Shown here one piece after another: positions 1 to 64,000 of a stretch of 64,000 bases of DNA. Position 1 is the first letter of the stretch. Each line of letters begins with the position of its first letter. The DNA is from Desulfobacteraceae bacterium (GTDB lineage Bacteria > Desulfobacterota > Desulfobacteria > Desulfobacterales > Desulfobacteraceae): contig JAAELK010000256.1 in assembly GCA_024226935.1 (NCBI GenBank), positions 1 to 64,000 of the forward strand, in the 5' to 3' direction. The position numbers and the translations under genes are program-made. A model generated the notes under the pieces. The model did not search any database. It saw only the letters and a list, made by a program, of their open reading frames with translations, and had not been told where the DNA came from.

Positions 1-441
1 GTATTGATTCTCAAGGGTTGTAGCGGTAATTGTTGGTAAAAAGAAACATTCATACTTCTTTTAATATCAAATCATTTTACTCGTGTCCCGAACTATTTTT
101 AAAAATTTGATAAAAACTTTACTAACCCGAATATTTACAAAATAAGGCATCCTTCAGGGAGTTTCCAGTCTTTTGATAAGGGGTAGGAATATAATCGGGG
201 GTATCCGGTCCAAAGGTTCCGGTTCCAGTTATTTTATGGAAAAAATATCTTAGATAAAGATAGCCGCGCATTATATATTTTAAGACAAGCATATTCGTTG
301 TTCACCTGCAAAATTAACTGTTTTATGAGTCCTTCAGCAATTATCAATATCTGTCCCATTATTTTTTTGTCAATGGGGTTTTACCGACTTTTTGATTTTT
401 AATTGTCAGGGGGATTGCATTGGATACTAAAAATTTGGGAC
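1..441. other. Intergenic region, no gene seen
   Basis: This AT-rich stretch lies downstream of the minus-strand diguanylate cyclase. I see no convincing reading frame or RNA gene. A short inverted repeat (CCCATT at 355-360, AATGGG at 372-377) could fold but lacks a T-tract in either direction, so I do not call a terminator. Its left neighbour is outside the window. Confidence 0.6.
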
Positions 442-3078
442 TTAGGTAGTGGCTGCCCGAAATTCTATCACCTGGTCCCGCCCTGCGGTTTTAGCTTGAT
501 AGAGAGCCTGGTCCGCCATGGTCAGGCATTCTTCCAATTTAGGAGCATGGAGGGGGCAGACGGCAACGCCCAGGGATATGGTTATTTTAAAGGATGTTGT
601 CTTGTATCTGACCTCCAGGCCTTCACGAACGCCATCACAGATTGTCTGGGCCTTTTGAATGGCGGAATCCAGAGTGGTATCTATGAGCATGATGGCAAAC
701 TCCTCCCCTCCGTATCTACAGACAATGTCTTCGGCCCTGGTATTCTTTTTGAGAAAGTGGCCCAGTCCCTGGAGTACGGCATCTCCGCATTCATGACCAT
801 GGTTGTCATTAAAATGTTTGAAGTGGTCCACATCTATCATTATCATGCCGATGCTGTATCGGTGGCGGGCCATTCGTGAAAACTCTCTTGTCATGCTGTC
901 ATTGAGGAATCGGCGATTGTAAAGGCCTGTGAGGGGGTCCTGGATGGATTGAAGTTTTAGTGATTCCCGAAGATTGATATTGACCAGGGCCAGGGCAATA
1001 TGCTGGGCGATTCTTGTGGCAATGCGTTGTGCGGATGCGGGCTGAAGATTGGTAGGAAGGGGGGATTTTTGATTGTAAAACCTCAAGTGGAACATCCCGA
1101 GAATATCCCCCTGGGAAATCATGGGAATACAAATGCTTAAATTGATTTTGCTATCTTCCATATGGCTACAGGGAAGGTGGGAATGGGATTTGTCCATTAG
1201 ATAGGGTTTGTCCCTGCGCAATGCCCAGCAATCGTCATTGAAAATGGGGTGGGTGTCGGTCAGATCTCCCCAGCACATCAAGGGTTTTAAGTGATTTAGT
1301 TCATGGTTGAATATGAAAAGTTGCCCCGAAGAATCTGGGAAAAACTTTATGATATACTGGTGTAACACCTGGAATATTTCATCGGCGGTGTGGCAGACCT
1401 GGATCATTTCACTCATATCCCGAAGCAGGGCGCTTCTGGCATCTCGTTGTTCAAGTTCCTTTACCCAATTGGACAGTTCCCGGGTCCTTTCCTCCACCCT
1501 GTTTTCCAGTTTTTCATAGGAGAGTTTCAGGGCCTGTTCCGATTTTTTTTGTTCGGTAATATCGGAGAGAAATCCTTCAATATACAAGATTTTATTTGAT
1601 TTGCTTTTATAAGCTTTGGCATTGAGTGACACCCATATCGTATGGGTGTCTTTCCTGATAAATTGAATTTGATAGCCTTTGAGTGCATCCCGCTCTTTTA
1701 AGTTTTCAACTATTTCACGCATCTTGGAGGGGTCTTTGAATAGTTGTGTTTTCATATCCGTCAGTTTTTCCACAAGGTTGTCAGGTGTGTCATATCCCAG
1801 CATTGTCGCCATTGCCGGATTTGCAGCAATGCATTCTCCCTGGGGAGAAATTTGGAAAATACCCTCCACCGAGTTTTCAAAAATACTCCGGAACCGCTCT
1901 TCGGAGTTTTGCAATTCCTGTCCGGTCTTTTGTAGTTTGTCTATGAATCTATTATAGTTTTCCGCCACCTGGTTCATTGCACCCCCCCATTGAACATCAG
2001 GTTGGTTACTAAAATCGGCTTTGACTCCGCTTTCAAATACATTGATCATCTCCTGCAAAGGTTTTGCAAGTCTTGAGCTGATAAGCCAGGTAATGGGAAT
2101 AATCAGGATTAACATGATGAAAATAGTTAAGGCCGCTGAATATCCGATGGTTGTCAGTGGACTATAAAATTCATTGAGATAGCTTGAGGAGGCAATAATC
2201 CAGTCCAGTTCCGGGATATAATTGAAAATGACCAGCTTCTTTCTGGCTATGCGTTCATCGGGATTTTTCCAGGGATAGATGATTTTCCCGTTTTTCTTTT
2301 CGCAGATTTCCTTGATAAACATGCGCCCGTTGTCATCTATAGATTCGTAGATGTTGGTGCCTTGGAGTTTGGGGTGGACGATGAGCAGTCCCTTGGAGTT
2401 CATTATATAGGGGTAACCGGTTTTTCCAAAGGTTAAAGAAAGTATATTTTCCCTGAAATCTTCTACTCTTAAGAGTGCATTGAATTCTCCCCGGTAGGAA
2501 GAGACTGATATTATCCAATCCCAGGGCTTAAAATAACTCATATACAAGGCTTTGGATCGCTGGGTCTTCTCGCCGGGGTTGGCCCAGTTGTATTCCATAT
2601 ATCCTTCTTTTTTTACTTTTTGTGTCTGGATAAAACTATTTTCTGAAAGATCGGTTCCTATAAGTTTTGTCTCGGGATGGACCTGGATGATTCCGTTGTG
2701 ATCGATACAATAAATATATCCGTTTTGGCCTATGGTTTGGGTGAGAAGTATCCTGGTGGCCATTTGTTTGGCTTGTTCCTGGGAGATCAGCCCCTTTTGG
2801 GATTGGTTGTAAAAATATTGTACTATATTGTGATTGGTTTCGGCAATGCCTCGTAAATGGTTTTGTATGGACGCATCGATGGCGGTTTTTACCATGCCAA
2901 GAATGGTATTGGTTGAGTTTTTAAGTTCATTTTCAATATTTTGTTCAAGGGTGGTTCTGACCATGGAATAGAGCATTAAAATGCCGACGGTCAAGGCTAT
3001 CAGAAAGGTAAGAGAATAGCTGAAAAGGAGCCTGTAGTGGATGGATAATCTATTGAATAGGTTTCCTGGTCTTTTCAT
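442..3078 (-). CDS. Membrane Cache-HAMP-PAS-GAF diguanylate cyclase
   Basis: The likely product is an inner-membrane sensor that makes the second messenger c-di-GMP from two GTP. In order it shows a membrane helix (about 15-38), a long periplasmic double Cache-like region (about 65-305), a second helix (about 310-335), a HAMP-like linker, a PAS domain (about 390-515), a coiled coil, a GAF domain (about 560-705) and a C-terminal GGDEF domain. The active-site motif is GGEEF at 790-794. An inhibitory-site RAED (781-784) sits five residues before it, so product inhibition is likely. A GAGAG ribosome site precedes the ATG. The ligand of the Cache domain cannot be read from sequence. It stands alone, with no obvious operon partner. 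Confidence 0.9.
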   Translation of the reverse strand: MKRPGNLFNRLSIHYRLLFSYSLTFLIALTVGILMLYSMVRTTLEQNIENELKNSTNTILGMVKTAIDASIQNHLRGIAETNHNIVQYFYNQSQKGLISQEQAKQMATRILLTQTIGQNGYIYCIDHNGIIQVHPETKLIGTDLSENSFIQTQKVKKEGYMEYNWANPGEKTQRSKALYMSYFKPWDWIISVSSYRGEFNALLRVEDFRENILSLTFGKTGYPYIMNSKGLLIVHPKLQGTNIYESIDDNGRMFIKEICEKKNGKIIYPWKNPDERIARKKLVIFNYIPELDWIIASSSYLNEFYSPLTTIGYSAALTIFIMLILIIPITWLISSRLAKPLQEMINVFESGVKADFSNQPDVQWGGAMNQVAENYNRFIDKLQKTGQELQNSEERFRSIFENSVEGIFQISPQGECIAANPAMATMLGYDTPDNLVEKLTDMKTQLFKDPSKMREIVENLKERDALKGYQIQFIRKDTHTIWVSLNAKAYKSKSNKILYIEGFLSDITEQKKSEQALKLSYEKLENRVEERTRELSNWVKELEQRDARSALLRDMSEMIQVCHTADEIFQVLHQYIIKFFPDSSGQLFIFNHELNHLKPLMCWGDLTDTHPIFNDDCWALRRDKPYLMDKSHSHLPCSHMEDSKINLSICIPMISQGDILGMFHLRFYNQKSPLPTNLQPASAQRIATRIAQHIALALVNINLRESLKLQSIQDPLTGLYNRRFLNDSMTREFSRMARHRYSIGMIMIDVDHFKHFNDNHGHECGDAVLQGLGHFLKKNTRAEDIVCRYGGEEFAIMLIDTTLDSAIQKAQTICDGVREGLEVRYKTTSFKITISLGVAVCPLHAPKLEECLTMADQALYQAKTAGRDQVIEFRAATT

Positions 3079-3235
3079 TTTATTCTCTCAATGCCAATAC
3101 CGGCACAAGCTCTTTGAAAAAATGATACCGGGCGTGGTTGATAGATTAATTTAAGTATTCTGAAATAATAGTATATATCCCTCTTTTTTTCAAGATAAAC
3201 CCAATTCTCACAGTTTTATGAAAGCGGGAGTTTTT

Positions 3236-3697
3236 TTATTTTTGGGGAATGGTATAGGTGGTATGATCCAGCCTGAGACAGAATTTGCCGTCTATTTCTT
3301 CCATGTATTTGGATAATTTGATAAGGACGTCCTGGGAGAATTTGATGCAGTGTTTAGGGGTCTGAATATAAAGGTTATCGTTCCGGGTAAACAATTGTGT
3401 CGGATTAAGGGGCATGGTTTCTCTGGTGTTTAAGATCAATTTACAATCCTTTCCCAGAAAAATCTCCACCACAAACAAGGCTGTGTCTTCATGGGGAAAA
3501 TAAACCTTTTCCTTAAATCCATCTGTTATTTGGGAAAGGTAGTATCCTCGATCATCTTTTCGGATGGACAGATTAAAATGGCGGATGATTTTCGGGTGCT
3601 CAAATTTTCCGTGTTCATTGTGCCAGATCCCGTTTTTGTCCATCCAGAATACTGCGTCTTCCTTGGGGGTGGTGATGATTTTTGTTTGCGCTGTCAT
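3236..3697 (-). CDS. DUF1285-like conserved hypothetical protein
   Basis: A 153-residue soluble protein without signal peptide or membrane segment. The sequence resembles the DUF1285 pattern: an early aromatic and glycine stretch (MDKNGIWHNEHGKFEHP), a repeated hydrophobic and charged core (GYYLSQITDGFKEKVYF) and a following HEDTALFVVE segment where the family usually has VEDxPF. DUF1285 proteins have known structures but no firm biochemical role. The assignment is by eye and moderate. The ATG has a good AAGGAA ribosome site. It is 157 bp upstream of the diguanylate cyclase on the same strand and could be cotranscribed, but no functional link is visible. Confidence 0.6.
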   Translation of the reverse strand: MTAQTKIITTPKEDAVFWMDKNGIWHNEHGKFEHPKIIRHFNLSIRKDDRGYYLSQITDGFKEKVYFPHEDTALFVVEIFLGKDCKLILNTRETMPLNPTQLFTRNDNLYIQTPKHCIKFSQDVLIKLSKYMEEIDGKFCLRLDHTTYTIPQK

Positions 3698-4146
3698 TGC
3701 TTTCCTTTTTAAAATTTATTTTCAGCAAATAATTTTCTTAATTATCCCACAATTGGATTCATGACAATAGGAAAATCTGGTTTGGGTCCGGTAATGCGTG
3801 ATTGGTTTGTTATAGTAGTTAATGCAAATCTGGGATCTTTGGCCCATATTTTTTTGTTCAATTTATTGGTCATGTGTTCAGTTTGTCAGCCATTTTTTTT
3901 GTTGACCACCCAGCAGTTTTGGTCTGGGATTTATCATTAAAAAAAAGTCTGATCCTCTCAAAGTTGCTAATCGCAATTTTAGGTAAATGACGATAAACAC
4001 TGCTTTTTTTTTAAAAAAGTGGGTGTTTGTAGTTTTTCAATTCAACAAAACCTATGGGTGTCTGGCATATCACTTGCTGTTAATAGAGATGGAAAAGGTT
4101 GTTCCTGGGGATAAGGTAGGAAACAAAGGTAAAAAAAGGGGGTAAT
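3698..4146. other. Intergenic region between divergent genes
   Basis: This 449-bp gap separates the minus-strand DUF1285-like gene from the plus-strand protease gene. I found no credible coding frame. It holds poly-T and poly-A tracts and, near its right end, the sigma-54 type promoter listed separately. A near-palindromic TTGCTAATCGCAA lies near 3964-3976 and could be an upstream activator site, though that is speculative. Confidence 0.6.
4062..4078 (+). promoter_or_regulatory. Sigma-54 type -24/-12 promoter
   Basis: The sequence CTGGCATATCACTTGCT matches the sigma-54 consensus, with the invariant GG (4064-4065) and GC (4076-4077) separated by exactly ten bases. It would start transcription near 4089, about 58 bases ahead of the protease-HEAT ATG at 4147. 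Sigma-54 promoters need an AAA+ enhancer-binding activator; none is encoded in this window. Confidence 0.65.
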
Positions 4147-6393
4147 ATGCACGGAACTATAAATATTGAATTGAAAATTGGAGGAAACCATTTAATCGGG
4201 GGGATGATCATAGGTCCCAGGCATATAATTTCTGTAATGTGTCGGGAAACTATCAAGTTTACTGCTTTAAAAAACGGAACCATGGAAGGGGCGATTTCCT
4301 ATCACCAAACTTTACCGCTCTGTCTGGCTATTCCCGTAAAAGAGGTACATTATATTGAATCCTCCCAGGGAAAATCCAGGGGCAGTATAGTTCTTTTTTT
4401 GCTTGAAAAAACACTGCCTAAATCAATTTTGTATAAGACATTATTGGATACCGACCTGGTTGTCCAAAATTCATTGCCGGATAAGGTTAAATTAACCGGT
4501 TGGAACCGGAATCAAAAAAGTGAGATTATAAGGGAGATAGATAAAAAAAAATGTAATGGACAAAAGTTTTTATATACAAAAGTTGCAGGATCAATTCCCA
4601 TGGGTGGGGCCATCTGGATCATGGCCCATGAAAAAATAAAGGTTCTGGGTTTTCATTGTCACAAGGCAGTTGGAATACCGATAACCACCGGCAAATTGGA
4701 AAAAATTGATAAATGGATAAGAACAACGGATATGGATAAATCCACGGGTAAGGAAATTAACGAGTTGGATGGGACCGGTAAAATGAGCAAGGCACAAATA
4801 AGGGGAATCACCATCGATGTATGTGACATGGAAAGATGGCCATGGCACACCCACGGACTCTTGCGCTTGATGGGTAAACCAAAATCACCCTATGCAAGTG
4901 CAACTATTATAGGCCCTCGTCATCTTGTTACTGCCCAGCATAATTTAGCCCATTCGGTGGCGACCAATGATACGAGGCAATATGCAAAAGCTGTGGAAAC
5001 TTATATAAAACAACAGGGTCAGCCGCCCACCGAAGGTTATTGGCCGTGCTTTACCGGTGAATCATTGGGAAAGGCAGATAATCCTGAAAATTATGAACCC
5101 CATAAGCCATTGGAGACAATCTTTGAGGAAAACAGGCTGACAAAGGTTTGGCAGGGTGGTGCCATCGGTGATATTGCTTTGTTGACCTTCAAAGACAACC
5201 TGGAAGAAAGTATTATAAAAAATTTTTTATCCGACGATTTGATATTGGAGCCCATCACCCGGGAAAATCTGCCCCCTGGAACCCCGGTTTTTATTGCTGG
5301 TTATCCCAATAATAAAAATGGACGGATGTGGTTTGCAAAGGGAATGGTTCTTTCCACGGGAACAGATGTGTTTTATTTTAGTTGCGATACTGTGGGTACT
5401 GGCTCCAGTGGATCTGCCATATGGACCTATGAAGGTGTCTTTAACGGTGTAAAACGGCGCAGACTGGTGGGGATAAATTCCGGTGGGGTAAGTGATGAAC
5501 CAGGTTCTAGTCGGGGAGCACTCATTAACAAAAAAATTTATCGTAAACTAAAAAATTGGCTGGATTATAAAAAAAAAGTTGTGGAGTATACCCGTGAATT
5601 AAATTGCGGGCCCATTTCCAATCGGATAAAATCAGCCGGAAAGTTAGGTGATATGGAGTCCCTTGCAGTTAAGGCAATCCCGGAACTTCTCAATTGTCTG
5701 TCCCAGGCAGACAACGGATTAAAGGAAGAAGCCGCCCGGGCATTGGGGAAAATTTGTGCCAATGTCAAGATCGCAAAAGAACCCCATGTCAGAAATATGC
5801 TCATAACCATGTTGGAGTTTAAAAAATTAAACGAAAAAGTAAAATTCGCGATGGCAATGGCCTTGATATCTGTCAATTCCTTTGAAGCAGCACGTTATTT
5901 TGAATCCATAGACCGGTTGAAAATCTTTGTGGGGACCTTTGAAGAGACCGGCAATGATGAAGATTTAAGGGTATCGGCTGTGCAAGCTCTGGGTATTATC
6001 GGCAGTCAGTTTTCCAGCATTGAGAGTAATAAGGTCATCATTGCCTATGTATGTCAAAAGCTTCTTCAGGTTCTGGATGATCAAAGCCAGGTCTTGAAAA
6101 AGGCAGCCTTGACGGGCCTTGCAGCCATGAAGTTAAAAGCCGTGCCTGCCGGGGAAAAATTGGTGGTGATACTGGGGCGGGAACCCGGTAATTTACTGGA
6201 TATGGATATTATGTATGCCCTGGGAGCTATCATACCTTCGGCCCTGGAAAAATCGTTGATATCAATGGAGCTTGCAAAAAGAGCTGTAAATAAGATTAAC
6301 CCCTTAAAAGGCAGTTCAGTTAAATCCGTGAGGGAGGCGGCTCATTATACCTATCCAATAATCAAATTAGCGATTATTAAAGCCCAAAAATAG
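4147..6393 (+). CDS. Tandem pseudo-trypsin / trypsin-like protease with HEAT-like repeats
   Basis: A 748-residue protein without signal peptide, so probably cytoplasmic. The second half of the N-terminal region is a trypsin-like (S1B/V8-like) serine protease: His265 in LVTAQH, Asp342 in GDIALL and Ser421 in GTGSSGSAIW form a full triad. The first about 200 residues are a diverged duplicate: IIGPRH at 21-26 matches IIGPRH at 254-259, GSIVLF at 79-84 matches GDIALL, and PMGGAIW at 151-157 matches SSGSAIW. All three catalytic residues are replaced there (Cys32, Ser80, Met152). Residues from about 490 to the end are alpha-helical repeats of HEAT/armadillo character (for example EEAARALGKI and LRVSAVQALGIIG). 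A GGGGG ribosome site lies four bases before the ATG. Substrate and role are unknown; a regulated protease with a pseudo-protease sensor is inference. Confidence 0.8.
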   Translation: MHGTINIELKIGGNHLIGGMIIGPRHIISVMCRETIKFTALKNGTMEGAISYHQTLPLCLAIPVKEVHYIESSQGKSRGSIVLFLLEKTLPKSILYKTLLDTDLVVQNSLPDKVKLTGWNRNQKSEIIREIDKKKCNGQKFLYTKVAGSIPMGGAIWIMAHEKIKVLGFHCHKAVGIPITTGKLEKIDKWIRTTDMDKSTGKEINELDGTGKMSKAQIRGITIDVCDMERWPWHTHGLLRLMGKPKSPYASATIIGPRHLVTAQHNLAHSVATNDTRQYAKAVETYIKQQGQPPTEGYWPCFTGESLGKADNPENYEPHKPLETIFEENRLTKVWQGGAIGDIALLTFKDNLEESIIKNFLSDDLILEPITRENLPPGTPVFIAGYPNNKNGRMWFAKGMVLSTGTDVFYFSCDTVGTGSSGSAIWTYEGVFNGVKRRRLVGINSGGVSDEPGSSRGALINKKIYRKLKNWLDYKKKVVEYTRELNCGPISNRIKSAGKLGDMESLAVKAIPELLNCLSQADNGLKEEAARALGKICANVKIAKEPHVRNMLITMLEFKKLNEKVKFAMAMALISVNSFEAARYFESIDRLKIFVGTFEETGNDEDLRVSAVQALGIIGSQFSSIESNKVIIAYVCQKLLQVLDDQSQVLKKAALTGLAAMKLKAVPAGEKLVVILGREPGNLLDMDIMYALGAIIPSALEKSLISMELAKRAVNKINPLKGSSVKSVREAAHYTYPIIKLAIIKAQK

Positions 6394-6525
6394 TTTATTA
6401 TTACCATCTGCCCCATTTCATTAAAGGAACCATTTTACTTGTCTTTCCGATTGGTTTATGTTTGAAAACAAAATAGTCACTATCATGAACAGCTATCGAT
6501 CATTTAATTTTGAAAGGGAAACAAA

Positions 6526-7374
6526 ATGGCAGTTGATCCGCAATATGTCCATTGGCGGTATAGACTTTATGAAATTATATTTGAGGCGGATACCCGGGCC
6601 GGAAAATGGTTTGATATCTTTTTGCTCCTGGCGATTGTCTTGAGTGTATTGGTGGTGATGCTGGATAGTGTCGCCGCCATAAATCATGTCCACGGAACCT
6701 GGCTTCTGGTGATGGAATGGGTTTTTACTCTTTTGTTTACTCTGGAATATTTTTTGCGGTTGATCTGTGTGAAAAGACCGCTTAAATACGCAGGAAGTTT
6801 TTTAGGTGTGGTAGATCTTCTGGCTATTTTGCCCACTTATATCTCTTTGTTTGTACCGGGCAGTCAATATTTTATGGTTATTCGAGTGTTGAGGGTATTG
6901 CGGGTTTTCAGGGTGTTAAAATTGGTCTCTTACCTGGGGGAAGCCACCGTTTTGACCCGGGCCTTGAAAGCCGCCAGGCGCAAAATTATTGTTTTTTTGA
7001 TCACGGTATTGACCCTGGTGGTAATATTTGGTTCTCTCATGTATCTGATTGAAGGAGGGGAGAACGGGTTTACCAGTATTCCCAAGAGCATTTATTGGGC
7101 CATTGTTACCATGACCACCGTGGGATATGGAGATATTTCCCCTAAAACCGGTATGGGCCAGGCCCTGGCTTCCATGATAATGATTCTGGGTTATGGGATC
7201 ATTGCCGTGCCCACGGGTATTGTGACTTCGGAAATGACCCGGGCTGTGCAACAAAAAGTGACCACCCAGGTCTGTTTTGAATGCATGGCAGAGGGCCATG
7301 AGCCGGATGCGGTATTTTGTAAATTTTGTTCCGCCCGGCTTAATGGTTCTCCCGGGGAGGGCGGTACCGGATGA
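6526..7374 (+). CDS. Kv-type voltage-gated potassium channel with C-terminal zinc ribbon
   Basis: A 282-residue six-transmembrane ion channel subunit expected to assemble as a tetramer in the inner membrane. The S4 voltage sensor carries arginines every third position at 119-132 (IRVLRVLRVFRVLKL). The pore loop has the potassium filter TTVGYGD at 197-203. After S6 the cytoplasmic tail holds four cysteines as two CxxC pairs (C250/C253 and C265/C268), a zinc-ribbon pattern in place of the RCK domain found in many prokaryotic channels. A GAAAGGGA ribosome site precedes the ATG. Its end overlaps the start of hrpB by four bases, so the two are translationally coupled. Channel identity is secure; gating signal is not known. 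Confidence 0.93.
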   Translation: MAVDPQYVHWRYRLYEIIFEADTRAGKWFDIFLLLAIVLSVLVVMLDSVAAINHVHGTWLLVMEWVFTLLFTLEYFLRLICVKRPLKYAGSFLGVVDLLAILPTYISLFVPGSQYFMVIRVLRVLRVFRVLKLVSYLGEATVLTRALKAARRKIIVFLITVLTLVVIFGSLMYLIEGGENGFTSIPKSIYWAIVTMTTVGYGDISPKTGMGQALASMIMILGYGIIAVPTGIVTSEMTRAVQQKVTTQVCFECMAEGHEPDAVFCKFCSARLNGSPGEGGTG

Positions 7375-10040
7375 CCGATCAATCTTTTTGTTTGCAGAAG
7401 ATCGGGGAAAATCTACCCGTGGGCCAGGTTATTCCAGATCTTGTTCTTGCTCTGGCCTCGGAGAAACGAGCCCTTCTAAAGGCCCCTCCAGGGGCAGGAA
7501 AAACCACCTTTGTTCCCCTGGCCCTGCTGGATCAGCCCTGGCTTAATGGAAAAAAGATCATTATGCTGGAGCCCAGGCGTCTGGCGGCCAAAGCCTGCGC
7601 CGTTCATATGGCCGGGATGATAGGAGAAAAAACAGGGCAGACCGTTGGATATCAAATTCGTATGGATCGGTGCATCGGTCCTGCTACCCGGATCGAGGTG
7701 ATCACCGAAGGAATATTGACCCGGCGGATACAGTCGGACCCATCCCTGGAAAAAGTGGGGCTTGTGATTTTTGATGAATTTCATGAGCGCCATATCCATA
7801 GCGATCTTGGTCTGGCTTTGTGTCTGGATGGGGCCCAGGTGTTTAATCAGGAATTGCGCATCCTGATCATGTCCGCCACCATGGATACAAAAGCACTATC
7901 CATGCTTATGGACAATGCTCCCACGATTATCTCCCAGGGCAAAACCCATCCGGTTATTACCCATTATCTGCCCCCAAAGGCGGCAAATAGGTCCAGGGTA
8001 AATTTTTATTCGAATCAAAATCAAGATTGGTATCGAAGTATCCGCCCCGCCTGCCTGTCGGCTGTTGAAAAAGCTCTGGCCGAAGAATCCGGTGATATAT
8101 TGGTTTTTTTGCCCGGTATCCGGGAGATCAGGGATTTGGTCAAGGATTTGACCCATCAAATTGTTTCGGATAGATCCGGTTCAAAGCTTGCCATCCTTCC
8201 CCTTTATGGTAATTTATCCCGGACTGATCAGGCCACAGCTATTGCCCCTTCTCTTCCGGGGCGACGCAAAATTGTTCTGGCAACATCCATTGCCGAAACT
8301 TCTCTTACCATAGAGGGGGTAACAATTGTGGTGGATACAGGCTTAATGCGGGTTCCTCGATTTTCTCCGGGGACAGGTATGGGGCAGTTGGATACTATTT
8401 TTGTGTCTCTGGCATCGGCGGATCAGCGTCGGGGACGGGCAGGAAGAACCGCCCCCGGGGTTTGTTACAGGATCTGGTCCCAGTATCAAACCCGGGGATT
8501 GATACCCTTTAACAGACCCGAGATCCTTTCTGCCGATTTGACTTCCCTGGTCCTGGAACTGGCTCAATGGGGCGTGTTGGACCCCAAGACTCTTAAATGG
8601 CTGGATCTGCCTCCTGAAATTGCTTTTGACCGGGCAAAAACCTTGTTGATACAATTGAAGGGGTTGGATGCCCATGGCCATATCACCACCCATGGTCGCA
8701 GGCTTTTGTCCGCCGGTATTCATCCTCGATTGGCCCACATGATTCTTCGGGCAGACCGGATGGGCCAGGGTGTTCTGGCCTGCCGGCTGGCAGCCCTTTT
8801 GGGGGAACGCGATATTCTTTTTTTTAAGGAGGGGGAATATGACCCGGATATCCGGCTTCGTCTGGATGTTCTGGCTGCTTTATCTTCTGGCCGCTCTTTT
8901 AAAAAAAAAGGGGGGGGGAGCCAAAATGTTCCAATTAAATTGTTGGATACTGGTTTTAATGAACCCCTGGCCCGAACCATTTTGAAAAATGTAGACAAAA
9001 TGGGCAAAGACCTTAAAATTAATTTTCGGGGAACCGACATGGAACTATCGGGTTCGGTGCTGGCCTTTGCCTGGCCCGAGCGGGTGGCCAGGAAACGAAA
9101 TAATAAGGATCTCTCCTTTTTGATGGCATCGGGTAGCGGAGCCTTTTTCAAATCGGTCAATTGCCTGTCTCACCTGCCCTATATAGTTGCCGTTCATCTG
9201 GACGGTAACCCGCGTAATGCCGGGATTTTTCTGGCCGCCCCCTATTCAAAAAAAGATTTGGAATACGATTTTAAGGATCAGATTGAGATTTTTGAGCAAT
9301 TTTTTTGGGATAAACATAGCCGGTCGGTACGCTGTGTTTCCAAAACCACTTACGGTAAACTTGTCCTCGGTGAGGCAATTATAGCAAATCCGGATCCTGC
9401 CGCCGTCCGTTCCTGTCTGATCCAGGGAATCCGTGGAGAAGATCTGGATATTTTGCCCTGGACTAAAAAGTTGAGGCAACTTCAAAATAGGGCTGTATTT
9501 TTAAAAAAATCGGGTTATTTTATGGATTTACCGGATCTATCGGATACCAATCTATCGGATAATCTGCACCAGTGGCTGGGTCCATTTCTGGACAATATTC
9601 ATTCGGCAGCTGGGTTAAAGCAGGTGGACTTGGCAGCTGCTTTGACCAGCCTTCTGACCTGGGACCAGCAGCAGATTATTCACACCAATGCCCCCACCCA
9701 TGTGACTCTGCCCTCGGGATCAAGGGTTGCTCTCCAATATATGGGTGATAGCGGGCTTTTAGAGTCCCCTGTCCTTGCAGTCCGCCTCCAGGAGGTGTTT
9801 GGTCTGGTAAAGAGTCCCGGCATTGCCGGGGGCCGGATACCTATAACTTTCCATCTGCTTTCTCCGGCCGGCCGGCCTGTTCAGATTACCCGTGATTTGG
9901 ACAGTTTTTGGAAGAACACCTATATGGCGGTAAAAAAGGATTTGATGGGGCGGTATCCCAAGCATTATTGGCCCGAGGATCCCTTGTCAGCACAGGCGAC
10001 AAATAGGGTGAAACCAGGAAGGAAAAAGGGTGTCAGGTGA
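7371..10040 (+). CDS. hrpB: ATP-dependent RNA helicase HrpB
   Basis: An 889-residue DEAH/RHA-type helicase. Motif I is APPGAGKTT (38-46), motif II is DEFH (135-138, a DEFH variant of the DEAH box), motif III is SAT (168-170), and motif VI is QRRGRAGRT. After the two RecA-like lobes come the helicase-associated winged/ratchet region and a long C-terminal HrpB-type extension. E. coli HrpB is somewhat shorter (about 800 residues); its physiological role is poorly defined, with RNA processing suspected. The start overlaps the potassium channel gene as ATGA. Ordinary housekeeping-type gene, identity secure from domain order and length. Confidence 0.92.
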   Translation: MTDQSFCLQKIGENLPVGQVIPDLVLALASEKRALLKAPPGAGKTTFVPLALLDQPWLNGKKIIMLEPRRLAAKACAVHMAGMIGEKTGQTVGYQIRMDRCIGPATRIEVITEGILTRRIQSDPSLEKVGLVIFDEFHERHIHSDLGLALCLDGAQVFNQELRILIMSATMDTKALSMLMDNAPTIISQGKTHPVITHYLPPKAANRSRVNFYSNQNQDWYRSIRPACLSAVEKALAEESGDILVFLPGIREIRDLVKDLTHQIVSDRSGSKLAILPLYGNLSRTDQATAIAPSLPGRRKIVLATSIAETSLTIEGVTIVVDTGLMRVPRFSPGTGMGQLDTIFVSLASADQRRGRAGRTAPGVCYRIWSQYQTRGLIPFNRPEILSADLTSLVLELAQWGVLDPKTLKWLDLPPEIAFDRAKTLLIQLKGLDAHGHITTHGRRLLSAGIHPRLAHMILRADRMGQGVLACRLAALLGERDILFFKEGEYDPDIRLRLDVLAALSSGRSFKKKGGGSQNVPIKLLDTGFNEPLARTILKNVDKMGKDLKINFRGTDMELSGSVLAFAWPERVARKRNNKDLSFLMASGSGAFFKSVNCLSHLPYIVAVHLDGNPRNAGIFLAAPYSKKDLEYDFKDQIEIFEQFFWDKHSRSVRCVSKTTYGKLVLGEAIIANPDPAAVRSCLIQGIRGEDLDILPWTKKLRQLQNRAVFLKKSGYFMDLPDLSDTNLSDNLHQWLGPFLDNIHSAAGLKQVDLAAALTSLLTWDQQQIIHTNAPTHVTLPSGSRVALQYMGDSGLLESPVLAVRLQEVFGLVKSPGIAGGRIPITFHLLSPAGRPVQITRDLDSFWKNTYMAVKKDLMGRYPKHYWPEDPLSAQATNRVKPGRKKGVR

Positions 10041-10136
10041 TGGGCTGATATCCCATATCAAAAAAAATGTTGGTTGCCTAGGACAAGGGTTTGAAATTAA
10101 ATTTTCCCCCCGGAAACTTGATGATTTAACCTCTTT

Positions 10137-10254
10137 TATGCATATTTATTCTTAAAAATGCATTTTTTGCTTTACGAAAAGCCTAAAATCGTATATTTAT
10201 TATGACTTTTGAAATATTTATGCGTATTTATGTGTTAATATGCAGGAATATGCA
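10137..10254 (+). promoter_or_regulatory. Cluster of phased direct repeats and palindromes upstream of the permease
   Basis: Two adjacent pairs of 8-bp direct repeats lie 34-73 bases before the permease ATG. TATTTATG occurs at 10215-10222 and 10225-10232, and AATATGCA at 10237-10244 and 10247-10254; each pair repeats with a ten-base period, one helical turn. Further upstream are a TATGCATA palindrome (10137-10144) and a perfect 14-bp palindrome AAAAATGCATTTTT (10154-10167). The arrangement suggests cooperative repressor or activator binding. The protein that binds is unknown. Confidence 0.45.
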
Positions 10255-10287
10255 AATTTGCTAAAATAAAGTTAAGGTGTCGTAGAT

Positions 10288-11499
10288 ATGAATAAAATGA
10301 TGAAAGTAATTTCTTCCATGTTTTTGGTTGCTGGAACCTGCGTCGGTGGTGGAATGTTGGCTCTTCCAGTAAGAACTGGTGGGAACGGGTTTATTCCTTC
10401 TTTTTTCCTTATGATTGCTTGTTGTTTTCTAATGACATTAACGGCCCTTCTTTATCTTGAAGTCATTGTTAATATAAAAGATGAAGCCCATGTGATCAGT
10501 TTGACTGAAAAGTTGTTGGGTCCTAAATATAAGGCAGTAAGCTGGGTCGTTTACCTTTTTATGAGTTATGCCTCCATAGTTGCTTATGCTTCGGGAGGGG
10601 GGGCCATGGTGAGTAATTTTTTCAAGGGTGTTTTTTCCTGGGGAATATCACCTGGATTGGGTTGCGCTTTTTTTATTATTATTTTCGGGGTGATTTCCTG
10701 TCTAGGGGAAAAATTTGTTGGAAAAATAAATACCATTCTTGTGTGTGCCATGATCGGGGCCTATTTTTTTTTGATAGGCACAGGAGCTTCGGAAATACAT
10801 TCTGAATATCTTCTTTTACAAAATTATACACATCTTACTTCCTCTATTCCCGTTCTATTGACTATCTTTAGTTTTCAGGCTTTTATTATTCCGGGTATAG
10901 GATCCTATCTGGAATATGATGTGAAAAACTTAAAAATAGCCATCATAGGGGGGGCCCTTTTAACTTTAGCCATTTATAGTGTTTGGCAACTTTTAGTTTT
11001 GGGGACAGTGCCTGTTAATGGGCCTTTTGGTCTTCTTACCGCTTTAAAAAATGGGCATCCGGCTACCCAGTATTTAGAACATGCTATTTCCAACCCTTTA
11101 ACAACCAAAGTGACCTTATTTTTTGCTTTCTTTGCTCTTACAACTTCTTTTCTCGGTATGACTTTAGGACTGTCAGAATTTTTGTCCGATGGAATAAAAA
11201 TTCCAAGAAAAGGGTTTGGCTACGTTCTTTTGATGATTATTATTATTATCCCTACTCTTTTTTTTGCAACAAAGTTTGAGAGGATTTTCATCATCGCCAT
11301 GGATGCAACAGGGGGATTTGGAGATACTCTTTTAAATGGTTTATTACCGGTGGCCTTTGTCTGGTCTCTGAGGTATAAATTAAAACAGAAATCTTCCTAC
11401 ACCGTTTTTGGCGGAAAACCTCTTCTTGTGATTGTTTTTCTCTTTTATGCATCATTTTTTATTCGAGAATTGTTGGTTCAAACTGGACTTTTGCATTAG
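10288..11499 (+). CDS. HAAAP-family aromatic amino acid permease (Mtr/TnaB/TyrP type)
   Basis: A 403-residue integral membrane protein with about eleven hydrophobic helices. The first helix carries the family signature VAGTCVGGGMLALPV, the unwound glycine-rich segment of the hydroxy/aromatic amino acid permease family that includes Mtr, TnaB and TyrP. These are proton symporters importing tryptophan or tyrosine across the inner membrane. Length matches the family (about 400-415). It is a single-gene unit, with 247 bp upstream holding repeated operator-like motifs, so regulated expression is likely. Which aromatic amino acid it carries cannot be decided from the sequence. Confidence 0.85.
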   Translation: MNKMMKVISSMFLVAGTCVGGGMLALPVRTGGNGFIPSFFLMIACCFLMTLTALLYLEVIVNIKDEAHVISLTEKLLGPKYKAVSWVVYLFMSYASIVAYASGGGAMVSNFFKGVFSWGISPGLGCAFFIIIFGVISCLGEKFVGKINTILVCAMIGAYFFLIGTGASEIHSEYLLLQNYTHLTSSIPVLLTIFSFQAFIIPGIGSYLEYDVKNLKIAIIGGALLTLAIYSVWQLLVLGTVPVNGPFGLLTALKNGHPATQYLEHAISNPLTTKVTLFFAFFALTTSFLGMTLGLSEFLSDGIKIPRKGFGYVLLMIIIIIPTLFFATKFERIFIIAMDATGGFGDTLLNGLLPVAFVWSLRYKLKQKSSYTVFGGKPLLVIVFLFYASFFIRELLVQTGLLH

Positions 11500-11644
11500 A
11501 GCGTTATAGGTGGCTTTGTACCGACCGGGTTTGAGTAAGAGTCTCCTGTCTATCCGAAAAATAAAAGATTTGGATTGTTGTCCATGGACCCGGTTTTTTT
11601 TAAAAAAAAAGTATGTTGCCACTCCCATATTATTTTGATACCCC

Positions 11645-11736
11645 TTTATATGAAAGAACCAATCAACTTATCGGATTCTTTCATATTTTGTTGTGGGCAA
11701 GCGATGGAACTTCCTGGGCGGCCCATGGCCGTGATT
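11645..11736 (+). repeat. Structured intergenic repeat, copy 1
   Basis: This 92-bp segment is a close copy of 16866-16958. It contains a long hairpin (ATGAAAGAACC at 11650-11660 pairing with GATTCTTTCAT at 11674-11684, one mismatch) and then a GC-rich GGCCCATGGCC mini-hairpin (11720-11730). A GTGGGC/GCCCAT pairing between the two parts is also possible, so the second hairpin could have an alternative fold. It ends about 40 bases before the YkgJ-like gene. Whether it is a leader RNA, a small RNA or a non-autonomous mobile repeat is unknown. Confidence 0.7.
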
Positions 11737-11776
11737 TTTTAATTTCAGTATCAAATAAAATTGAGGTATTCCAACG

Positions 11777-12490
11777 ATGACGCAACCGGAAAAAAATAAG
11801 AAGCAATCCCGGGATGAAACGAGGTCAAAACAGCTTCTGGCTGCTTATATGACCCAGGGCAGGGAAAAACTGACTAAGTTTTTTGATGCCCATGGTATCA
11901 GTCTGCCGGTTCTCGGTGTTGCCATGGAACAGTTTACAAAATCGGTGTTTGCTCTGCCCGGGGGGGCAGCCTGCAAAGAGGGTTGTGCTTATTGTTGTCA
12001 TCTAAAGGTAGCCATTTCCATCCCCGAGGCCCTGGTGATCTATAATGAATTGGCTGCCCAGACGACTCCGGAAGGGTTCGAGGCTTTAAAAGACCGGGTG
12101 CTGGGTGTGGCGGCCGGAGGTGATTCATTGGATGAGGCCTTCTGGCTTAAAACCCAGACTCCCTGTCCATTTTTAGATATTGATCATAACCGCCTGTGCC
12201 TGATCTATAATTTACGTCCTTTTTCCTGCCGGGCTTATCATTCCACGGATATTGATTCGTGTCGGAAGGGTTTTGAACAAGGGTGTTCAACCCTGATCCC
12301 TTGTTTTCCCTTGTATCGGGCTACCACGGATATGTATGCCAGTATTTTTACCCGGGTATTGGCAGAAAAAGGTTTTTTTTCTTATCAGGTGGGGTTTATC
12401 AAGGCCCTTGAAATTTTATTTACCAATGGGACAGCTTCGGATCAATGGCTTAATAGGGAGGATGTGTTTAAACCAGCAAAGCTTATCTAA
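11777..12490 (+). CDS. YkgJ-family cysteine-cluster protein (zinc/iron-chelating domain)
   Basis: A 237-residue soluble protein. The family signature is present: CKEGCAYCCHL (cysteines 66, 70, 73, 74) followed by CPFLDIDHNRLCLIYNLRPF and then SCRAYHSTD, i.e. the CPFL...C..Y..RP..CR pattern of the YkgJ/putative zinc- or iron-chelating domain family. The family binds metal, probably as an iron-sulfur or zinc site, but its function is not established. The unusual leader just upstream (structured repeat copy 1) could act on this gene. A short hypothetical gene follows 15 bp later on the same strand, suggesting a two-gene operon. Confidence 0.85.
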   Translation: MTQPEKNKKQSRDETRSKQLLAAYMTQGREKLTKFFDAHGISLPVLGVAMEQFTKSVFALPGGAACKEGCAYCCHLKVAISIPEALVIYNELAAQTTPEGFEALKDRVLGVAAGGDSLDEAFWLKTQTPCPFLDIDHNRLCLIYNLRPFSCRAYHSTDIDSCRKGFEQGCSTLIPCFPLYRATTDMYASIFTRVLAEKGFFSYQVGFIKALEILFTNGTASDQWLNREDVFKPAKLI

Positions 12491-12505
12491 GCAAGGAGAG
12501 GTGGG

Positions 12506-12817
12506 ATGAAATTATCACAGGGGTTAAAGATCATTGCCGAAGGTTGGGTGGAAAAACCCAAAGGGTTCAGAGTTAAATATCAAGAAGTACTTGATTCAAT
12601 ATTGGTGACTAAATATTCTCCAGGTCTTGATGATAGTGCCTTGGAGTCTGATGTTACAACATGGAGATATGCATGGAAATTATTTATGGCAACCAGATCG
12701 GAATTCAGTGAAATATCCCCCGATGAATTTGTTAATATTACCGTAGTTGATGATTCCGACAGGCAAATTCCCTATTATGTAACAGGAAAGCTGGTAACCT
12801 TTAATATTAAGGGATGA
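12506..12817 (+). CDS. Hypothetical protein, 103 aa
   Basis: I do not recognise a family. The 103-residue protein is soluble, acidic in the middle and mixed alpha/beta in appearance, with no cysteines, signal peptide or membrane segment. It begins 15 bp after the YkgJ-like gene with a strong GGAGAGGT ribosome site, so it is probably cotranscribed with it. The last residues run into a short 25-bp gap before the convergent 539-residue gene. That it is a real gene rests on the ribosome site, spacing and natural-looking composition. Confidence 0.65.
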   Translation: MKLSQGLKIIAEGWVEKPKGFRVKYQEVLDSILVTKYSPGLDDSALESDVTTWRYAWKLFMATRSEFSEISPDEFVNITVVDDSDRQIPYYVTGKLVTFNIKG

Positions 12818-12842
12818 AGTGTCCACCTTAGCCATACCGATA

Positions 12843-14462
12843 TCAGTCCAGCATGACCCGGCCCTTCCAATGGTTAAATCCCACAGGCCTTGGATAAAAT
12901 TCAACATTGGGATGAAAAACAGTGGTGGGGCCGCCTCTTCCATGGGGCAGATTTAATCGCGATCCCAGGGCATCGCAGGCAGCAGCTATTTCAGCCAATC
13001 CCACATAGGTTTTCAAATAATGCCTGCGTGAGGTGTCCAGTTTTTCTCCGTCATGTACCAGAAAACTGAACAGTTCATCCAGGTAAGAAATCTTTTTATC
13101 CTGGCCATGGAATTTGGTATAGGGCCATCCAAACTGTCGGTATCCGCATCTGGAATGAAATTCCAGATTGGGGAAACGGCTGGAAAATCGATCCGGTGGT
13201 GCCAGGCGCCCGTCTTCCCGACCTCTTCCCATTCTGAAAAATCTGGAGTTGCTCTGGAGTTTGTAGAAATAGGTTAATAGGGCAGGAGCGTGGAATCGCA
13301 GTAATTCTTTGCGTAAGAATCTTTCTTTCCCATCCAGGTTTATTTTCTCAAGAATCCAGTTCCAGGGTCCCCTTTCCGTTCGTGTTAAAGGCTTTCTGGT
13401 GAGTTCCACCCAACCCGGCAGCAGGATCTGGGGCCGTACGCAGTAATTGGCAAATTGCATTGCAGCTACCCGAGTCCGTTTATTCACACGGCCTATACCC
13501 GGCAAGTTGCCCGGCGGAATTCTAAAGGCATGGGCAAACAGGGCTGCCCAATACCCCATGGCTTCATTGTAATTTGATCCCATAATAATGGAATCCACTG
13601 GACGAAACCTAAACCCGTTTTCTTGGTCACCTATTTGCATTTGTGCGGCAATATAATAGGGATCATTCAATGTGGCAGCATGGGGGTCTGCCGTCAATCC
13701 TGCCTTCCACTCTTCTGATCCGCCTAACTCGGTGTCGTCGGGTGCAACACTCATTTGTTTTACCATTGACGTCACTTCCGGTAAGCACCTAAGCCTTTGG
13801 GAAATATGTGGGGGAATTGTAAATTTTCCCGATCGTTTTATCAAATGCCGGGGATTCACCGGATCATGCATGAACACAAGTGCGTTGTCATACATATCTA
13901 CATCCTGGGCCAGGGCAACGAAGCGCCTGGCAGAATACCAGTCTTTTACCGCCAATTGCTCTCCGGAACGTATTTTTATTGGGTCCTTGCCATAGGCAGC
14001 CCAATGCTTCAGATCAAATGGGCGGCCGCTGGCCCCCAGGCCGAAGATAAAGCCCAGGGTTTTCATGAGCACGGCATCCCTGGCTCCGGTGGCGTTCCTG
14101 ATCGCACCCGAAAAATTGGGCTCAGAACCGCGGAAGGGACTTGCCGCCAACCCATGTCTATTGAAACTATCCTGATAGACATGGGGGGTATGTCCATCAA
14201 AAAAATGGGTAAAAAAAATCCCCAGATTACTCACCCAGGTGGCATATCCCTGGTATTTTCGCAGAACACCGTCCTTTTCACACAGTTCTTTTAGAAAGAT
14301 CAGCCGCCGTTGAGAATTTTCCAGCAAATTTTCAGGTTGGCTGAAATCCTGGAGAGTTGTCCAGGGAACTGCTCCTCCCAGTTGCTGGAAAGCTGCTGCC
14401 TGGGTGCCTGTAAACCTTGGGTTTGTTGCTCTGGTATGACCGGTACATGTGGCATATAACAT
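12843..14462 (-). CDS. Unrecognised 539-aa protein
   Basis: A 539-residue protein that I cannot place in any family. It has no signal peptide and no transmembrane helix. It is rich in Trp, His, Arg and Phe, with conserved-looking stretches such as GSNYNEAMGYWAALFAHAF, GGPTTVFHPNVEFYPRP and GFNHWKGRVMLD, the last near the C-terminus. A strong AAGGAGGGG ribosome site lies five bases before the ATG, and the frame is open for the whole length, so it is a real gene. It is monocistronic, convergent with the hypothetical gene before it. The distribution of Trp and His suggests an enzyme, but this is only impression. Confidence 0.75.
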   Translation of the reverse strand: MLYATCTGHTRATNPRFTGTQAAAFQQLGGAVPWTTLQDFSQPENLLENSQRRLIFLKELCEKDGVLRKYQGYATWVSNLGIFFTHFFDGHTPHVYQDSFNRHGLAASPFRGSEPNFSGAIRNATGARDAVLMKTLGFIFGLGASGRPFDLKHWAAYGKDPIKIRSGEQLAVKDWYSARRFVALAQDVDMYDNALVFMHDPVNPRHLIKRSGKFTIPPHISQRLRCLPEVTSMVKQMSVAPDDTELGGSEEWKAGLTADPHAATLNDPYYIAAQMQIGDQENGFRFRPVDSIIMGSNYNEAMGYWAALFAHAFRIPPGNLPGIGRVNKRTRVAAMQFANYCVRPQILLPGWVELTRKPLTRTERGPWNWILEKINLDGKERFLRKELLRFHAPALLTYFYKLQSNSRFFRMGRGREDGRLAPPDRFSSRFPNLEFHSRCGYRQFGWPYTKFHGQDKKISYLDELFSFLVHDGEKLDTSRRHYLKTYVGLAEIAAACDALGSRLNLPHGRGGPTTVFHPNVEFYPRPVGFNHWKGRVMLD

Positions 14463-14791
14463 GGGAACCCCTCCTTTGTGTCACCATGGATGAAATGATA
14501 TCCTTTCTGGAGTTTAGACGGCGTTTACGCCTTTTTACCGAAAAAGAGATGGTTTGTCTCCATGGCAAAGCGATGAAGCCTGCGCAATATCTCCGGGGTT
14601 GGGGGATTAAAAACCCTCTGCTACCCGATTGAAATTATTCCGATAACAATGCTTTGGTATTTTAAAACAATTTAAAATATTTTTCAAATACATATTTTTT
14701 ATCAGGTTGGTTACCGGTATATATCAAGGATCAATTGTATGAAGTGCAATAGATGGAAGATACGCCCATGGCGTTTAAACCAAGGAAATTA
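14463..14791. other. Intergenic region upstream of the 539-aa gene
   Basis: This 329-bp gap lies between two minus-strand genes. It contains a short GGCG-TTTA-CGCC hairpin followed by TTTTT on the plus strand near 14520-14535, which looks terminator-like but has no plus-strand gene to terminate. A 48-codon plus-strand frame begins near 14486 without a ribosome site, and I do not accept it. The minus-strand promoter of the 539-residue gene should lie here. Confidence 0.5.
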
Positions 14792-16537
14792 TTACCAGCG
14801 TTTGTAAAGGCTCTTGCCGTCCACGTTGAGTTTAGCTTTATAGACATTGCGCCATTCGTAAAAGGTCCAGTAAAACTCTTCTGAATAACTTGATTTACTT
14901 ATCATTTCACAGAACTCACTATAGCTGCCATGTGTTTGTGAATTTCCTAGAACAACGGCCCACATCTGTCGTCCTCCATTAGCCCCGGAATAGTAATGGC
15001 CATTTTTCATATTCATCTGATCACATAGCACAGCTATGTAGCTTTCTCCTTTGCGGCCTATGAGCCAACGACGGTCCGAGGTGGTTTCATCAAAACGATC
15101 TTCGGGCCAGTAAAGCGCCACATCTGTATCAAGTTGATTGATAGTATCGGCCATCTGAATTTCTGCATTGGGCCAATAGAGAATAAGGGCAACATTTCCA
15201 TCCTGGCGGATCCATGGAAGGTGAGTATTTTGCATGGTGCTGGGCCGGTCTCCCCAGTTTTCGGTAACTTCACCGGACTGTGTCCAAACAGCAATATCAT
15301 CTATTGTGGCCACCCAGGGCCACTGCTGGTATCCAGCATATCCCCCGTAATAGTTATCAATTGAGGTAAGAACAATTCCACCGTTCTTGTAGATATCAAC
15401 AGTATGACTGGCGATGTCTGATCCCCGTGAAAAGGTTGCGCCAATTTTTCCGAAACCGTTTGCCCATGAATCGGGAAAGTTTGGAATTTCCTGAAACACT
15501 TTGAAGTGTTTATTGTTTTCAAGATTATAATACTCTACAGTGTAAACGGTATCGTCGGCCACATCAGGGTGAAAGTATCCGCCTGCGCTCCATTGAAAAG
15601 CAGTTCTGTCTTGCCTGTTTAGCCCTTCATGAACGGAGAGTTTATTACCAAATGAATAGCCATATGAATGTGTCATGTTCAACTGATCGGTCCAGGAAGC
15701 GGCAATTTCTTCCAGATCCATCGATGTTGTTGAAAGAAACCCGCCGATATGATTACACCTTTCCGGTACAGTGCCAAGGCCTGTAGTTATAAAAGTTGTC
15801 ATAGTATAGGATGTTCCCGTATACCTTGAAGAATAGTTGCGGCCTGCTGCAGGAAAGCGTGACCCCTTGTTGTTCACCGCCAGAAGCCAGTCCTTGAGAA
15901 GTATGGTTGCAGCAGCCTCTGCCTTAGCTCGTATTGTTTCATCTTTGGCAAAGTCAACAAGATTCAGTAAACCAGAAAGGGTATAGGGTTGATAAACCGA
16001 TGAAAAGAATTCGGAAAACCCATACTGGAGTTTGAGATCAAGGTAATGGTTCAGGCGCTCATCAAGGGTTTCACCCATTTGCCATCCCTTGAGTTGACCC
16101 ATGAGATATGCAGAAGACATCCACATGATCATGTGGTTTTCAGACCAGTGGCAGTACTGGTCTTCATTATATGTGAGCCAGTAATCCAGTTCAGATAACG
16201 TCGAAATCAGTATTTCTTCGGTTTCAGCTGAAAGAACAGCCTGGGAATGGTTTTCTGCAAAATAGAGAATACGAACCAGCTGTACCAGTTTGAAGTCACC
16301 GGTTTCATCATTCAGGGTGCTGTTTAGCAATGATGTGATATAATCGTCCGGCACTATCACCCCTTCATAGGCAAGAACAGGTGAAGAGTCACGGCCTGTA
16401 TTATCAAGGGCAATCTGGCGGATAACCTCTTTTCTTTGATCCGTTTGGGAAAGGGCAAATGCCCCGCTGGAAAAAGTCATAACTTGAAGCAAAAAAAGTA
16501 AAAAGATATTAGTTCCGATTGTTTTAATTTTTTTCAT
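14792..16537 (-). CDS. Secreted alpha-toroid polysaccharide-lyase-like protein
   Basis: A 581-residue exported protein. Residues 1-28 form a signal peptide (KK, hydrophobic run, ending near GAFA). The next about 280 residues look like an alpha/alpha toroid: the WSENHMIMW motif near residue 130, then helices with FSEFFSSVYQPYTLSGL and the GRNYSSRY stretch. The C-terminal part is beta-rich with many aromatic residues, as in heparinase/hyaluronate-lyase-type enzymes with a beta-sandwich. The ENH and GRxY motifs are typical of this toroid superfamily, in which Asn, His, Tyr and Arg form the active site. The substrate is unknown. It is a single gene with no sulfatase or SusCD neighbours. Confidence 0.55.
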   Translation of the reverse strand: MKKIKTIGTNIFLLFLLQVMTFSSGAFALSQTDQRKEVIRQIALDNTGRDSSPVLAYEGVIVPDDYITSLLNSTLNDETGDFKLVQLVRILYFAENHSQAVLSAETEEILISTLSELDYWLTYNEDQYCHWSENHMIMWMSSAYLMGQLKGWQMGETLDERLNHYLDLKLQYGFSEFFSSVYQPYTLSGLLNLVDFAKDETIRAKAEAAATILLKDWLLAVNNKGSRFPAAGRNYSSRYTGTSYTMTTFITTGLGTVPERCNHIGGFLSTTSMDLEEIAASWTDQLNMTHSYGYSFGNKLSVHEGLNRQDRTAFQWSAGGYFHPDVADDTVYTVEYYNLENNKHFKVFQEIPNFPDSWANGFGKIGATFSRGSDIASHTVDIYKNGGIVLTSIDNYYGGYAGYQQWPWVATIDDIAVWTQSGEVTENWGDRPSTMQNTHLPWIRQDGNVALILYWPNAEIQMADTINQLDTDVALYWPEDRFDETTSDRRWLIGRKGESYIAVLCDQMNMKNGHYYSGANGGRQMWAVVLGNSQTHGSYSEFCEMISKSSYSEEFYWTFYEWRNVYKAKLNVDGKSLYKRW

Positions 16538-17104
16538 AAACAGTTCTCCTTTGATAATTTTGTTTTATTTGGACTTTCCCGGAGGCAGATTTGATTTTTT
16601 TGAACCCTGAATTTGAAAAAAATTATCGGATGGGAAAATTTTGGAAAATTAGCTGATTTTGTAAAGGTCCCAGCAACACCGATCGACGCAGCTCCGCCCG
16701 GCAAGTTACATTATTCTTCTTAATATAACTTATATAGTTTCAGCTCAAGTGTAATTGCATAGTAGAAAATGATATAATCAAGGAATCTGTTAATGTCAAA
16801 TGTTTTTTTTAGATGAAGATGCCGTCACTGCGGTTCCGATTTTCGAATGAGGTGTTTACATTTTATTTATATGAAAGAATCAAGCAACTTATCGGATTCT
16901 TTCATGTTTTGTTGTGGGCAAGCTGATGTAAATCCTCGGGCGGCCCATGGCCGTTATTATGAAATACAAAAAAAATAGTTGAGATGCCTGTCTGTTTGAT
17001 ATAATATTAACGAATCAATTAAAAAACTCAGTTCTTCTGCCAACTAAGTTAAAACTCAATTTTTAAGCTCACTTCATATGTTTTTAACAAACAGATAAAA
17101 AAAT
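16538..17104. other. 567-bp intergenic region between divergent genes
   Basis: The gap separates the secreted toroid protein gene (minus) from the periplasmic binding protein gene (plus), so both promoters lie here. No credible coding frame is visible. The only clear structure is copy 2 of the two-hairpin repeat at 16866-16958. The remainder is AT-rich, with a poly-T run around 16803-16810. Confidence 0.6.
16866..16958 (+). repeat. Structured intergenic repeat, copy 2
   Basis: This is the second copy of the two-hairpin element at 11645-11736. The first hairpin is perfect here: ATGAAAGAATC (16871-16881) pairs with GATTCTTTCAT (16895-16905) over eleven base pairs around a 13-base loop. The base changed relative to copy 1 restores pairing. 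The GGCCCATGGCC mini-hairpin is kept at 16942-16952. It lies 146 bases before the downstream gene, unlike copy 1 (40 bases), so a fixed distance to a start codon is not conserved. Confidence 0.7.
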
Positions 17105-17872
17105 ATGGGGATAATGATTATGTGCAGACAAATTATGCTTCAGACAGTTTTTATTTTTTTACTTATATTTCAGTTTGCCGACAGTTTAATTGCGGAGGAT
17201 AAAAACGTTCATTTAGCAACAGACCCATGGGCTCCATTTTACGGGCCGGAACTGAAAAACGGCGGTTTTTTTACTGAAATTGTGAGAGAATCTTTTAAAA
17301 GAAGTGGTTATAAGCTGAGCGTTGACTTTGTTCCGTGGAAAAGAGCAGTTGTGCAATCGAAAGAGGGTAAATTTGATGGTCTTCTTGGTGCATTTCACAC
17401 TAAAGAAAGAGAAACTTTTTATATCTACTCCAATCCCATATCGACTTCAAGTCTTGTATTTGTTACAAAAAAAGAACGGGATATAAAATATACTACGTTA
17501 AAGGATTTTAAAAACTATCAAATAGGTACAATCAGAGGTTATACCTATTCTCCTGGCTTTGATAATGCCGCTTATCTTCATAAACAGCCTGTTCAAGATG
17601 TACGGATAAATATCAAAAAACTTCTGAAAGGAAGAATAGATATCATAATTGATTCAAGAGCTGTAATTTTGAATATTTTAAAAAAAGAATTTCCTGATCA
17701 TATTGATTCCCTTAAGATTATTGAACCTCCTTTGAAAGTCAACAGTCTATACGTTCCTATTTCAAAAAGAATAGAAAATGCACAGCAAATAGTGGACGCG
17801 TTAAACAAAGGACTTCAGGCAATAATTGAAGATGAAACATATTTTAATATTCTGGAATCTTATGGGTTTTGA
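17105..17872 (+). CDS. Periplasmic solute-binding protein, family 3 type
   Basis: A 255-residue exported protein with an N-terminal hydrophobic signal (ending near LIAED) followed by an SBP family 3 fold: DPWAPFYGPELKNGGFFTEI, then WKRAVVQSKEGKFDGLLGAF and a GTIRGYTY hinge segment. Family members bind amino acids or small organic acids for ABC transporters or feed sensory kinases. No permease or ATPase gene is adjacent, so it is an orphan; the pattern with KRAVxxxxxGxxDG is common among such orphans in Proteobacteria. Translation may begin at ATG 17120 instead, since GGGGATAA at 17107-17114 would then serve as ribosome site. Confidence 0.8.
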   Translation: MGIMIMCRQIMLQTVFIFLLIFQFADSLIAEDKNVHLATDPWAPFYGPELKNGGFFTEIVRESFKRSGYKLSVDFVPWKRAVVQSKEGKFDGLLGAFHTKERETFYIYSNPISTSSLVFVTKKERDIKYTTLKDFKNYQIGTIRGYTYSPGFDNAAYLHKQPVQDVRINIKKLLKGRIDIIIDSRAVILNILKKEFPDHIDSLKIIEPPLKVNSLYVPISKRIENAQQIVDALNKGLQAIIEDETYFNILESYGF

Positions 17873-18023
17873 TATTTGGATAATTTTTGAGTATATCAAT
17901 GTTATTTACAGGCTTCCCATTTTTATGGACCCAAAAAAGAAGATAGCACGGACCATAATAAAACGAGAAAACAGTTTTTGCATCACCGCTTACTTACTGT
18001 CCAACAAATGAGTTATACCCTGA

Positions 18024-18064
18024 AAAAGCCGTTACAGGCGAGCAGAATTTTTGTAACGGCTTTT
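18024..18064. terminator. Bidirectional intrinsic terminator
   Basis: A 13-bp perfect inverted repeat (AAAAGCCGTTACA at 18024-18036, TGTAACGGCTTTT at 18052-18064) with a 15-base loop sits between the convergent binding-protein and ilvC genes. Its A/T ends give a T-run on both strands, so it should terminate both transcripts. Confidence 0.85.
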
Positions 18065-18069
18065 ATTAT

Positions 18070-19542
18070 TTAGTGTATAGGTTTCATGGCGCTCATATAA
18101 GTTCTCAGAGTTTTACCCACCTTTTCAACGCCGGTTTCCCGGATGGCCTCGTTGACCTGGATTAATCTTATATTGTCCACGGTTGTATCTTTTGTATCAA
18201 GGCCCTTGCCAATGACGTTTGTATCAATGATTTCCATGAACTTTTCAAGCATGGGAGCAGCTTTATGGGCAAAAAGATAGCATCCGTATTCGGCGGTGTC
18301 GGAGATGACCACATTCATTTCATATAGTTTTTTCCGGGCTATGAGGTTGGCAATGAGGGGTACCTCATGGAGGGACTCATAATAGGCGGATTCTTCGATG
18401 ATACCGGCGGATACCATTGTGTCAAAAGCAAGCTCTACACCTGCCTTGACCATGGCCACCATGAGGATACCATTATCAAAATATTCCTGTTCGGTAATAT
18501 CTTTTTCCATGGAAGAGGCTTTTTCAAAGGGTGTCTCTGCGGTTTGTGTTCGCCAGGTGAGCAGGTTGATGTCGTCATTTGCCCAGTCTTCCATCATGGT
18601 TGTTGAAAAATTGCCCGTCATGATGTCATCCATGTGTTTGTTGAACAAGGGTGCCAAGATAACCTTGAGTTGTTCGCACAGATCAAAGGCAAGGATTTTG
18701 GCAGGGTTGGACAGTCGGTCCATCATATTGGTGATACCGCCGTGTTTTAAGGCTTCTGTAATATTTTCCCATCCGTGTTGGACAAGCTTTGATGCGTAAG
18801 AGCTATCCATGCCCTCTTCCATCATTTTATCGTAACAGAGTAAGGAGCCCATCTGGAGCATACCGCAGAGAATAGTCTGCTCTCCCATGAGATCAGATTT
18901 TACTTCGGCCACAAATGAGGACATCAGTACGCCTGCTCTATGGCCGCCTGTGCCGGCTGCATAGGCCTTGGCCAGTTCCAGGCCATCGTTTCTGGGATCA
19001 TTTTCCCGGTGGATAGCAATGAGGGTAGGGACGCCAAAACCCCGTTTATATTCTTGTCTGACCTCGGTGCCAGGTGATTTTGGGGCCACCATGATCACGG
19101 TGAGATCATCTCTGATCTTCATGCCTTCTTCCACAATGTTGAATCCGTGGGAGTACGAGAGACAGGCATTTTTTTTCATCAGTGGCATTATGGTTTCAAT
19201 GACATTTGTGTGTTGTTTGTCCGGGGTCAGGTTTATGACAAGATCGGCCGTGGGAAGGATATTTTCATAGGTGTCCACCAAAAAGCCGTTTTCTGTGGCA
19301 TTTTTCCAGGATTGCCTTTTTTCATTGATGGCTGCGGTTCTTAAGGTGTAAGAAACATCAAGGCCACTGTCCCGGAGGTTTAACCCCTGGTGAAGCCCCT
19401 GGGCGCCGCATCCCACAATTACAATTTTTTTCCCCTTCAGGGCAGTCACTCCATTAAATTCTGAATAGTCCATGAAACGGCATTGGGATAATTCTTCAAG
19501 CTGCAGTCGCAGGGGCAAGGTGTTAAAATAATTGTTACCCAT
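18070..19542 (-). CDS. ilvC: Ketol-acid reductoisomerase, long (class II) form
   Basis: It catalyses the NADPH-dependent isomeroreduction of acetolactate or acetohydroxybutyrate in valine and isoleucine synthesis. The 490-residue length matches the class II E. coli-type enzyme (about 491) rather than the about 330-residue class I form usual in many bacteria. The N-terminal Rossmann segment is [19 protein letters not shown]. The duplicated knotted C-terminal domain is present, with acidic residues for magnesium in [18 protein letters not shown] ribosome site precedes the ATG. It is divergent from ilvY, the arrangement known from enteric bacteria, where IlvY activates ilvC when substrate is present. 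Confidence 0.96.
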
Positions 19543-19618
19543 TCTCTTTCTCCTTATGGTTTACTTTCTATTATGTTTTAATCTTTTGTGTATTGCTTTT
19601 TTAAAATGGACTATTTTT

Positions 19619-19650
19619 TATGTTGCGTCAAATGAATCATTCACAACATA
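19619..19650. promoter_or_regulatory. Candidate IlvY operator in the ilvC-ilvY gap
   Basis: In the 171-bp divergent gap TATGTTG (19619-19625) and CAACATA (19644-19650) form an inverted repeat with a T-N-A interior and an inner ATGAATCAT palindrome. LysR-family regulators bind such interrupted dyads, and IlvY is known to control this gap in enteric bacteria. The exact operator is inference. Confidence 0.5.
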
Positions 19651-19713
19651 GTATTGCAAAAGAGGAAATACTACGCTAAGAATATGGAAGATAATAACTA
19701 AAATTGAGATTTC

Positions 19714-20610
19714 ATGGATATCAGGACCTTACAGCTTTTCAGACACCTTTCGCGAACCCTTCATTTTGCCCGAACTAGTCTGGCCTGCAATATTACTCCC
19801 TCGGCCCTGACCCGGGTGATCCAGCGCCTGGAAGCCGAGGTGGGAGAGCAATTGTTTGTCCGGGACAACCGGTCGGTGGACCTGACCTTTGCAGGGCTTG
19901 CCTTTAAAAAATATGCCGAAGATGTGATCCAGCGTTGGGATAGACTTCAGGGTGAACTTGTCCATGAAAATGTTCTCACAGGAGAGCTATCCTTGTATTG
20001 TTCGGTTACGGCTGCCTATAGTATTTTACCCGGTATTATCACCAAATACCGGACGGTTCATCCCAAGGTTCAGATCAAGCTTGTCACGGGAGATCCTGCT
20101 AAATCTTTATTGCGCCTTGTTAACCGGGATATGGATGTGGTTATTGCTGCCCTGCCGGGAAAAATACCAAAACATCTAACTTTTCTGAAAATGGCGGTAA
20201 GTCCCCTGGTCTTTATTGTTTCCAGACGATATCATGATATTCTTGTGTATAAGAATGGCCTTATCGATTGGGAAAAGACCCCCATGATTATTGCAGACAC
20301 AGGTTTGAGTCGAGAATACATGAATGCGTGGTTTGCAAAAAATCGGGTGGTGCCCAATATCTACTCCCGGGCGGCGGGACACGAAGCCATAATTGCTCTT
20401 GTGAATCTTGGGTGTGGCCTGGGCCTGGTCCCCAGATTGGTATTGGAAAAAAGTCCGTTTTCAAAAGAGATCACTATCCTGAATGCAGTCCCTATATTGC
20501 CTGACTATGAGATCGGTTTGTGTACTATCAAAAAAAATTTGATAAATCCAAAGATCCAGGCCTTGTGGGACCTGGCATATCAGGTTCGCAGGATCGACGG
20601 GAAGATATAA
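19714..20610 (+). CDS. ilvY: LysR-family activator IlvY
   Basis: A 298-residue LysR-type regulator. The N-terminal winged helix-turn-helix (about 1-60) has the usual FARTSLACNITPSALTRVIQ segment, and the C-terminal two-lobed effector-binding domain follows (about 90-295). The sequence and the divergent position next to ilvC match IlvY, which senses acetolactate or acetohydroxybutyrate and activates ilvC. It is transcribed away from ilvC with 171 bp between the starts. Identity rests on both similarity and context and is good. Confidence 0.88.
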   Translation: MDIRTLQLFRHLSRTLHFARTSLACNITPSALTRVIQRLEAEVGEQLFVRDNRSVDLTFAGLAFKKYAEDVIQRWDRLQGELVHENVLTGELSLYCSVTAAYSILPGIITKYRTVHPKVQIKLVTGDPAKSLLRLVNRDMDVVIAALPGKIPKHLTFLKMAVSPLVFIVSRRYHDILVYKNGLIDWEKTPMIIADTGLSREYMNAWFAKNRVVPNIYSRAAGHEAIIALVNLGCGLGLVPRLVLEKSPFSKEITILNAVPILPDYEIGLCTIKKNLINPKIQALWDLAYQVRRIDGKI

Positions 20611-20823
20611 AGACAGTTCCTCTTTCACTCTTGTTTTTTGTTTCCCGATTGTGTTGTATAAGGCCTTGTCCGGTGAAAGTCCTGGTTTTTAATGCTGGAA
20701 ACCTCTGGACCCGTGATTATTTTAAGAGAATTGAATAATGGAGATGAATCGCAGAGATGATTTTGATTTTTTGTTGTCGGGATAAAAAATTTCCTGTATG
20801 GATTCTTTATGAAAGGAAATGAA

Positions 20824-21378
20824 ATGGAGATAAATTTTTGCAGTTGTTGTGGTGCTCCGGTGGAAGAAAAAATTCCCATGGACGATGATCATATGCGGTC
20901 GGTGTGTACTCAATGTTCCCATGTACATTATGAAAATCCTAAAATGGTAGTGGGCTGTATACCGGTTTTTAAAGATCGGATATTGATGTGCAAGCGTAAT
21001 ATTGAACCCAGAAAGGGAAAGTGGACTCTGCCGGCCGGGTATCTTGAAAACAAGGAATCGGTCCAGGATGGGGCTGTCAGGGAGACTCTGGAGGAGACAA
21101 GGGCCCATGTCAGGATCATTGATCCTTATCGGCTTTTTAATATAGTAATTATGGATCAGATTTATCTGATGTTTCGGGCAGAGATGGAGGACGAGGTTTT
21201 TGGTCCAACCAGTGAAAGCACAGAGGTCCGTTTGTTTAAAGAAGTCGATATCCCCTGGGATGAAATTGCCTTTGAGGTGATTCGGCAGACCCTAGTTGAT
21301 TTTTTCCAGGATCGAAAACAAGGGGCCTATTCCTTCAGAATAAAAGATTTTAAGCAAGTTCAGACACGGATCTTATAA
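20824..21378 (+). CDS. Nudix hydrolase with N-terminal zinc ribbon
   Basis: A 184-residue hydrolase of nucleoside-diphosphate-linked substrates (NudC-like class). The N-terminal zinc ribbon has C6/C9 and C28/C31. The Nudix box begins with Gly72 and Glu78 and continues RETLEETRA at 86-94. The canonical glycine of REUxEExGU is Arg93 here, which is unusual; the metal-binding glutamates E87, E90 and E91 are kept. I chose ATG 20824 because GAAAGGA lies six bases before it; an in-frame ATG at 20809 has no such site. A single-receiver gene starts 11 bp after its stop, so the two are likely cotranscribed. The true substrate (NADH, ADP-ribose or other) is open. Confidence 0.85.
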   Translation: MEINFCSCCGAPVEEKIPMDDDHMRSVCTQCSHVHYENPKMVVGCIPVFKDRILMCKRNIEPRKGKWTLPAGYLENKESVQDGAVRETLEETRAHVRIIDPYRLFNIVIMDQIYLMFRAEMEDEVFGPTSESTEVRLFKEVDIPWDEIAFEVIRQTLVDFFQDRKQGAYSFRIKDFKQVQTRIL

Positions 21379-21389
21379 AGTGAGGTATT

Positions 21390-21782
21390 ATGGGAAAGAT
21401 CGATTTAAAACTTAAAATTTTGTTGGTGGATGACAGTCGGTCCATGCGGCGGTTAATTCGAAGATTTTTGATAAACAAAGGATTTACCCATGTATTGGAG
21501 GCGGGGAATGGTTTTGAAGCCCTTGAGATCCTTGATTCAACCAAGGTGGATTTAATCATTTCTGATCTGCATATGCCCATAATGGATGGTCTGACCTTTT
21601 TGGAACAGGTTAAAGCAAATATCAGAACCTGTGATATCTTGTTCATTATGCTTACGATTGAGGCAACTCAAAAAACCATGAATAAGGCACTTGCCATGGA
21701 TATTGACAGTTATATTGTCAAACCTGTGCCCGAAAATGTCTTTATAGAAGAATTGGTACGGGTGATTCATATCCAAAGATGA
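21390..21782 (+). CDS. Single-domain CheY-like response regulator
   Basis: A 130-residue stand-alone receiver. The acidic pocket residues are D14/D15 (LLVDDSR), the phosphorylated aspartate is Asp59 (IISDLHMP), and the conserved Lys-Pro is in YIVKPVP. There is no output domain, so it acts by protein-protein contact or as a phosphate sink, like CheY or the Spo0F type. It lies 11 bp after the Nudix gene with a GTGAGG ribosome site, and a hybrid kinase gene follows about 290 bp later on the same strand, a plausible partner. Confidence 0.92.
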   Translation: MGKIDLKLKILLVDDSRSMRRLIRRFLINKGFTHVLEAGNGFEALEILDSTKVDLIISDLHMPIMDGLTFLEQVKANIRTCDILFIMLTIEATQKTMNKALAMDIDSYIVKPVPENVFIEELVRVIHIQR

Positions 21783-22073
21783 ATAATGTCGATTTCATTC
21801 TCCTTTCCGTGGGCAGACCGGTCGTGTAACAGGGAATCTGGATGGTGTCTTTGCCTGTCAATGGCCTGTAGACCCGTATGGTTATTGCAAACATATCCCA
21901 TGACTATAATTTACAGATATCTGGATTGTGGTGATTTCTCTTCAAAATTTTCTATGTTTTTATAAAAAAAATATTTTTGAATATTTGATGGGATAGACTA
22001 TATTTGGTATCATGTGAATTATCAATGTTTGTTAGTATGGTCAGCAATGCTAACCGGAATGGGATAAAATGGT

Positions 22074-23630
22074 ATGACAATTGATATAATTTTAGAATCC
22101 ATTCGGGCTGTTATTACCGGAGTTTTACTCCTTTATCTGGTATTGGTCGGCAAGAATCAGCAGATCAGAACCCACCGGGGATGGTCATTTATTATTGCAG
22201 GATTTGCGCTGATTTTTGTGGGTACAGTGATTGATATCACCGACAACTACTCTGCCCTGAACCGATTTGTTATTATCGGTGACACTCAATATCAGGCAAT
22301 TTTTGAAAAAGTTATCGGCTTTTTGTTCGGTTTTTTATTGCTGGCCATAGGTTTTTGGCAATGGCTTCCGACCATTGTCAAATTGAAGGAAACAGAGCGT
22401 AAACTATCCCAATCCCATGAGCAATTGGAAAAAAAAGTGGTTGATCGAACCAGGGAACTAAGCAAAGCTAAAAATGCGGCAGAGGCTGCAACCAGCGCCA
22501 AGAGTGAGTTTCTGGCCAATATGAGCCACGAAATTCGTACCCCGCTGAATGCCATTATCGGCTTTAGTGAAATGGCCCTGGCTACCAAGCTTAACAGTGA
22601 GCAAAAAGAATTCTTATCTGCTGTCAATCGGGCCGGCGACAACCTGCTTGAGTTGATAAACGATATCCTGGATTTTTCTAAAATTGAGGCAGGTAAGCTT
22701 AAGGTTGATCGGATGGAATTTGGCCTCCATGATATGATTGAGCAGTTAATTTTGATTAATCGGATGCGTGTCAGTGAAAAAGGGCTGGAATTGGTGACTG
22801 AAATTTGCGAGGTGAAGAGAATGCTGATCAGTGATCCCCACCGCCTTCAACAGATTTTAACCAACCTTATAGCTAATGCCGTTAAATTTACTGCAAAAGG
22901 AAAAATCACCATCGCCATTCACCCAAAAGAACAGACTGAAAATCAAATTTGCTTGGAGTTTGCTGTTAGTGACACTGGTATCGGCATTTCGGAAAATCAG
23001 CAGGCCCATATCTTTTCCGCTTTTACCCAGGCTGATAGCTCCATAACTAGAAATTTTGGAGGAACCGGACTGGGGTTGACTATCTCCAACCATCTTATCG
23101 GTCTTTTGGGCGGCAGCAGGCTTAAAGTAAAAAGTCAGTCTGACCAGGGAAGTCTCTTTTACTTTGAGTTGCCTTTTGCTTTGGGTCGCACCCCGGAAGT
23201 AAAAGCAATCTGCCCGAATGTGGTTGCGGTTGAACAGCAAATTCCTGTCTGCAGGATTTTGCTTGTGGAGGATAATTTGATGAACATCAAACTGGCTACT
23301 TATATGCTTGAGAAACAAGGTCATAGGATAACGGTTGTTAAAAATGGTCAGCTCGGAGTCAAGGCGGTCTTTGAAGATAGATTTGATTTGGTCCTGATGG
23401 ATATGCAAATGCCGATTATGGATGGAATCGAGGCAACCCGTATAATCAGGAGAATTGAAGATGAAAGAGGTCTGGGCGGGCACCATCTTCCCATTGTGGC
23501 CATGACCGCCAATGCCATGAAAGGAGACCGGGAACGATGTATTAAGGCTGGAATGGATGATTATATCACCAAACCTGTTAACCTGGACTCTCTTAACAGG
23601 GTGATTACTCAATGGGTGGATGTTAACTAA
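22074..23630 (+). CDS. Membrane hybrid histidine kinase
   Basis: A 518-residue inner-membrane sensor. Three hydrophobic segments fill the first about 100 residues with almost no periplasmic loop, so the signal is probably sensed in the membrane or by contact. A short coiled coil precedes the HisKA domain, phosphoacceptor His152 in [11 protein letters not shown], then the HATPase (N-box [10 protein letters not shown]1 DTGIGI, G2 GGTGLGL) and a C-terminal receiver with Asp443 ([13 protein letters not shown]). No HPt domain is present, so the phosphate must pass to an HPt or regulator elsewhere. The lone receiver 290 bp upstream is a candidate partner. Confidence 0.93.
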
Positions 23631-23673
23631 AGGTTTACCCCTTCACTTGCCATGGCAAAAGAGTTGATGGTGA

Positions 23674-24492
23674 TTAAAAAATTTCAGGTAAAATATCAAA
23701 TCGGTCAAAGGGCGGCATAATACAGGCGCCGGAAAATAATTTTTTTGCCAATTGAAGCATTTGTCTGGACTGCTCTATGCCCGTTGTAATAGGGGCTTTG
23801 CTAATTGCCATCTTTCTTTGAAGCGCATTGGGCACAACAATGCCGGACACCTTGTCATGGAGGAAGCTTGCATGTTTATGGGAAAGCAGAGGTAAAATTC
23901 CCATAATGATGGGGACCTTGATATGCTCTATGGCATCATGAAGTCTCTGGGCAGTTTTCCTGTCGTACACCGGCTGGGTGACTATAAATCTTGCCCCTGC
24001 CTTAACTTTTTTTTCAATTCGTATGATTTCATTTGCAAGCCCGTCCACCTCTGGCCGGTAATCCAATACTGCACCGGTGTAAAGATCTGCCTTTGTTGCC
24101 ATCTGGATGAGTTCAAAGACATTGAGATCATTGATTGTTGTCGTTGGATTCTCTTTGTTTTGTGCCGACGGATCTCCGGTGACGGCAATGATGGTATCAA
24201 GGCCCAGAGCTTTGGCACCCCATAATTCAGATTGAAGTCCTATCCGGTTATGGTCCCGGACTGTGAAATGGAGAATGGTGGGTTTACCGGTTTGTTCCTG
24301 GAGCAGATGGCAAAAGATCATGGCAGACATTTTAGGTTTTGCAACCGGATTGGATGCCACGCTGAATCCGTCAAAACCAAGCTGCGAGATAGTATTTAGT
24401 TTGTCCAAAAGAGTCCGGCCATCATGTCCGGTCGGCGGCACCACTTCCAGGGTGATCTTGAACTTGTTTTTGGAGGAAAGTAAAAATGACAT
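23674..24492 (-). CDS. metF: Methylenetetrahydrofolate reductase-like protein
   Basis: A 272-residue TIM-barrel protein of the MTHFR family that converts methylene-THF and methyl-THF. Motifs visible are LEVVPPTG at the N-terminus, AVTGDPSAQ in the middle (the usual GDP loop) and AGARFIVTQPVYD (the FxxTQ segment that binds FAD/folate). It is close to the usual length of about 290. In sulfate reducers such enzymes serve methionine synthesis or the Wood-Ljungdahl methyl branch; no metV-like zinc-binding partner is next to it, so methionine synthesis or another role is open. It is divergently arranged from the multihaem operon. Confidence 0.82.
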   Translation of the reverse strand: MSFLLSSKNKFKITLEVVPPTGHDGRTLLDKLNTISQLGFDGFSVASNPVAKPKMSAMIFCHLLQEQTGKPTILHFTVRDHNRIGLQSELWGAKALGLDTIIAVTGDPSAQNKENPTTTINDLNVFELIQMATKADLYTGAVLDYRPEVDGLANEIIRIEKKVKAGARFIVTQPVYDRKTAQRLHDAIEHIKVPIIMGILPLLSHKHASFLHDKVSGIVVPNALQRKMAISKAPITTGIEQSRQMLQLAKKLFSGACIMPPFDRFDILPEIF

Positions 24493-24744
24493 GAATCGCC
24501 TTGACTATAATGTTAACTATTCTGAATTTAATATGCCATTGATTGGATTCGGGGTCAAATTTAAATTTGATCCTAAAAATTGATCAATTTTACTTGTTTT
24601 ATCCTTGCTGTAAAAGTTGAGCAATGATACCGTGGCGATTATTGCATAATGATCTCTTGGTACAATTTGATAGGCTTTAGAACTTTTTTGTGGTTATTGG
24701 TAATTGTTACAGGATAGTTGTCCGGCAGCTTACAGGAGGTAATG

Positions 24745-25281
24745 GTGGGTTTAAGCTATAAGGTTCGTCTTATTCTCGTATGCATCGGTATTTTTGTCAT
24801 GGTCGTCCTCGGTTTTTTTTTCAAAACTTTGTTGATTCCTGATTCTTTTGGTGTTTACGGTCCCTTTCGGGCAGATGCCATCGATGAAATTGTTGAAATA
24901 CCTATTCGTCACGGCACCAATGACTCTTGTTTTAAATGCCATCCCTATGAAGCAAAGATTCATAAAGCAGGGCTTCACAAGACCATTTCCTGTGAATTTT
25001 GTCATGGTACCTATGCCGACCATGTGGCCGATGGTAAAAAAACAGGCGTTTTGCCTGTGAAAACAGGAGAGCAGATCACTACTCTTTGTTTGCGGTGCCA
25101 TAATACCGAAATAAAGGCCAGATCGGAAAAGGTTATTAAGACCGTTGCCATGCCGGATCATCTCAGGGATCAGCATGTCAAGCTCAGTCATAATTGCAGT
25201 CAATGCCACAATGTTCATGCGCCGTTGAAGTATATCAACCGGGCCAAACAGATCACAGGGCTTATGGAGAAAGGACAATGA
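24745..25281 (+). CDS. Membrane-anchored tetrahaem cytochrome c
   Basis: Probably a 178-residue periplasmic electron carrier held by one N-terminal membrane helix (about 7-30). Four CxxCH haem sites lie at 62 (CFKCH), 83 (CEFCH), 115 (CLRCH) and 151 (CSQCH), numbered from the GTG. Start choice is uncertain: AGGAGG (24734-24739) is five bases from GTG 24745 but only two from ATG 24742. Its end overlaps the next gene by four bases (ATGA), so it is the first gene of a four-gene respiratory operon. By position it resembles NrfB or NapC-type haem proteins passing electrons to the octahaem cytochrome; the exact role is inference. Confidence 0.85.
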   Translation: MGLSYKVRLILVCIGIFVMVVLGFFFKTLLIPDSFGVYGPFRADAIDEIVEIPIRHGTNDSCFKCHPYEAKIHKAGLHKTISCEFCHGTYADHVADGKKTGVLPVKTGEQITTLCLRCHNTEIKARSEKVIKTVAMPDHLRDQHVKLSHNCSQCHNVHAPLKYINRAKQITGLMEKGQ

Positions 25282-26078
25282 AGATAAAAGATCCCTCCCC
25301 GGATATGAAGAAAAGATCCTTTTTAAAAAATGTGTTAAACGGCACAGTTGCCGGTTGTCTTTATCTGGTCTATCCCATGGGTGCCGATAGTTTTGAAATC
25401 CCGGAACAGATTCCCGGTATAAGAAATAAACCCTATGATATTTATGATCAGGAGTTTGCTTTTGTCGTCGATATTACAAGATGTATCGGGTGTGGGTCCT
25501 GTTGTGTGGCAGATAAGCGAGAATTTAATGTACCCGATGGCAACTACCGCACCTGGGTGGAGCGGTACGTCAAAGGTTTTTCCGACCGGATTTATGTGGA
25601 TTGCCCCAATGGGGGGCTGGATGGATATCAGAGCCCCAGAACCGACATTAAAGAAAAAATCAGGGATACTTTTTTTGTGCCCAAGCTTTGTAATATGTGC
25701 CGGGAGGCTCCCTGTGTTCAGGTTTGTCCCGTGGGAGCAACTTTTACCTCCCCCGACGGTTTCGTTCTGGTGGATGATAAGCGATGTGTGGGTTGTGCCT
25801 ATTGTATCCAGGCCTGTCCCTATTCCGCCCGGTTTATTAATCCTGAAACCCGGGTGGTTGAAAAATGTACCTGGTGCTATAACCGGGTAAGAAAGGGGTT
25901 GTTGCCAGCCTGTGTCCAGGTTTGTCCCACCGGTGCCAGAAAATTTGGCAGTCTTAAGGATGAAAATTCAGAAGTTTATAAAATTCTTAAAGGACCGGGG
26001 GTGTTGACGGTTTTAAAAAAAGAGATGGGTACCTGGCCCGCATTGTACTACAAAGGTGCAAGAAGGGAGGTGGTTTGA
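25278..26078 (+). CDS. Four-cluster ferredoxin subunit (NrfC/DmsB/PsrB type)
   Basis: A 266-residue iron-sulfur protein. It carries four cysteine groups typical of the family: CIGCGSCC (69-76), CNMCREAPCVQVCP (138-151), CVGCAYCIQACP (170-181) and CTWC...CVQVCP (197-217). The N-terminus has a short KKRSFLKNV run before a hydrophobic stretch, a weak Tat-type signal that would place it in the periplasm beside NrfD. A GGAGAAAGGA ribosome site precedes ATG 25278. It links the membrane quinone site in NrfD to the haems. The next gene starts on its stop codon (TGATG). Confidence 0.92.
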   Translation: MKIKDPSPDMKKRSFLKNVLNGTVAGCLYLVYPMGADSFEIPEQIPGIRNKPYDIYDQEFAFVVDITRCIGCGSCCVADKREFNVPDGNYRTWVERYVKGFSDRIYVDCPNGGLDGYQSPRTDIKEKIRDTFFVPKLCNMCREAPCVQVCPVGATFTSPDGFVLVDDKRCVGCAYCIQACPYSARFINPETRVVEKCTWCYNRVRKGLLPACVQVCPTGARKFGSLKDENSEVYKILKGPGVLTVLKKEMGTWPALYYKGARREVV

Positions 26079-27289
26079 TGAATACTGCAACAGTCTCTGC
26101 TGCCATGGTTTCCGACTCAATCGGTTCAGCAACTATGCTGATTTCTAATTATGTATTTCCCAATGATCTTCATGTTCACTGGAGTATGATGATCGTTCTT
26201 TACCCGTATATCACAGGACTTGTGGACGGTGCTTTTATCATTGCAGCTTTGTACTACCTTTTTGATGTGAAGAGCCTTGCGCCTGTGGCACGGTTTTCTC
26301 TTTTGTTTGCCCTGGCATTTTTGTGTTGTGCTACCATTCCTTTGCTGCTTCACCTGGGGCGGCCCGAGCGCAATTTCAATATGCTGCTTACTCCCAGTCC
26401 AAGTTCCGCCATGGCAGGATTTGGTTATATTTATGCAGTGTCCATGGGGGTTCTGGTCTTTATTATTTTCTTTGTCTATCGACCGGTGCTGGTTGCACTC
26501 CGGAAGAGTTCCAGGGGCTGGCTCAAGGTCTTATATAGGGTCATTACCCTTGACAGCATTGATCTGTCCGATGATGCTCTGAAATTGGATGCCAAAATTA
26601 TCCGCTTTCTGGTGGCCATCGGTATTCCTATTGCTGCAGTTCTCCACGGGTATGTCGGATTTATATTTGGTGGGGTTAAAGCCAATCCTACCTGGTCCTC
26701 TCCTCTTATGCCGGTGATTTTTCTTTTTTCGGCTTGTGTGTCTGGAATCTCTGCCATCGTCTTTGCTTATATTGTGATTGCTAAGGTGAAATCCAGACCC
26801 ATTGACCATGAATGTATCGTCACCATGATTAACACACTTACAGGCTTTTTTATTCTGGCATTTTCCTTTGAAATGCTGGAAGTCTTTTCCCATTCCTATT
26901 TAAAAACCGGCTATCATCATATGGTGGAAGGGCTTTTAAATGGACCTTTGGCAAAATCTTTTTGGTTCTGGCAGGTTAAGATAGGTTCGGTTCTTCCTCT
27001 TTTGCTTCTGGGAATTATGGTGCTTTTTAAAATAAGATCTTCTCTTTATACTTTTTTGGCCGCAGGAGTCTCGGGTATATTGCTTATCCAGGTGTTTATC
27101 ATGCGTTGGAATGTGGTCATTGGCGGTCAGCTCATGAGTAAAAGCGCAAGGGGGTATACCCAGTTTCATCCCCAGTGGTTTGATAAAGAGGGAATTATTG
27201 CCGTGATCATCGTTATGGCAATTCCCTTTGTCATTCTCTTTTTTCTTGGTAAAATATTTCCCTTCTGGGACAAAGATAATGGGGTATAA
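26078..27289 (+). CDS. nrfD: NrfD/PsrC-type membrane quinone-interacting subunit
   Basis: A 403-residue polytopic membrane protein with about ten helices (for example FIIAALYYLF, FSLLFALAFLCC and PVIFLFSACVSG). The family anchors Nrf, Psr, Qrc and Act complexes and provides the quinol site, passing electrons to a ferredoxin subunit. ATG 26078 follows GGGAGG by seven bases and overlaps the stop of the ferredoxin gene. The symbol is used for family; the complex it serves is probably not the classical formate-dependent nitrite reductase because the terminal enzyme gene is of octahaem type. The following gene starts about 145 bp later. Confidence 0.88.
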   Translation: MNTATVSAAMVSDSIGSATMLISNYVFPNDLHVHWSMMIVLYPYITGLVDGAFIIAALYYLFDVKSLAPVARFSLLFALAFLCCATIPLLLHLGRPERNFNMLLTPSPSSAMAGFGYIYAVSMGVLVFIIFFVYRPVLVALRKSSRGWLKVLYRVITLDSIDLSDDALKLDAKIIRFLVAIGIPIAAVLHGYVGFIFGGVKANPTWSSPLMPVIFLFSACVSGISAIVFAYIVIAKVKSRPIDHECIVTMINTLTGFFILAFSFEMLEVFSHSYLKTGYHHMVEGLLNGPLAKSFWFWQVKIGSVLPLLLLGIMVLFKIRSSLYTFLAAGVSGILLIQVFIMRWNVVIGGQLMSKSARGYTQFHPQWFDKEGIIAVIIVMAIPFVILFFLGKIFPFWDKDNGV

Positions 27290-27433
27290 TCTGAGTGTAT
27301 TGGTACACAGGGATAAAAAAAAGCAAAAAAACCGGAAAGGGAGGTGGTTTGTCCTTTTGTTCTGACGATATTGCAAAATAATAGTGGGCCCTGGGGCCGC
27401 ATTCTAATCTTAATATTTTGGAGGAATGTGATC

Positions 27434-29023
27434 ATGACTTTTTTAAGGTCATTATTAGTGTTTACAATTTTGTGCATTTTTACGGCGGGGGCGGCACTGG
27501 CATTGACTGAAGAGTCCTTTGACGTCAAAAATCCAAAAGTTCAGGAAATGAATAAAAAATGTATTACCTGTCATTTAAAGGAAAATAAATCCCTGGTTTT
27601 GCAATGGGAGAATTCTGCCCATGCAGCGGCCAAGGAAGGCCAGGTGGGGTGTTATAATTGCCATGCGGCTGATAGTGGAGATGAGATGGGTTATCAGCAT
27701 GAAGGTGCATTTATAAAGGCAATCCTTTCGCCCAATGATTGTGCTAAATGCCATGAGCCCGAGGCAAAACAGATGGCGATTTCCCACCATGCAACTGCTG
27801 GTGAAATCATGGCATCCCTGGATAATATGCTGGCCGAAGTGGTTGGCGGTATGCCCGGTAATAAAGCAAATATGGTCAGTGGTTGTTGGCAGTGCCATGG
27901 GTCAGTGGTTTCCTTGAAACGTGATAAGGAAGGTAAATCGCTCCGGTCCAAAACTGATGCTCCTCAAATGGATTATAATACCTGGCCCAATTCAGGAATC
28001 GGTCGTATCAATCCCGATGGTAGTAAGGGCGCTTGTAACGCCTGTCATTCAAAACATGATTTTAGCGCATCCCGGGCAAGGCAGCCTGAAAATTGTGGTA
28101 AATGTCATCTGGGCCCGGATCATCCCCAAAAAGAGATATATGAAGAATCTAAGCATGGTATTGCATTCTATACAGCAGATAAAGGATACTCTCCCAATGG
28201 TATGAATATTTACAAGGATGGAGCCTGGGTTCTAGGGGATGATTATCATACGGCCCCTACCTGTTCCACCTGTCATATGGGATCTTTTGTTAAACTCAAC
28301 GGTTCTATTGCTAAAAACAGTCATAACGTGGGAGATAGACTTTCCTGGAATTTGAGAGCACCGATCTCTTCCAAATTGAACAGGGTTGTTTTTGTTGATG
28401 GGTCGGTTACAGATATCATTGGTGATATACCGCCCAGGGCTGGTCAAAAGGCCCAGGCAAAATCCTATGTGAGACAGGGCGATAAACTTAAAAAAGTGGT
28501 GGAAGAAAAAACTATACAGAGTGTTGTCTCCTGGAAAGAGAGAAGGTCCAGCATGCAGGAAGTATGTAAATCCTGCCATGGCATCAATCATATTAAAGAT
28601 TTTTATCTCCAGCTGGATGATCTTGTTAACTTGTATAATGACAAGTTTGCTAAACCTGGTCTTGAATTGGTTAAAATGCTGAAAAAAGACAAGATATGGG
28701 AAAATACAGGATTTCAGCATAAATTGGGGTATACCTGGTTTGAAATCTGGCATCATGAGGGGCGACGGGCCAGGATGGCAGCGGCCATGTTTGCACCGGA
28801 TTATACCCATTGGCACGGTATGTATGAGATTTCGAGAAATTTTTACCAGGAATTTTTACCCGAGGTACAGGAACTGGCTGACCATGCTGGTAAGGGTGAA
28901 AAGTATCGCAAATATATTACCACTCTTCTGGCAAAGCCTGAACATCTCTGGATAAAAACCGGGGGCAGTGCCGAGACCATGAAGCTTATCGAAGAAGAAA
29001 ACAGGTTGCGGTATAATCAATAA
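27434..29023 (+). CDS. Octahaem cytochrome c, hydroxylamine oxidoreductase-like
   Basis: A 529-residue periplasmic multihaem protein with an N-terminal signal peptide (ending near ALA, residue 24). Eight CxxCH sites lie at 43, 73, 103, 151, 201, 221, 277 and 378, the number and spread of the HAO/octahaem nitrite reductase family. Close to the C-terminus is APDYTHWHGMYE, typical of that family. HAO proper oxidises hydroxylamine using a haem cross-linked to a tyrosine; reductive homologs reduce nitrite or hydroxylamine. With NrfD, ferredoxin and tetrahaem genes upstream, a quinol-driven reductase is the likely role. I chose ATG 27434 because GGAGG precedes it and the signal peptide starts there. 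Confidence 0.88.
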   Translation: MTFLRSLLVFTILCIFTAGAALALTEESFDVKNPKVQEMNKKCITCHLKENKSLVLQWENSAHAAAKEGQVGCYNCHAADSGDEMGYQHEGAFIKAILSPNDCAKCHEPEAKQMAISHHATAGEIMASLDNMLAEVVGGMPGNKANMVSGCWQCHGSVVSLKRDKEGKSLRSKTDAPQMDYNTWPNSGIGRINPDGSKGACNACHSKHDFSASRARQPENCGKCHLGPDHPQKEIYEESKHGIAFYTADKGYSPNGMNIYKDGAWVLGDDYHTAPTCSTCHMGSFVKLNGSIAKNSHNVGDRLSWNLRAPISSKLNRVVFVDGSVTDIIGDIPPRAGQKAQAKSYVRQGDKLKKVVEEKTIQSVVSWKERRSSMQEVCKSCHGINHIKDFYLQLDDLVNLYNDKFAKPGLELVKMLKKDKIWENTGFQHKLGYTWFEIWHHEGRRARMAAAMFAPDYTHWHGMYEISRNFYQEFLPEVQELADHAGKGEKYRKYITTLLAKPEHLWIKTGGSAETMKLIEEENRLRYNQ

Positions 29024-29066
29024 ACCGATGAATTATTTTATGAAAAATAATCATTTATAATGATTT

Positions 29067-29101
29067 CAGGCAGGAAAATCTTCGGAAGGTTTTTCTGTCT
29101 G
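29067..29101 (+). terminator. Hairpin after the octahaem gene
   Basis: About 15 paired bases (29067-29081 with 29087-29101, three of them G-U pairs) with a five-base loop follow the octahaem stop. Only a short T-run (TGTTTT) comes after it, so termination may be partial, leaving the next gene readable from the same transcript. Confidence 0.5.
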
Positions 29102-29124
29102 ATCTGTTTTAAGTAAAGGATATT

Positions 29125-29724
29125 ATGGGCAAAAAATTGTTATATGGCATAATTGCCGGGTGCCTGGTGTTGTTTTGCATGGCAGATGTTTTATTTGCAG
29201 GTGAATTGAATGCACTCTTTTCTCAGGTTGAAAATTTGAAGATTGAAAGGCAGGGGTATATGCTGGGGTCAAAATTGTCCAAAGCCCAGCGCAAGATTGC
29301 AGCTCAAAACCCCATGGATGCGGTTTCTGAAAAGGTGTTTAAATTTAAGGATAAAAACTTGAGAATTGTGGCAGACAGGCAAACCCTTCGTGTACTCGTC
29401 ATTTTTGAGCAATTTAAAAAATTATCCCGGCAAGGGGTTCAAGATTTGATGGGAGAATTGTACATGGCTTATGAAGATCCCAGCATTTTTGCCCATGACA
29501 AGGTGGTTTACTGGGCATGGGGTAAAAAAGGTAAGTTTACATCGGTCCAGTTTGATATGGCCAGGGAAAACAATAAAAATCTGGCCGTCATTGCCACTGT
29601 GAAATTTAATTCCGAGATCAAGATCATGGATAAAAGAGAAACTAAGAACATTGGAGATGTTTATTATATCATCAGTTCAGACCCTTTGCTTAAGTTTTTC
29701 CATCAAGGACATTTCTCAGGGTGA
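29125..29724 (+). CDS. Exported hypothetical protein, 199 aa
   Basis: I do not recognise a family. The N-terminus is a clear signal peptide (KK then LLYGIIAGCLVLFCMADVLFA, cleavage near residue 26). The mature protein is lysine-rich, without cysteines or haem motifs, and looks mixed alpha/beta. It follows the octahaem gene on the same strand, 101 bp away behind a hairpin, so it may belong to the respiratory operon as a small periplasmic accessory. Its 3' end overlaps the convergent hybrid kinase gene by 35 bp. A AAAGGA ribosome site supports the start. Confidence 0.7.
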   Translation: MGKKLLYGIIAGCLVLFCMADVLFAGELNALFSQVENLKIERQGYMLGSKLSKAQRKIAAQNPMDAVSEKVFKFKDKNLRIVADRQTLRVLVIFEQFKKLSRQGVQDLMGELYMAYEDPSIFAHDKVVYWAWGKKGKFTSVQFDMARENNKNLAVIATVKFNSEIKIMDKRETKNIGDVYYIISSDPLLKFFHQGHFSG

Positions 29725-31639
29725 CGGCTGTCTTGGATAGAATCACAGGTTTGCTTAAAAATGCTTTTATCCCCAGGGTTGCAGCACTTTTTCTGGCCTT
29801 GGTTTCATCGATTCCCGTATGCATGATAATCGGCAGATCCGGGGCTATTTCCTGAAGTTTTTGGGCCAGTTGGGCGCCTGTCATGCCGGGCATGGTCATA
29901 TCTGTGATCAGGCAGTTAAAGTGTCCCGGGTCATACCGGAGGATTTGCAGGGCCTCAAAACTGTCCTGGGTGGCTGTGACATGATATCCCAAATCGCTTA
30001 GAAGATCGGTCATCATTTCCAGATATGGGACATCGTCATCCACAATTAACAGGGTTTCATTACCGCCGGGGATAGACTCATCCAGAATCATTGTATGGGA
30101 TTCTATCTCTTCATCCAGGCAGGGCAGGTAAACCTTGACTTGGGTACCTTTCAGCCTTTCACTGGAAACACAAATATCACCATCATGGCTTTTAATAATT
30201 CCATGGACCACGGAAAGACCGAGGCCTGTCCCCCTGTCCTTGGTTTTGGTGGTGAAATAGGGTTCAAAAATGTGTTCAAGTGAGGTGGTGTCAATGCCTG
30301 AACCCGTATCCTTGACTTCAAAAAGATTGTAATCTCCTGGAACCAGGTCAAGGGTGCCGATCTCCCGATCTTTGCGAAGGGATACCGTACTCAGCTTCAG
30401 GGTGAGAGTGCCGCCGTTTTTTTCCATGGAATGGAAGGAATTGGTACACAGGTTCATGACCACTTGGTGTATCTGGGTGGTATCGGCCAGAATTGGTCTG
30501 CATTTTTGGAGGTTGGTTTTAATCTTAATGGTGGAGGGTAAGGATGCCCGTAAAAGGGTTATGGTTTCGTCGATAATATAACTAATATGGATTGGTCTTT
30601 TTTCGTGTTCCACCTGGCTGCAGGCAGTGAGGATATGCTGTATCAGATCCTTGGCCCGGTTGGCAGCGGTATTAACGCTTTCCAGATTCTTCAGGGCTGA
30701 AGAGGCTGGAGGCAGTTTACGCTTGGCGATATCAGTATATCCCATGATCACACCCAGAATATTGTTAAAATCATGGGCAATGCCGCCGGCCAGGGTTCCG
30801 ATGGCTTCCATACGCTGGGCCTGTCTGAGCTGGTCTTCTATTTTTGTTCGGACTTCCTCGGCCTTAATTCGGTCGGTAATATCTTCAACCACCATAATCC
30901 CATATTCCGAAGCATTTTCGCTGTCCCTGGCCATGGAAATTGTGACCCTCACCCAGACCAGTTCTTTGTTTTTTTTAATAAATTGTTTTTCCCGGCGGAT
31001 GGTGGCAATCCGATTATTAAAAAGATCCTTGATGGCCAAAAGATCATGGTCCCATTCCTCCGGTAGGGTCAGGTCTTTTATTGTCAGGGTTTCAAATTGC
31101 TTTTCATTATATCCCAGGATGTTGCAAAAGCATTTGTTGACCCTGAAAAATGAGCCGCTCATTCTGGTATGGGCAATGCCTACTGCAGCATTTTCAAAGG
31201 TGAGTTGGAATCGTTTTTCACTGGAAGCTGCCCGTTCCTTGAGTTGTCTCTGGTAATATTGAAGTTTGAGGTGGGTTTCCACCCTGGCCTTAATCTCTTT
31301 TCCGTGGAATGGTTTTTCAATATAATCCACGGCCCCTTTTTGGAATCCTAACACTTTGTTAAAGGAATCACTTAGAGCAGAAATAAAAATGACCGGGATG
31401 CTTTTAAGGATGGGATTCTTTTTTAATCTGTCGATCACTTGATAACCCGTCATTCTTGGCATGTGGATGTCCAGAAGGATTAAATCAGGCGGAGATTGTT
31501 TGATACGCTTTAATGCCTGGACTCCATCCTCAGCTGAGGTTACCTCATATCCCTTGCCTTCCAGCATGGATCTTAAAACCTTCAGGTTTGTTGGATTATC
31601 ATCTGCTATTAAAATACTGGGGGAAGCAACGGTACCCAT
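29690..31639 (-). CDS. Soluble REC-PAS-HisKA-HATPase-REC hybrid kinase
   Basis: A 649-residue cytoplasmic sensor, with no membrane segments. The order is receiver 1 (Asp57, LILLDIHMP), a PAS domain (about 140-265), HisKA with His289 in GGIAHDFNN, HATPase (G2 box GTGLGLSVV) and receiver 2 (Asp580, CLITDMTMPG). Receiver-first architecture means its activity is probably set by another kinase as well as by the PAS ligand. Its 3' end overlaps the convergent exported protein gene. No DNA-binding output is present; the partner is unknown. Confidence 0.92.
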   Translation of the reverse strand: MGTVASPSILIADDNPTNLKVLRSMLEGKGYEVTSAEDGVQALKRIKQSPPDLILLDIHMPRMTGYQVIDRLKKNPILKSIPVIFISALSDSFNKVLGFQKGAVDYIEKPFHGKEIKARVETHLKLQYYQRQLKERAASSEKRFQLTFENAAVGIAHTRMSGSFFRVNKCFCNILGYNEKQFETLTIKDLTLPEEWDHDLLAIKDLFNNRIATIRREKQFIKKNKELVWVRVTISMARDSENASEYGIMVVEDITDRIKAEEVRTKIEDQLRQAQRMEAIGTLAGGIAHDFNNILGVIMGYTDIAKRKLPPASSALKNLESVNTAANRAKDLIQHILTACSQVEHEKRPIHISYIIDETITLLRASLPSTIKIKTNLQKCRPILADTTQIHQVVMNLCTNSFHSMEKNGGTLTLKLSTVSLRKDREIGTLDLVPGDYNLFEVKDTGSGIDTTSLEHIFEPYFTTKTKDRGTGLGLSVVHGIIKSHDGDICVSSERLKGTQVKVYLPCLDEEIESHTMILDESIPGGNETLLIVDDDVPYLEMMTDLLSDLGYHVTATQDSFEALQILRYDPGHFNCLITDMTMPGMTGAQLAQKLQEIAPDLPIIMHTGIDETKARKSAATLGIKAFLSKPVILSKTAVTLRNVLDGKT

Positions 31640-31726
31640 AGGGAACTCCTGTTATTTTGTAAAAAAAATTATGTTCACCATCTTTATGGTGATATCGAGT
31701 GGTGACATGATACCCTTTTTTCACTC

Positions 31727-32227
31727 CTAATCTTCCATATTAATTTCCATAAAATTCAGCCAATATCCGTTTTTCGAGGCATAGTCCAGTTGGATTTGAA
31801 CCAATTCCACGTGACTTTGTTCGATCTCGTGGAATTTTTTAAAGATTTCTTTTATCTGACCCTTGGAGTTTTCCCAGGCCTTTTTGTAGAATCGGCTGGT
31901 TTCGATTTCCAAGGACAAGGCGGCATTTAGGGCCCGTTTGATATCTCCCAGCATCTGTTTGGGAATTTTTTTCTTCATATGATCAACATCGTCGTTAATA
32001 CTTGAAGAAAGGATTGGTTTAAGTTTTTCAACTTCAAAATCCTTGGCCGAGTCTAAACGGTTTAGACTGTATTCCAGAAAATCCACATGGGATTGTTCAT
32101 CATCGGCCAGAGCCTTGAAAAGGTCCTTTCCCCTGGCATCATCAATGGTATCAACGGCAGACAAGTAAAGATCGCGAATTTTTTTTTCATAGGTAATGGC
32201 ACTTTTAAAAATGTTTTGGGAATCCAT
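31727..32227 (-). CDS. Ferritin-like diiron (rubrerythrin-type) protein
   Basis: A 166-residue four-helix bundle. All diiron ligand positions are present: Glu14 in the first helix, E44xxH47 (DDEQSHVD), a Glu in LSLEIETS (107 or 109) and E136xxH139 (HEIEQSHVEL). There is no C-terminal rubredoxin domain. Such proteins in anaerobes handle peroxide or store iron. The ATG follows a GGAGAT site closely. It lies between the hybrid kinase and fdhD on the same strand, with 87- and 89-bp gaps, so cotranscription is possible but not shown. Confidence 0.85.
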   Translation of the reverse strand: MDSQNIFKSAITYEKKIRDLYLSAVDTIDDARGKDLFKALADDEQSHVDFLEYSLNRLDSAKDFEVEKLKPILSSSINDDVDHMKKKIPKQMLGDIKRALNAALSLEIETSRFYKKAWENSKGQIKEIFKKFHEIEQSHVELVQIQLDYASKNGYWLNFMEINMED

Positions 32228-32316
32228 ATCTCCTCCGGTATAGCTGTCCTCGCCAATTATGGGGAACCGCTATATTAAAAAAAAGTCATTATCAAGTATC
32301 TCTGAAAAATCTGGTT

Positions 32317-33117
32317 TCATGGATTAATAATCCTTTCGGGATGGGAAAATACGACAAAATTGGTTCGCCTGATAAAACCTGCAATGGTAATGCCCATTTC
32401 CTTTGCCAGTAAAACACTCTGGTGGGTGGGAGCCCCCCGGGATGCCAGAACTGGAATCGAAAATCGCCGGGCTTTGTGTAAAATTTCCGAAGAGATTCTA
32501 CCCGTGGTGAGCAGCACAAGGTTCTTATTGATTGTCCGGTCCAAAAGCAGAGTGCCGATGATTTTGTCCACGGCATTGTGGCGGCCTATATCGTCAATGT
32601 GAAATTGGGGCAGGGTGCCGTTCTTGCTGATAGCTGCTGAATGAACCCCGCCGGTCTGCTTGTGAAGACTTGAACAGCCCTGGAGCCAGTGCATGGCAGT
32701 AATAATGTCTTCTCCATTGATTCGGATCTGGCTGTCAATGGGGTGTCGGCTGGAAAGTTCGACCATGGAGGTGTAGATCACTCCCTTGCCGCATCCTGCG
32801 GTGTAGACCCGTTGTCCCAGCAATTGGGGATCAACAAAGTTTTTTATCAGTATATCCACCCGCCATTTTTTTTCGTCGCATTCATAGGCAAGGATATCTT
32901 CGACTCCTTTTATTAATCCGGAAGTAAAGAGGAACCCGTAGGCATAAGCTTTTAAATGGGAGGGGGTGCACATGAGTGTGGCGATTTCATGGTCATTGAC
33001 TACAAAAGTCAAGGGGATCTCCGCTGCCACAACAGTGTTTTCTTCAAACATGCGGTTTTCTTTGTACCTGGTAATGGTGTACGGGATCATTTCTCCAAAT
33101 GGTATTTGCATGTTCAT
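32317..33117 (-). CDS. fdhD: Formate dehydrogenase sulfurtransferase FdhD
   Basis: A 266-residue protein that carries sulfur from a cysteine desulfurase to the molybdenum or tungsten cofactor of formate dehydrogenase. The active-site loop is present as TAGCGKG, giving Cys109, and the C-terminal cofactor-binding segment has HNAVDKIIG and the RGAPTHQSVLLAKEMGI stretch. Length matches the family (about 260-280). No formate dehydrogenase is in the window, so it acts in trans. AAGGAA seven to eight bases before ATG 33117 supports the start. Confidence 0.93.
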   Translation of the reverse strand: MNMQIPFGEMIPYTITRYKENRMFEENTVVAAEIPLTFVVNDHEIATLMCTPSHLKAYAYGFLFTSGLIKGVEDILAYECDEKKWRVDILIKNFVDPQLLGQRVYTAGCGKGVIYTSMVELSSRHPIDSQIRINGEDIITAMHWLQGCSSLHKQTGGVHSAAISKNGTLPQFHIDDIGRHNAVDKIIGTLLLDRTINKNLVLLTTGRISSEILHKARRFSIPVLASRGAPTHQSVLLAKEMGITIAGFIRRTNFVVFSHPERIINP

Positions 33118-33362
33118 TTGCGTTTTCCTTTTTACCGGATGACTTGATGAATCTTTAATCTAACATCCATTGATTTGCTTTGCAATAATTTGGTTTGATA
33201 ATCCATCCTGGGAAAAAATCAATTTGTGTTGCGCCTGGAGATATTGTACCTTGATAAATATCAGAATTAATTAAATTATTCCGGCAGTTTTATGGATTTT
33301 GGATATGCCGGGATATCGTATTGTTTTACTAAAATTCCTGAACCATGGAAAGATCATTTTAA

Positions 33363-35954
33363 ATGGAGCCTAAAATGGAGAAAGGGAAAACGGTAACTAT
33401 CTCGCAAAAGCTGATCCTGGGTTTTGGATTAGTTATTTCAATATTCATTCTCTTTGGGTTATTGACTCTCTATTATCTGCCCATTGTTTCCAAACAGACC
33501 AGAACTATTTATAATCATCCCTTGATCGTATCAAATGCAGCTGTTCATGCAATTGTTTCCATCACAAAAATCCATTGGAACATGGAGAAATTAATACGTT
33601 CCACTTCACCATCGGATATTCATCGCTTTGTTATGGCCGTTAATGAACAGGAAAATCAAGTTTATATCTATCTTGATATCGTAAAAAAAAAGATTCTGGG
33701 GGATGGGGGGCAAAAGCTTGAAAACCAGACTCGAATCTTATTTGAAAATTGGCAACCGATCAGAGAAGAGATCATCGTTTTGGTTCGCCGTGGGGAGAAA
33801 AACGCCGCAACCTACCTGAGCACCGATAGGGGAGCTAATCATGTTATCTTGTTGGAAGACAAAATGATTGAATTGACAAATTATGCAAGGAGCAAAGCCG
33901 CTGATTTTATGCAAAAAACTGAAAAAGTTCATTGGAAGATGACTTTAGCCTTGATTATATTTTTGTCATTGGGTTCTCTTGCATCAATTACAATCGCAAT
34001 GTTGATTTTAAGGGAATCCAGATCGGCACAAATAAAGCTTTTCCAGAGCGAGAACCGCTATCGGTCCCTGATTGAAAATCAGACAGAACTTGTGTGTCGC
34101 GTTTCTGTCAATGGTGTGTTTACCTTTGTAAATCAACCATATTGCGATTTTTTTAATAAAAGCAAAGGAGAATTATTAGGAAAAAAATGGCATCCCCCAT
34201 CGGTGGATGAGAATCTTGGTAATATTGAAGAAAAATTAGGGACATTGTCCCCATCAAATCCTAGCGTTGTCATTGAAAACAGGGTTTACTCCGGGGTAGG
34301 CAGAATCCATTGGATGCAATTTGTTAACAGGGGGGTATTTGATGGCGCTGGAAATCTGGAGGAAGTTCAATCCGTGGGGCGGGACATTACTGAATCAAAA
34401 GAGTTCCTGGCAAGAATCAATCGGCAAAATATTAGCTTGCGGGAAAATGAAGAAAAATATCGCATCCTTTTCCAGTCCGCTTCGGATGCCGTGTTTCTGG
34501 TGGATGTTGCAACAATGGATTTATTAGATGCCAATGAAGCCGCCGTAAAACTTTACGGGTATGGATATGAAGAACTATTGCAAATGAAAGCCGTTGATCT
34601 GTCGGCGGAGGTGAAAAAAACAAAAGCGGTGTTCCGGAAAACTTTTCCACATTCTATTCCCATCAGGTATCACCGGAAAAAAGGAGGGCAGGTATTTCCC
34701 GTTGAGATTAAGGCCAACTATTTTGATTTGAATAATAGAAAGCTCAACATAAGCAATATCCGGGATATTACCGAAAGAATAGAGGGAGAACAACAAAAAC
34801 AAACATTGGAATCACAACTTCGTCAATCTCAAAAAATGGAATCAGTGGGGCGGCTGGCGGGGGGGGTTGCCCATGATTATAATAATGCCCTCAGCGTGAT
34901 TATGGGTTTCACAAAACTTGTAATGGATAAAATGGATCGGGCAGATCCATTTTATGAGGATCTTAATGAAGTTATTACGGCGGCTGAAAGTGCTGCAAGC
35001 ATTACCCGGCAATTATTGGCCTTTGCCCGTGAACAACCTATCCTGCCGACGGTTTTTGATTTGAATGGGGCTGTGGAAAACCTGCTTAAAATGCTTCGCC
35101 ACCTCATTGGTGAGGATATTGATCTTGTATGGTCGCCGGCTTCAATCTCTTTATTTATTGAAATGGATACCTCCCAGATTGATCAGATTTTGGTCAATTT
35201 ATGTATTAATGCCCGGGATGCCATCCAAGGTGTTGGCAGGATCATCATTGAAACTTGCTCAATTGTATTTGATAAAGCGTATTGCGAAGATCATCCGGGG
35301 TTTGTCCCCGGAGAGTTTGTGATGCTGGCTCTTGGGGATAATGGATGTGGTATAGATAAGGCATTATTGGACAATATTTTTGAGCCTTTTTTTACCACTA
35401 AGGGGGTGGAAAAAGGTACTGGTCTCGGCCTGTCAATGGTATATGGTATTATTAAGCAGAACAATGGGTTTATAAATGTTTATAGTGAATTGGGCAAAGG
35501 GACAAGTATTAAGATTTATCTGCCCCGGTATTTGAGTAAATCCCTTGAAAAACAAGGGGAAAAAATTGGGGAAATCCCAAGGGGTGATGGGGAGACTATT
35601 TTGCTGGTGGAAGATAATCCTGCGGTATTGAAACTTACCAGAAAAAGTCTTGAAAGACTTGGCTATAAAGTGTTGATAGCCGAAAATTCAGAGGGGGCCA
35701 TGGCCTTGACCGGGGATTGTTCCGAAAAAATTCACCTGCTTATCACCGATGTGATCATGCCGGGAATGAACGGGCGTGAATTGGCGGATTGTCTGCAATC
35801 AAATCTCCCGGCCCTTAAAATTATTTTTATGTCCGGCTACACGGCCAATATTATTGCCGACCATGGTGTCCTGGAGGAAGGGGTTAATTTTATTCAAAAA
35901 CCCTTTTCCCGAAGTGAACTTGCAACAACTGTCAAAAAGATATTGGAAGAATAG
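33363..35954 (+). CDS. Membrane PAS-PAS hybrid histidine kinase
   Basis: An 863-residue sensor with two membrane helices (about 18-42 and 198-222) enclosing a mostly helical periplasmic domain, of the four-helix-bundle type. Two PAS domains follow (about 235-350 and 365-480), then HisKA with His504 (GGVAHDYNNALS), HATPase (GTGLGLSMV) and a receiver with Asp796 (LLITDVIMPGMNG). The second ATG at 33375 has a GGAG six bases before it and may be the true start. It is convergent with pyrE with only 20 bp between stops. No HPt or output domain; partner unknown. Confidence 0.92.
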   Translation: MEPKMEKGKTVTISQKLILGFGLVISIFILFGLLTLYYLPIVSKQTRTIYNHPLIVSNAAVHAIVSITKIHWNMEKLIRSTSPSDIHRFVMAVNEQENQVYIYLDIVKKKILGDGGQKLENQTRILFENWQPIREEIIVLVRRGEKNAATYLSTDRGANHVILLEDKMIELTNYARSKAADFMQKTEKVHWKMTLALIIFLSLGSLASITIAMLILRESRSAQIKLFQSENRYRSLIENQTELVCRVSVNGVFTFVNQPYCDFFNKSKGELLGKKWHPPSVDENLGNIEEKLGTLSPSNPSVVIENRVYSGVGRIHWMQFVNRGVFDGAGNLEEVQSVGRDITESKEFLARINRQNISLRENEEKYRILFQSASDAVFLVDVATMDLLDANEAAVKLYGYGYEELLQMKAVDLSAEVKKTKAVFRKTFPHSIPIRYHRKKGGQVFPVEIKANYFDLNNRKLNISNIRDITERIEGEQQKQTLESQLRQSQKMESVGRLAGGVAHDYNNALSVIMGFTKLVMDKMDRADPFYEDLNEVITAAESAASITRQLLAFAREQPILPTVFDLNGAVENLLKMLRHLIGEDIDLVWSPASISLFIEMDTSQIDQILVNLCINARDAIQGVGRIIIETCSIVFDKAYCEDHPGFVPGEFVMLALGDNGCGIDKALLDNIFEPFFTTKGVEKGTGLGLSMVYGIIKQNNGFINVYSELGKGTSIKIYLPRYLSKSLEKQGEKIGEIPRGDGETILLVEDNPAVLKLTRKSLERLGYKVLIAENSEGAMALTGDCSEKIHLLITDVIMPGMNGRELADCLQSNLPALKIIFMSGYTANIIADHGVLEEGVNFIQKPFSRSELATTVKKILEE

Positions 35955-35974
35955 AAAGACGGGCAAAACATGGG

Positions 35975-36643
35975 TTAATTCGCTCCATATTCTTCAAGAT
36001 AGGCATCAATTTTTTTCTGCATGGCATCATCTATAATTACCCGGCCGTCAACAACTTTGTTGTGAAGATAGGAGGTGATATCTGAAATGGATACAATGGA
36101 AAAAATAGGGATGCCCAGGACTTTTTCTACTTCTTTTAAAGCATTTTGGTCTGTCTTCCCTTTTTCCTGGCGATTGACGCTGATGACAATTCCCGTGACT
36201 CTTGGATTGTCACAGGCCTTCAAAATTTCTAAGGATTCCCGGATGGCTTTGCCCGAGGTGATGACATCATCCACCAGAACGAGTCTGGTGTCGGCGGTTA
36301 AGGGCATGCCCACCACCGCAGTTTTGTCTCCATAGGTTTTGGCTTCTTTTCGGTTAAAAACATATCCTTTGTCAAGGTCCATGTCGGAGAGGGCGGCTGC
36401 AGCGCTAATACACAGGGGAATCCCTTTATAGGCAGGGCCGTATATTCCGTCAAAATCCTCTCCAAAGTGCTCCTGGATGGCTTTGGCATAATAGGTGCCG
36501 AGAGTCTTGATTTTACTGCCGGTGTCAAACATGCCGGTATTTATGAAGTAGGGGGCGATACGGCCGCTTTTTAATTCAAATTCACCAAATTTTAAGGCAT
36601 CGCATTTGATTAAAAATTCAATAAATTCTTCCTGGTAGGTCAT
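35975..36643 (-). CDS. pyrE: Orotate phosphoribosyltransferase
   Basis: It makes orotidine 5'-phosphate from orotate and PRPP in pyrimidine synthesis. The 222-residue protein shows the PRPP-binding loop LVLVDDVITSGKA and the flexible catalytic loop with Lys residues around FNRKEAKTYGD. Length matches the family. It is the last gene of a pyrD-pyrK-pyrE minus-strand set, 52 bp after pyrK. Identity is secure. Confidence 0.95.
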   Translation of the reverse strand: MTYQEEFIEFLIKCDALKFGEFELKSGRIAPYFINTGMFDTGSKIKTLGTYYAKAIQEHFGEDFDGIYGPAYKGIPLCISAAAALSDMDLDKGYVFNRKEAKTYGDKTAVVGMPLTADTRLVLVDDVITSGKAIRESLEILKACDNPRVTGIVISVNRQEKGKTDQNALKEVEKVLGIPIFSIVSISDITSYLHNKVVDGRVIIDDAMQKKIDAYLEEYGAN

Positions 36644-36695
36644 GGATTTATCCTTGTCTTTTTATGTTAATCTTGGATTTTAAAAAATTTAGGTT

Positions 36696-37526
36696 CTAGG
36701 ATTGGCATCGCCATGAAAAATACTGGTCCATGTTGACGGGTTTGCCAGATTTTAATAGGGCTATCTTATTAAAATCATCCATGGTGCGAAGGCGCTTTGA
36801 ATCAAATACCGGGCCGTCCTTGCACACCACCTGCTCACCGCAAACACAGGCTCCGCATACCCCAAAACCGCAGCGCATATACCGTTCCAGGGAAACCTGG
36901 CAGGGGATATCAAAGGATTCACAGAGAAGAAAAACACGGTGCATCATAATTTCAGGACCGCAGGTATATACCATTTCCAATGGTTGTTTATCGGTTTTTT
37001 TCCGGTTTATAATCTCTTTTTCCAGCAGATCGGTGACAAACCCCTTGTGTCCCTGGCTGCCGTCATCGGTGCAGATTTGCCGCTGGATATCAAACCTGTG
37101 GCGATACAAAAGAAACTCTTTGGATCTGGCCCCGTGGATAAAAATGATATCCCGGTCAAGGGTTTCAACCAGGGGAGCCAGGGGGGCCATGCCGCAACCT
37201 CCGGCTACAACGGCAATGTTGGAAGAGGAGATGGTATGGAAACCATTGCCAAATGGTCCTCGAAACCCCATAAGGTCACCCTCTTCCATGGCCACGGCTT
37301 TTTTGGAAAAGAGTCCCTTGGCTTCGATGGTGATGCCGAACCTGGATTTGTTGTGATGGGAAATTGTATAGGGTTTTTCATCCATTCCCGGTATCCATAT
37401 CATCACAAACTGACCCGGTTTAAAATCCAGGGAATAGTCAAAAAACAAGGTGGCAAAGTTGGCGCTGTCGATTCGTTTATGGGCCAGCTTCAACATGATT
37501 GGGGTTTGGTCGGTGACAGGTTTCAT
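36696..37526 (-). CDS. pyrK: Dihydroorotate dehydrogenase electron-transfer subunit
   Basis: A 276-residue FAD and [2Fe-2S] protein that passes electrons from the PyrD flavin to NAD+. The N-terminal part is a ferredoxin-reductase-type flavin and nucleotide domain; the C-terminal cluster motif is C219, C224, C227 and C235 (CGFGVCGAC ... C). I chose ATG 37526, which overlaps the pyrD stop as ATGA and has AGGAAAG upstream, rather than a TTG seven codons earlier. It forms a heterotetramer with PyrD. Confidence 0.95.
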   Translation of the reverse strand: MKPVTDQTPIMLKLAHKRIDSANFATLFFDYSLDFKPGQFVMIWIPGMDEKPYTISHHNKSRFGITIEAKGLFSKKAVAMEEGDLMGFRGPFGNGFHTISSSNIAVVAGGCGMAPLAPLVETLDRDIIFIHGARSKEFLLYRHRFDIQRQICTDDGSQGHKGFVTDLLEKEIINRKKTDKQPLEMVYTCGPEIMMHRVFLLCESFDIPCQVSLERYMRCGFGVCGACVCGEQVVCKDGPVFDSKRLRTMDDFNKIALLKSGKPVNMDQYFSWRCQS

Positions 37527-38443
37527 TGGGCACTTTCCTGGAAGCAATTTGTTTTATGGGCGGCTCCCCGGATCTTATCCAAGGTGGTGCCATGGGTTGT
37601 AAGCCAGGAGTTAAGTTCCTGGTTGACTTGATTAAAAATATTTATGCCCCGGTATCGAACCCCAGAACCAATACCCACAAGACTGGCCCCTGCCATGATC
37701 ATTTCCACGGCATCTTCTCCCGTGGTTACACCGCCAAGTCCAATGATGGGAATGGAAACAGCCTTGTAGATATCATAGACACATCGAATGGCAATGGGTT
37801 TTATCATGGGGCCTGAAAGCCCGCCCTTTTTAAATGCCAGTATGGGCATTTGGGCTTCAATGTCAATGACCATGCCGGGTCCTGCTGTGTTAATGGCGCA
37901 GATGGCATCGGCACCTGCATCTTCACAGGCTTTTGCAATTTTTGCGATATCCGGGGCCTGGGGGGTCAATTTGGCAATCAGGGGTTGGTCAATAACCTTT
38001 TTTACAGCGGCCACCACATCAAAGGCGGATTTTTCGTTTACCCCAAAGATCATGCCATGTTCCTCGGAATTGGGGCAGGAAATATTGATTTCAATGAAAT
38101 CGGGATTTTTGGCTGTAACAAATTGAGCCACGGCCTGGTATTCCTTTACGGAACCTCCATAAATACTGGCATTTAAGGGGAAATTTCTTTTTTCAAGGGC
38201 TTTCCATTCCTCTTCCATGTGGGCATATCCCGGGGTGGGCAAACCCACGGCATTGATCATGCCATGGCCCAGATCGATGACCGTTGGGTTTTTGTGTCCA
38301 TCCCTGGGGGCCGGGCCTATGGATTTCATGGTTACAAGGCCGCATCCGTTCTTGTGGACCCTTTCCAGAATCTCTTTATTGTTCCCGAGGACACCCGAGG
38401 CCAGTACAAGGGGATTATTTAAATTTTTACCTAAAAATTTCAT
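37523..38443 (-). CDS. pyrD: Dihydroorotate dehydrogenase, class 1B catalytic subunit
   Basis: A 306-residue FMN-dependent TIM-barrel enzyme oxidising dihydroorotate to orotate. The catalytic cysteine is Cys123 in NISCPN, the class 1 signature, and class 1B is confirmed by the coupled pyrK. FMN-phosphate binding residues are in GLGGVTTGEDA and GIGSGV. It is the first gene of a pyrD-pyrK-pyrE set that follows the nqr operon on the same strand with a 168-bp gap. Confidence 0.95.
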   Translation of the reverse strand: MKFLGKNLNNPLVLASGVLGNNKEILERVHKNGCGLVTMKSIGPAPRDGHKNPTVIDLGHGMINAVGLPTPGYAHMEEEWKALEKRNFPLNASIYGGSVKEYQAVAQFVTAKNPDFIEINISCPNSEEHGMIFGVNEKSAFDVVAAVKKVIDQPLIAKLTPQAPDIAKIAKACEDAGADAICAINTAGPGMVIDIEAQMPILAFKKGGLSGPMIKPIAIRCVYDIYKAVSIPIIGLGGVTTGEDAVEMIMAGASLVGIGSGVRYRGINIFNQVNQELNSWLTTHGTTLDKIRGAAHKTNCFQESAQ

Positions 38444-38611
38444 GGTATCTGTCCTGTTTTGTATAGAACCCGCCTGCTCTTTTTATTTTGTTTGTTCTGC
38501 CGATAGCCCCTGGTTGCAGGGCATGTCAGCAGTGCAGCCCCTATTGGTTGCAGCGTCCATTCCTATGGCGGCATCTTTTTAGCATATAATGGGGTCAGGA
38601 AACAACGCCTT

Positions 38612-39817
38612 TTAAAATTTATCGTAAAAGATCATTTCATCTTCCACCCCAAGATCATATAAGGCATTGATGGTCGCATCGATCATGGGTGGCGGGCCGC
38701 ATAAATAAAATTCAATCTCCGTGGGGTCTTCATGGGCGCACAAATAGGAATCACACAAATTGTTGTGGATAAAGCCCGTCATGCCGGTCCACTTGTCTTC
38801 TTTGTCCGGATTAGAAAGTGCAACCCTGTAGCTGAAATTGTCATACCGTCGTTCCAGATCTTTGAAAATTTTGTCATAAAACATCTCTTTTTTAGACCTG
38901 GCTCCATACCAGAAAGAAATTTTTCGTTTTGTGTGGACCCCATCCAGCTGGTGAAGAATATGGCTTCTCAAGGGAGCCATGCCGGCCCCTCCTCCGATAA
39001 AGCACATCTCATTTTTGCTTTCTTTGGCCATGAAATCTCCGTAGGGTCCGCTGATAAGTACCTTGTCTCCGGGTTTTAACCCAAAAATAAAGGAAGATCC
39101 AAACCCCGGCGGAATGCCTTCTGTACCCGGTGGGGGGGTGGCAATTCTTACATTCATCATCATAATTTCATTGTCATGGGGTGGGTTGGCCAGGGAATAG
39201 GCTCTGAAACCTGCTTTCATACCCCTTGCCGTCAGGGATAGAAAATTGTATTTTTTCCATTCACTGATATATTTGCTTGCAATATGAAAATCTTTGAAGG
39301 TTAAATCATATTCAGGTACATCAATCTGGATATAGGCTCCGGCCTTGAAATCCATGGGTGTTTCAGGTTTTAATACCAATTCCTTGATAAAGGTGGCCAC
39401 ATTATCATTGGAGACCACAACGGCGTTGATTTTTTTAATGCCAAAAATGGATTCCGGAATTTTGATCTCAAGGTTTTCCTTTACCTTGAGTTGGCAGGCA
39501 AGGCGTTTATTGGTAAGTTTATCCCTGCGGCTTAAGTGAGCCAGTTCCGTGGGCAGGATACTGCCTCCGCCGTGAATCACCTCGCATTTGCACATGCCGC
39601 AGGAGCCGGAGCCGCCGCAGGCTGAAGGCAAAAAAAATTCCTGATCTCCGAGAGCGGACAAAAGGGAGGGAGTACCGGAAATTTTCAGGGTATTGTCTTT
39701 GTTAATGATGATGTCGTGTTCCCCCTGGCTTGTTACCCTGGCTTCCACAAAAAGCAGTATCGTTACCAGGGCAAAGATGACGCCTGAAAAGACAAGTATG
39801 CTGATAAGGTAAATCAA
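38612..39817 (-). CDS. nqrF: Na+-translocating NADH:quinone reductase subunit F
   Basis: The NADH-oxidising subunit, 401 residues, held by an N-terminal helix (about 1-25). The [2Fe-2S] cysteines are C67, C73, C76 and C108, and the FAD/NADH domains follow (RAYSLANPP for FAD and GGAGMAPLRSH for NAD). Electrons go from NADH through FAD to the [2Fe-2S] cluster and then to the rest of the pump. It is the last gene of nqrABCDEF, 12 bp after nqrE. Confidence 0.96.
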   Translation of the reverse strand: MIYLISILVFSGVIFALVTILLFVEARVTSQGEHDIIINKDNTLKISGTPSLLSALGDQEFFLPSACGGSGSCGMCKCEVIHGGGSILPTELAHLSRRDKLTNKRLACQLKVKENLEIKIPESIFGIKKINAVVVSNDNVATFIKELVLKPETPMDFKAGAYIQIDVPEYDLTFKDFHIASKYISEWKKYNFLSLTARGMKAGFRAYSLANPPHDNEIMMMNVRIATPPPGTEGIPPGFGSSFIFGLKPGDKVLISGPYGDFMAKESKNEMCFIGGGAGMAPLRSHILHQLDGVHTKRKISFWYGARSKKEMFYDKIFKDLERRYDNFSYRVALSNPDKEDKWTGMTGFIHNNLCDSYLCAHEDPTEIEFYLCGPPPMIDATINALYDLGVEDEMIFYDKF

Positions 39818-39829
39818 ATATTTTCTCCT

Positions 39830-40438
39830 TTAAAGGGTAATTCCTGAGAACATCATGAATGTCATGGCCATGAGTCCTGCAATGATCATGGTGATGCCGA
39901 ATCCTTCAAGCCCCTTTGGAACATCGGCATATTGGGTTTTTTTGCGTATGGCTGCTATGGATACGATGGCCAGCATCCATCCCGTGCCGGAACCTGCTCC
40001 AAAGACAATGGATTCAACCAGGGTGTAGTTTCTTTCCACCATAAAAAGCGAGGTGCCGAGGATGGCGCAGTTCACGGCAATCAGGGGCAAAAATACCCCC
40101 AGGGTGGCATAGAGCAAAGGGGAATATTTATCAATGATCATTTCAACTGCCTGGACAATGGCGGCAATAACGGCGATGAAAGTAATAAATTTTAAAAAGC
40201 TTAGGTCAAGATCCGGCAACCCTGCCCAGGATAGGGCTCCTGGCGCCAGAAGGCCGTGGTAGATAAGCCAGTTGACAGGGCTTGTGACGGTGAGGACAAA
40301 TATGACGGCAAAGCCGAGCCCTGTTGCGGTTTCAATATTTTTGGATACCGCTATAAAAGAGCACATTCCCAAAAAGTATGCCAAAAGGATGTTTCCGATA
40401 AACACAGAATTGATAAACAGACTCAATAAATCTCCCAT
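39830..40438 (-). CDS. nqrE: Na+-translocating NADH:quinone reductase subunit E
   Basis: A 202-residue six-helix membrane subunit. The conserved cysteines C26 (LGMCSF) and C124 (VNCAILG) match those that share an intramembrane [2Fe-2S] cluster with NqrD. Its ribosome site AAGGAG lies at the end of a 14-bp tandem repeat (listed separately). NqrD and NqrE are inverted-topology homologs. Identity secure. Confidence 0.95.
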
Positions 40439-40446
40439 TCTATCTC

Positions 40447-40488
40447 CTTATTTTCCTGGCCTTATTTTCCCGGCCTTATTTTCCCGGC
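40447..40488 (-). repeat. Three tandem 14-bp repeats ending in the nqrE ribosome site
   Basis: On the plus strand the unit CTTATTTTCC(T/C)GGC occurs three times in a row at 40447-40460, 40461-40474 and 40475-40488. Read on the minus strand, the unit is GCCGGGAAAATAAG, and the last copy merges into the nqrE Shine-Dalgarno (AAGGAGATAGAATG). It lies in the 86-bp nqrD-nqrE spacer, so copy number changes could alter spacing or mRNA folding ahead of nqrE. Confidence 0.85.
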
Positions 40489-40524
40489 CTGGTTTTTTGC
40501 CGGTTGCTGTTTTTTGACTGGTTT

Positions 40525-41157
40525 TTATTTTTTTTCATGGGATATGCCGGCCAGGCTGTTCTTAAGCCAGATTATAAGGCCTATAATGAAGAATGCCCCG
40601 GGAGCCAATACCATCAGACCCATGTTCTGGTAGCCGGCATCAAATAAAACCTGTGGAATAACAGGCAGGCCAAAAAATTTTCCCGTTCCCAGCAATTCCC
40701 GTAAAAAGGCCACAAAAACCAGGATCAGGCCGTAGCCGATTCCGTTGGCAATGCCGTCCACAAAGGAATCGATGGGGTCATTGGCCAGGGCAAATGCTTC
40801 TGCTCTGCCCAGTACGATGCAATTGGTAATGATCAACCCCACAAAGATGGATAATTGCTTGGAGATATCATAAAAAAAGGCTTTGAGTATCTCGTCGGTT
40901 ACGATTACCAGGGAGGCAATGACGGCCAGTTCCACGATGATTCGGATATTGGATGGAATTTTTTTGCGCAAAGAGGAGATAATCATACTGGAGAATGCCG
41001 TAACTGCGGTCAGAGCGACGGCCATGACGATGGCAGTGGACATCTTCACGGTGACGGCAAGGGCTGAACAGATGCCCAATACCTGGTATGCCACAGGATT
41101 TTCTTTCCAGATACCCTTTGCCAGTATTTCTTTATAGTGGGTTTTGTTTTTTAGCAT
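40525..41157 (-). CDS. nqrD: Na+-translocating NADH:quinone reductase subunit D
   Basis: A 210-residue six-helix membrane subunit, with conserved cysteines C30 (LGICSA) and C113 (TNCIVLG) that pair with NqrE cysteines to hold an intramembrane [2Fe-2S] cluster. Its start overlaps the nqrC end by 26 bp, with AAAGGAATCCC before the ATG, implying translational coupling. Identity secure. Confidence 0.95.
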
Positions 41158-41893
41158 GGGATTCCTTTGATTCTTTTTTTGTGGCCGCCGGCTTTGCCCG
41201 ACGCAAATTGATGGAAACGGCTTCGTATCGGGTCAGGGTGGATTTGATTCCTTCGGAAAGATATTTACCTGTAAGGGTGGCCCCGCTGATACCGTCCACA
41301 TAATTTTTTCGCTCATTTTCAGGCAGGTTTGCAACTTTTCCCTTGGCAATGCCCACGGACACAAATTTATTATGGGAATTGAATATTTTTTTCCCCTTGA
41401 AGTTTTTTTCAAACCAGGTACTTTCTATTTCTCCCCCAAGTCCCGGGGTTTCTGAATGGCTGTATACGGAAAAGCCCGACACGGTTTGTCCATCATTTTC
41501 AAGGGCCAGGTAGCCGTGGATTTTTCCCCAGAGTCCCCGGCTGTTGATGGGCAGGATATAACCCTGGATCACCCCATCGGTTTTATAAAAATACATATGC
41601 ATGGACTTTGGGGTATCTGTTTTAAGGATTTTTCCCCGGTTGTCCACGATGACTGCCTGGATATGCTTGTCATAGAGTGCGTTTGTTTTTTGTTTCGATG
41701 GTTTTTTACCGGTGTCAATGAGGTTAGCGGCCGCAAGAAGATTAATTTTTTTATCCAGTTCAATGTTTTCCTGTTGGAATTTTTTTAAGCCACTGACAGC
41801 TGCTGTGATCAGCAGGCTGCAAATAAATGAGACCAGCAAAGCAAATTTGATTACATTCACTCTGCTGTTTTTATCCCTCTTTGTTTCAGACAT
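41132..41893 (-). CDS. nqrC: Na+-translocating NADH:quinone reductase subunit C
   Basis: A 253-residue periplasmic flavoprotein with one N-terminal anchor helix (about 13-35). The flavinylation motif DGISGATLT is at 201-208, with covalent FMN expected on the threonine of SGAT (T206). ApbE, the flavin transferase that would add it, is not in this window. The start overlaps the nqrB end by eight bp. Confidence 0.95.
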
Positions 41894-43040
41894 TGGGTAT
41901 CCTCTTTGAATTTTTATATTTGATGACCAGATGGTCTACCAGGGGGGCAAATACATTCATGAACAGGATGGCAAGCATTGTGCCTTCCACAAAGGCAGGA
42001 TTAACCACCCGGATTGTCACCGTGAGAAACCCGATTAAAATTCCAAATGTCCATCTTCCGGCATTGGTGCCGGGGGCTGAAACCGGGTCCGTGGCCATGA
42101 AGCAAATTCCGAATAAAAAACCGCCTGCAAATAGGTGGTAGAGGGGGCCGGCTTTGGCCCAGGTTCCTTGTCCTTCCGGGATGATATAAAAGAGAATGGC
42201 CGTTATGATAAGCCCTGTAATCCCACCTAAAATAATGCGAAAATTTGCGATGCGGGTGAGGATTAGAAAAAAGGCTCCTAAAAGACAGGCCAGGGCCGAG
42301 GTCTCACCAATACTGCCCGGTACAAAACCGAGGAATAGATTGGACAATGAAAAACCTGCAGTTGACAGGGCGTGGCTAATGGATTCGCCGTTGATTGCCG
42401 TGACAGCCAGGGCTGTGGCACTGGAAAGTCCATCCACGGTATTTGCTACCCATATGTTTCCGGACATGGATATGGGATAGGAAAAAAAGATAAAGGCCCT
42501 GGCAGTCAGGGCTGGATTTAAAATGTTTCTGCCAGTACCCCCGAAGACTTCCTTGCCGATGATAACTCCGAATGAAATTCCCAGGGCCACCTGCCACAAG
42601 GGGATGGTTGCAGGCAGGGTTAAAGGAAACAATATTCCTGTTACCAGAAAACCTTCGCTTATTTTATGCTTTCGTATGACTGCAAAAAGAATTTCCCAGA
42701 AAAATCCCACCCCGTAGGAGACAATGATGATGGGCAGTACATAGCTCAGTCCCGTGAGAAAGGATTTTACCAGGCCAAACTCTTTTCCCAAGGCAAGACC
42801 CGACTGAAAACCTGTATTATAGATGCCAAAAATCAGGACCGGTAAAAGGGCGATGAGGACAAAACTCATATAGCGCTTGAGATCCAGATGGTCCCGGATA
42901 AAGGGCATTACAAGGGTTTTGGGAGAGGGAAAAAAGAAAAAGGTTTTGGTGGCTTCAAACAGGGGGGCAAATTTTTTATATTTTCCAGTCCCTGTAAATC
43001 TGGGTTCATTCTGATCAAATAGTTTTTTAAGGGGGTTCAT
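41886..43040 (-). CDS. nqrB: Na+-translocating NADH:quinone reductase subunit B
   Basis: The ten-helix membrane subunit, 384 residues from ATG 43040. The flavinylation motif is DGLSSATALA (SSAT at 206-209), with Ser in place of the more common Gly; covalent FMN is expected on T209. NqrB is thought to form much of the Na+ path. It overlaps the nqrA stop as ATGA, which fixes the start. It is slightly shorter than the Vibrio protein (about 415), mainly at the N-terminus. Confidence 0.95.
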   Translation of the reverse strand: MNPLKKLFDQNEPRFTGTGKYKKFAPLFEATKTFFFFPSPKTLVMPFIRDHLDLKRYMSFVLIALLPVLIFGIYNTGFQSGLALGKEFGLVKSFLTGLSYVLPIIIVSYGVGFFWEILFAVIRKHKISEGFLVTGILFPLTLPATIPLWQVALGISFGVIIGKEVFGGTGRNILNPALTARAFIFFSYPISMSGNIWVANTVDGLSSATALAVTAINGESISHALSTAGFSLSNLFLGFVPGSIGETSALACLLGAFFLILTRIANFRIILGGITGLIITAILFYIIPEGQGTWAKAGPLYHLFAGGFLFGICFMATDPVSAPGTNAGRWTFGILIGFLTVTIRVVNPAFVEGTMLAILFMNVFAPLVDHLVIKYKNSKRIPNV

Positions 43041-44371
43041 TCTTTGTCCTTGTAATAGGAATCCATTCCATTGGATAAAATGTTTGTCAATTCTATTTTG
43101 GACGGACAGGTATAAGAGCAAAGTCCGCAGCGGCAGCAATCCAGTAGGCCATATTCCAGGGCGTCTTCTATCTCATGGCTGTGCAGGGCTTTCATTATGA
43201 AACTTGGCATTAAATCATTGGGACAGATAGTTTCACAATAACTGCAATTGATACAGGCTCTTTCTTCCCCGTGGATGTTACAGTCCACTTGTTTATAGTT
43301 TTTGGAAAGACAGGATAAAAAGGTTTTGGAGACGCTTGTTTTGTTAATCCCGGATCTGATGAACCCGAATAGTTCTTCTTTATCCTCTTTGTTCTCTATG
43401 ATATTCAAGGTGTTGTCAAAAAAACCCATATGGCTGTCAAGATCGGCAATTCTGCCGTTGAATTGGCCGGTGGTGATGATTCCGTTCTTGTGAAAATTTC
43501 CGGCCAGAGTTTTAATGGGAGTGCCCTGTCTGACCAGTAGATGGGGTCTTTTATCCCCATTTTTTGTGACGGTAACAATTTTTTGTATGGGGTATTGGCC
43601 GGTGAGTAAAAATTTACCCATCATGACCAGATGTTCTGCATTGATACACCAGGCAGAGTTTTCTTCCGATGATCTTTTTAAGTGAAAGAGTACCACCCCC
43701 GGATCCCAGGCAGGGTAGGTGTCGGGTACCCGGTGGGTGATATGGGCTTTGACGGACTCAAGCCGTTCAAGGCTGCTTTGTCGGGCTGTCACAATGATTG
43801 AATCGGAAAAACATTTTAACAGGTCCAGACCGAATTCAAAGGCGGTTTTTTCATTTTCAAGCAAAATTCCCGGATGGGGAGAAAAAATATCATTGCCGTT
43901 CAGGGAGACAATGATCATGGCAGGATTATGATTGCTGTCCGCCGTATCCTTTGCTGGAAATTGGCGTAAAGACTGCCAGAGTCCTCCCTGTTTGAGAAGT
44001 AGGATCAGCTTTTCTTTGGAAATGGTTTTAAGAGCGGATTTTGTGACAGGATCAAATTGGATAAATTTATCTGATTTGTCCAGGCTGATAACGACTTCTT
44101 GTAATCGTCGGCGTTGGCCAAAGCAGATTTTTTTAACTGTCCCTGTGCCGGGAGATACGTATTGAATGGATTTGTCACGTTTGTCGCAGAACAGAGGCGT
44201 ACCCGTTTTCACCGATTCATTTTCCTTTACCAGCAGTTTCGGGCGGATATAGGGAATATCCATGGCCGACACTCCAATGGTAGTGCTATCTGGTAATTTT
44301 ATGAGGCTTGTGTCCGGTGTTCCGGCAAGTCTGGGTGTAAATCCTTTGGAAACCTTGATTCTTTCCATCAA
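43037..44371 (-). CDS. nqrA: Na+-translocating NADH:quinone reductase subunit A with two [4Fe-4S] motifs
   Basis: A 444-residue cytoplasmic subunit, first gene of the nqr operon. The N-terminal part is NqrA-like (KGFTPRLAGTPD, MDIPYIRPKLLVKENE, SPGTGTVKKI). The C-terminus is unusual: two complete ferredoxin motifs, CINCSYCETICP (C373, C376, C379, C383) and CCRCGLCSYTCP (C412, C415, C418, C422). Such clusters are usual in RnfC; the well-studied Vibrio NqrA has none. The rest of the operon is clearly NQR (an NqrF with [2Fe-2S]/FAD, not RnfB), so this is a mixed form. It could let NqrA accept electrons from ferredoxin, which is inference. Confidence 0.93.
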   Translation of the reverse strand: MMERIKVSKGFTPRLAGTPDTSLIKLPDSTTIGVSAMDIPYIRPKLLVKENESVKTGTPLFCDKRDKSIQYVSPGTGTVKKICFGQRRRLQEVVISLDKSDKFIQFDPVTKSALKTISKEKLILLLKQGGLWQSLRQFPAKDTADSNHNPAMIIVSLNGNDIFSPHPGILLENEKTAFEFGLDLLKCFSDSIIVTARQSSLERLESVKAHITHRVPDTYPAWDPGVVLFHLKRSSEENSAWCINAEHLVMMGKFLLTGQYPIQKIVTVTKNGDKRPHLLVRQGTPIKTLAGNFHKNGIITTGQFNGRIADLDSHMGFFDNTLNIIENKEDKEELFGFIRSGINKTSVSKTFLSCLSKNYKQVDCNIHGEERACINCSYCETICPNDLMPSFIMKALHSHEIEDALEYGLLDCCRCGLCSYTCPSKIELTNILSNGMDSYYKDKE

Positions 44372-44688
44372 TTAAATTCCATTTAATAAATTGTTGAGTA
44401 AACTTAAATAGACTATGGTTTTTTTAAAGCAAAAACTTTTGATTAAAGATCAAACACTATTTTTTGTTTATCATAAATATAGGAACGATTCAAATTATTG
44501 ATTTTACCCACAAAATAAATATAGGAATAACCTATTTTGTCCCTTAAATCTATTTGAATTATCCATTTGCCTCTTTTGCGTTTTTTCTGGGGCGACAAGG
44601 ACAAAGAGATTGTGATATACTGCGGCGTTATCAGGTGTTCCAAAAGTCATAATGGGGTGTTGTGGGCTACAAAACTTAGGATATCAAA
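44372..44688. other. Intergenic region between divergent nqrA and glycosyltransferase genes
   Basis: This 317-bp AT-rich gap must hold the nqr operon promoter (minus) and that of the plus-strand glycosyltransferase. The octamer AAATATAGGAA occurs twice, about 43 bases apart. A 66-codon minus-strand frame around 44443-44643 has no ribosome site and low-complexity content, and I do not accept it. No clear sigma-54 or riboswitch signature is visible. Confidence 0.5.
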
Positions 44689-45381
44689 ATGTGTATGGCT
44701 TTGCCGTCGGTATTGATGCCTGGAAAGGAATGGATTAGCCAGTTGAGTCTGAAAAATAAAATAATAGTAATTGTGTTTTTAAGGGCCCCGGAAATAGGGA
44801 GGGTAAAGACTCGTCTTGCCCGGGATTTAGGGGATGAAAAAACTCTGGTTCTCTACAAAAAATTTGTTCAAACAACTTTGTCGGCCGTTGAAAAATCAGG
44901 CATGGATCACAGAATCTGTTTTTTCCCGGCCCATGGGCAGAGTCTGGTGGAGGACTGGCTTGGGAAGGATCATATTTATATGTTCCAGGCAGGGGATGAT
45001 TTGGGATATCGTATGAGCAATGCTTTGTCTTTCGTATTTGGTCAGGGAGCTCAAAAAGCCATTTTGATCGGCACTGATATCCCGGATATCAGTGCCGATC
45101 ATCTTTTGGAAGCCCAATCCCGGCTTAATGAAAAAGATGTGGTTATAGGCCCCAGTCTCGACGGGGGATATTGGCTCATCGGATTTCAACGCAATCGGTT
45201 TTGCCTCGACCTTTTTTCCCAGATTGACTGGGGAACTGATTCTGTGTTTTCAACCACCATTGAAAAATGTAAAGTTGCCGGTCTTTCCACAGGTATTTTA
45301 CCGACTCTGCAGGATATCGATACCCTGGAGGATCTTCAAAGTTTTCAAAAAAATAATCCCCTATTTGATTTTAATCCATAA
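44689..45381 (+). CDS. TIGR04282-type glycosyltransferase (arsenosugar-associated, DUF2064)
   Basis: A 230-residue soluble glycosyltransferase-A fold protein. Signature segments are FLRAPEIGRVKTRLAR (the nucleotide-sugar loop), IGTDIPDISADHL and GPSLDGGYWLIGF (the DGGY motif). The family is found next to TIGR04283 glycosyltransferases in arsenosugar clusters; here such a partner lies 3 kb away in convergent orientation, with a hybrid kinase between. No ArsM or ArsS gene is seen, so the substrate is not certain. Confidence 0.85.
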   Translation: MCMALPSVLMPGKEWISQLSLKNKIIVIVFLRAPEIGRVKTRLARDLGDEKTLVLYKKFVQTTLSAVEKSGMDHRICFFPAHGQSLVEDWLGKDHIYMFQAGDDLGYRMSNALSFVFGQGAQKAILIGTDIPDISADHLLEAQSRLNEKDVVIGPSLDGGYWLIGFQRNRFCLDLFSQIDWGTDSVFSTTIEKCKVAGLSTGILPTLQDIDTLEDLQSFQKNNPLFDFNP

Positions 45382-45511
45382 TAGTTTGTACGCTGGATTG
45401 AATATTAACTTGCAGTTCTTTTGGTTCTGGTGTTTTACAGGGAGGATTGTTGTGGCTCTTCAGATCTAATTGCCGAAATTTCATGGAGTTTAGTATGGAT
45501 TTGTGTTTTAC

Positions 45512-45555
45512 TGGATCAGAGTATCCTTGGATCAGAGTATCCTTGGATCAGATGG
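45512..45555 (+). repeat. Short tandem repeat
   Basis: The 16-bp unit TGGATCAGAGTATCCT occurs twice at 45512-45527 and 45528-45543, followed by a partial third copy TGGATCAGATGG. Being in the leader of the haem-sensor kinase gene, it may be slippage DNA or a weak operator array. Confidence 0.8.
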
Positions 45556-45660
45556 TTTGGAAATTTTCAGGAGAATGGGTAAATATCTTGAAATACCCTG
45601 TATTCCAGTGGCTGGGATAAAAAATCAAAAAGGAGATCCCATGGAAGAGGTGGAGGTAGA

Positions 45661-48429
45661 ATGAAGGATCGAATCTATTTCTTTTTGATTATGTTCTCTT
45701 GGACAATGGTCATCCTCTTTTCTTTGATTTCAAATATTCGTACGATGAATGATAGTAATTTCCAATTGGTTAGTAATGTTGGCAAGGCCTTTTTTAAGGA
45801 GATAGAAACCACCAGATCGTGGAATGCAATGCATGGGGGAGTATATGTATTAATAACTGAAAAGACAAAGCCAAATCCCTATTTAAAAATACCAAACCGG
45901 GATATCGTTTCAAAAGAGAAGGGGCTCAAGTTAACTAAAATAAATCCTGCCTTTATGACGCGACAAATTGCACAGATTGCAAAAAAAGAAAACAATATCC
46001 AATTTCATATCACAAGTTTAAAGCCTATCAGGCCGGCAAATAAAGCAGATGAGTGGGAAAAAAAGGCTTTGAATATATTCAAAGATGGTAAAAAAAGTGT
46101 AACCGATTTTATTGAAGAAGATGCCGTATACCGATATATGGCACCATTGTTTGTAAAAAAAGGTTGTTTACAATGCCATGCCAAACAGGGGTACAAAATT
46201 GGTGATATTCGGGGAGGGATAAGTGTGACTATCCCGGCTAAACCATATCTTGATGCCATCAAATATTCAAAAAACAAGTTGATTATAGTTCATTTGGTAT
46301 TGTATCTAATCGGATTGTTTGGCCTGTATTTTTTTATGAGATTTCGTGATCGGCAGATGATTATTTTAAATAATCGCAATATGGAATTAATGGATGAAGT
46401 GGCACATCGAAAGAAAATTGAGAATCAATTGAGAAAAATGAAGATTGTGGCTGAATCCGCCAACCAGGCAAAGAGTGAATTTCTTGCTAATATGAGTCAT
46501 GAAATCAGAACCCCAATGAATGGTATTATCGGCATGTCTTCTTTACTTTTAGAGACTCAACTTGATGATGAACAGTTAAACTATACCAGGAGAATAGCAA
46601 GGAGTGCCGATGCCTTATTAAGGGTTGTTAATGATATTTTGGATTATTCTAAGATCGAAGCCGGGAAACTGGAACTTGAGATTATTGATTTTAATATAAG
46701 AACAACTATTGAAGATGTTGCCGATGTACTTTCAATCATTGCATTTGATAAAGGGTTGGAGCTTGTATGCCTGATTAATCATGATCTTCCCACCCAGGTT
46801 CAGGGAGATCCAGTGAGGTTACGTCAAATACTTATGAATCTGATTGGAAATGCAATTAAGTTTACCCACACCGGTGAAGTTGTGATCCGTGCTTTTTTGG
46901 AAAAAGAAGAGCAATCAAGTGTAACGGTCCGGTTTGAAATACGCGATACCGGTATTGGAATTCCCAAGGATCGTATGGATCGGTTATTTAAATCATTTTC
47001 CCAGGTTGATGGCAGCACAACTCGTAAATATGGTGGTACGGGATTGGGCTTGGCAATATCCGTGCAACTTTGTGAAATGATGGATGGTAAGATCGGTGTG
47101 GAGAGTGAGGAAGGTTACGGTACAACTTTCCGGTTTACCTCGGTTTTTAAAAAGCAGACCCGGGGGATTGAAAGCTCAATGGCTTTACCGGAAGATATTT
47201 GTTCAAAACGAATACTGATAGTTGATGATAATGAAACAAACAGATTCTTGTTATCACAACTATTAAAAAGATGGGGGTGTCGATTTGAAAAAGCGTCGGG
47301 AGGGCAGGAGGCCCTGGAAAAACTTCGTATAGCTGTAAAAGAGAATGACTTATATCATATAGCCATTTTGGATATGCAGATGCCGGGAATGGATGGAGAG
47401 ACTTTGGGACGTAAGATCAAAGCTGATCCTGATATTTCGGAAACTATACTGGTTATGTTGACCTCAATGGGAATGAGGGGTGATGCCAAGCGAGCAAAGG
47501 ATATAGGTTTTGCGGCATATCTTACAAAGCCTGTAAAGCAATCCCAGTTTTTTGACAGCCTTTGCCTGGTCTTGGGTAGGAAAAACGATGATAGAGATCC
47601 GGTGTCGGATTCTATTGTTACTAAATATTTTATGACCGATTTTTCAAAAGATAAAATTAGGGTACTGGTTGTCGATGACGATGAAATGAATCGGGCGGTG
47701 GCTTCCACCATGTTAAGAAAAATTGGTGCAAGTGTGGTTGTTGCGGAGAATGGCCGGCAAGCGATTGAAGTTATCGAAAAAAATCAGTTTGATATCGTTT
47801 TAATGGATGGGCAAATGCCTGTGATGGATGGTCTTGAAGCGACCAGGGAAATCAGGAAAAGGGAAAAAGAAAAAAATCAAGATCCAATACATATAATAGC
47901 ATTGACAGCCCACGCCATGGAGGGTGATAAAGAAAAATTTATCGGGGCCGGGATGGATGATTATATTACTAAACCTGTAAAACAAGAGGTCTTATTTGGA
48001 AAAATTAGTAATTACATTGGAAAAAATGAAGGTGTTCCAATTGGGAAAAAAGTCCCGATAGTATTAAGGGCAGATGGTTTGAAGGATTTTTCAATGCCTC
48101 CGGTAGATATGGAAGATCTTTTGGGTATCATGGATAATGATATGGTTTTGTTGAAAAGGTGTTTTGATGACTATATTAAAAATTATAGGATATTGCTTAG
48201 TAATATAAAAAAATCCCTTGATGAAAAAAATGCTTCCGAACTTGAAAAAACCGCCCATAGATTTAAGGGTATGCTTACTTACTTGTCGGCTGGAAACTGT
48301 ATTGATATTGTTGATCAATTGGAGCAAATGGGTAAGAACAATAAAATGGACGGCGCAGACGAAATATATGAAGCTTTAAAGAGAGAAAGTGAAAAAATCA
48401 GTGTTTTTGTGGGTGACTTTAAAGGATAA
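45661..48429 (+). CDS. Haem-binding DUF3365 hybrid histidine kinase
   Basis: A 922-residue membrane sensor with helices at about 7-26 and 205-228. The periplasmic part between them is a DUF3365 (Tll0287-like) domain with a c-type haem site CLQCH at 169-173, so the signal is probably redox or a gas ligand. The order then is HisKA (His280, [11 protein letters not shown]), HATPase ([10 protein letters not shown]), receiver 1 (Asp571, [12 protein letters not shown]), receiver 2 (Asp716, [13 protein letters not shown]) and an HPt domain (His866, AHRFKGML). A complete phosphorelay on one chain is thus possible. GGAGGTAGA gives a strong start. It ends just before the convergent glycosyltransferase gene. 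Confidence 0.92.
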
Positions 48430-48432
48430 TGC

Positions 48433-49143
48433 TTAATAATATTTTACCAAAACCTTGGGGGGTATCCCAAGAATATACAGACAAATCAGTACCCAGTTTC
48501 TGAAAGTGGTGAATAAAATTCCCTGGTCTTTCCATCGTCTTGCAGAGGTGGAAATGGAATGGGGTAAAAATATGGGTTTAATAGCATGCTTTTTTAATTT
48601 CGACATGATACCCACATCTTCCATGATGGGTATATCCGGGAATCCATTGATTTTATCAAATAATTGCCGGGACATAAAAATACCTTGGTCACCATAGGCA
48701 ATTTTTGTGAGTCGTGAACGGGCGGAGGCAACCTTTTCAATTATCCGGAAGACTTTTTTTCCGGAATTAATGTGAAGATCAAAGGCTCCGCAAAAAAGGG
48801 GATCAATATGGTTTTGCCATGTTTTTATCATCAACTCCACCCCCCTTTGATCGATCCTGGTATCGGCATGGAGGAAAAAAAATAGTTCTCCCACAGCAGC
48901 TTTAGCTCCTTTATTTAACTGGATACCCCGGCCTTTAGGGGAGGGTATCGGTTTGATCAAGGGCAGATGTGAGAGGCTTTTATCGGCCTCAAGATGGGTC
49001 AGGGTTGAGTGGCTGGGTTCTCCATCGGAGACAATAATTTCAAAGGGAAGGGGGATTTTCAAATTCAAAAGACTCTGAATGGTTGTAGATATAATGGCCG
49101 ATTCCCTGTACACAGGAATGATGATGGATAATTTTATTTTCAT
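48433..49143 (-). CDS. TIGR04283-type family 2 glycosyltransferase (arsenosugar-associated)
   Basis: A 236-residue GT-A glycosyltransferase. The N-terminal strand MKIKLSIIIPVYRES, the DG pair (SDGEPSH), the DxD-type FLHADTRID and the C-terminal EDVGIMSKLKK segment fit the TIGR04283 family, whose members sit in arsenosugar loci next to TIGR04282. I start it at ATG 49143 because the family begins there; the sequence upstream in the same frame is non-conserved and is the part duplicated 8.4 kb away. Its usual upstream neighbour seems to have been the histidine kinase now at 57692. Confidence 0.85.
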   Translation of the reverse strand: MKIKLSIIIPVYRESAIISTTIQSLLNLKIPLPFEIIVSDGEPSHSTLTHLEADKSLSHLPLIKPIPSPKGRGIQLNKGAKAAVGELFFFLHADTRIDQRGVELMIKTWQNHIDPLFCGAFDLHINSGKKVFRIIEKVASARSRLTKIAYGDQGIFMSRQLFDKINGFPDIPIMEDVGIMSKLKKHAIKPIFLPHSISTSARRWKDQGILFTTFRNWVLICLYILGIPPKVLVKYY

Positions 49144-49187
49144 GGGAAAATTCGTATCATAAAATAGTAAAAATGGATAGGGTATCA
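49101..49187. repeat. 87-bp direct repeat, left copy (glycosyltransferase 5' end)
   Basis: The same 87 bp, with three base differences, recurs at 57594-57680. This copy includes the first 14 codons of the intact glycosyltransferase and 44 bp before its ATG. The two copies bound an 8.4-kb block. Comparison of the outer flanks suggests the ancestral junction was histidine kinase end, 55-bp spacer, glycosyltransferase start. Confidence 0.9.
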
Positions 49188-49291
49188 CCGACAATAAAAA
49201 ATCTAAAAAATATGTATGGAATGAAATATGCGCAAGCCTCGGTATGGGGACAACCCACACGGGGTGGTGATTTCATACAATCAGCAATGCT

Positions 49292-50695
49292 TTAGAAATA
49301 GAATTTAAATTCAACCCCTGCCCTGTTTTCATTTCTGTAATTCCACAAAAAACTATCCTCATTATTTATGTTGAAAATAGTATAATTCACCGTTAACTGA
49401 AGATCATCAGAAAAGCTGTATACAAGTTCTACCTGGTGAAATGAATTTTTTTCCTGAAACTGATAAAAATATATATACTGGAACTCTAATGTTTCATTGA
49501 GAAACGACTTTAAATACTGAAAATATCCTCCTGTATTATCCTGTTCAACACCATATAAACCTTCCGAATAATCAAAGATGTGCCGATTTGTAATTTCAAA
49601 ATTCAGGATATATCTTCCGTTTGCATCGTACTCGATTCCGATTGCAGTGTCTATTAAATCACTCTCTTTTCCAATGAACTGGTTATTTGCGTTTACCGAC
49701 TGAAGGGAAAATCCTTTTTTGTAAGAGGCATCCAGCTTATAAAGAAAGCTTCCTGACGTGTAGTTCAGACCAATTCCATAAAAACTGTATCTGCCATAAT
49801 TATTTTTATATTCATTCCCTTTCTGAAACTCCAATACACCGGCATTTTGCAAAAGAGATGCGGTCATAAGTGAAATATCAAACTTTCCATATGTTTTTTT
49901 CCACTTTAGCCCCGCTTCCCTATCGGAAAAGTTTCTGGATTCATCAGTGATATTCAAATCAGGATAGTCTACATAGTATCTTGTTCCCTGATCAGGAGTA
50001 TTGTTAACTTCAGGTTTGAAAAGTACAAAGAAAAGAGTATCTCCGTAGTCTGAATATATATCAAGGGATGTTATGTACTGCCCCATCCTTGAATCCTCAA
50101 GATCTATAAACACAAACTCCTCTTCATTCCTTGGGGATACAACATCATTTATTACATCACCATCTGTCTCTCCCCAGACAATTATCTGCTTGCCTGCCCT
50201 TAGTTTAAAACTTTCAAAACCTGCCTGGAGATAAAACTCTCGTATTTCGGCTTTATAGTAGAGATTTTTATTGTCTGCTTTTGCAACGTGATCATTTTCG
50301 AAAAATTGAGTTACTTTGCCGTCAAACCTTACAAAAAATATATCAGAAAGAGTTTTTTCCAACTCACCCCTCAGATAAGATCTGTTATCAATTACTTCAT
50401 TATCTGGTTCCTTAGTTCCATAGGACAGTTTATGGGAAACGCAGAACGTAGAGTCAGGCCATAGGTGAAATTGATCGTCTGAATTGTCGGTGATTTTATC
50501 ATAATTATTTATTTGGGGGTCATATTCAAAGTCTTCTTCTTCTTCTTCATCGAAAGAGTCTTCATCGTTTTCATTATCGAAGCTTCTTATCTGTTTTGTG
50601 TTCGTATTTTCAGGGTCATTTTGTGCAAATGCATTTCCACAGATTAAAATAATTAAAATGACATATATTAGATTCTTTATTTTTATAAACTTCAA
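49292..50695 (-). CDS. DUF1302-like outer-membrane beta-barrel protein
   Basis: A 467-residue exported protein with a signal peptide (cleavage near AFA/Q) and a very acidic segment after it (about 40-55, DEEEEEDF). Short aromatic beta strands run through the whole chain and it ends in phenylalanine, as outer-membrane barrels do. The segment LRAGKQIIVWGETDGDVINDV fits DUF1302 (GxQxxxWGE). DUF1302 proteins sit with MMPL/RND pumps and LolA-like proteins in lipid or hydrophobic-solute gene sets. The start is TTG 50695, as no ATG lies upstream of the signal peptide and a stop codon immediately precedes it. Confidence 0.75.
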   Translation of the reverse strand: MKFIKIKNLIYVILIILICGNAFAQNDPENTNTKQIRSFDNENDEDSFDEEEEEDFEYDPQINNYDKITDNSDDQFHLWPDSTFCVSHKLSYGTKEPDNEVIDNRSYLRGELEKTLSDIFFVRFDGKVTQFFENDHVAKADNKNLYYKAEIREFYLQAGFESFKLRAGKQIIVWGETDGDVINDVVSPRNEEEFVFIDLEDSRMGQYITSLDIYSDYGDTLFFVLFKPEVNNTPDQGTRYYVDYPDLNITDESRNFSDREAGLKWKKTYGKFDISLMTASLLQNAGVLEFQKGNEYKNNYGRYSFYGIGLNYTSGSFLYKLDASYKKGFSLQSVNANNQFIGKESDLIDTAIGIEYDANGRYILNFEITNRHIFDYSEGLYGVEQDNTGGYFQYLKSFLNETLEFQYIYFYQFQEKNSFHQVELVYSFSDDLQLTVNYTIFNINNEDSFLWNYRNENRAGVEFKFYF

Positions 50696-50962
50696 TTACT
50701 TTACCCTATCTTAGATCTATGCTTGATGCTTACATTTTTTTTCAGTGGTGATTCTTTCATTAAATGGATGTTAATTTACTAGTATTCATGAGACCAATTT
50801 TATTGGGGATACTATATCTCAATCACTGATCCCCGCGGGAAGTACAACCTGTTATCAACTAATTAGTGGCTGACCGAATAGCATAAAACAGACCAAAGTT
50901 TGGCCTTCTGTCTTGGTCTTTGTCTGGGATAGGCTCTGACAAGGTGCCACCGGAGGATCCAT

Positions 50963-51829
50963 TCACATAATCGTGTTCTGATATTCCTTAAGTTTTCTTT
51001 CCCGGAAGCCTTTATCTGTCATGGTTCTCTGTGTTAGATAACTATCTTCAACAGGCCTGTTTAAGCTAATTTTTTCATAAACCATTATAGTTCTTCTTTT
51101 TGCGATAATATTGTTAACTACTATTTTCCGTGGAACAAGGATTCCTTCAATTACTTCGATATTGCTGTAGTAAATTTTTTTAAACTTCTTTCCATTTCGA
51201 TTGAACAGCACAATTTTAAGGATTAGATCTCGTTTTTTATCTACCCACATCATCTCACGGCTGTAGTTACTTTTTATAGCTTTTCTTAAAACCGGCGTTG
51301 CTTCAATAACCCAGCAATCATTATTTTTGTATTGTTCATCCCCAAGAATTTTATATGTATAATCATCAATATTGTAGGATTCCATATCCTCATAATTAAA
51401 TTCCGAGCCGAAGAAACTACCTGTTTTTGGTTCTGAATCGTTCCCCGCAACAAGTCTTTTTACTTTTCCAAGGGCTGTCAGGTACATCCACTGGTCAGTG
51501 TCTTTTCCAACCTCTTCGTAGTCGTACTGCAAAAAGCTGATGCCCCGGTCACGTTTTGGTTCAAGAATGATTGAAATACTTTTGTGGTCTTTTTCCTTTG
51601 GGCCATAATCTTTTTTGATATAATCCATGATCTTAACCCTTGGTTTTTCAGCGGGTACATTTTTTCCATCTTTTTTTATGTACCTGTAGGTTGTCAGGCT
51701 AATTCTGGATATGGCTGTTTTACCATCATCCCTATTATCAACCCTTCTCATAATGCCTTTTGCACTTTGTCCATAACTTATTGCTGCTGATAGTATTAAT
51801 AATGCCATGATATAAATAATCTTTTTCAT
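50963..51829 (-). CDS. LolA-like outer-membrane lipoprotein-sorting protein
   Basis: A 288-residue exported protein with a signal peptide (MKKIIYIMALLILSAAISYG). The rest is the beta-rich LolA-like half-barrel of the outer-membrane lipoprotein-sorting family: KRDRGISFLQYDY, the KVKRLVAGNDS segment, and MMWVDKKRDLILKIVLFN with the following KKIYYSNIEVIEGI. Such proteins carry lipids or lipophilic compounds across the periplasm. It lies between the MMPL/RND exporter and the porin on the same strand. GGGAGAG stands as ribosome site, just after a long hairpin. Confidence 0.8.
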   Translation of the reverse strand: MKKIIYIMALLILSAAISYGQSAKGIMRRVDNRDDGKTAISRISLTTYRYIKKDGKNVPAEKPRVKIMDYIKKDYGPKEKDHKSISIILEPKRDRGISFLQYDYEEVGKDTDQWMYLTALGKVKRLVAGNDSEPKTGSFFGSEFNYEDMESYNIDDYTYKILGDEQYKNNDCWVIEATPVLRKAIKSNYSREMMWVDKKRDLILKIVLFNRNGKKFKKIYYSNIEVIEGILVPRKIVVNNIIAKRRTIMVYEKISLNRPVEDSYLTQRTMTDKGFRERKLKEYQNTIM

Positions 51830-51843
51830 TTTATCTCTCCCAG

Positions 51844-51892
51844 GGGGCTCCCGTTTGTCCAGATTTCAAAAATCTGGACAAACGGGAGCCCC
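51844..51892 (-). repeat. Perfect 23-bp inverted repeat in the RND-LolA spacer
   Basis: The left arm (51844-51866) and right arm (51870-51892) are perfect complements over 23 bases, GC-rich at the base, with a 3-base loop. It lies 1 bp after the RND stop and just before the LolA-like gene's ribosome site. No T-tract follows on the minus strand, so it is not a classic terminator; it could stabilise or process the mRNA. Confidence 0.9.
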
Positions 51893-51893
51893 A

Positions 51894-54443
51894 TTAATAA
51901 TTTGTTGCTATTGCATGATCTGATTTTACTGGGGCTTCATTAAAGTCTACTTCGAAGAATACACACAATGCAGGAAGCAGGTATATATCAGCAATAAATG
52001 CTGTAAGAATTGCTATTGCTGAAAATATCCCAAAGTGACTTAATCCGTTATGAAATGACAGAAAGAACATTGAAAAACCTGAAGCAAGAATAATTGAAGT
52101 AAAACAAATTGCCTGCCCTGCCTCTCTTATTGAATTTACAACAGCCTTTTTGATATCTGCGTATTTTTCCATTTCAAGTTTGTAGTGAGTTAAAAAATGG
52201 ATCGTATCGTCAACAGCAAGTCCGATGATTACCGGTGCAATAAGAAGGGTGTCCATATCAAGCGGAATATCAAGGAAACCCATAATTCCAAAGGTTGTTA
52301 GTATTGGGAAAACATTGGGAATAATTGCAATGGCACCAGCCTTGAAATTACTGAAAACAAGAAACAGAATCACTGAAATTACAAGGAGACTTAACCCAAA
52401 ACTTTTAATCTGAGACCAGCTTATATAATCAAGCATGATTGCTATAAGTGCGTTGTTTCCTGTCAATATTATTTCACACCCAGGATATTTCTCTTTTAAG
52501 CCGGAGAAATTTATATCAATGTAGGTTTGTACATTCTCCTGAAAGGCAAGTGCTTGGATTGAGCCTGCATTTATAGTGTTAAGACCTATCCTTGCCCGGC
52601 TGTAGTCATCGGTTACAAGCCTCTTTCTGTCTTCATTATTGGCATTCTCGAAAAGAAACAGTGTCTGAGAAAGCATTTCCGGATCTTGAGGAATAGCATA
52701 AAATTTTTCATCACTGTTATTGAGAGCCTTGTATGAATCCTTAACAACATTTACAAGAGAAGCCGTTTTCACAACTTCAAGCCATTCAAACGATAGTAAA
52801 TAATCCTGAAGTTTTTCCATTTCGTTTAATACTGTAGGATCTTTAAGTGCATTTTCTTTTTTGAAATTGATTGAAATTTCCATATTACCGCTTCCGGCCA
52901 TATGTTCATTAACAATGTTATATGAGTGTTTTATGGGAAGACCTTCTTTAAAAACCTCAATATCATTGGAATCAATCCGTAAGTTCATAAGACCTGCAAA
53001 GAAAAATATTCCAAGAACAGTAAATACTATAATTACAGTCCTTGGCTTTTGGGAGCCGGTATTTTCTGTTTTTCTTATAAGCCTTTGAATCAGAAGCTTT
53101 TTTTTATTTGTTTTTTTAGGAATCGGATTCCATAAATCAAGCATCAGCGGCATCAAAAAAACCGTTATAATAAATGCCGCAAAAACACCTAGGGAACTGA
53201 ATATTCCAAATACGGCGATTGGCTTGATTGGAACAAGTGATAGAGACATCAGGCCGATTGCGGTCGTTGTACTTGTTAAAAAGCAGGCAACCCCTGATTT
53301 TCTCATTACAGATTTCAGGGCCTTGTCATGGTTATAACCTTGGTTTCTGAAAAAGAGATATCCAGACATTATATGAACTGAATCTGCAACCCCCACAGCA
53401 AGAATCATAAATATTATAATCTGGAACATGATAGACATATGAATCCCGCTCCAGCCTATTATTCCCGTAGCCCATAAGAGAGTTATAACAACAATGCTTA
53501 CCGGCCAGACAACCGCGCTAAACGATCTGAAAAGAAACCAGAGCATTACAATAATAATGAGTAAAACCAGCCCCATTATTTTACCCAAATCTTTCATTAC
53601 AGCATCACCAAAAAAATCCATCATAACCGGTGTACCAACAGCATGAAATTCAAGGGCATCAGTATACTCTTCTTTCTGCATTAATTTTCTTAGCGCAGAA
53701 ACCAGATAGGGATATTCAGCTATTTCTGTTTCCTTGAATGTCAGGTGATCGGTTAAATTGTTTGTTGTGCTATAATATAGACCTTCAGAAAACTCTTCTT
53801 CATCTTCATCAAATAATCCGGATTGATTTTTAGGTTCAGTTTTTGAATCTTCATAAACAACCTCACTGTTAAAATCAGTCCTTAAAAGAATGCCCCCATA
53901 TTTGGAATCTTTAGATAAATAAAGATATGGATAATCAGGATGATTCAATGCCTTATTTCGAAGTGCTTCCCTTTCGACTTCATTTTCAGGAATATTATCC
54001 CCAATAAGGCTTCGGGAATAGAGCGTGTCCTTTGAGGCTTCAAGAAATTTGAGATTGATAAGCGACTTGACTTCAACAATATGATCAAAGGGCGATTTAT
54101 CAGTTGGTTTTAAATTTAATCTGTAGTTTGTAATTTCATCATAAAAGCCCTTTAAAGCCTTTACAGAATTGTCAGAGAAAATATCCCCGTCTTTTGCTTT
54201 ATATACGACGTAAATATATTCATCTCCGCCAAAGACCGTTCTGAATTTGTCGTACTCTTTTTTAACCGGATCATCTTTTTTGAAAAATGAGTCAAGGGAA
54301 TTATCCATTATAATTTTGCTTGCCTCTGCCCCAAGCACGACTGTTATCGCAATAAATATTGCCAGTACCATCCACTTTCTTTTCCTGAGTTTTCCAGGAA
54401 GGCTTTCAAAAAAACCATTTAATCCCTTAACGAATTTTCCCAT
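51894..54443 (-). CDS. MMPL/RND-family exporter
   Basis: An 849-residue inner-membrane protein with two repeats of a large periplasmic loop followed by a group of helices, the MMPL/HpnN pattern of RND proteins. Recognisable stretches are VGVADSVHIMSGY and IGLAVDDTIHFLTHY, the paired charged-helix motifs of the two halves that handle the proton. MMPL relatives move lipids or hopanoids to the outer membrane. AGGAG five bases before the ATG supports the start. It forms an operon with the LolA-like and DUF1302-like genes. Confidence 0.88.
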   Translation of the reverse strand: MGKFVKGLNGFFESLPGKLRKRKWMVLAIFIAITVVLGAEASKIIMDNSLDSFFKKDDPVKKEYDKFRTVFGGDEYIYVVYKAKDGDIFSDNSVKALKGFYDEITNYRLNLKPTDKSPFDHIVEVKSLINLKFLEASKDTLYSRSLIGDNIPENEVEREALRNKALNHPDYPYLYLSKDSKYGGILLRTDFNSEVVYEDSKTEPKNQSGLFDEDEEEFSEGLYYSTTNNLTDHLTFKETEIAEYPYLVSALRKLMQKEEYTDALEFHAVGTPVMMDFFGDAVMKDLGKIMGLVLLIIIVMLWFLFRSFSAVVWPVSIVVITLLWATGIIGWSGIHMSIMFQIIIFMILAVGVADSVHIMSGYLFFRNQGYNHDKALKSVMRKSGVACFLTSTTTAIGLMSLSLVPIKPIAVFGIFSSLGVFAAFIITVFLMPLMLDLWNPIPKKTNKKKLLIQRLIRKTENTGSQKPRTVIIVFTVLGIFFFAGLMNLRIDSNDIEVFKEGLPIKHSYNIVNEHMAGSGNMEISINFKKENALKDPTVLNEMEKLQDYLLSFEWLEVVKTASLVNVVKDSYKALNNSDEKFYAIPQDPEMLSQTLFLFENANNEDRKRLVTDDYSRARIGLNTINAGSIQALAFQENVQTYIDINFSGLKEKYPGCEIILTGNNALIAIMLDYISWSQIKSFGLSLLVISVILFLVFSNFKAGAIAIIPNVFPILTTFGIMGFLDIPLDMDTLLIAPVIIGLAVDDTIHFLTHYKLEMEKYADIKKAVVNSIREAGQAICFTSIILASGFSMFFLSFHNGLSHFGIFSAIAILTAFIADIYLLPALCVFFEVDFNEAPVKSDHAIATNY

Positions 54444-54444
54444 T

Positions 54445-54648
54445 TTAGCTCCTCATTTCAATCTGGTTCAGGTCCATTAATGATAGATCCAGATCCCGAA
54501 CCTTGTTGATGATTCCATACAGTTCAGACAGGTCTTTTATTTTCACCATAATTGCTGTTGCCGGCTTGTTAGCCGAATCGAATCGCCTGGATATTAAAGA
54601 GTCATTAAAATATGATTCCCATCCGTCGGACAGATGTCCTGTATGCAA
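54445..54648 (-). CDS. Possible small protein ahead of the exporter gene
   Basis: A frame of at most 67 codons ends one base before the exporter start. The longest version begins at TTG 54648 without a ribosome site. The C-terminal part (DLSELYGIINKVRDLDLSLM) looks like a natural helix-strand segment of an ACT-like kind. It may be a remnant of a longer gene or a coupled leader peptide. Low confidence. Confidence 0.3.
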   Translation of the reverse strand: MHTGHLSDGWESYFNDSLISRRFDSANKPATAIMVKIKDLSELYGIINKVRDLDLSLMDLNQIEMRS

Positions 54649-54785
54649 ATTCTGTATGTTTTGAATTCTTTATCCATGGCTTATTTTTAGAGGAATGAGG
54701 AAATTAATCACCACCTAAAAGTATGGAATTGAGTATGGAATTAATCTTATATTGAGTGCATAGCTTTATCTTATTTGTTTTTGGG

Positions 54786-54816
54786 TGGGAGTATGATAAT
54801 TTATAGTATTCTCCCA
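54786..54816. promoter_or_regulatory. Inverted repeat between regulator and exporter genes
   Basis: TGGGAG (54786-54791) and CTCCCA (54811-54816) form a dyad with a further partly paired AT interior. It lies in the 283-bp gap between the MalT-like regulator stop and the small frame before the exporter, so it might be the regulator's target. There is no T-tract for a terminator. Confidence 0.35.
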
Positions 54817-54931
54817 TAAAAAAGGCACAAACAAGAAGTCATTATGAACTTGTTACAGATATTTCTGGTTATCTGCCTAGCAGGATTCGGAACAATCACT
54901 GCCTATGACGGAGAAAAAGTACCTTGCGTCA

Positions 54932-57550
54932 TCATATCAGCTCATATTTCTCAGCAAACGAAACCGCCTCGCCGCGCCTTTTAACATTGAGTTTTGCATA
55001 AATACGACTTGAATACCACTTGACGGTGTTTATTGAAAGACAAAGGGTATCTGCGATTTCGTTGTTTGAGTTTCCTTTTTTCATAAGTTCCAAAATTTCA
55101 ATTTCACGTTCATTAAAGTTCTCTTTAAACTCATTTATGATTATCGATTTTCTTTCACTAATTTTAGTTTTTGGTTCTTTTGTATGGGGGGGGGCAATGT
55201 ATGGATTCAGGTATTCCGGTAGGAGTTTTCTCTTTAAACACTCTTTAAATAATGCCTGCATATTTTCACCTTCATCAATATACAACCTTACATGCCCTTC
55301 GTTTTCAGAAATCTGAAAGGCTTTTTCAAGAATGTTTAAAGATCTATCAAGATCATCATCAAGATACCAGGCAATGGCTTTCAGAATATAGCATTCAATG
55401 AGCCGCTCTAACCTTTTTACTGGTAAGTCTTCACTAATCATAAAATCAGTAATTTCATGAACTCTTTTTGTATATTTATTGAAAATACAATATCTGCAAA
55501 AGCTTAAGAATTCATGGTGTTTATAATATGGAATTTCTTTTTCAGAAAAATCTCCCATCTGTTTCAATAATTTTTTTGTAAATGAAATATTTCCTTTAGC
55601 AAGTTCAATTCTTACCTGATAAGCAACAGACATAAACTCACCCCAGGAAGAGCTGGCCTTAGCGGCCTCAACAGAAAGTGTAATTGCTTTATCTGCTTCA
55701 ACAAAATTGTTATCTGCTGCAAGGATTTTTGCATATACCAGATTACCAAGGAATATAAATTCGAAAAATTCTTTATTTCTGGCAAGGTACAATCCTTTTC
55801 GGCAATATTTTAGTGCTTGGGCTATTTGGTTTCTCTCTCTTAAAATCTCTGCTTTAATAATGTAGAGATAACTGTATTCAACACGAAGTTCTTCCCCGTA
55901 TTTTAACTTTTCTTCTTCAAGTGATTTATCTACAACAGATAAAGCCCTGCTAAGCTCTCCTTTTTCAACTAAAGTATCAGCATAATTAATCGCTGTAAAA
56001 GCGTTTATATTATCATCATTCATTAACTTAGAGCAGTAATTCAACACTGGCATCAAGTCACCTGAATACCTTAGAGCAAGGAAAAGTATAAGTTCTGACA
56101 TTTCTTTAACATGAGCATGGGTATCAGATAATAACTCTATAGCATTTTTAATTTCTTCAATCGATTTTTTAAACTCCCCGGTCTGATAGAAATACTGGTA
56201 TCCCTTCACTGTGGAAATAAAACCGGAAACAACTTTATTTGCTTTAAATATATCCTGATAAAGCAAGTCACTTGATTCAAAGTCTCCTGCCATAACTTTC
56301 ATAAAAACAGAGTAACAGCATAACACCGGTTTTTTATTAACTATAACATCTGGAAGTCTTTCAAGTGAGTTTTTCAAAATCGTCCCTCCAGACTCACTAA
56401 AAAGATCCGGTGCTATTATGGAAAGGTATTCAGCCGCCTGATCGAAATTTTTTGCCAGGATACAATGGTTGAATGCTTCTGTTTCGTACCCGTTTTCTTT
56501 CAGCCATTTAAATGCTTTATTGTGGAGGTTTTTTATTTCATTATTTTTTAATTCTTTCAGATTTTTAAAAAGAAATTCTCTGAACAGATGATGATATCGA
56601 AACCACTGTCTTTGGTTATCAAGGGGAATCAGAAACAGATTGTTCTGCTCCATGTAGTTGAAAATTCTTATGCTGTCAGAATTACCAGTCACAAACTCAC
56701 AAATTTCAGGACAAAATCTTTCAAAAATGGCAATCTTTAGCATAAAATCACAAACTTCATCTGGCAGACCTGATAATACTTCTTCTACCAGATAATCAAT
56801 TATATACCTGTCGCTTCCTGTGAACTTATCAATAAACATCCTCAGATCGGCCTGATCTTTTATTGATAGGACAGCGAGCTTAAGACCTGCTATCCATCCT
56901 TCAGTTTTGTCTCTCAGGGATATGATGTCACTATTGTTTAAACCAAGATGATGAATTTCATTAAGAAGGGTTTTTGTCTCATCGGCGTTAAAACGTAATT
57001 GAGCTGCACCTATCTCACAAAGATGACCCGAGAGCCGGAATTTTGAAAGGGACAGATTCGGAGTTTCCCTGCTGGAAATTATCAGCCTCATAGTTGAGGG
57101 TAGATGGTCAAGTAAAAATTCTATACCTCTGAGAATAAGGCTGTCTGTAATAACGTGGTAGTCATCCAAAACAAGAGTAAATTCAGTTCCATCTTCCGTA
57201 ATTTCGTTAATCATACCGATAAGGATATTTTCAATGGAAGATATTCCTGAGGATTTGATCTGTTCGAGGCAATTTTTATCGCAAATATTTAAGTTCTGAG
57301 ATACAGCTGTTATCAAATAACTCCAGAAAAGAGCCGGAGTATTTTCACTGGGTTCAAGTGACACCCATGCAACTCTTACGTTACAGCTTTCAACCCATTC
57401 ACTCAATAATGTGGTTTTACCAAAACCCGCAGGGGCTGATATTATTACAATAGAGCTACCCTCATTTATCAGACGGCTTATTCTGTTTCTGGAAATGGAT
57501 GAGTCAGCTTTGAATTCCGGAATATGGAATTTGGTTTGAAGAAGTTGCAT
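54932..57550 (-). CDS. MalT-type ATP-dependent LuxR-family regulator
   Basis: An 872-residue signal-transduction ATPase of the STAND class. The N-terminal P-loop is SAPAGFGKTT (39-46), with FTLVLDDYH as Walker B and a winged helix after. The middle is a long tetratricopeptide-like helical region. The C-terminal LuxR helix-turn-helix is FNEREIEILELMKKGNSNNE to CLSINTVKWYSSRIYAKL (about 805-860). The class uses ATP and an inducer to oligomerise and activate nearby genes; the MMPL/LolA-like/DUF1302 operon just downstream is the natural target. The inducer is not known. Confidence 0.9.
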   Translation of the reverse strand: MQLLQTKFHIPEFKADSSISRNRISRLINEGSSIVIISAPAGFGKTTLLSEWVESCNVRVAWVSLEPSENTPALFWSYLITAVSQNLNICDKNCLEQIKSSGISSIENILIGMINEITEDGTEFTLVLDDYHVITDSLILRGIEFLLDHLPSTMRLIISSRETPNLSLSKFRLSGHLCEIGAAQLRFNADETKTLLNEIHHLGLNNSDIISLRDKTEGWIAGLKLAVLSIKDQADLRMFIDKFTGSDRYIIDYLVEEVLSGLPDEVCDFMLKIAIFERFCPEICEFVTGNSDSIRIFNYMEQNNLFLIPLDNQRQWFRYHHLFREFLFKNLKELKNNEIKNLHNKAFKWLKENGYETEAFNHCILAKNFDQAAEYLSIIAPDLFSESGGTILKNSLERLPDVIVNKKPVLCCYSVFMKVMAGDFESSDLLYQDIFKANKVVSGFISTVKGYQYFYQTGEFKKSIEEIKNAIELLSDTHAHVKEMSELILFLALRYSGDLMPVLNYCSKLMNDDNINAFTAINYADTLVEKGELSRALSVVDKSLEEEKLKYGEELRVEYSYLYIIKAEILRERNQIAQALKYCRKGLYLARNKEFFEFIFLGNLVYAKILAADNNFVEADKAITLSVEAAKASSSWGEFMSVAYQVRIELAKGNISFTKKLLKQMGDFSEKEIPYYKHHEFLSFCRYCIFNKYTKRVHEITDFMISEDLPVKRLERLIECYILKAIAWYLDDDLDRSLNILEKAFQISENEGHVRLYIDEGENMQALFKECLKRKLLPEYLNPYIAPPHTKEPKTKISERKSIIINEFKENFNEREIEILELMKKGNSNNEIADTLCLSINTVKWYSSRIYAKLNVKRRGEAVSFAEKYELI

Positions 57551-57593
57551 ATTTGTATTGGCCTGTCCTTATTAACCAGATCTGTTTCATTAA

Positions 57594-57636
57594 ATTCCCT
57601 GTACACAGGAATGATGAAGGATAATTTTCTTTTCAT
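57594..57636 (-). pseudogene. Truncated 5' remnant of the TIGR04283 glycosyltransferase gene
   Basis: From ATG 57636 the frame reads MKRKLSFIIPVYRE, fourteen codons matching the intact gene's MKIKLSIIIPVYRE, and then diverges completely (FNETD). The rest of the gene is missing. The remnant stands directly behind the histidine kinase gene, where the intact gene would have stood before insertion of the 8.4-kb block. Confidence 0.85.
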
Positions 57637-57680
57637 GGGAAAATTCGTATCATAAAATAGTAAAAATGGACAGGGTATCA
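57594..57680. repeat. 87-bp direct repeat, right copy
   Basis: The right copy of the repeat whose left copy is at 49101-49187, with three mismatches (two change codons of the glycosyltransferase start). Past its inner edge (57593 and below) the sequence no longer matches the glycosyltransferase. Its outer edge is 12 bp before the histidine kinase stop. Confidence 0.9.
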
Positions 57681-57691
57681 TCATACAGATA

Positions 57692-58840
57692 CTAAACAGG
57701 CAGGGTAAAACTGAAGACGGTTCCCGATCCAACTTGGCTTTCAACTTCAATTTTTCCATTGTGGGCTTCAACGATTTTTTTTACAATGGCAAGGCCTAGG
57801 CCGGTGCTGGTTTCATCCCCAGTGGGTTGTGCGCTTAGTCGTTGAAAAGTATCAAATAATTTGGGTTTTTCCGCTTCTGGAATACCCGGTCCCTGGTCTT
57901 TGACACTGATTTTAATTTTATTTTTAAAATGTTTTGCATAAATATAAACATTTGATTTGTGTGGTGAAAATTTAACGGCATTGCTGAGCAAATTGTCTAT
58001 AACCTGTGGTATTCGTTGGGCATCAAATTTAAACCTTGGAATATCTTGCAAATCCATATGGATGATGATGCCTTTTTTTTCTGCCATCACCCGGCTGAGC
58101 ATCACCCGTTGGCGGATAATGGGTATTATAGATGCCAGGTTCAAATTCAGTTCAAGTTTGCCACTTTCAATAACCGACACATCAAGCAGGTTATTTAAAA
58201 GGGCCAGCATATCCTCTGTGGCGCTGAAAATCATGGATAAAAATTCCCTTTGTTCTTCCGATATGTCCCCGCATTCTTCTTCAAGAAGAAGCTCGCTGAA
58301 CCCATTGATTCCAGATAATGGACCTCTAAGGTCATGGGCGGCAATGCCTATGAATTTGTTTTTTAACTGGTTGAGATCTTCAAGTTCCTTGTTTGATTTT
58401 TCAAGTTCTTTGTTCTTATTTTCAAGTTCTGCAATCAATTGGAGATTTTTTTCCTTTAGCCTGTGATTTTCCCATATCTGTTCGATGGCAATGGGGATAG
58501 TGTCCTGGATATTTTCATCCTTGATCAGATAATCATTGGCACCGGCCTTCATGGCATCTATGGCCACGGAAAATTCTTCATTTACCGTGAGAATAATGAT
58601 TGGAATCTGCGTCTTGTTCTCCCGCAGATGCTTGATCAGTTCAATGCCGTTCATCTTTGGCATATTCATATCTGAAAGGATCAGATCTGTCTTGCCGGAT
58701 GGATCAAGTTTTTCGATGGCATCAAGGCCGTCCCGGGCGTCGGACACACTATGACCAAGGGCCTCAAGAATTGAACTTAACAGCTTTCTTGCAAAGGGGT
58801 CATCATCGACAACAAGAATATTTAACTTCAGGGATGGCAT
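57692..58840 (-). CDS. REC-HisKA-HATPase histidine kinase
   Basis: A 382-residue soluble protein. The N-terminal receiver has Asp57 (LILSDMNMP) and an unusual IKDEN where the normal Lys-Pro would be. A coiled coil (about 125-160, rich in KELEKSN) leads to HisKA (His169, IAAHDLRGPLS) and HATPase (GPGIPEAEK, STGLGLAIV). A receiver-first kinase is probably controlled by the CheA-like protein encoded upstream in the same minus-strand set. Its N-terminal 150 residues are clearly paralogous to those of the REC-GGDEF protein two genes upstream. Confidence 0.92.
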   Translation of the reverse strand: MPSLKLNILVVDDDPFARKLLSSILEALGHSVSDARDGLDAIEKLDPSGKTDLILSDMNMPKMNGIELIKHLRENKTQIPIIILTVNEEFSVAIDAMKAGANDYLIKDENIQDTIPIAIEQIWENHRLKEKNLQLIAELENKNKELEKSNKELEDLNQLKNKFIGIAAHDLRGPLSGINGFSELLLEEECGDISEEQREFLSMIFSATEDMLALLNNLLDVSVIESGKLELNLNLASIIPIIRQRVMLSRVMAEKKGIIIHMDLQDIPRFKFDAQRIPQVIDNLLSNAVKFSPHKSNVYIYAKHFKNKIKISVKDQGPGIPEAEKPKLFDTFQRLSAQPTGDETSTGLGLAIVKKIVEAHNGKIEVESQVGSGTVFSFTLPV

Positions 58841-58879
58841 ATCGGTATTTACTCCTAAATATAGGTTGATATTTCTTTG

Positions 58880-59659
58880 CTATTTGCTGGTTTTTTCTCC
58901 AAGTTTAGCTGTACACTCTTTTATGATTTCAAACTTTTCACGTTGCCGGTCCAGGATTTTTCCCGGTTCTTCGTTTTCTGGGCCTTCTTCAAAACAAAAC
59001 TTAAGCACACCCATGTACTCAAATTCATTTGACGTATATTGGTCCGTCATTTTTATAAGATGATCTTCAATCTCAAAACCACGTTCTTCGGTAATGCCAA
59101 GTTTTTTTCTTAGAAGCTTCAATAATTTTCTTTGATTTTCTGTGGTGCCGTCTTTTTGTAAATACAAATTAAACCCATCGGTGGACTCCGTTTCTTCCGG
59201 GCGGTTGGGTACACACTTTTTAATGCCTTTGCCTCCATGGTGCATCTGTTCAATTCTGGTTTGAATTTCTTTTGCTTTTTCCGGCTCGCAATGGGAATAA
59301 TAATTTAAAATTGTATCAACAATTTTCAAGGGTGAAAAGGGTTTGACAATATATCCCTGGATACCGAACTTTGCACAATCAATTATATCTTCCTTACTGT
59401 TCTTGCTGGTTTGAACAATGATGCAGGTCGTTTGATCGTTTATCTCTTCCCGGATCAATTTTAAGATTTGAAAACCGCTCATTATCGGAAGATTCATATC
59501 CAGTAAAATAAGATCCGGACCCCATTCTTTGTAAATGTCCAAGCCTGCCTTCCCGTCTGAAGCGAAACGCGTTTCAAAGATTTCTTTCTTAAGGCATTTC
59601 TTATACAGTCTTTGAATATTTGAATCGTCTTCAATAATTAAGGTTTTCAACAATTCCAT
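58880..59659 (-). CDS. Response regulator with unrecognised C-terminal domain
   Basis: A 259-residue protein. Residues 1-120 are a receiver with Asp54 (LILLDMNLPIMSG) and IVKPFSP. Residues about 130-259 are charged and helical (TENQRKLLKLLRKKLGITEE, NEFEYMGVLKFCFEEGPENE) and match no output domain I know; there is no helix-turn-helix or GGDEF. Part of the chemosensory-type set, 40 bp before the REC-kinase gene. GGAG precedes the ATG. Confidence 0.8.
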   Translation of the reverse strand: MELLKTLIIEDDSNIQRLYKKCLKKEIFETRFASDGKAGLDIYKEWGPDLILLDMNLPIMSGFQILKLIREEINDQTTCIIVQTSKNSKEDIIDCAKFGIQGYIVKPFSPLKIVDTILNYYSHCEPEKAKEIQTRIEQMHHGGKGIKKCVPNRPEETESTDGFNLYLQKDGTTENQRKLLKLLRKKLGITEERGFEIEDHLIKMTDQYTSNEFEYMGVLKFCFEEGPENEEPGKILDRQREKFEIIKECTAKLGEKTSK

Positions 59660-59705
59660 TCTTATGACTCCGGTTATTGTCTTTACAAAATTAAATAATG
59701 TTGTC

Positions 59706-60653
59706 CTAAATCATTCTGATGCAGTTCCTTCCTTCATCCTTGGCTTTATAAAGCGCCTTGTCCACAAGATCCAGCAAATAGGAGTATTTTATACTTTTGT
59801 GTGGAACCATACTGCCAATGCCAATGCTTATGGTAATATGATCCACCGCTTTGGAGGCTTTGTGTGGTATTCCAAGGGCTTCAACATTAAATTTTATCTT
59901 TTCAGCCACGTGCTTTGTGCCGTCTATTTTTGTATCCGGTAAGATAACCGTGAACTCTTCCCCGCCATAGCGGGCGATAAAGTCTGCAGGTCTGTTTATT
60001 GCGTTATTCATTGCCCGGGCTACCCGTTGAAGGCATTTATCTCCCTTTGGATGTCCATAGGTATCATTGTAGGATTTGAAAAAGTCAATATCTGCCATAA
60101 TCAGCCCGAAATGGGATTGGTTACGCCTGCAGTTTTTCCATTCCCGTTGTAAAACTTTTTCTAGATAATGCCGGTTGGGAATGGATGTCAGTCCGTCAAG
60201 GAGAGCCATCCGTTCCAGTTCTTTATTCTTTCGCTCAAGGTCCAGCAGTAATTGAATGTTTTGCTTTTTCAATCTTTGTTGTTCCATGGTCTGATCAATG
60301 GAAATCAAGAGGGTATCACCAATATTTTCATCTTTGATGATATAATCATCCGCCCCGTTTTTCAGGGCTTTGATTGCTATGGAAATTTCTTCGTTTGCAG
60401 TCAGAATAATGATAGGGATATCAATTTTAATGGTTTTGATCTGTTCGAGAAGCTCAAGGCCGTTCATCTCGGGCATGTCCATATCGGTGAGTATGAGATT
60501 TAAGCTTTTGTTTGAACCTAAATGATCCAGGGCATCTATTCCATTTATGGCAGTTTCCACTAAATAACCCCGGGCACTGAGAATTTCATATATTATCTCC
60601 CGAACCAAGGGGTCATCATCAACAACAAGAACTTTTAATCCATCGGTTTCCAT
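59706..60653 (-). CDS. REC-GGDEF diguanylate cyclase (WspR-like)
   Basis: A 315-residue response regulator that makes c-di-GMP. The receiver has Asp57 (LILTDMDMP) and the same IKDEN variant as the REC-kinase. A coiled coil (about 125-155) leads to the GGDEF domain; the active site is GGEEF at 230-234, with the inhibitory site RPAD at 221-224, so feedback inhibition is likely. The layout matches WspR, which is phosphorylated by a CheA-like kinase, and a CheA-REC gene stands directly upstream. GGGAGATAAATC precedes the ATG. Confidence 0.93.
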   Translation of the reverse strand: METDGLKVLVVDDDPLVREIIYEILSARGYLVETAINGIDALDHLGSNKSLNLILTDMDMPEMNGLELLEQIKTIKIDIPIIILTANEEISIAIKALKNGADDYIIKDENIGDTLLISIDQTMEQQRLKKQNIQLLLDLERKNKELERMALLDGLTSIPNRHYLEKVLQREWKNCRRNQSHFGLIMADIDFFKSYNDTYGHPKGDKCLQRVARAMNNAINRPADFIARYGGEEFTVILPDTKIDGTKHVAEKIKFNVEALGIPHKASKAVDHITISIGIGSMVPHKSIKYSYLLDLVDKALYKAKDEGRNCIRMI

Positions 60654-60708
60654 GATTTATCTCCCGATTATTTTGCAATTGATCCGGGTCTTATCCCCGG
60701 CTTTCTTT

Positions 60709-62955
60709 TTATTCTCCAATAAGATTCTGGATAGCCTTTAAAAGATTTCCCTGGTCAAATGTTGCTTTGGTAATGTAAGCATTGGCCCCGGCTTTAATTC
60801 CTTTTTTCCTGTTTTCCTCCCGGTCAAGGGAGGTCACCAAAATTACAGGAACATCTTTGTAATTTTCCATCCCGCGTAATTGTCGGGTTAATGAAAAACC
60901 GTCCATTCTCGGCATCTCCACATCTGTTATGATTAAATCATACTGGGTTTTGTTAAGGGCTTCTAGGGCTTCAATACCATCGCCTGCAAGGTCAACATGA
61001 TATCCATGGGACTCAATGATGTTTTTTTCAATTTCCCGGGTGGAGATGGAATCATCCACCACAAGAATCCGGCCCATTATTTTTTCCTTTGCATCCCTGC
61101 CCTGGGAACCGTGAATGACTTTGGCCTTTCTGATTGAGCGGATAATATTGGGCATATGAAGTACATTTATAATATCTGTTTTGCTCATTATGATAGCGCC
61201 GGCAACCCATGGATTGCCTTTTAGGTGCCGGGGCAAAGGCTTTATGATCATATCCTGCTCCTGATGTAAGCTGTTGATAATCAGGCCGGTGTATTCATCC
61301 TCAAACCGGACAACGAGAATCAGCAAATCATTTTCATTTGAAGAGCTGTTTTTTTTAAGTCCCAGAATTTTTCCCAGGTGAACCACAGGAATCATATGCT
61401 CACGCAGGCGGATCGCTTTTTTATCCCCCATTTGAATCAGGGCGTTATTGTCGATTCTGATGATCTCTTTTACCAGGGAGCTTGGAACGGCCAGGGGCAT
61501 ATCGGAAACAATAATCGGAAGGATACGCATAACCGCCAGGGTAAGGGGCAGTTTGATAAAAAAGAAAGTTCCTTTGCTATTCTCTGTTTTTACCTTTATG
61601 GATCCCTTGAGTTCATCGACAATATTTTTTCTGACCACATCCATGCCCACACCGCGCCCGGAAAGATCTGTGATTAACTGGCTTGTCGACAGGCCGGCAT
61701 GGAATATCAGGTTGATTGTTTCCGATTCCGTCATATTTTCAAGTTCCGGGGTGGTGTATAGTTTTTTTTCAAGGGCTTTTATTTTAACTTTTTCCACGGG
61801 AATACCTCTGCCGTCATCGCTGATGATAATCGACACGGTCTCCCCCTTATACCCGCCCTTTAAACCGATGGTCCCAACCCTGGATTTGCCTGCTTTTTGC
61901 CTTTCTTCCGGCGTTTCAATTCCGTGATCAATACAATTGCGGATCATATGAATCAATGGGGCCCCAAGTTTATCAATAATTTTTTTATCCAGTTCGGTTT
62001 CTCCCCCTTGAATATCGAAACGGATCTCTTTATTGAAGGATGCGGCCAGATCCCTGACTGTCCGCTTCAAGCTGGCAAAAATTGTGTTGAGCGGAAGCAT
62101 TCGCAGATTCAGAGATTGCATTTGCAGGTCATTGGTTAAAAGTTCCATGGTTGCTGTTTCTTGTCTTGCAATTGCACCCTGCTGCCGTATCTTGCGGTTT
62201 AAGAGGGTTGCAGCCTCTTTGGCCTTTTTGAAAGATTCTGTGCTTGGGTTGTTTTTTCGGCCTAACCCGGTGATCAGTTCCAGGGAGTGCTTTGCCCAGG
62301 TTTCGATGCTACGAATATTATCTATTTGCAGCTTTTGGCGGTTTTGGCTGTTGATAATTTCGCCCATAATTTTTATCAGGTTATCCAGTTTATCAGCCGG
62401 GATACTGATCAGGTTTGAATCAGCGGCCCCCCCGGGGATTATGACAGATTCCTCGGTTTTTTCTGTAACTATTTTTTGGGTAACGCTCTTTTTTGGGGAT
62501 TTGCTTTTTATTTCAGGCAACCTTGGGAGCGGGCTTTCGGTGGTCTCCACCCTATCCTCTTTGGATATATTATTTTTTGTAGCATTTTTCAGTTCTTCAC
62601 AGATTTCAATGCCGCAATCTTCAATTGGCTCACCGGCCGAAAGTTTGTCCAGCATCAGGGCAATGACATCAAACCCCTTAAACAACAGGTCTGATAATTT
62701 TTTTGACAATCTTATTTTTCCCTGTCGAAGGGAATCGAGAGCATCTTCAAGTTGGTGGGCCAGATCCCCCAGGGGGGTATATTTCATGAGTCGAGATGAA
62801 CCTTTGATCGTATGGGCGGCACGAAATATGGTATCCATCACTTCTGTGTTATCGGGCTGTTCTTCCAGTTCCAGAAGACTCTCATTGAGCCTTTCCACAT
62901 TTGCTTTTGTTTCCTGTACAAAACGGTCTATAAATTTGCTTGTGTCAAATACCAC
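60709..62955 (-). CDS. Hybrid CheA kinase with C-terminal receiver (WspE-like)
   Basis: A 748-residue chemosensory histidine kinase. The N-terminal HPt has His48 in RAAHTIKGSSR. Then come a linker, dimerisation and HATPase domains (HMIRNCIDHGIE, DDGRGIPV, GRGVGMDVV), a CheW-like domain, and a receiver with Asp678 (LIITDVEMPRMDG). CheA-REC fusions are typical of Wsp-like systems. The start is GTG 62955, preceded by GGGAGG, directly after the cheR-like stop. MCP, CheW and CheB parts would lie outside the window to the right, if present. Confidence 0.93.
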   Translation of the reverse strand: MVFDTSKFIDRFVQETKANVERLNESLLELEEQPDNTEVMDTIFRAAHTIKGSSRLMKYTPLGDLAHQLEDALDSLRQGKIRLSKKLSDLLFKGFDVIALMLDKLSAGEPIEDCGIEICEELKNATKNNISKEDRVETTESPLPRLPEIKSKSPKKSVTQKIVTEKTEESVIIPGGAADSNLISIPADKLDNLIKIMGEIINSQNRQKLQIDNIRSIETWAKHSLELITGLGRKNNPSTESFKKAKEAATLLNRKIRQQGAIARQETATMELLTNDLQMQSLNLRMLPLNTIFASLKRTVRDLAASFNKEIRFDIQGGETELDKKIIDKLGAPLIHMIRNCIDHGIETPEERQKAGKSRVGTIGLKGGYKGETVSIIISDDGRGIPVEKVKIKALEKKLYTTPELENMTESETINLIFHAGLSTSQLITDLSGRGVGMDVVRKNIVDELKGSIKVKTENSKGTFFFIKLPLTLAVMRILPIIVSDMPLAVPSSLVKEIIRIDNNALIQMGDKKAIRLREHMIPVVHLGKILGLKKNSSSNENDLLILVVRFEDEYTGLIINSLHQEQDMIIKPLPRHLKGNPWVAGAIIMSKTDIINVLHMPNIIRSIRKAKVIHGSQGRDAKEKIMGRILVVDDSISTREIEKNIIESHGYHVDLAGDGIEALEALNKTQYDLIITDVEMPRMDGFSLTRQLRGMENYKDVPVILVTSLDREENRKKGIKAGANAYITKATFDQGNLLKAIQNLIGE

Positions 62956-62956
62956 A

Positions 62957-64000
62957 TCATCCTCCCGGGGGTTGTGAACTCTTTAGCTGAGCAATATTAT
63001 GGTCACAAAGATGACGAATCTGATCGGCTGTAAAAGAGATATAAGGCAAGGCCGGTCCCGGGATGTCGGTACCATCTTTTTCAATATAATAAATTACCCT
63101 CCGGTATTCCAAAACGGCCTTTTTTGCATCTCCTTTCGACCGATGGATCTCTGCCAGATAAAAATGTGACAACCAGCTAGAGGGATCAATATACAGGCTT
63201 TCCTGAAATCGTTTAATGGCTTCCAATGGATCATCGTCAAGCATGGCGATCAATCCGGCTAAAAAATATCCTTCAAAAAAAAGCGGGTCCTTTTCAATGG
63301 CTTTTATACAAAAGGGAATGGCGCCTGCCAGATTATTCTGGTTCATTAAAATGGCGGCTTTTAGTGTCCATGCCTTGATAAAATCCGGTGTTGCCGTGAG
63401 CAGATTATCCAGCAGTTTTAATGCCCTATCATATTTTTTAGTTTGAACACAGGTTGAGGCTTCCTGGAAAAGGGTCTCTGCATCCAGAGGAGATTGCTTA
63501 AGTTTGCTGTCTTTGGAAATTGATCCCTTGGTTTCATCTCTTTTTTTTGGGAGTTGGGAAAATGCTTTTTTAGGGGGTGTTTTCCGGGAATGGATTTTAA
63601 GGCCTTTTGAATCAGGTTTTTGTTTGGAAGGCTTTCCGGATTGAAAAGACCCAGTATTTTTTTTCCCTGGAATTTGATCCCCGGTTTTGCAGAAAACAAA
63701 AATTCCGTCAATCTCTTTGGATGAGATGAAATTAAAATCGTACCGATAGACTTCAGTAGCACTTGTGATAAGATATCCCCCCGGATTTAACAGATCTAAA
63801 AGTTTTAAAAATACAAGCTGCTGTTTGTCCGGGGCAAAATAGATGGAAACATTGCGGTAAAAAATAATATCTGCGCCCTGGAGGATAGGGGGATACTCAT
63901 TGGCCAGCAGGTTCAGGTGCAAAAACTTAACCATTTCCTGTACATGGGCCTTTATCTTATACCTGTTTTTTCCCAGGGATTGGAAATATTGTTTTTTTAA
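62957..64000 (-). CDS. CheR methyltransferase with TPR repeats (WspC-like), partial
   Basis: The gene runs off the right edge; the reading frame stays open to base 64000 (…YFQSLGKNRYKIKAHVQEM before VKFLHLNLL), so the true start is outside. The visible part has the end of the CheR SAM-methyltransferase domain (ADIIFYRNVSIYFAPDKQ, where the family usually has FCRN), a lysine- and serine-rich linker (about 100-150 of the visible part) and about four TPR repeats (EGYFLAGLIAMLDDDPLEAI). CheR-TPR proteins methylate the receptors of Wsp-like systems. The cheA gene starts one base after its stop. Confidence 0.88.
   Translation of the reverse strand, partial: LKKQYFQSLGKNRYKIKAHVQEMVKFLHLNLLANEYPPILQGADIIFYRNVSIYFAPDKQQLVFLKLLDLLNPGGYLITSATEVYRYDFNFISSKEIDGIFVFCKTGDQIPGKKNTGSFQSGKPSKQKPDSKGLKIHSRKTPPKKAFSQLPKKRDETKGSISKDSKLKQSPLDAETLFQEASTCVQTKKYDRALKLLDNLLTATPDFIKAWTLKAAILMNQNNLAGAIPFCIKAIEKDPLFFEGYFLAGLIAMLDDDPLEAIKRFQESLYIDPSSWLSHFYLAEIHRSKGDAKKAVLEYRRVIYYIEKDGTDIPGPALPYISFTADQIRHLCDHNIAQLKSSQPPGG

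Follow-up and report, generated by a model that had tools for sequence, protein, structure and literature searches.

The window, as we call the stretch of DNA analyzed here, comprises 64,000 nucleotides (positions 1 to 64,000, forward strand) of contig JAAELK010000256.1 from a bacterium of the Desulfobacteraceae, a family of sulfate reducers (assembly GCA_024226935.1), whose genome is available as 6.09 Mb in 590 contigs. Within it, an 8.4-kb block of four genes lies between two copies of an 87-bp direct repeat, with an intact glycosyltransferase gene on one side and a response-regulator/histidine-kinase gene on the other. For comparison, we used five sister genomes of the same genus (G001 to G005) and genomes from other genera of the family, G007 and G013 among them. 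The features of the locus are as follows.

44689 to 45381, plus strand: TIGR04282 glycosyltransferase-like gene (196.6 bits against a cutoff of 134), in the sister genomes the convergent partner of the target gene
48433 to 49143, minus strand: intact target gene, a glycosyltransferase of the TIGR04283 family (209.7 bits against a cutoff of 182)
49101 to 49187, minus strand: left copy of the repeat, spanning the leader of the intact glycosyltransferase gene and its first 14 codons
49188 to 49231, minus strand: probable native upstream DNA of the glycosyltransferase gene, with a collinear match to the upstream region in G004
49292 to 50695, minus strand: operon gene 4, porin-like protein (relatives in the same operon 43 to 55% identical)
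50963 to 51829, minus strand: operon gene 3, LolA-like protein (PF17131, 173.8 bits; DUF1329, 37.7 bits)
51894 to 54443, minus strand: operon gene 2, MMPL/RND transporter (PF03176, 113.1 bits)
54932 to 57550, minus strand: operon gene 1, MalT-type LuxR regulator (TPR_MalT, 93 bits; GerE, 55.4 bits)
57594 to 57680, minus strand: right repeat copy, leader and 14-codon glycosyltransferase fragment
57692 to 58840, minus strand: response-regulator/histidine-kinase protein (Pfam Response_reg, HisKA and HATPase_c) at the end of the chemosensory cluster
58880 to 64000, minus strand: in-window part of a lineage-specific chemosensory cluster, from its ORFs; the cluster continues to about position 68600 of the contig

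As the sequence-only reading of this DNA had reported, the two copies of the repeat are identical save for three positions. Direct comparison of 49101 to 49187 with 57594 to 57680 gave 84 identities in 87 positions, the differing sites being 49125/57618, 49136/57629 and 49178/57671, and outside both copies the similarity ends abruptly. The left copy is, as claimed, the start of the intact glycosyltransferase gene, 44 nt of leader being followed by 43 coding nucleotides (14 codons plus one further base; the ATG lies at 49143 on the minus strand), and the right copy holds the same gene start, broken off after 14 codons and one base. The distance from the right copy to the kinase stop codon (57692 to 57694) had been given as 12 bp and is in fact 11 bp; the companion figure, that removing the block and one repeat would leave 55 bp between the kinase and the glycosyltransferase ATG, was correct. 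At two of the three differing sites, the left-copy base is common to three of the four relatives, and the right-copy base occurs in no relative in one case and in G001 in the other; on this comparison, the right copy appears to carry the derived base at both sites. The right copy itself matches the start of the G005 glycosyltransferase gene at 86% over 63 bp.

A search of the window's own genome with the repeat returned two matches, which are these two copies (E ≤ 0.001; 40 of the 57 first-look candidates scored). Within-contig repeats were also surveyed in 31 contigs of this genome (601,927 bp, about one-tenth of the genome; at least 50 bp and at least 88% identity), and the others found were tandem or close arrays (within 1.7 kb), one palindrome and the members of one dispersed family, with no similar dispersed repeat pair in the 0.6 Mb surveyed. 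The search and the survey rule out that the repeat is a common genomic element, a doubt that had been raised at the outset. The own genome has a single occurrence of a 110-bp stretch around the left junction, which is absent from all seven other genomes searched. The intergenic DNA next to the repeats gave no support for a structure (z scores of −0.04 and −0.57), and promoter-like sites were at chance level (35 found, 37.5 expected).

The transporter encoded in the block scored below the curated cutoffs of the HpnN models (122.2 against 751.85 bits for TIGR03480 and 65.7 against 1100 bits for NF052374) and also matched HAE3 models, again below cutoff. The regulator reached 346.1 bits against a cutoff of 537 bits for the HTH-type regulator MalT (NF003420) and, by its domain make-up, is MalT-like and not MalT itself. 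The porin-like protein had no match in Pfam or NCBIfam; strands were present in its predicted structure, but the model was poor (mean pLDDT of 34.4), and it suggests the fourth product as a candidate outer-membrane barrel. We infer that, under the control of the regulator, the operon probably transports a hydrophobic substrate such as a lipid towards the outer membrane. A literature search on the regulator-MMPL-LolA-porin operon gave one paper, off topic by its title. The Pfam scan, which took in six proteins, including all four operon proteins, found no recombinase among them, and the remaining ORFs of at least 40 amino acids in the block are all 98 amino acids or shorter, in agreement with the earlier remark that the block carries no integrase or transposase.

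The block had also been suspected of being AT-richer than its flanks, and this was borne out by a GC content of 35.6% versus 43.3% for window positions 1 to 45000; the lowest equal-sized window of the contig not overlapping the block has 41.2%. Codon composition differs in the same way, third-position GC being 0.31 to 0.34 in the block genes versus 0.43 to 0.57 in the genes at 35975 to 45381. Composition alone is not decisive, because two other genes of the window (10288 to 11499 and 17105 to 17872) have a third-position GC as low as that of the block or lower.

In a protein search of 58 genomes, the best relatives of the transporter were found in G013 (70%) and G007 (69%). The best matches in G001 to G004 reached 26 to 31%, and G005 has a separate MMPL relative on contig C165 (56%). 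At the DNA level, the block matched 46 of 389 genomes drawn from the order (E ≤ 0.001), many of them by short stretches only, with no match in G001, G002 or G003 at that threshold. In Desulfocicer vacuolatum (G007) and Desulfoluna limicola, the four products are encoded in the same order, regulator-MMPL-LolA-porin, in a different chromosomal setting, and in D. vacuolatum the transporter and LolA-like parts are fused in one 1162-amino-acid ORF, unlike in the window. In G013, the regulator gene lies about 10 kb from the other three genes. The operon relatives in G007, G013 and D. limicola do not lie beside a TIGR04283 glycosyltransferase gene. No viral contig matched the peptide patterns of the regulator, and all 88 plasmid records that matched the transporter did so at less than 60% identity (22 to 26% among the 8 of 88 matches listed). 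Judged by its foreign composition, by its closest complete relatives in other genera and by a near-identical relic in G005, the block is a horizontally acquired foreign four-gene operon, as the sequence-only reading had suggested in likening the layout to an integration. As a separate observation, the interval between the MalT-type gene and the transporter gene in G013 (contig C15, about 257400 to 267470) contains a 456-amino-acid reductive-dehalogenase-like gene, a cytochrome-like gene and an efflux system, all labeled by eye.

At the end of G005 contig C154, the relic retains fragments of the regulator gene together with the last part of the LolA-like gene, everything else being missing. It begins where a phosphatase-like gene has its stop codon, within the regulator coding sequence, and stops at a sequence that four other G005 contigs also carry at their ends and that looks like a collapsed repeat. 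Over about 2.2 kb, contig C154 is 84% identical to G003 and 73% identical to G001 and G002 and therefore belongs to the genus. The DNA of the relic is 93% (483/519), 90% (97/108) and 91% (100/110) identical to the block, versus 74 to 81% for five vertically inherited stretches of 0.7 to 2.8 kb shared by the window's contig and G005 (one further stretch, of 195 bp, has 66%), and the operon therefore moved between lineages after the lineages had split. G005 has a further 209-bp copy (94%) of the 3′ end of the phosphatase-like gene next to the relic; this copy lies on contig C345 (about 4582 to 4793), where it is flanked by kinase-like and P-type-ATPase-like fragments (labels by eye).

It had been supposed that the block splits an old kinase-glycosyltransferase pair, and the related genomes speak against this. 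Four of the five sister genomes have a close glycosyltransferase (70 to 75%), G003 being without it, and in these four (G001, G002, G004 and G005) the TIGR04282 gene adjoins the TIGR04283 gene, with only matches of at least 60 bits counted. On the upstream side, the older neighbors in G001, G002 and G005 are a divergent 131-amino-acid gene, a peptidyl-prolyl isomerase and an HD-GYP-type regulator (names by eye). The 131-amino-acid gene directly adjoins the glycosyltransferase gene in G002, separated from it by 185 bp; a 639-amino-acid gene is interposed before it in G001 and a radical-SAM-like gene in G005, and G004 has two kinase-like genes upstream, followed by a piece of the 131-amino-acid gene at the contig end. 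In the window's contig, this gene is found at about 68935, beyond the chemosensory cluster and 20 kb from the glycosyltransferase gene, so that the operon and the 11-kb chemosensory cluster now occupy a formerly short intergenic region. With the 131-amino-acid gene as the next older upstream gene in three sisters, and with those older neighbors lying 20 kb away in the window's contig, we ruled out the kinase and glycosyltransferase genes as an old pair. The sister-genome matches listed for the kinase itself are 30 to 38% identical, and the CheA of the cluster (CheA models match 60709 to 62955) has best matches of 28 to 30% in four sister genomes and no match at E ≤ 1e-60 in G001. Different extra genes occupy the interval upstream of the glycosyltransferase gene in four of the five genomes that have the gene, the window's contig included, and this interval may be a spot that gains genes often. 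On the other side, between the two convergent glycosyltransferase genes that are adjacent in four sisters, the window carries a 922-amino-acid sensor-kinase-like gene (45661 to 48429; 37.7% GC), with no direct repeat found at its edges.

The DNA just outside the left repeat copy (49188 to 49231) aligns with DNA upstream of the G004 glycosyltransferase gene, the distances from the leader being nearly equal (44 and 47 nt). Of 300 shuffles, none reached the score of this alignment; less strikingly, 26 of 11,244 genomic windows did, as did 12 of 45,994 controls when collinearity to within 5 nt was also required. In an anchored 60-nt test, the score was reached by 9 of 4000 controls for G004 (107 for G002, 390 for G001 and 1735 for G005) and by 15 for the sum, and on the kinase side the sum was reached by 1993 of 4000. 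The local tests gave no signal for the other three relatives (33 to 52 of 300 shuffles; 1395 to 2219 of 11,244 windows). The upstream regions of the sisters align poorly even among themselves (best, 42 of 1000), so that the region is weakly conserved and the evidence for a native context is moderate. On that evidence, which comes from one relative, G004, the left copy probably keeps its native upstream DNA and would then not be an attachment site, because native-like glycosyltransferase upstream DNA lies outside it. Since 49188 to 49231 looks native, the left edge of the block probably falls between 49232 and the porin stop at 49291. The block had been delimited as 49188 to 57593, of which the left limit probably does not hold.

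We favor, with a probability of about one-half, the reading that the block arrived by host recombination, as a circularized fragment that entered through one homologous crossover. The donor arrangement, the circle and the crossover that we infer would be as follows. A fragment from a related strain would have contained the operon together with the native upstream DNA of the glycosyltransferase gene, its leader and its first 14 codons, and end joining would have made this fragment circular. The kinase gene would have adjoined the glycosyltransferase gene in the immediate ancestor, and the circle would have crossed over once with this resident junction at the 87 bp of homology, giving the order kinase, 87-bp homology, operon, native upstream DNA, 87-bp homology and intact glycosyltransferase. 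One crossover with such a circle would explain both the observed gene order and the two limits of the repeat. The layout agrees with one circle joined to the chromosome at the 87-bp homology, in that a sharp-ended stretch is shared, the DNA outside each copy differs and the left flank is native by a moderate test.

This single-crossover reading is supported because the repeat is unique and sharp ended, the composition is foreign, the distribution is patchy, a relic exists in G005 and the kinase flank is young, and because the left flank matches native upstream DNA of G004 whereas the right flank does not. Counting against it, neither a donor strain nor an operon-free strain nor a circle was seen, and the homology would measure only 87 bp. 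The three differences between the copies can be strain differences or later decay.

There is a laboratory parallel in Escherichia coli, where 56 of 60 candidate one-ended integration clones gave a product diagnostic of partial target duplication, the duplications in 14 sequenced clones being 109 to 950 bp long (PMC3240628). The authors' reading is one crossover with a circle missing part of the homology, most likely after the molecule had been cut, degraded and re-closed, and such entry was seen beside homology-facilitated illegitimate recombination (PMC3240628). Their case shares with ours a short partial duplication of the target, one intact copy and the lack of an integrase; it differs in concerning a laboratory plasmid and 109 to 950 bp, whereas we are dealing with a natural operon and 87 bp, as read from sequence. 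Natural transformation of Streptococcus pneumoniae with partial chromosome duplication is similar in that incoming DNA yields new joints and duplicated segments, there as tandem duplications of about 100 to 900 kb between repeats and here as a gene-start fragment (PMC3784515). Overall, the block is a real foreign operon and the repeat is most likely a recombination scar, ordinary in kind and useful as an example. The locus would be a natural candidate for a whole operon joining the chromosome without an integrase and leaving a gene-end repeat that is easily mistaken for an attachment site. A scar can be told from an attachment site by setting the DNA that immediately flanks each repeat copy against sister genomes, a test applicable to other integrase-free islands.

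A possible, though doubtful, alternative to the single crossover is a trimmed tandem duplication, in which the operon would first have lain upstream of the glycosyltransferase gene, a duplication would have joined codon 14 to the operon start, and the chemosensory insertion would then have removed the first operon copy and left the gene fragment. This sequence of events reaches the same end state with no second strain required, the chemosensory cluster is also lineage specific and would account for where the repeat stops on the kinase side, and the two derived-looking sites in the right copy are as for a fragment decaying afterwards. However, three separate events are needed, and there is no trace of a second operon copy, the own genome having one full-length match to the block. 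A further, unlikely reading is that the operon is mobile although it lacks its own recombinase, traveling between chromosomes as a circle that host recombination would form and re-insert at captured gene ends; the copies in the window and in G005 would then represent two separate insertions, and excision through the 87-bp repeat would still be possible.

We consider it improbable that the block was inserted with a long duplication of its target, or that an insertion at the joint was templated, as in template-switching repair; neither route would involve a second allele or a circle. The 209-bp phosphatase-end copy in G005 shows that copied gene ends occur at joints elsewhere in the genus, but the 0.6 Mb of the own genome surveyed holds no similar dispersed pair. 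To our knowledge, target duplications of 87 bp have been described for no transposase.

Some integrative elements target the 5′ end of a gene. The locus resembles them in that its direct repeats are long, nearly identical and contain a gene end, and in that the gene beside one of them is intact. It is nevertheless very improbable that a recombinase supplied in trans integrated the block site-specifically, using as attachment site the 87 bp where the glycosyltransferase gene begins, given that no recombinase was found among the scanned proteins of the block, that the G005 relic sits at a different locus, beside the phosphatase-like gene, that the left flank looks native and that none of the four sister genomes has a second glycosyltransferase start near the gene (8 to 20 kb searched per genome). 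The sequence-only reading had likened the layout to an integration that rebuilds the 5′ end of its target; neither a dedicated integrative element nor a dedicated integrase found support in these tests, and the left flank resembles native upstream DNA. It is just as improbable that the assembly joined two strain variants at the repeat, the very place where variants would be confused in so fragmented a genome, since the copies differ at three sites and the codon-14/operon joint and the kinase-side joint share no sequence that an assembler could confuse.

Elsewhere in the window, a dispersed repeat of about 92 nt occurs on the plus strand at 11645 to 11736 and 16866 to 16958. It has at least 40 matches in the own genome at 87 to 100% identity (40 of 86 candidates scored), none in G001 to G004 at E ≤ 0.001, two in G005 and short partial matches in G007, G014 and G030. 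Without a match to any Rfam family, it folds into two hairpins (z of about −3) and appears to be a structured repeat, or an element resembling a small RNA, that has expanded recently.
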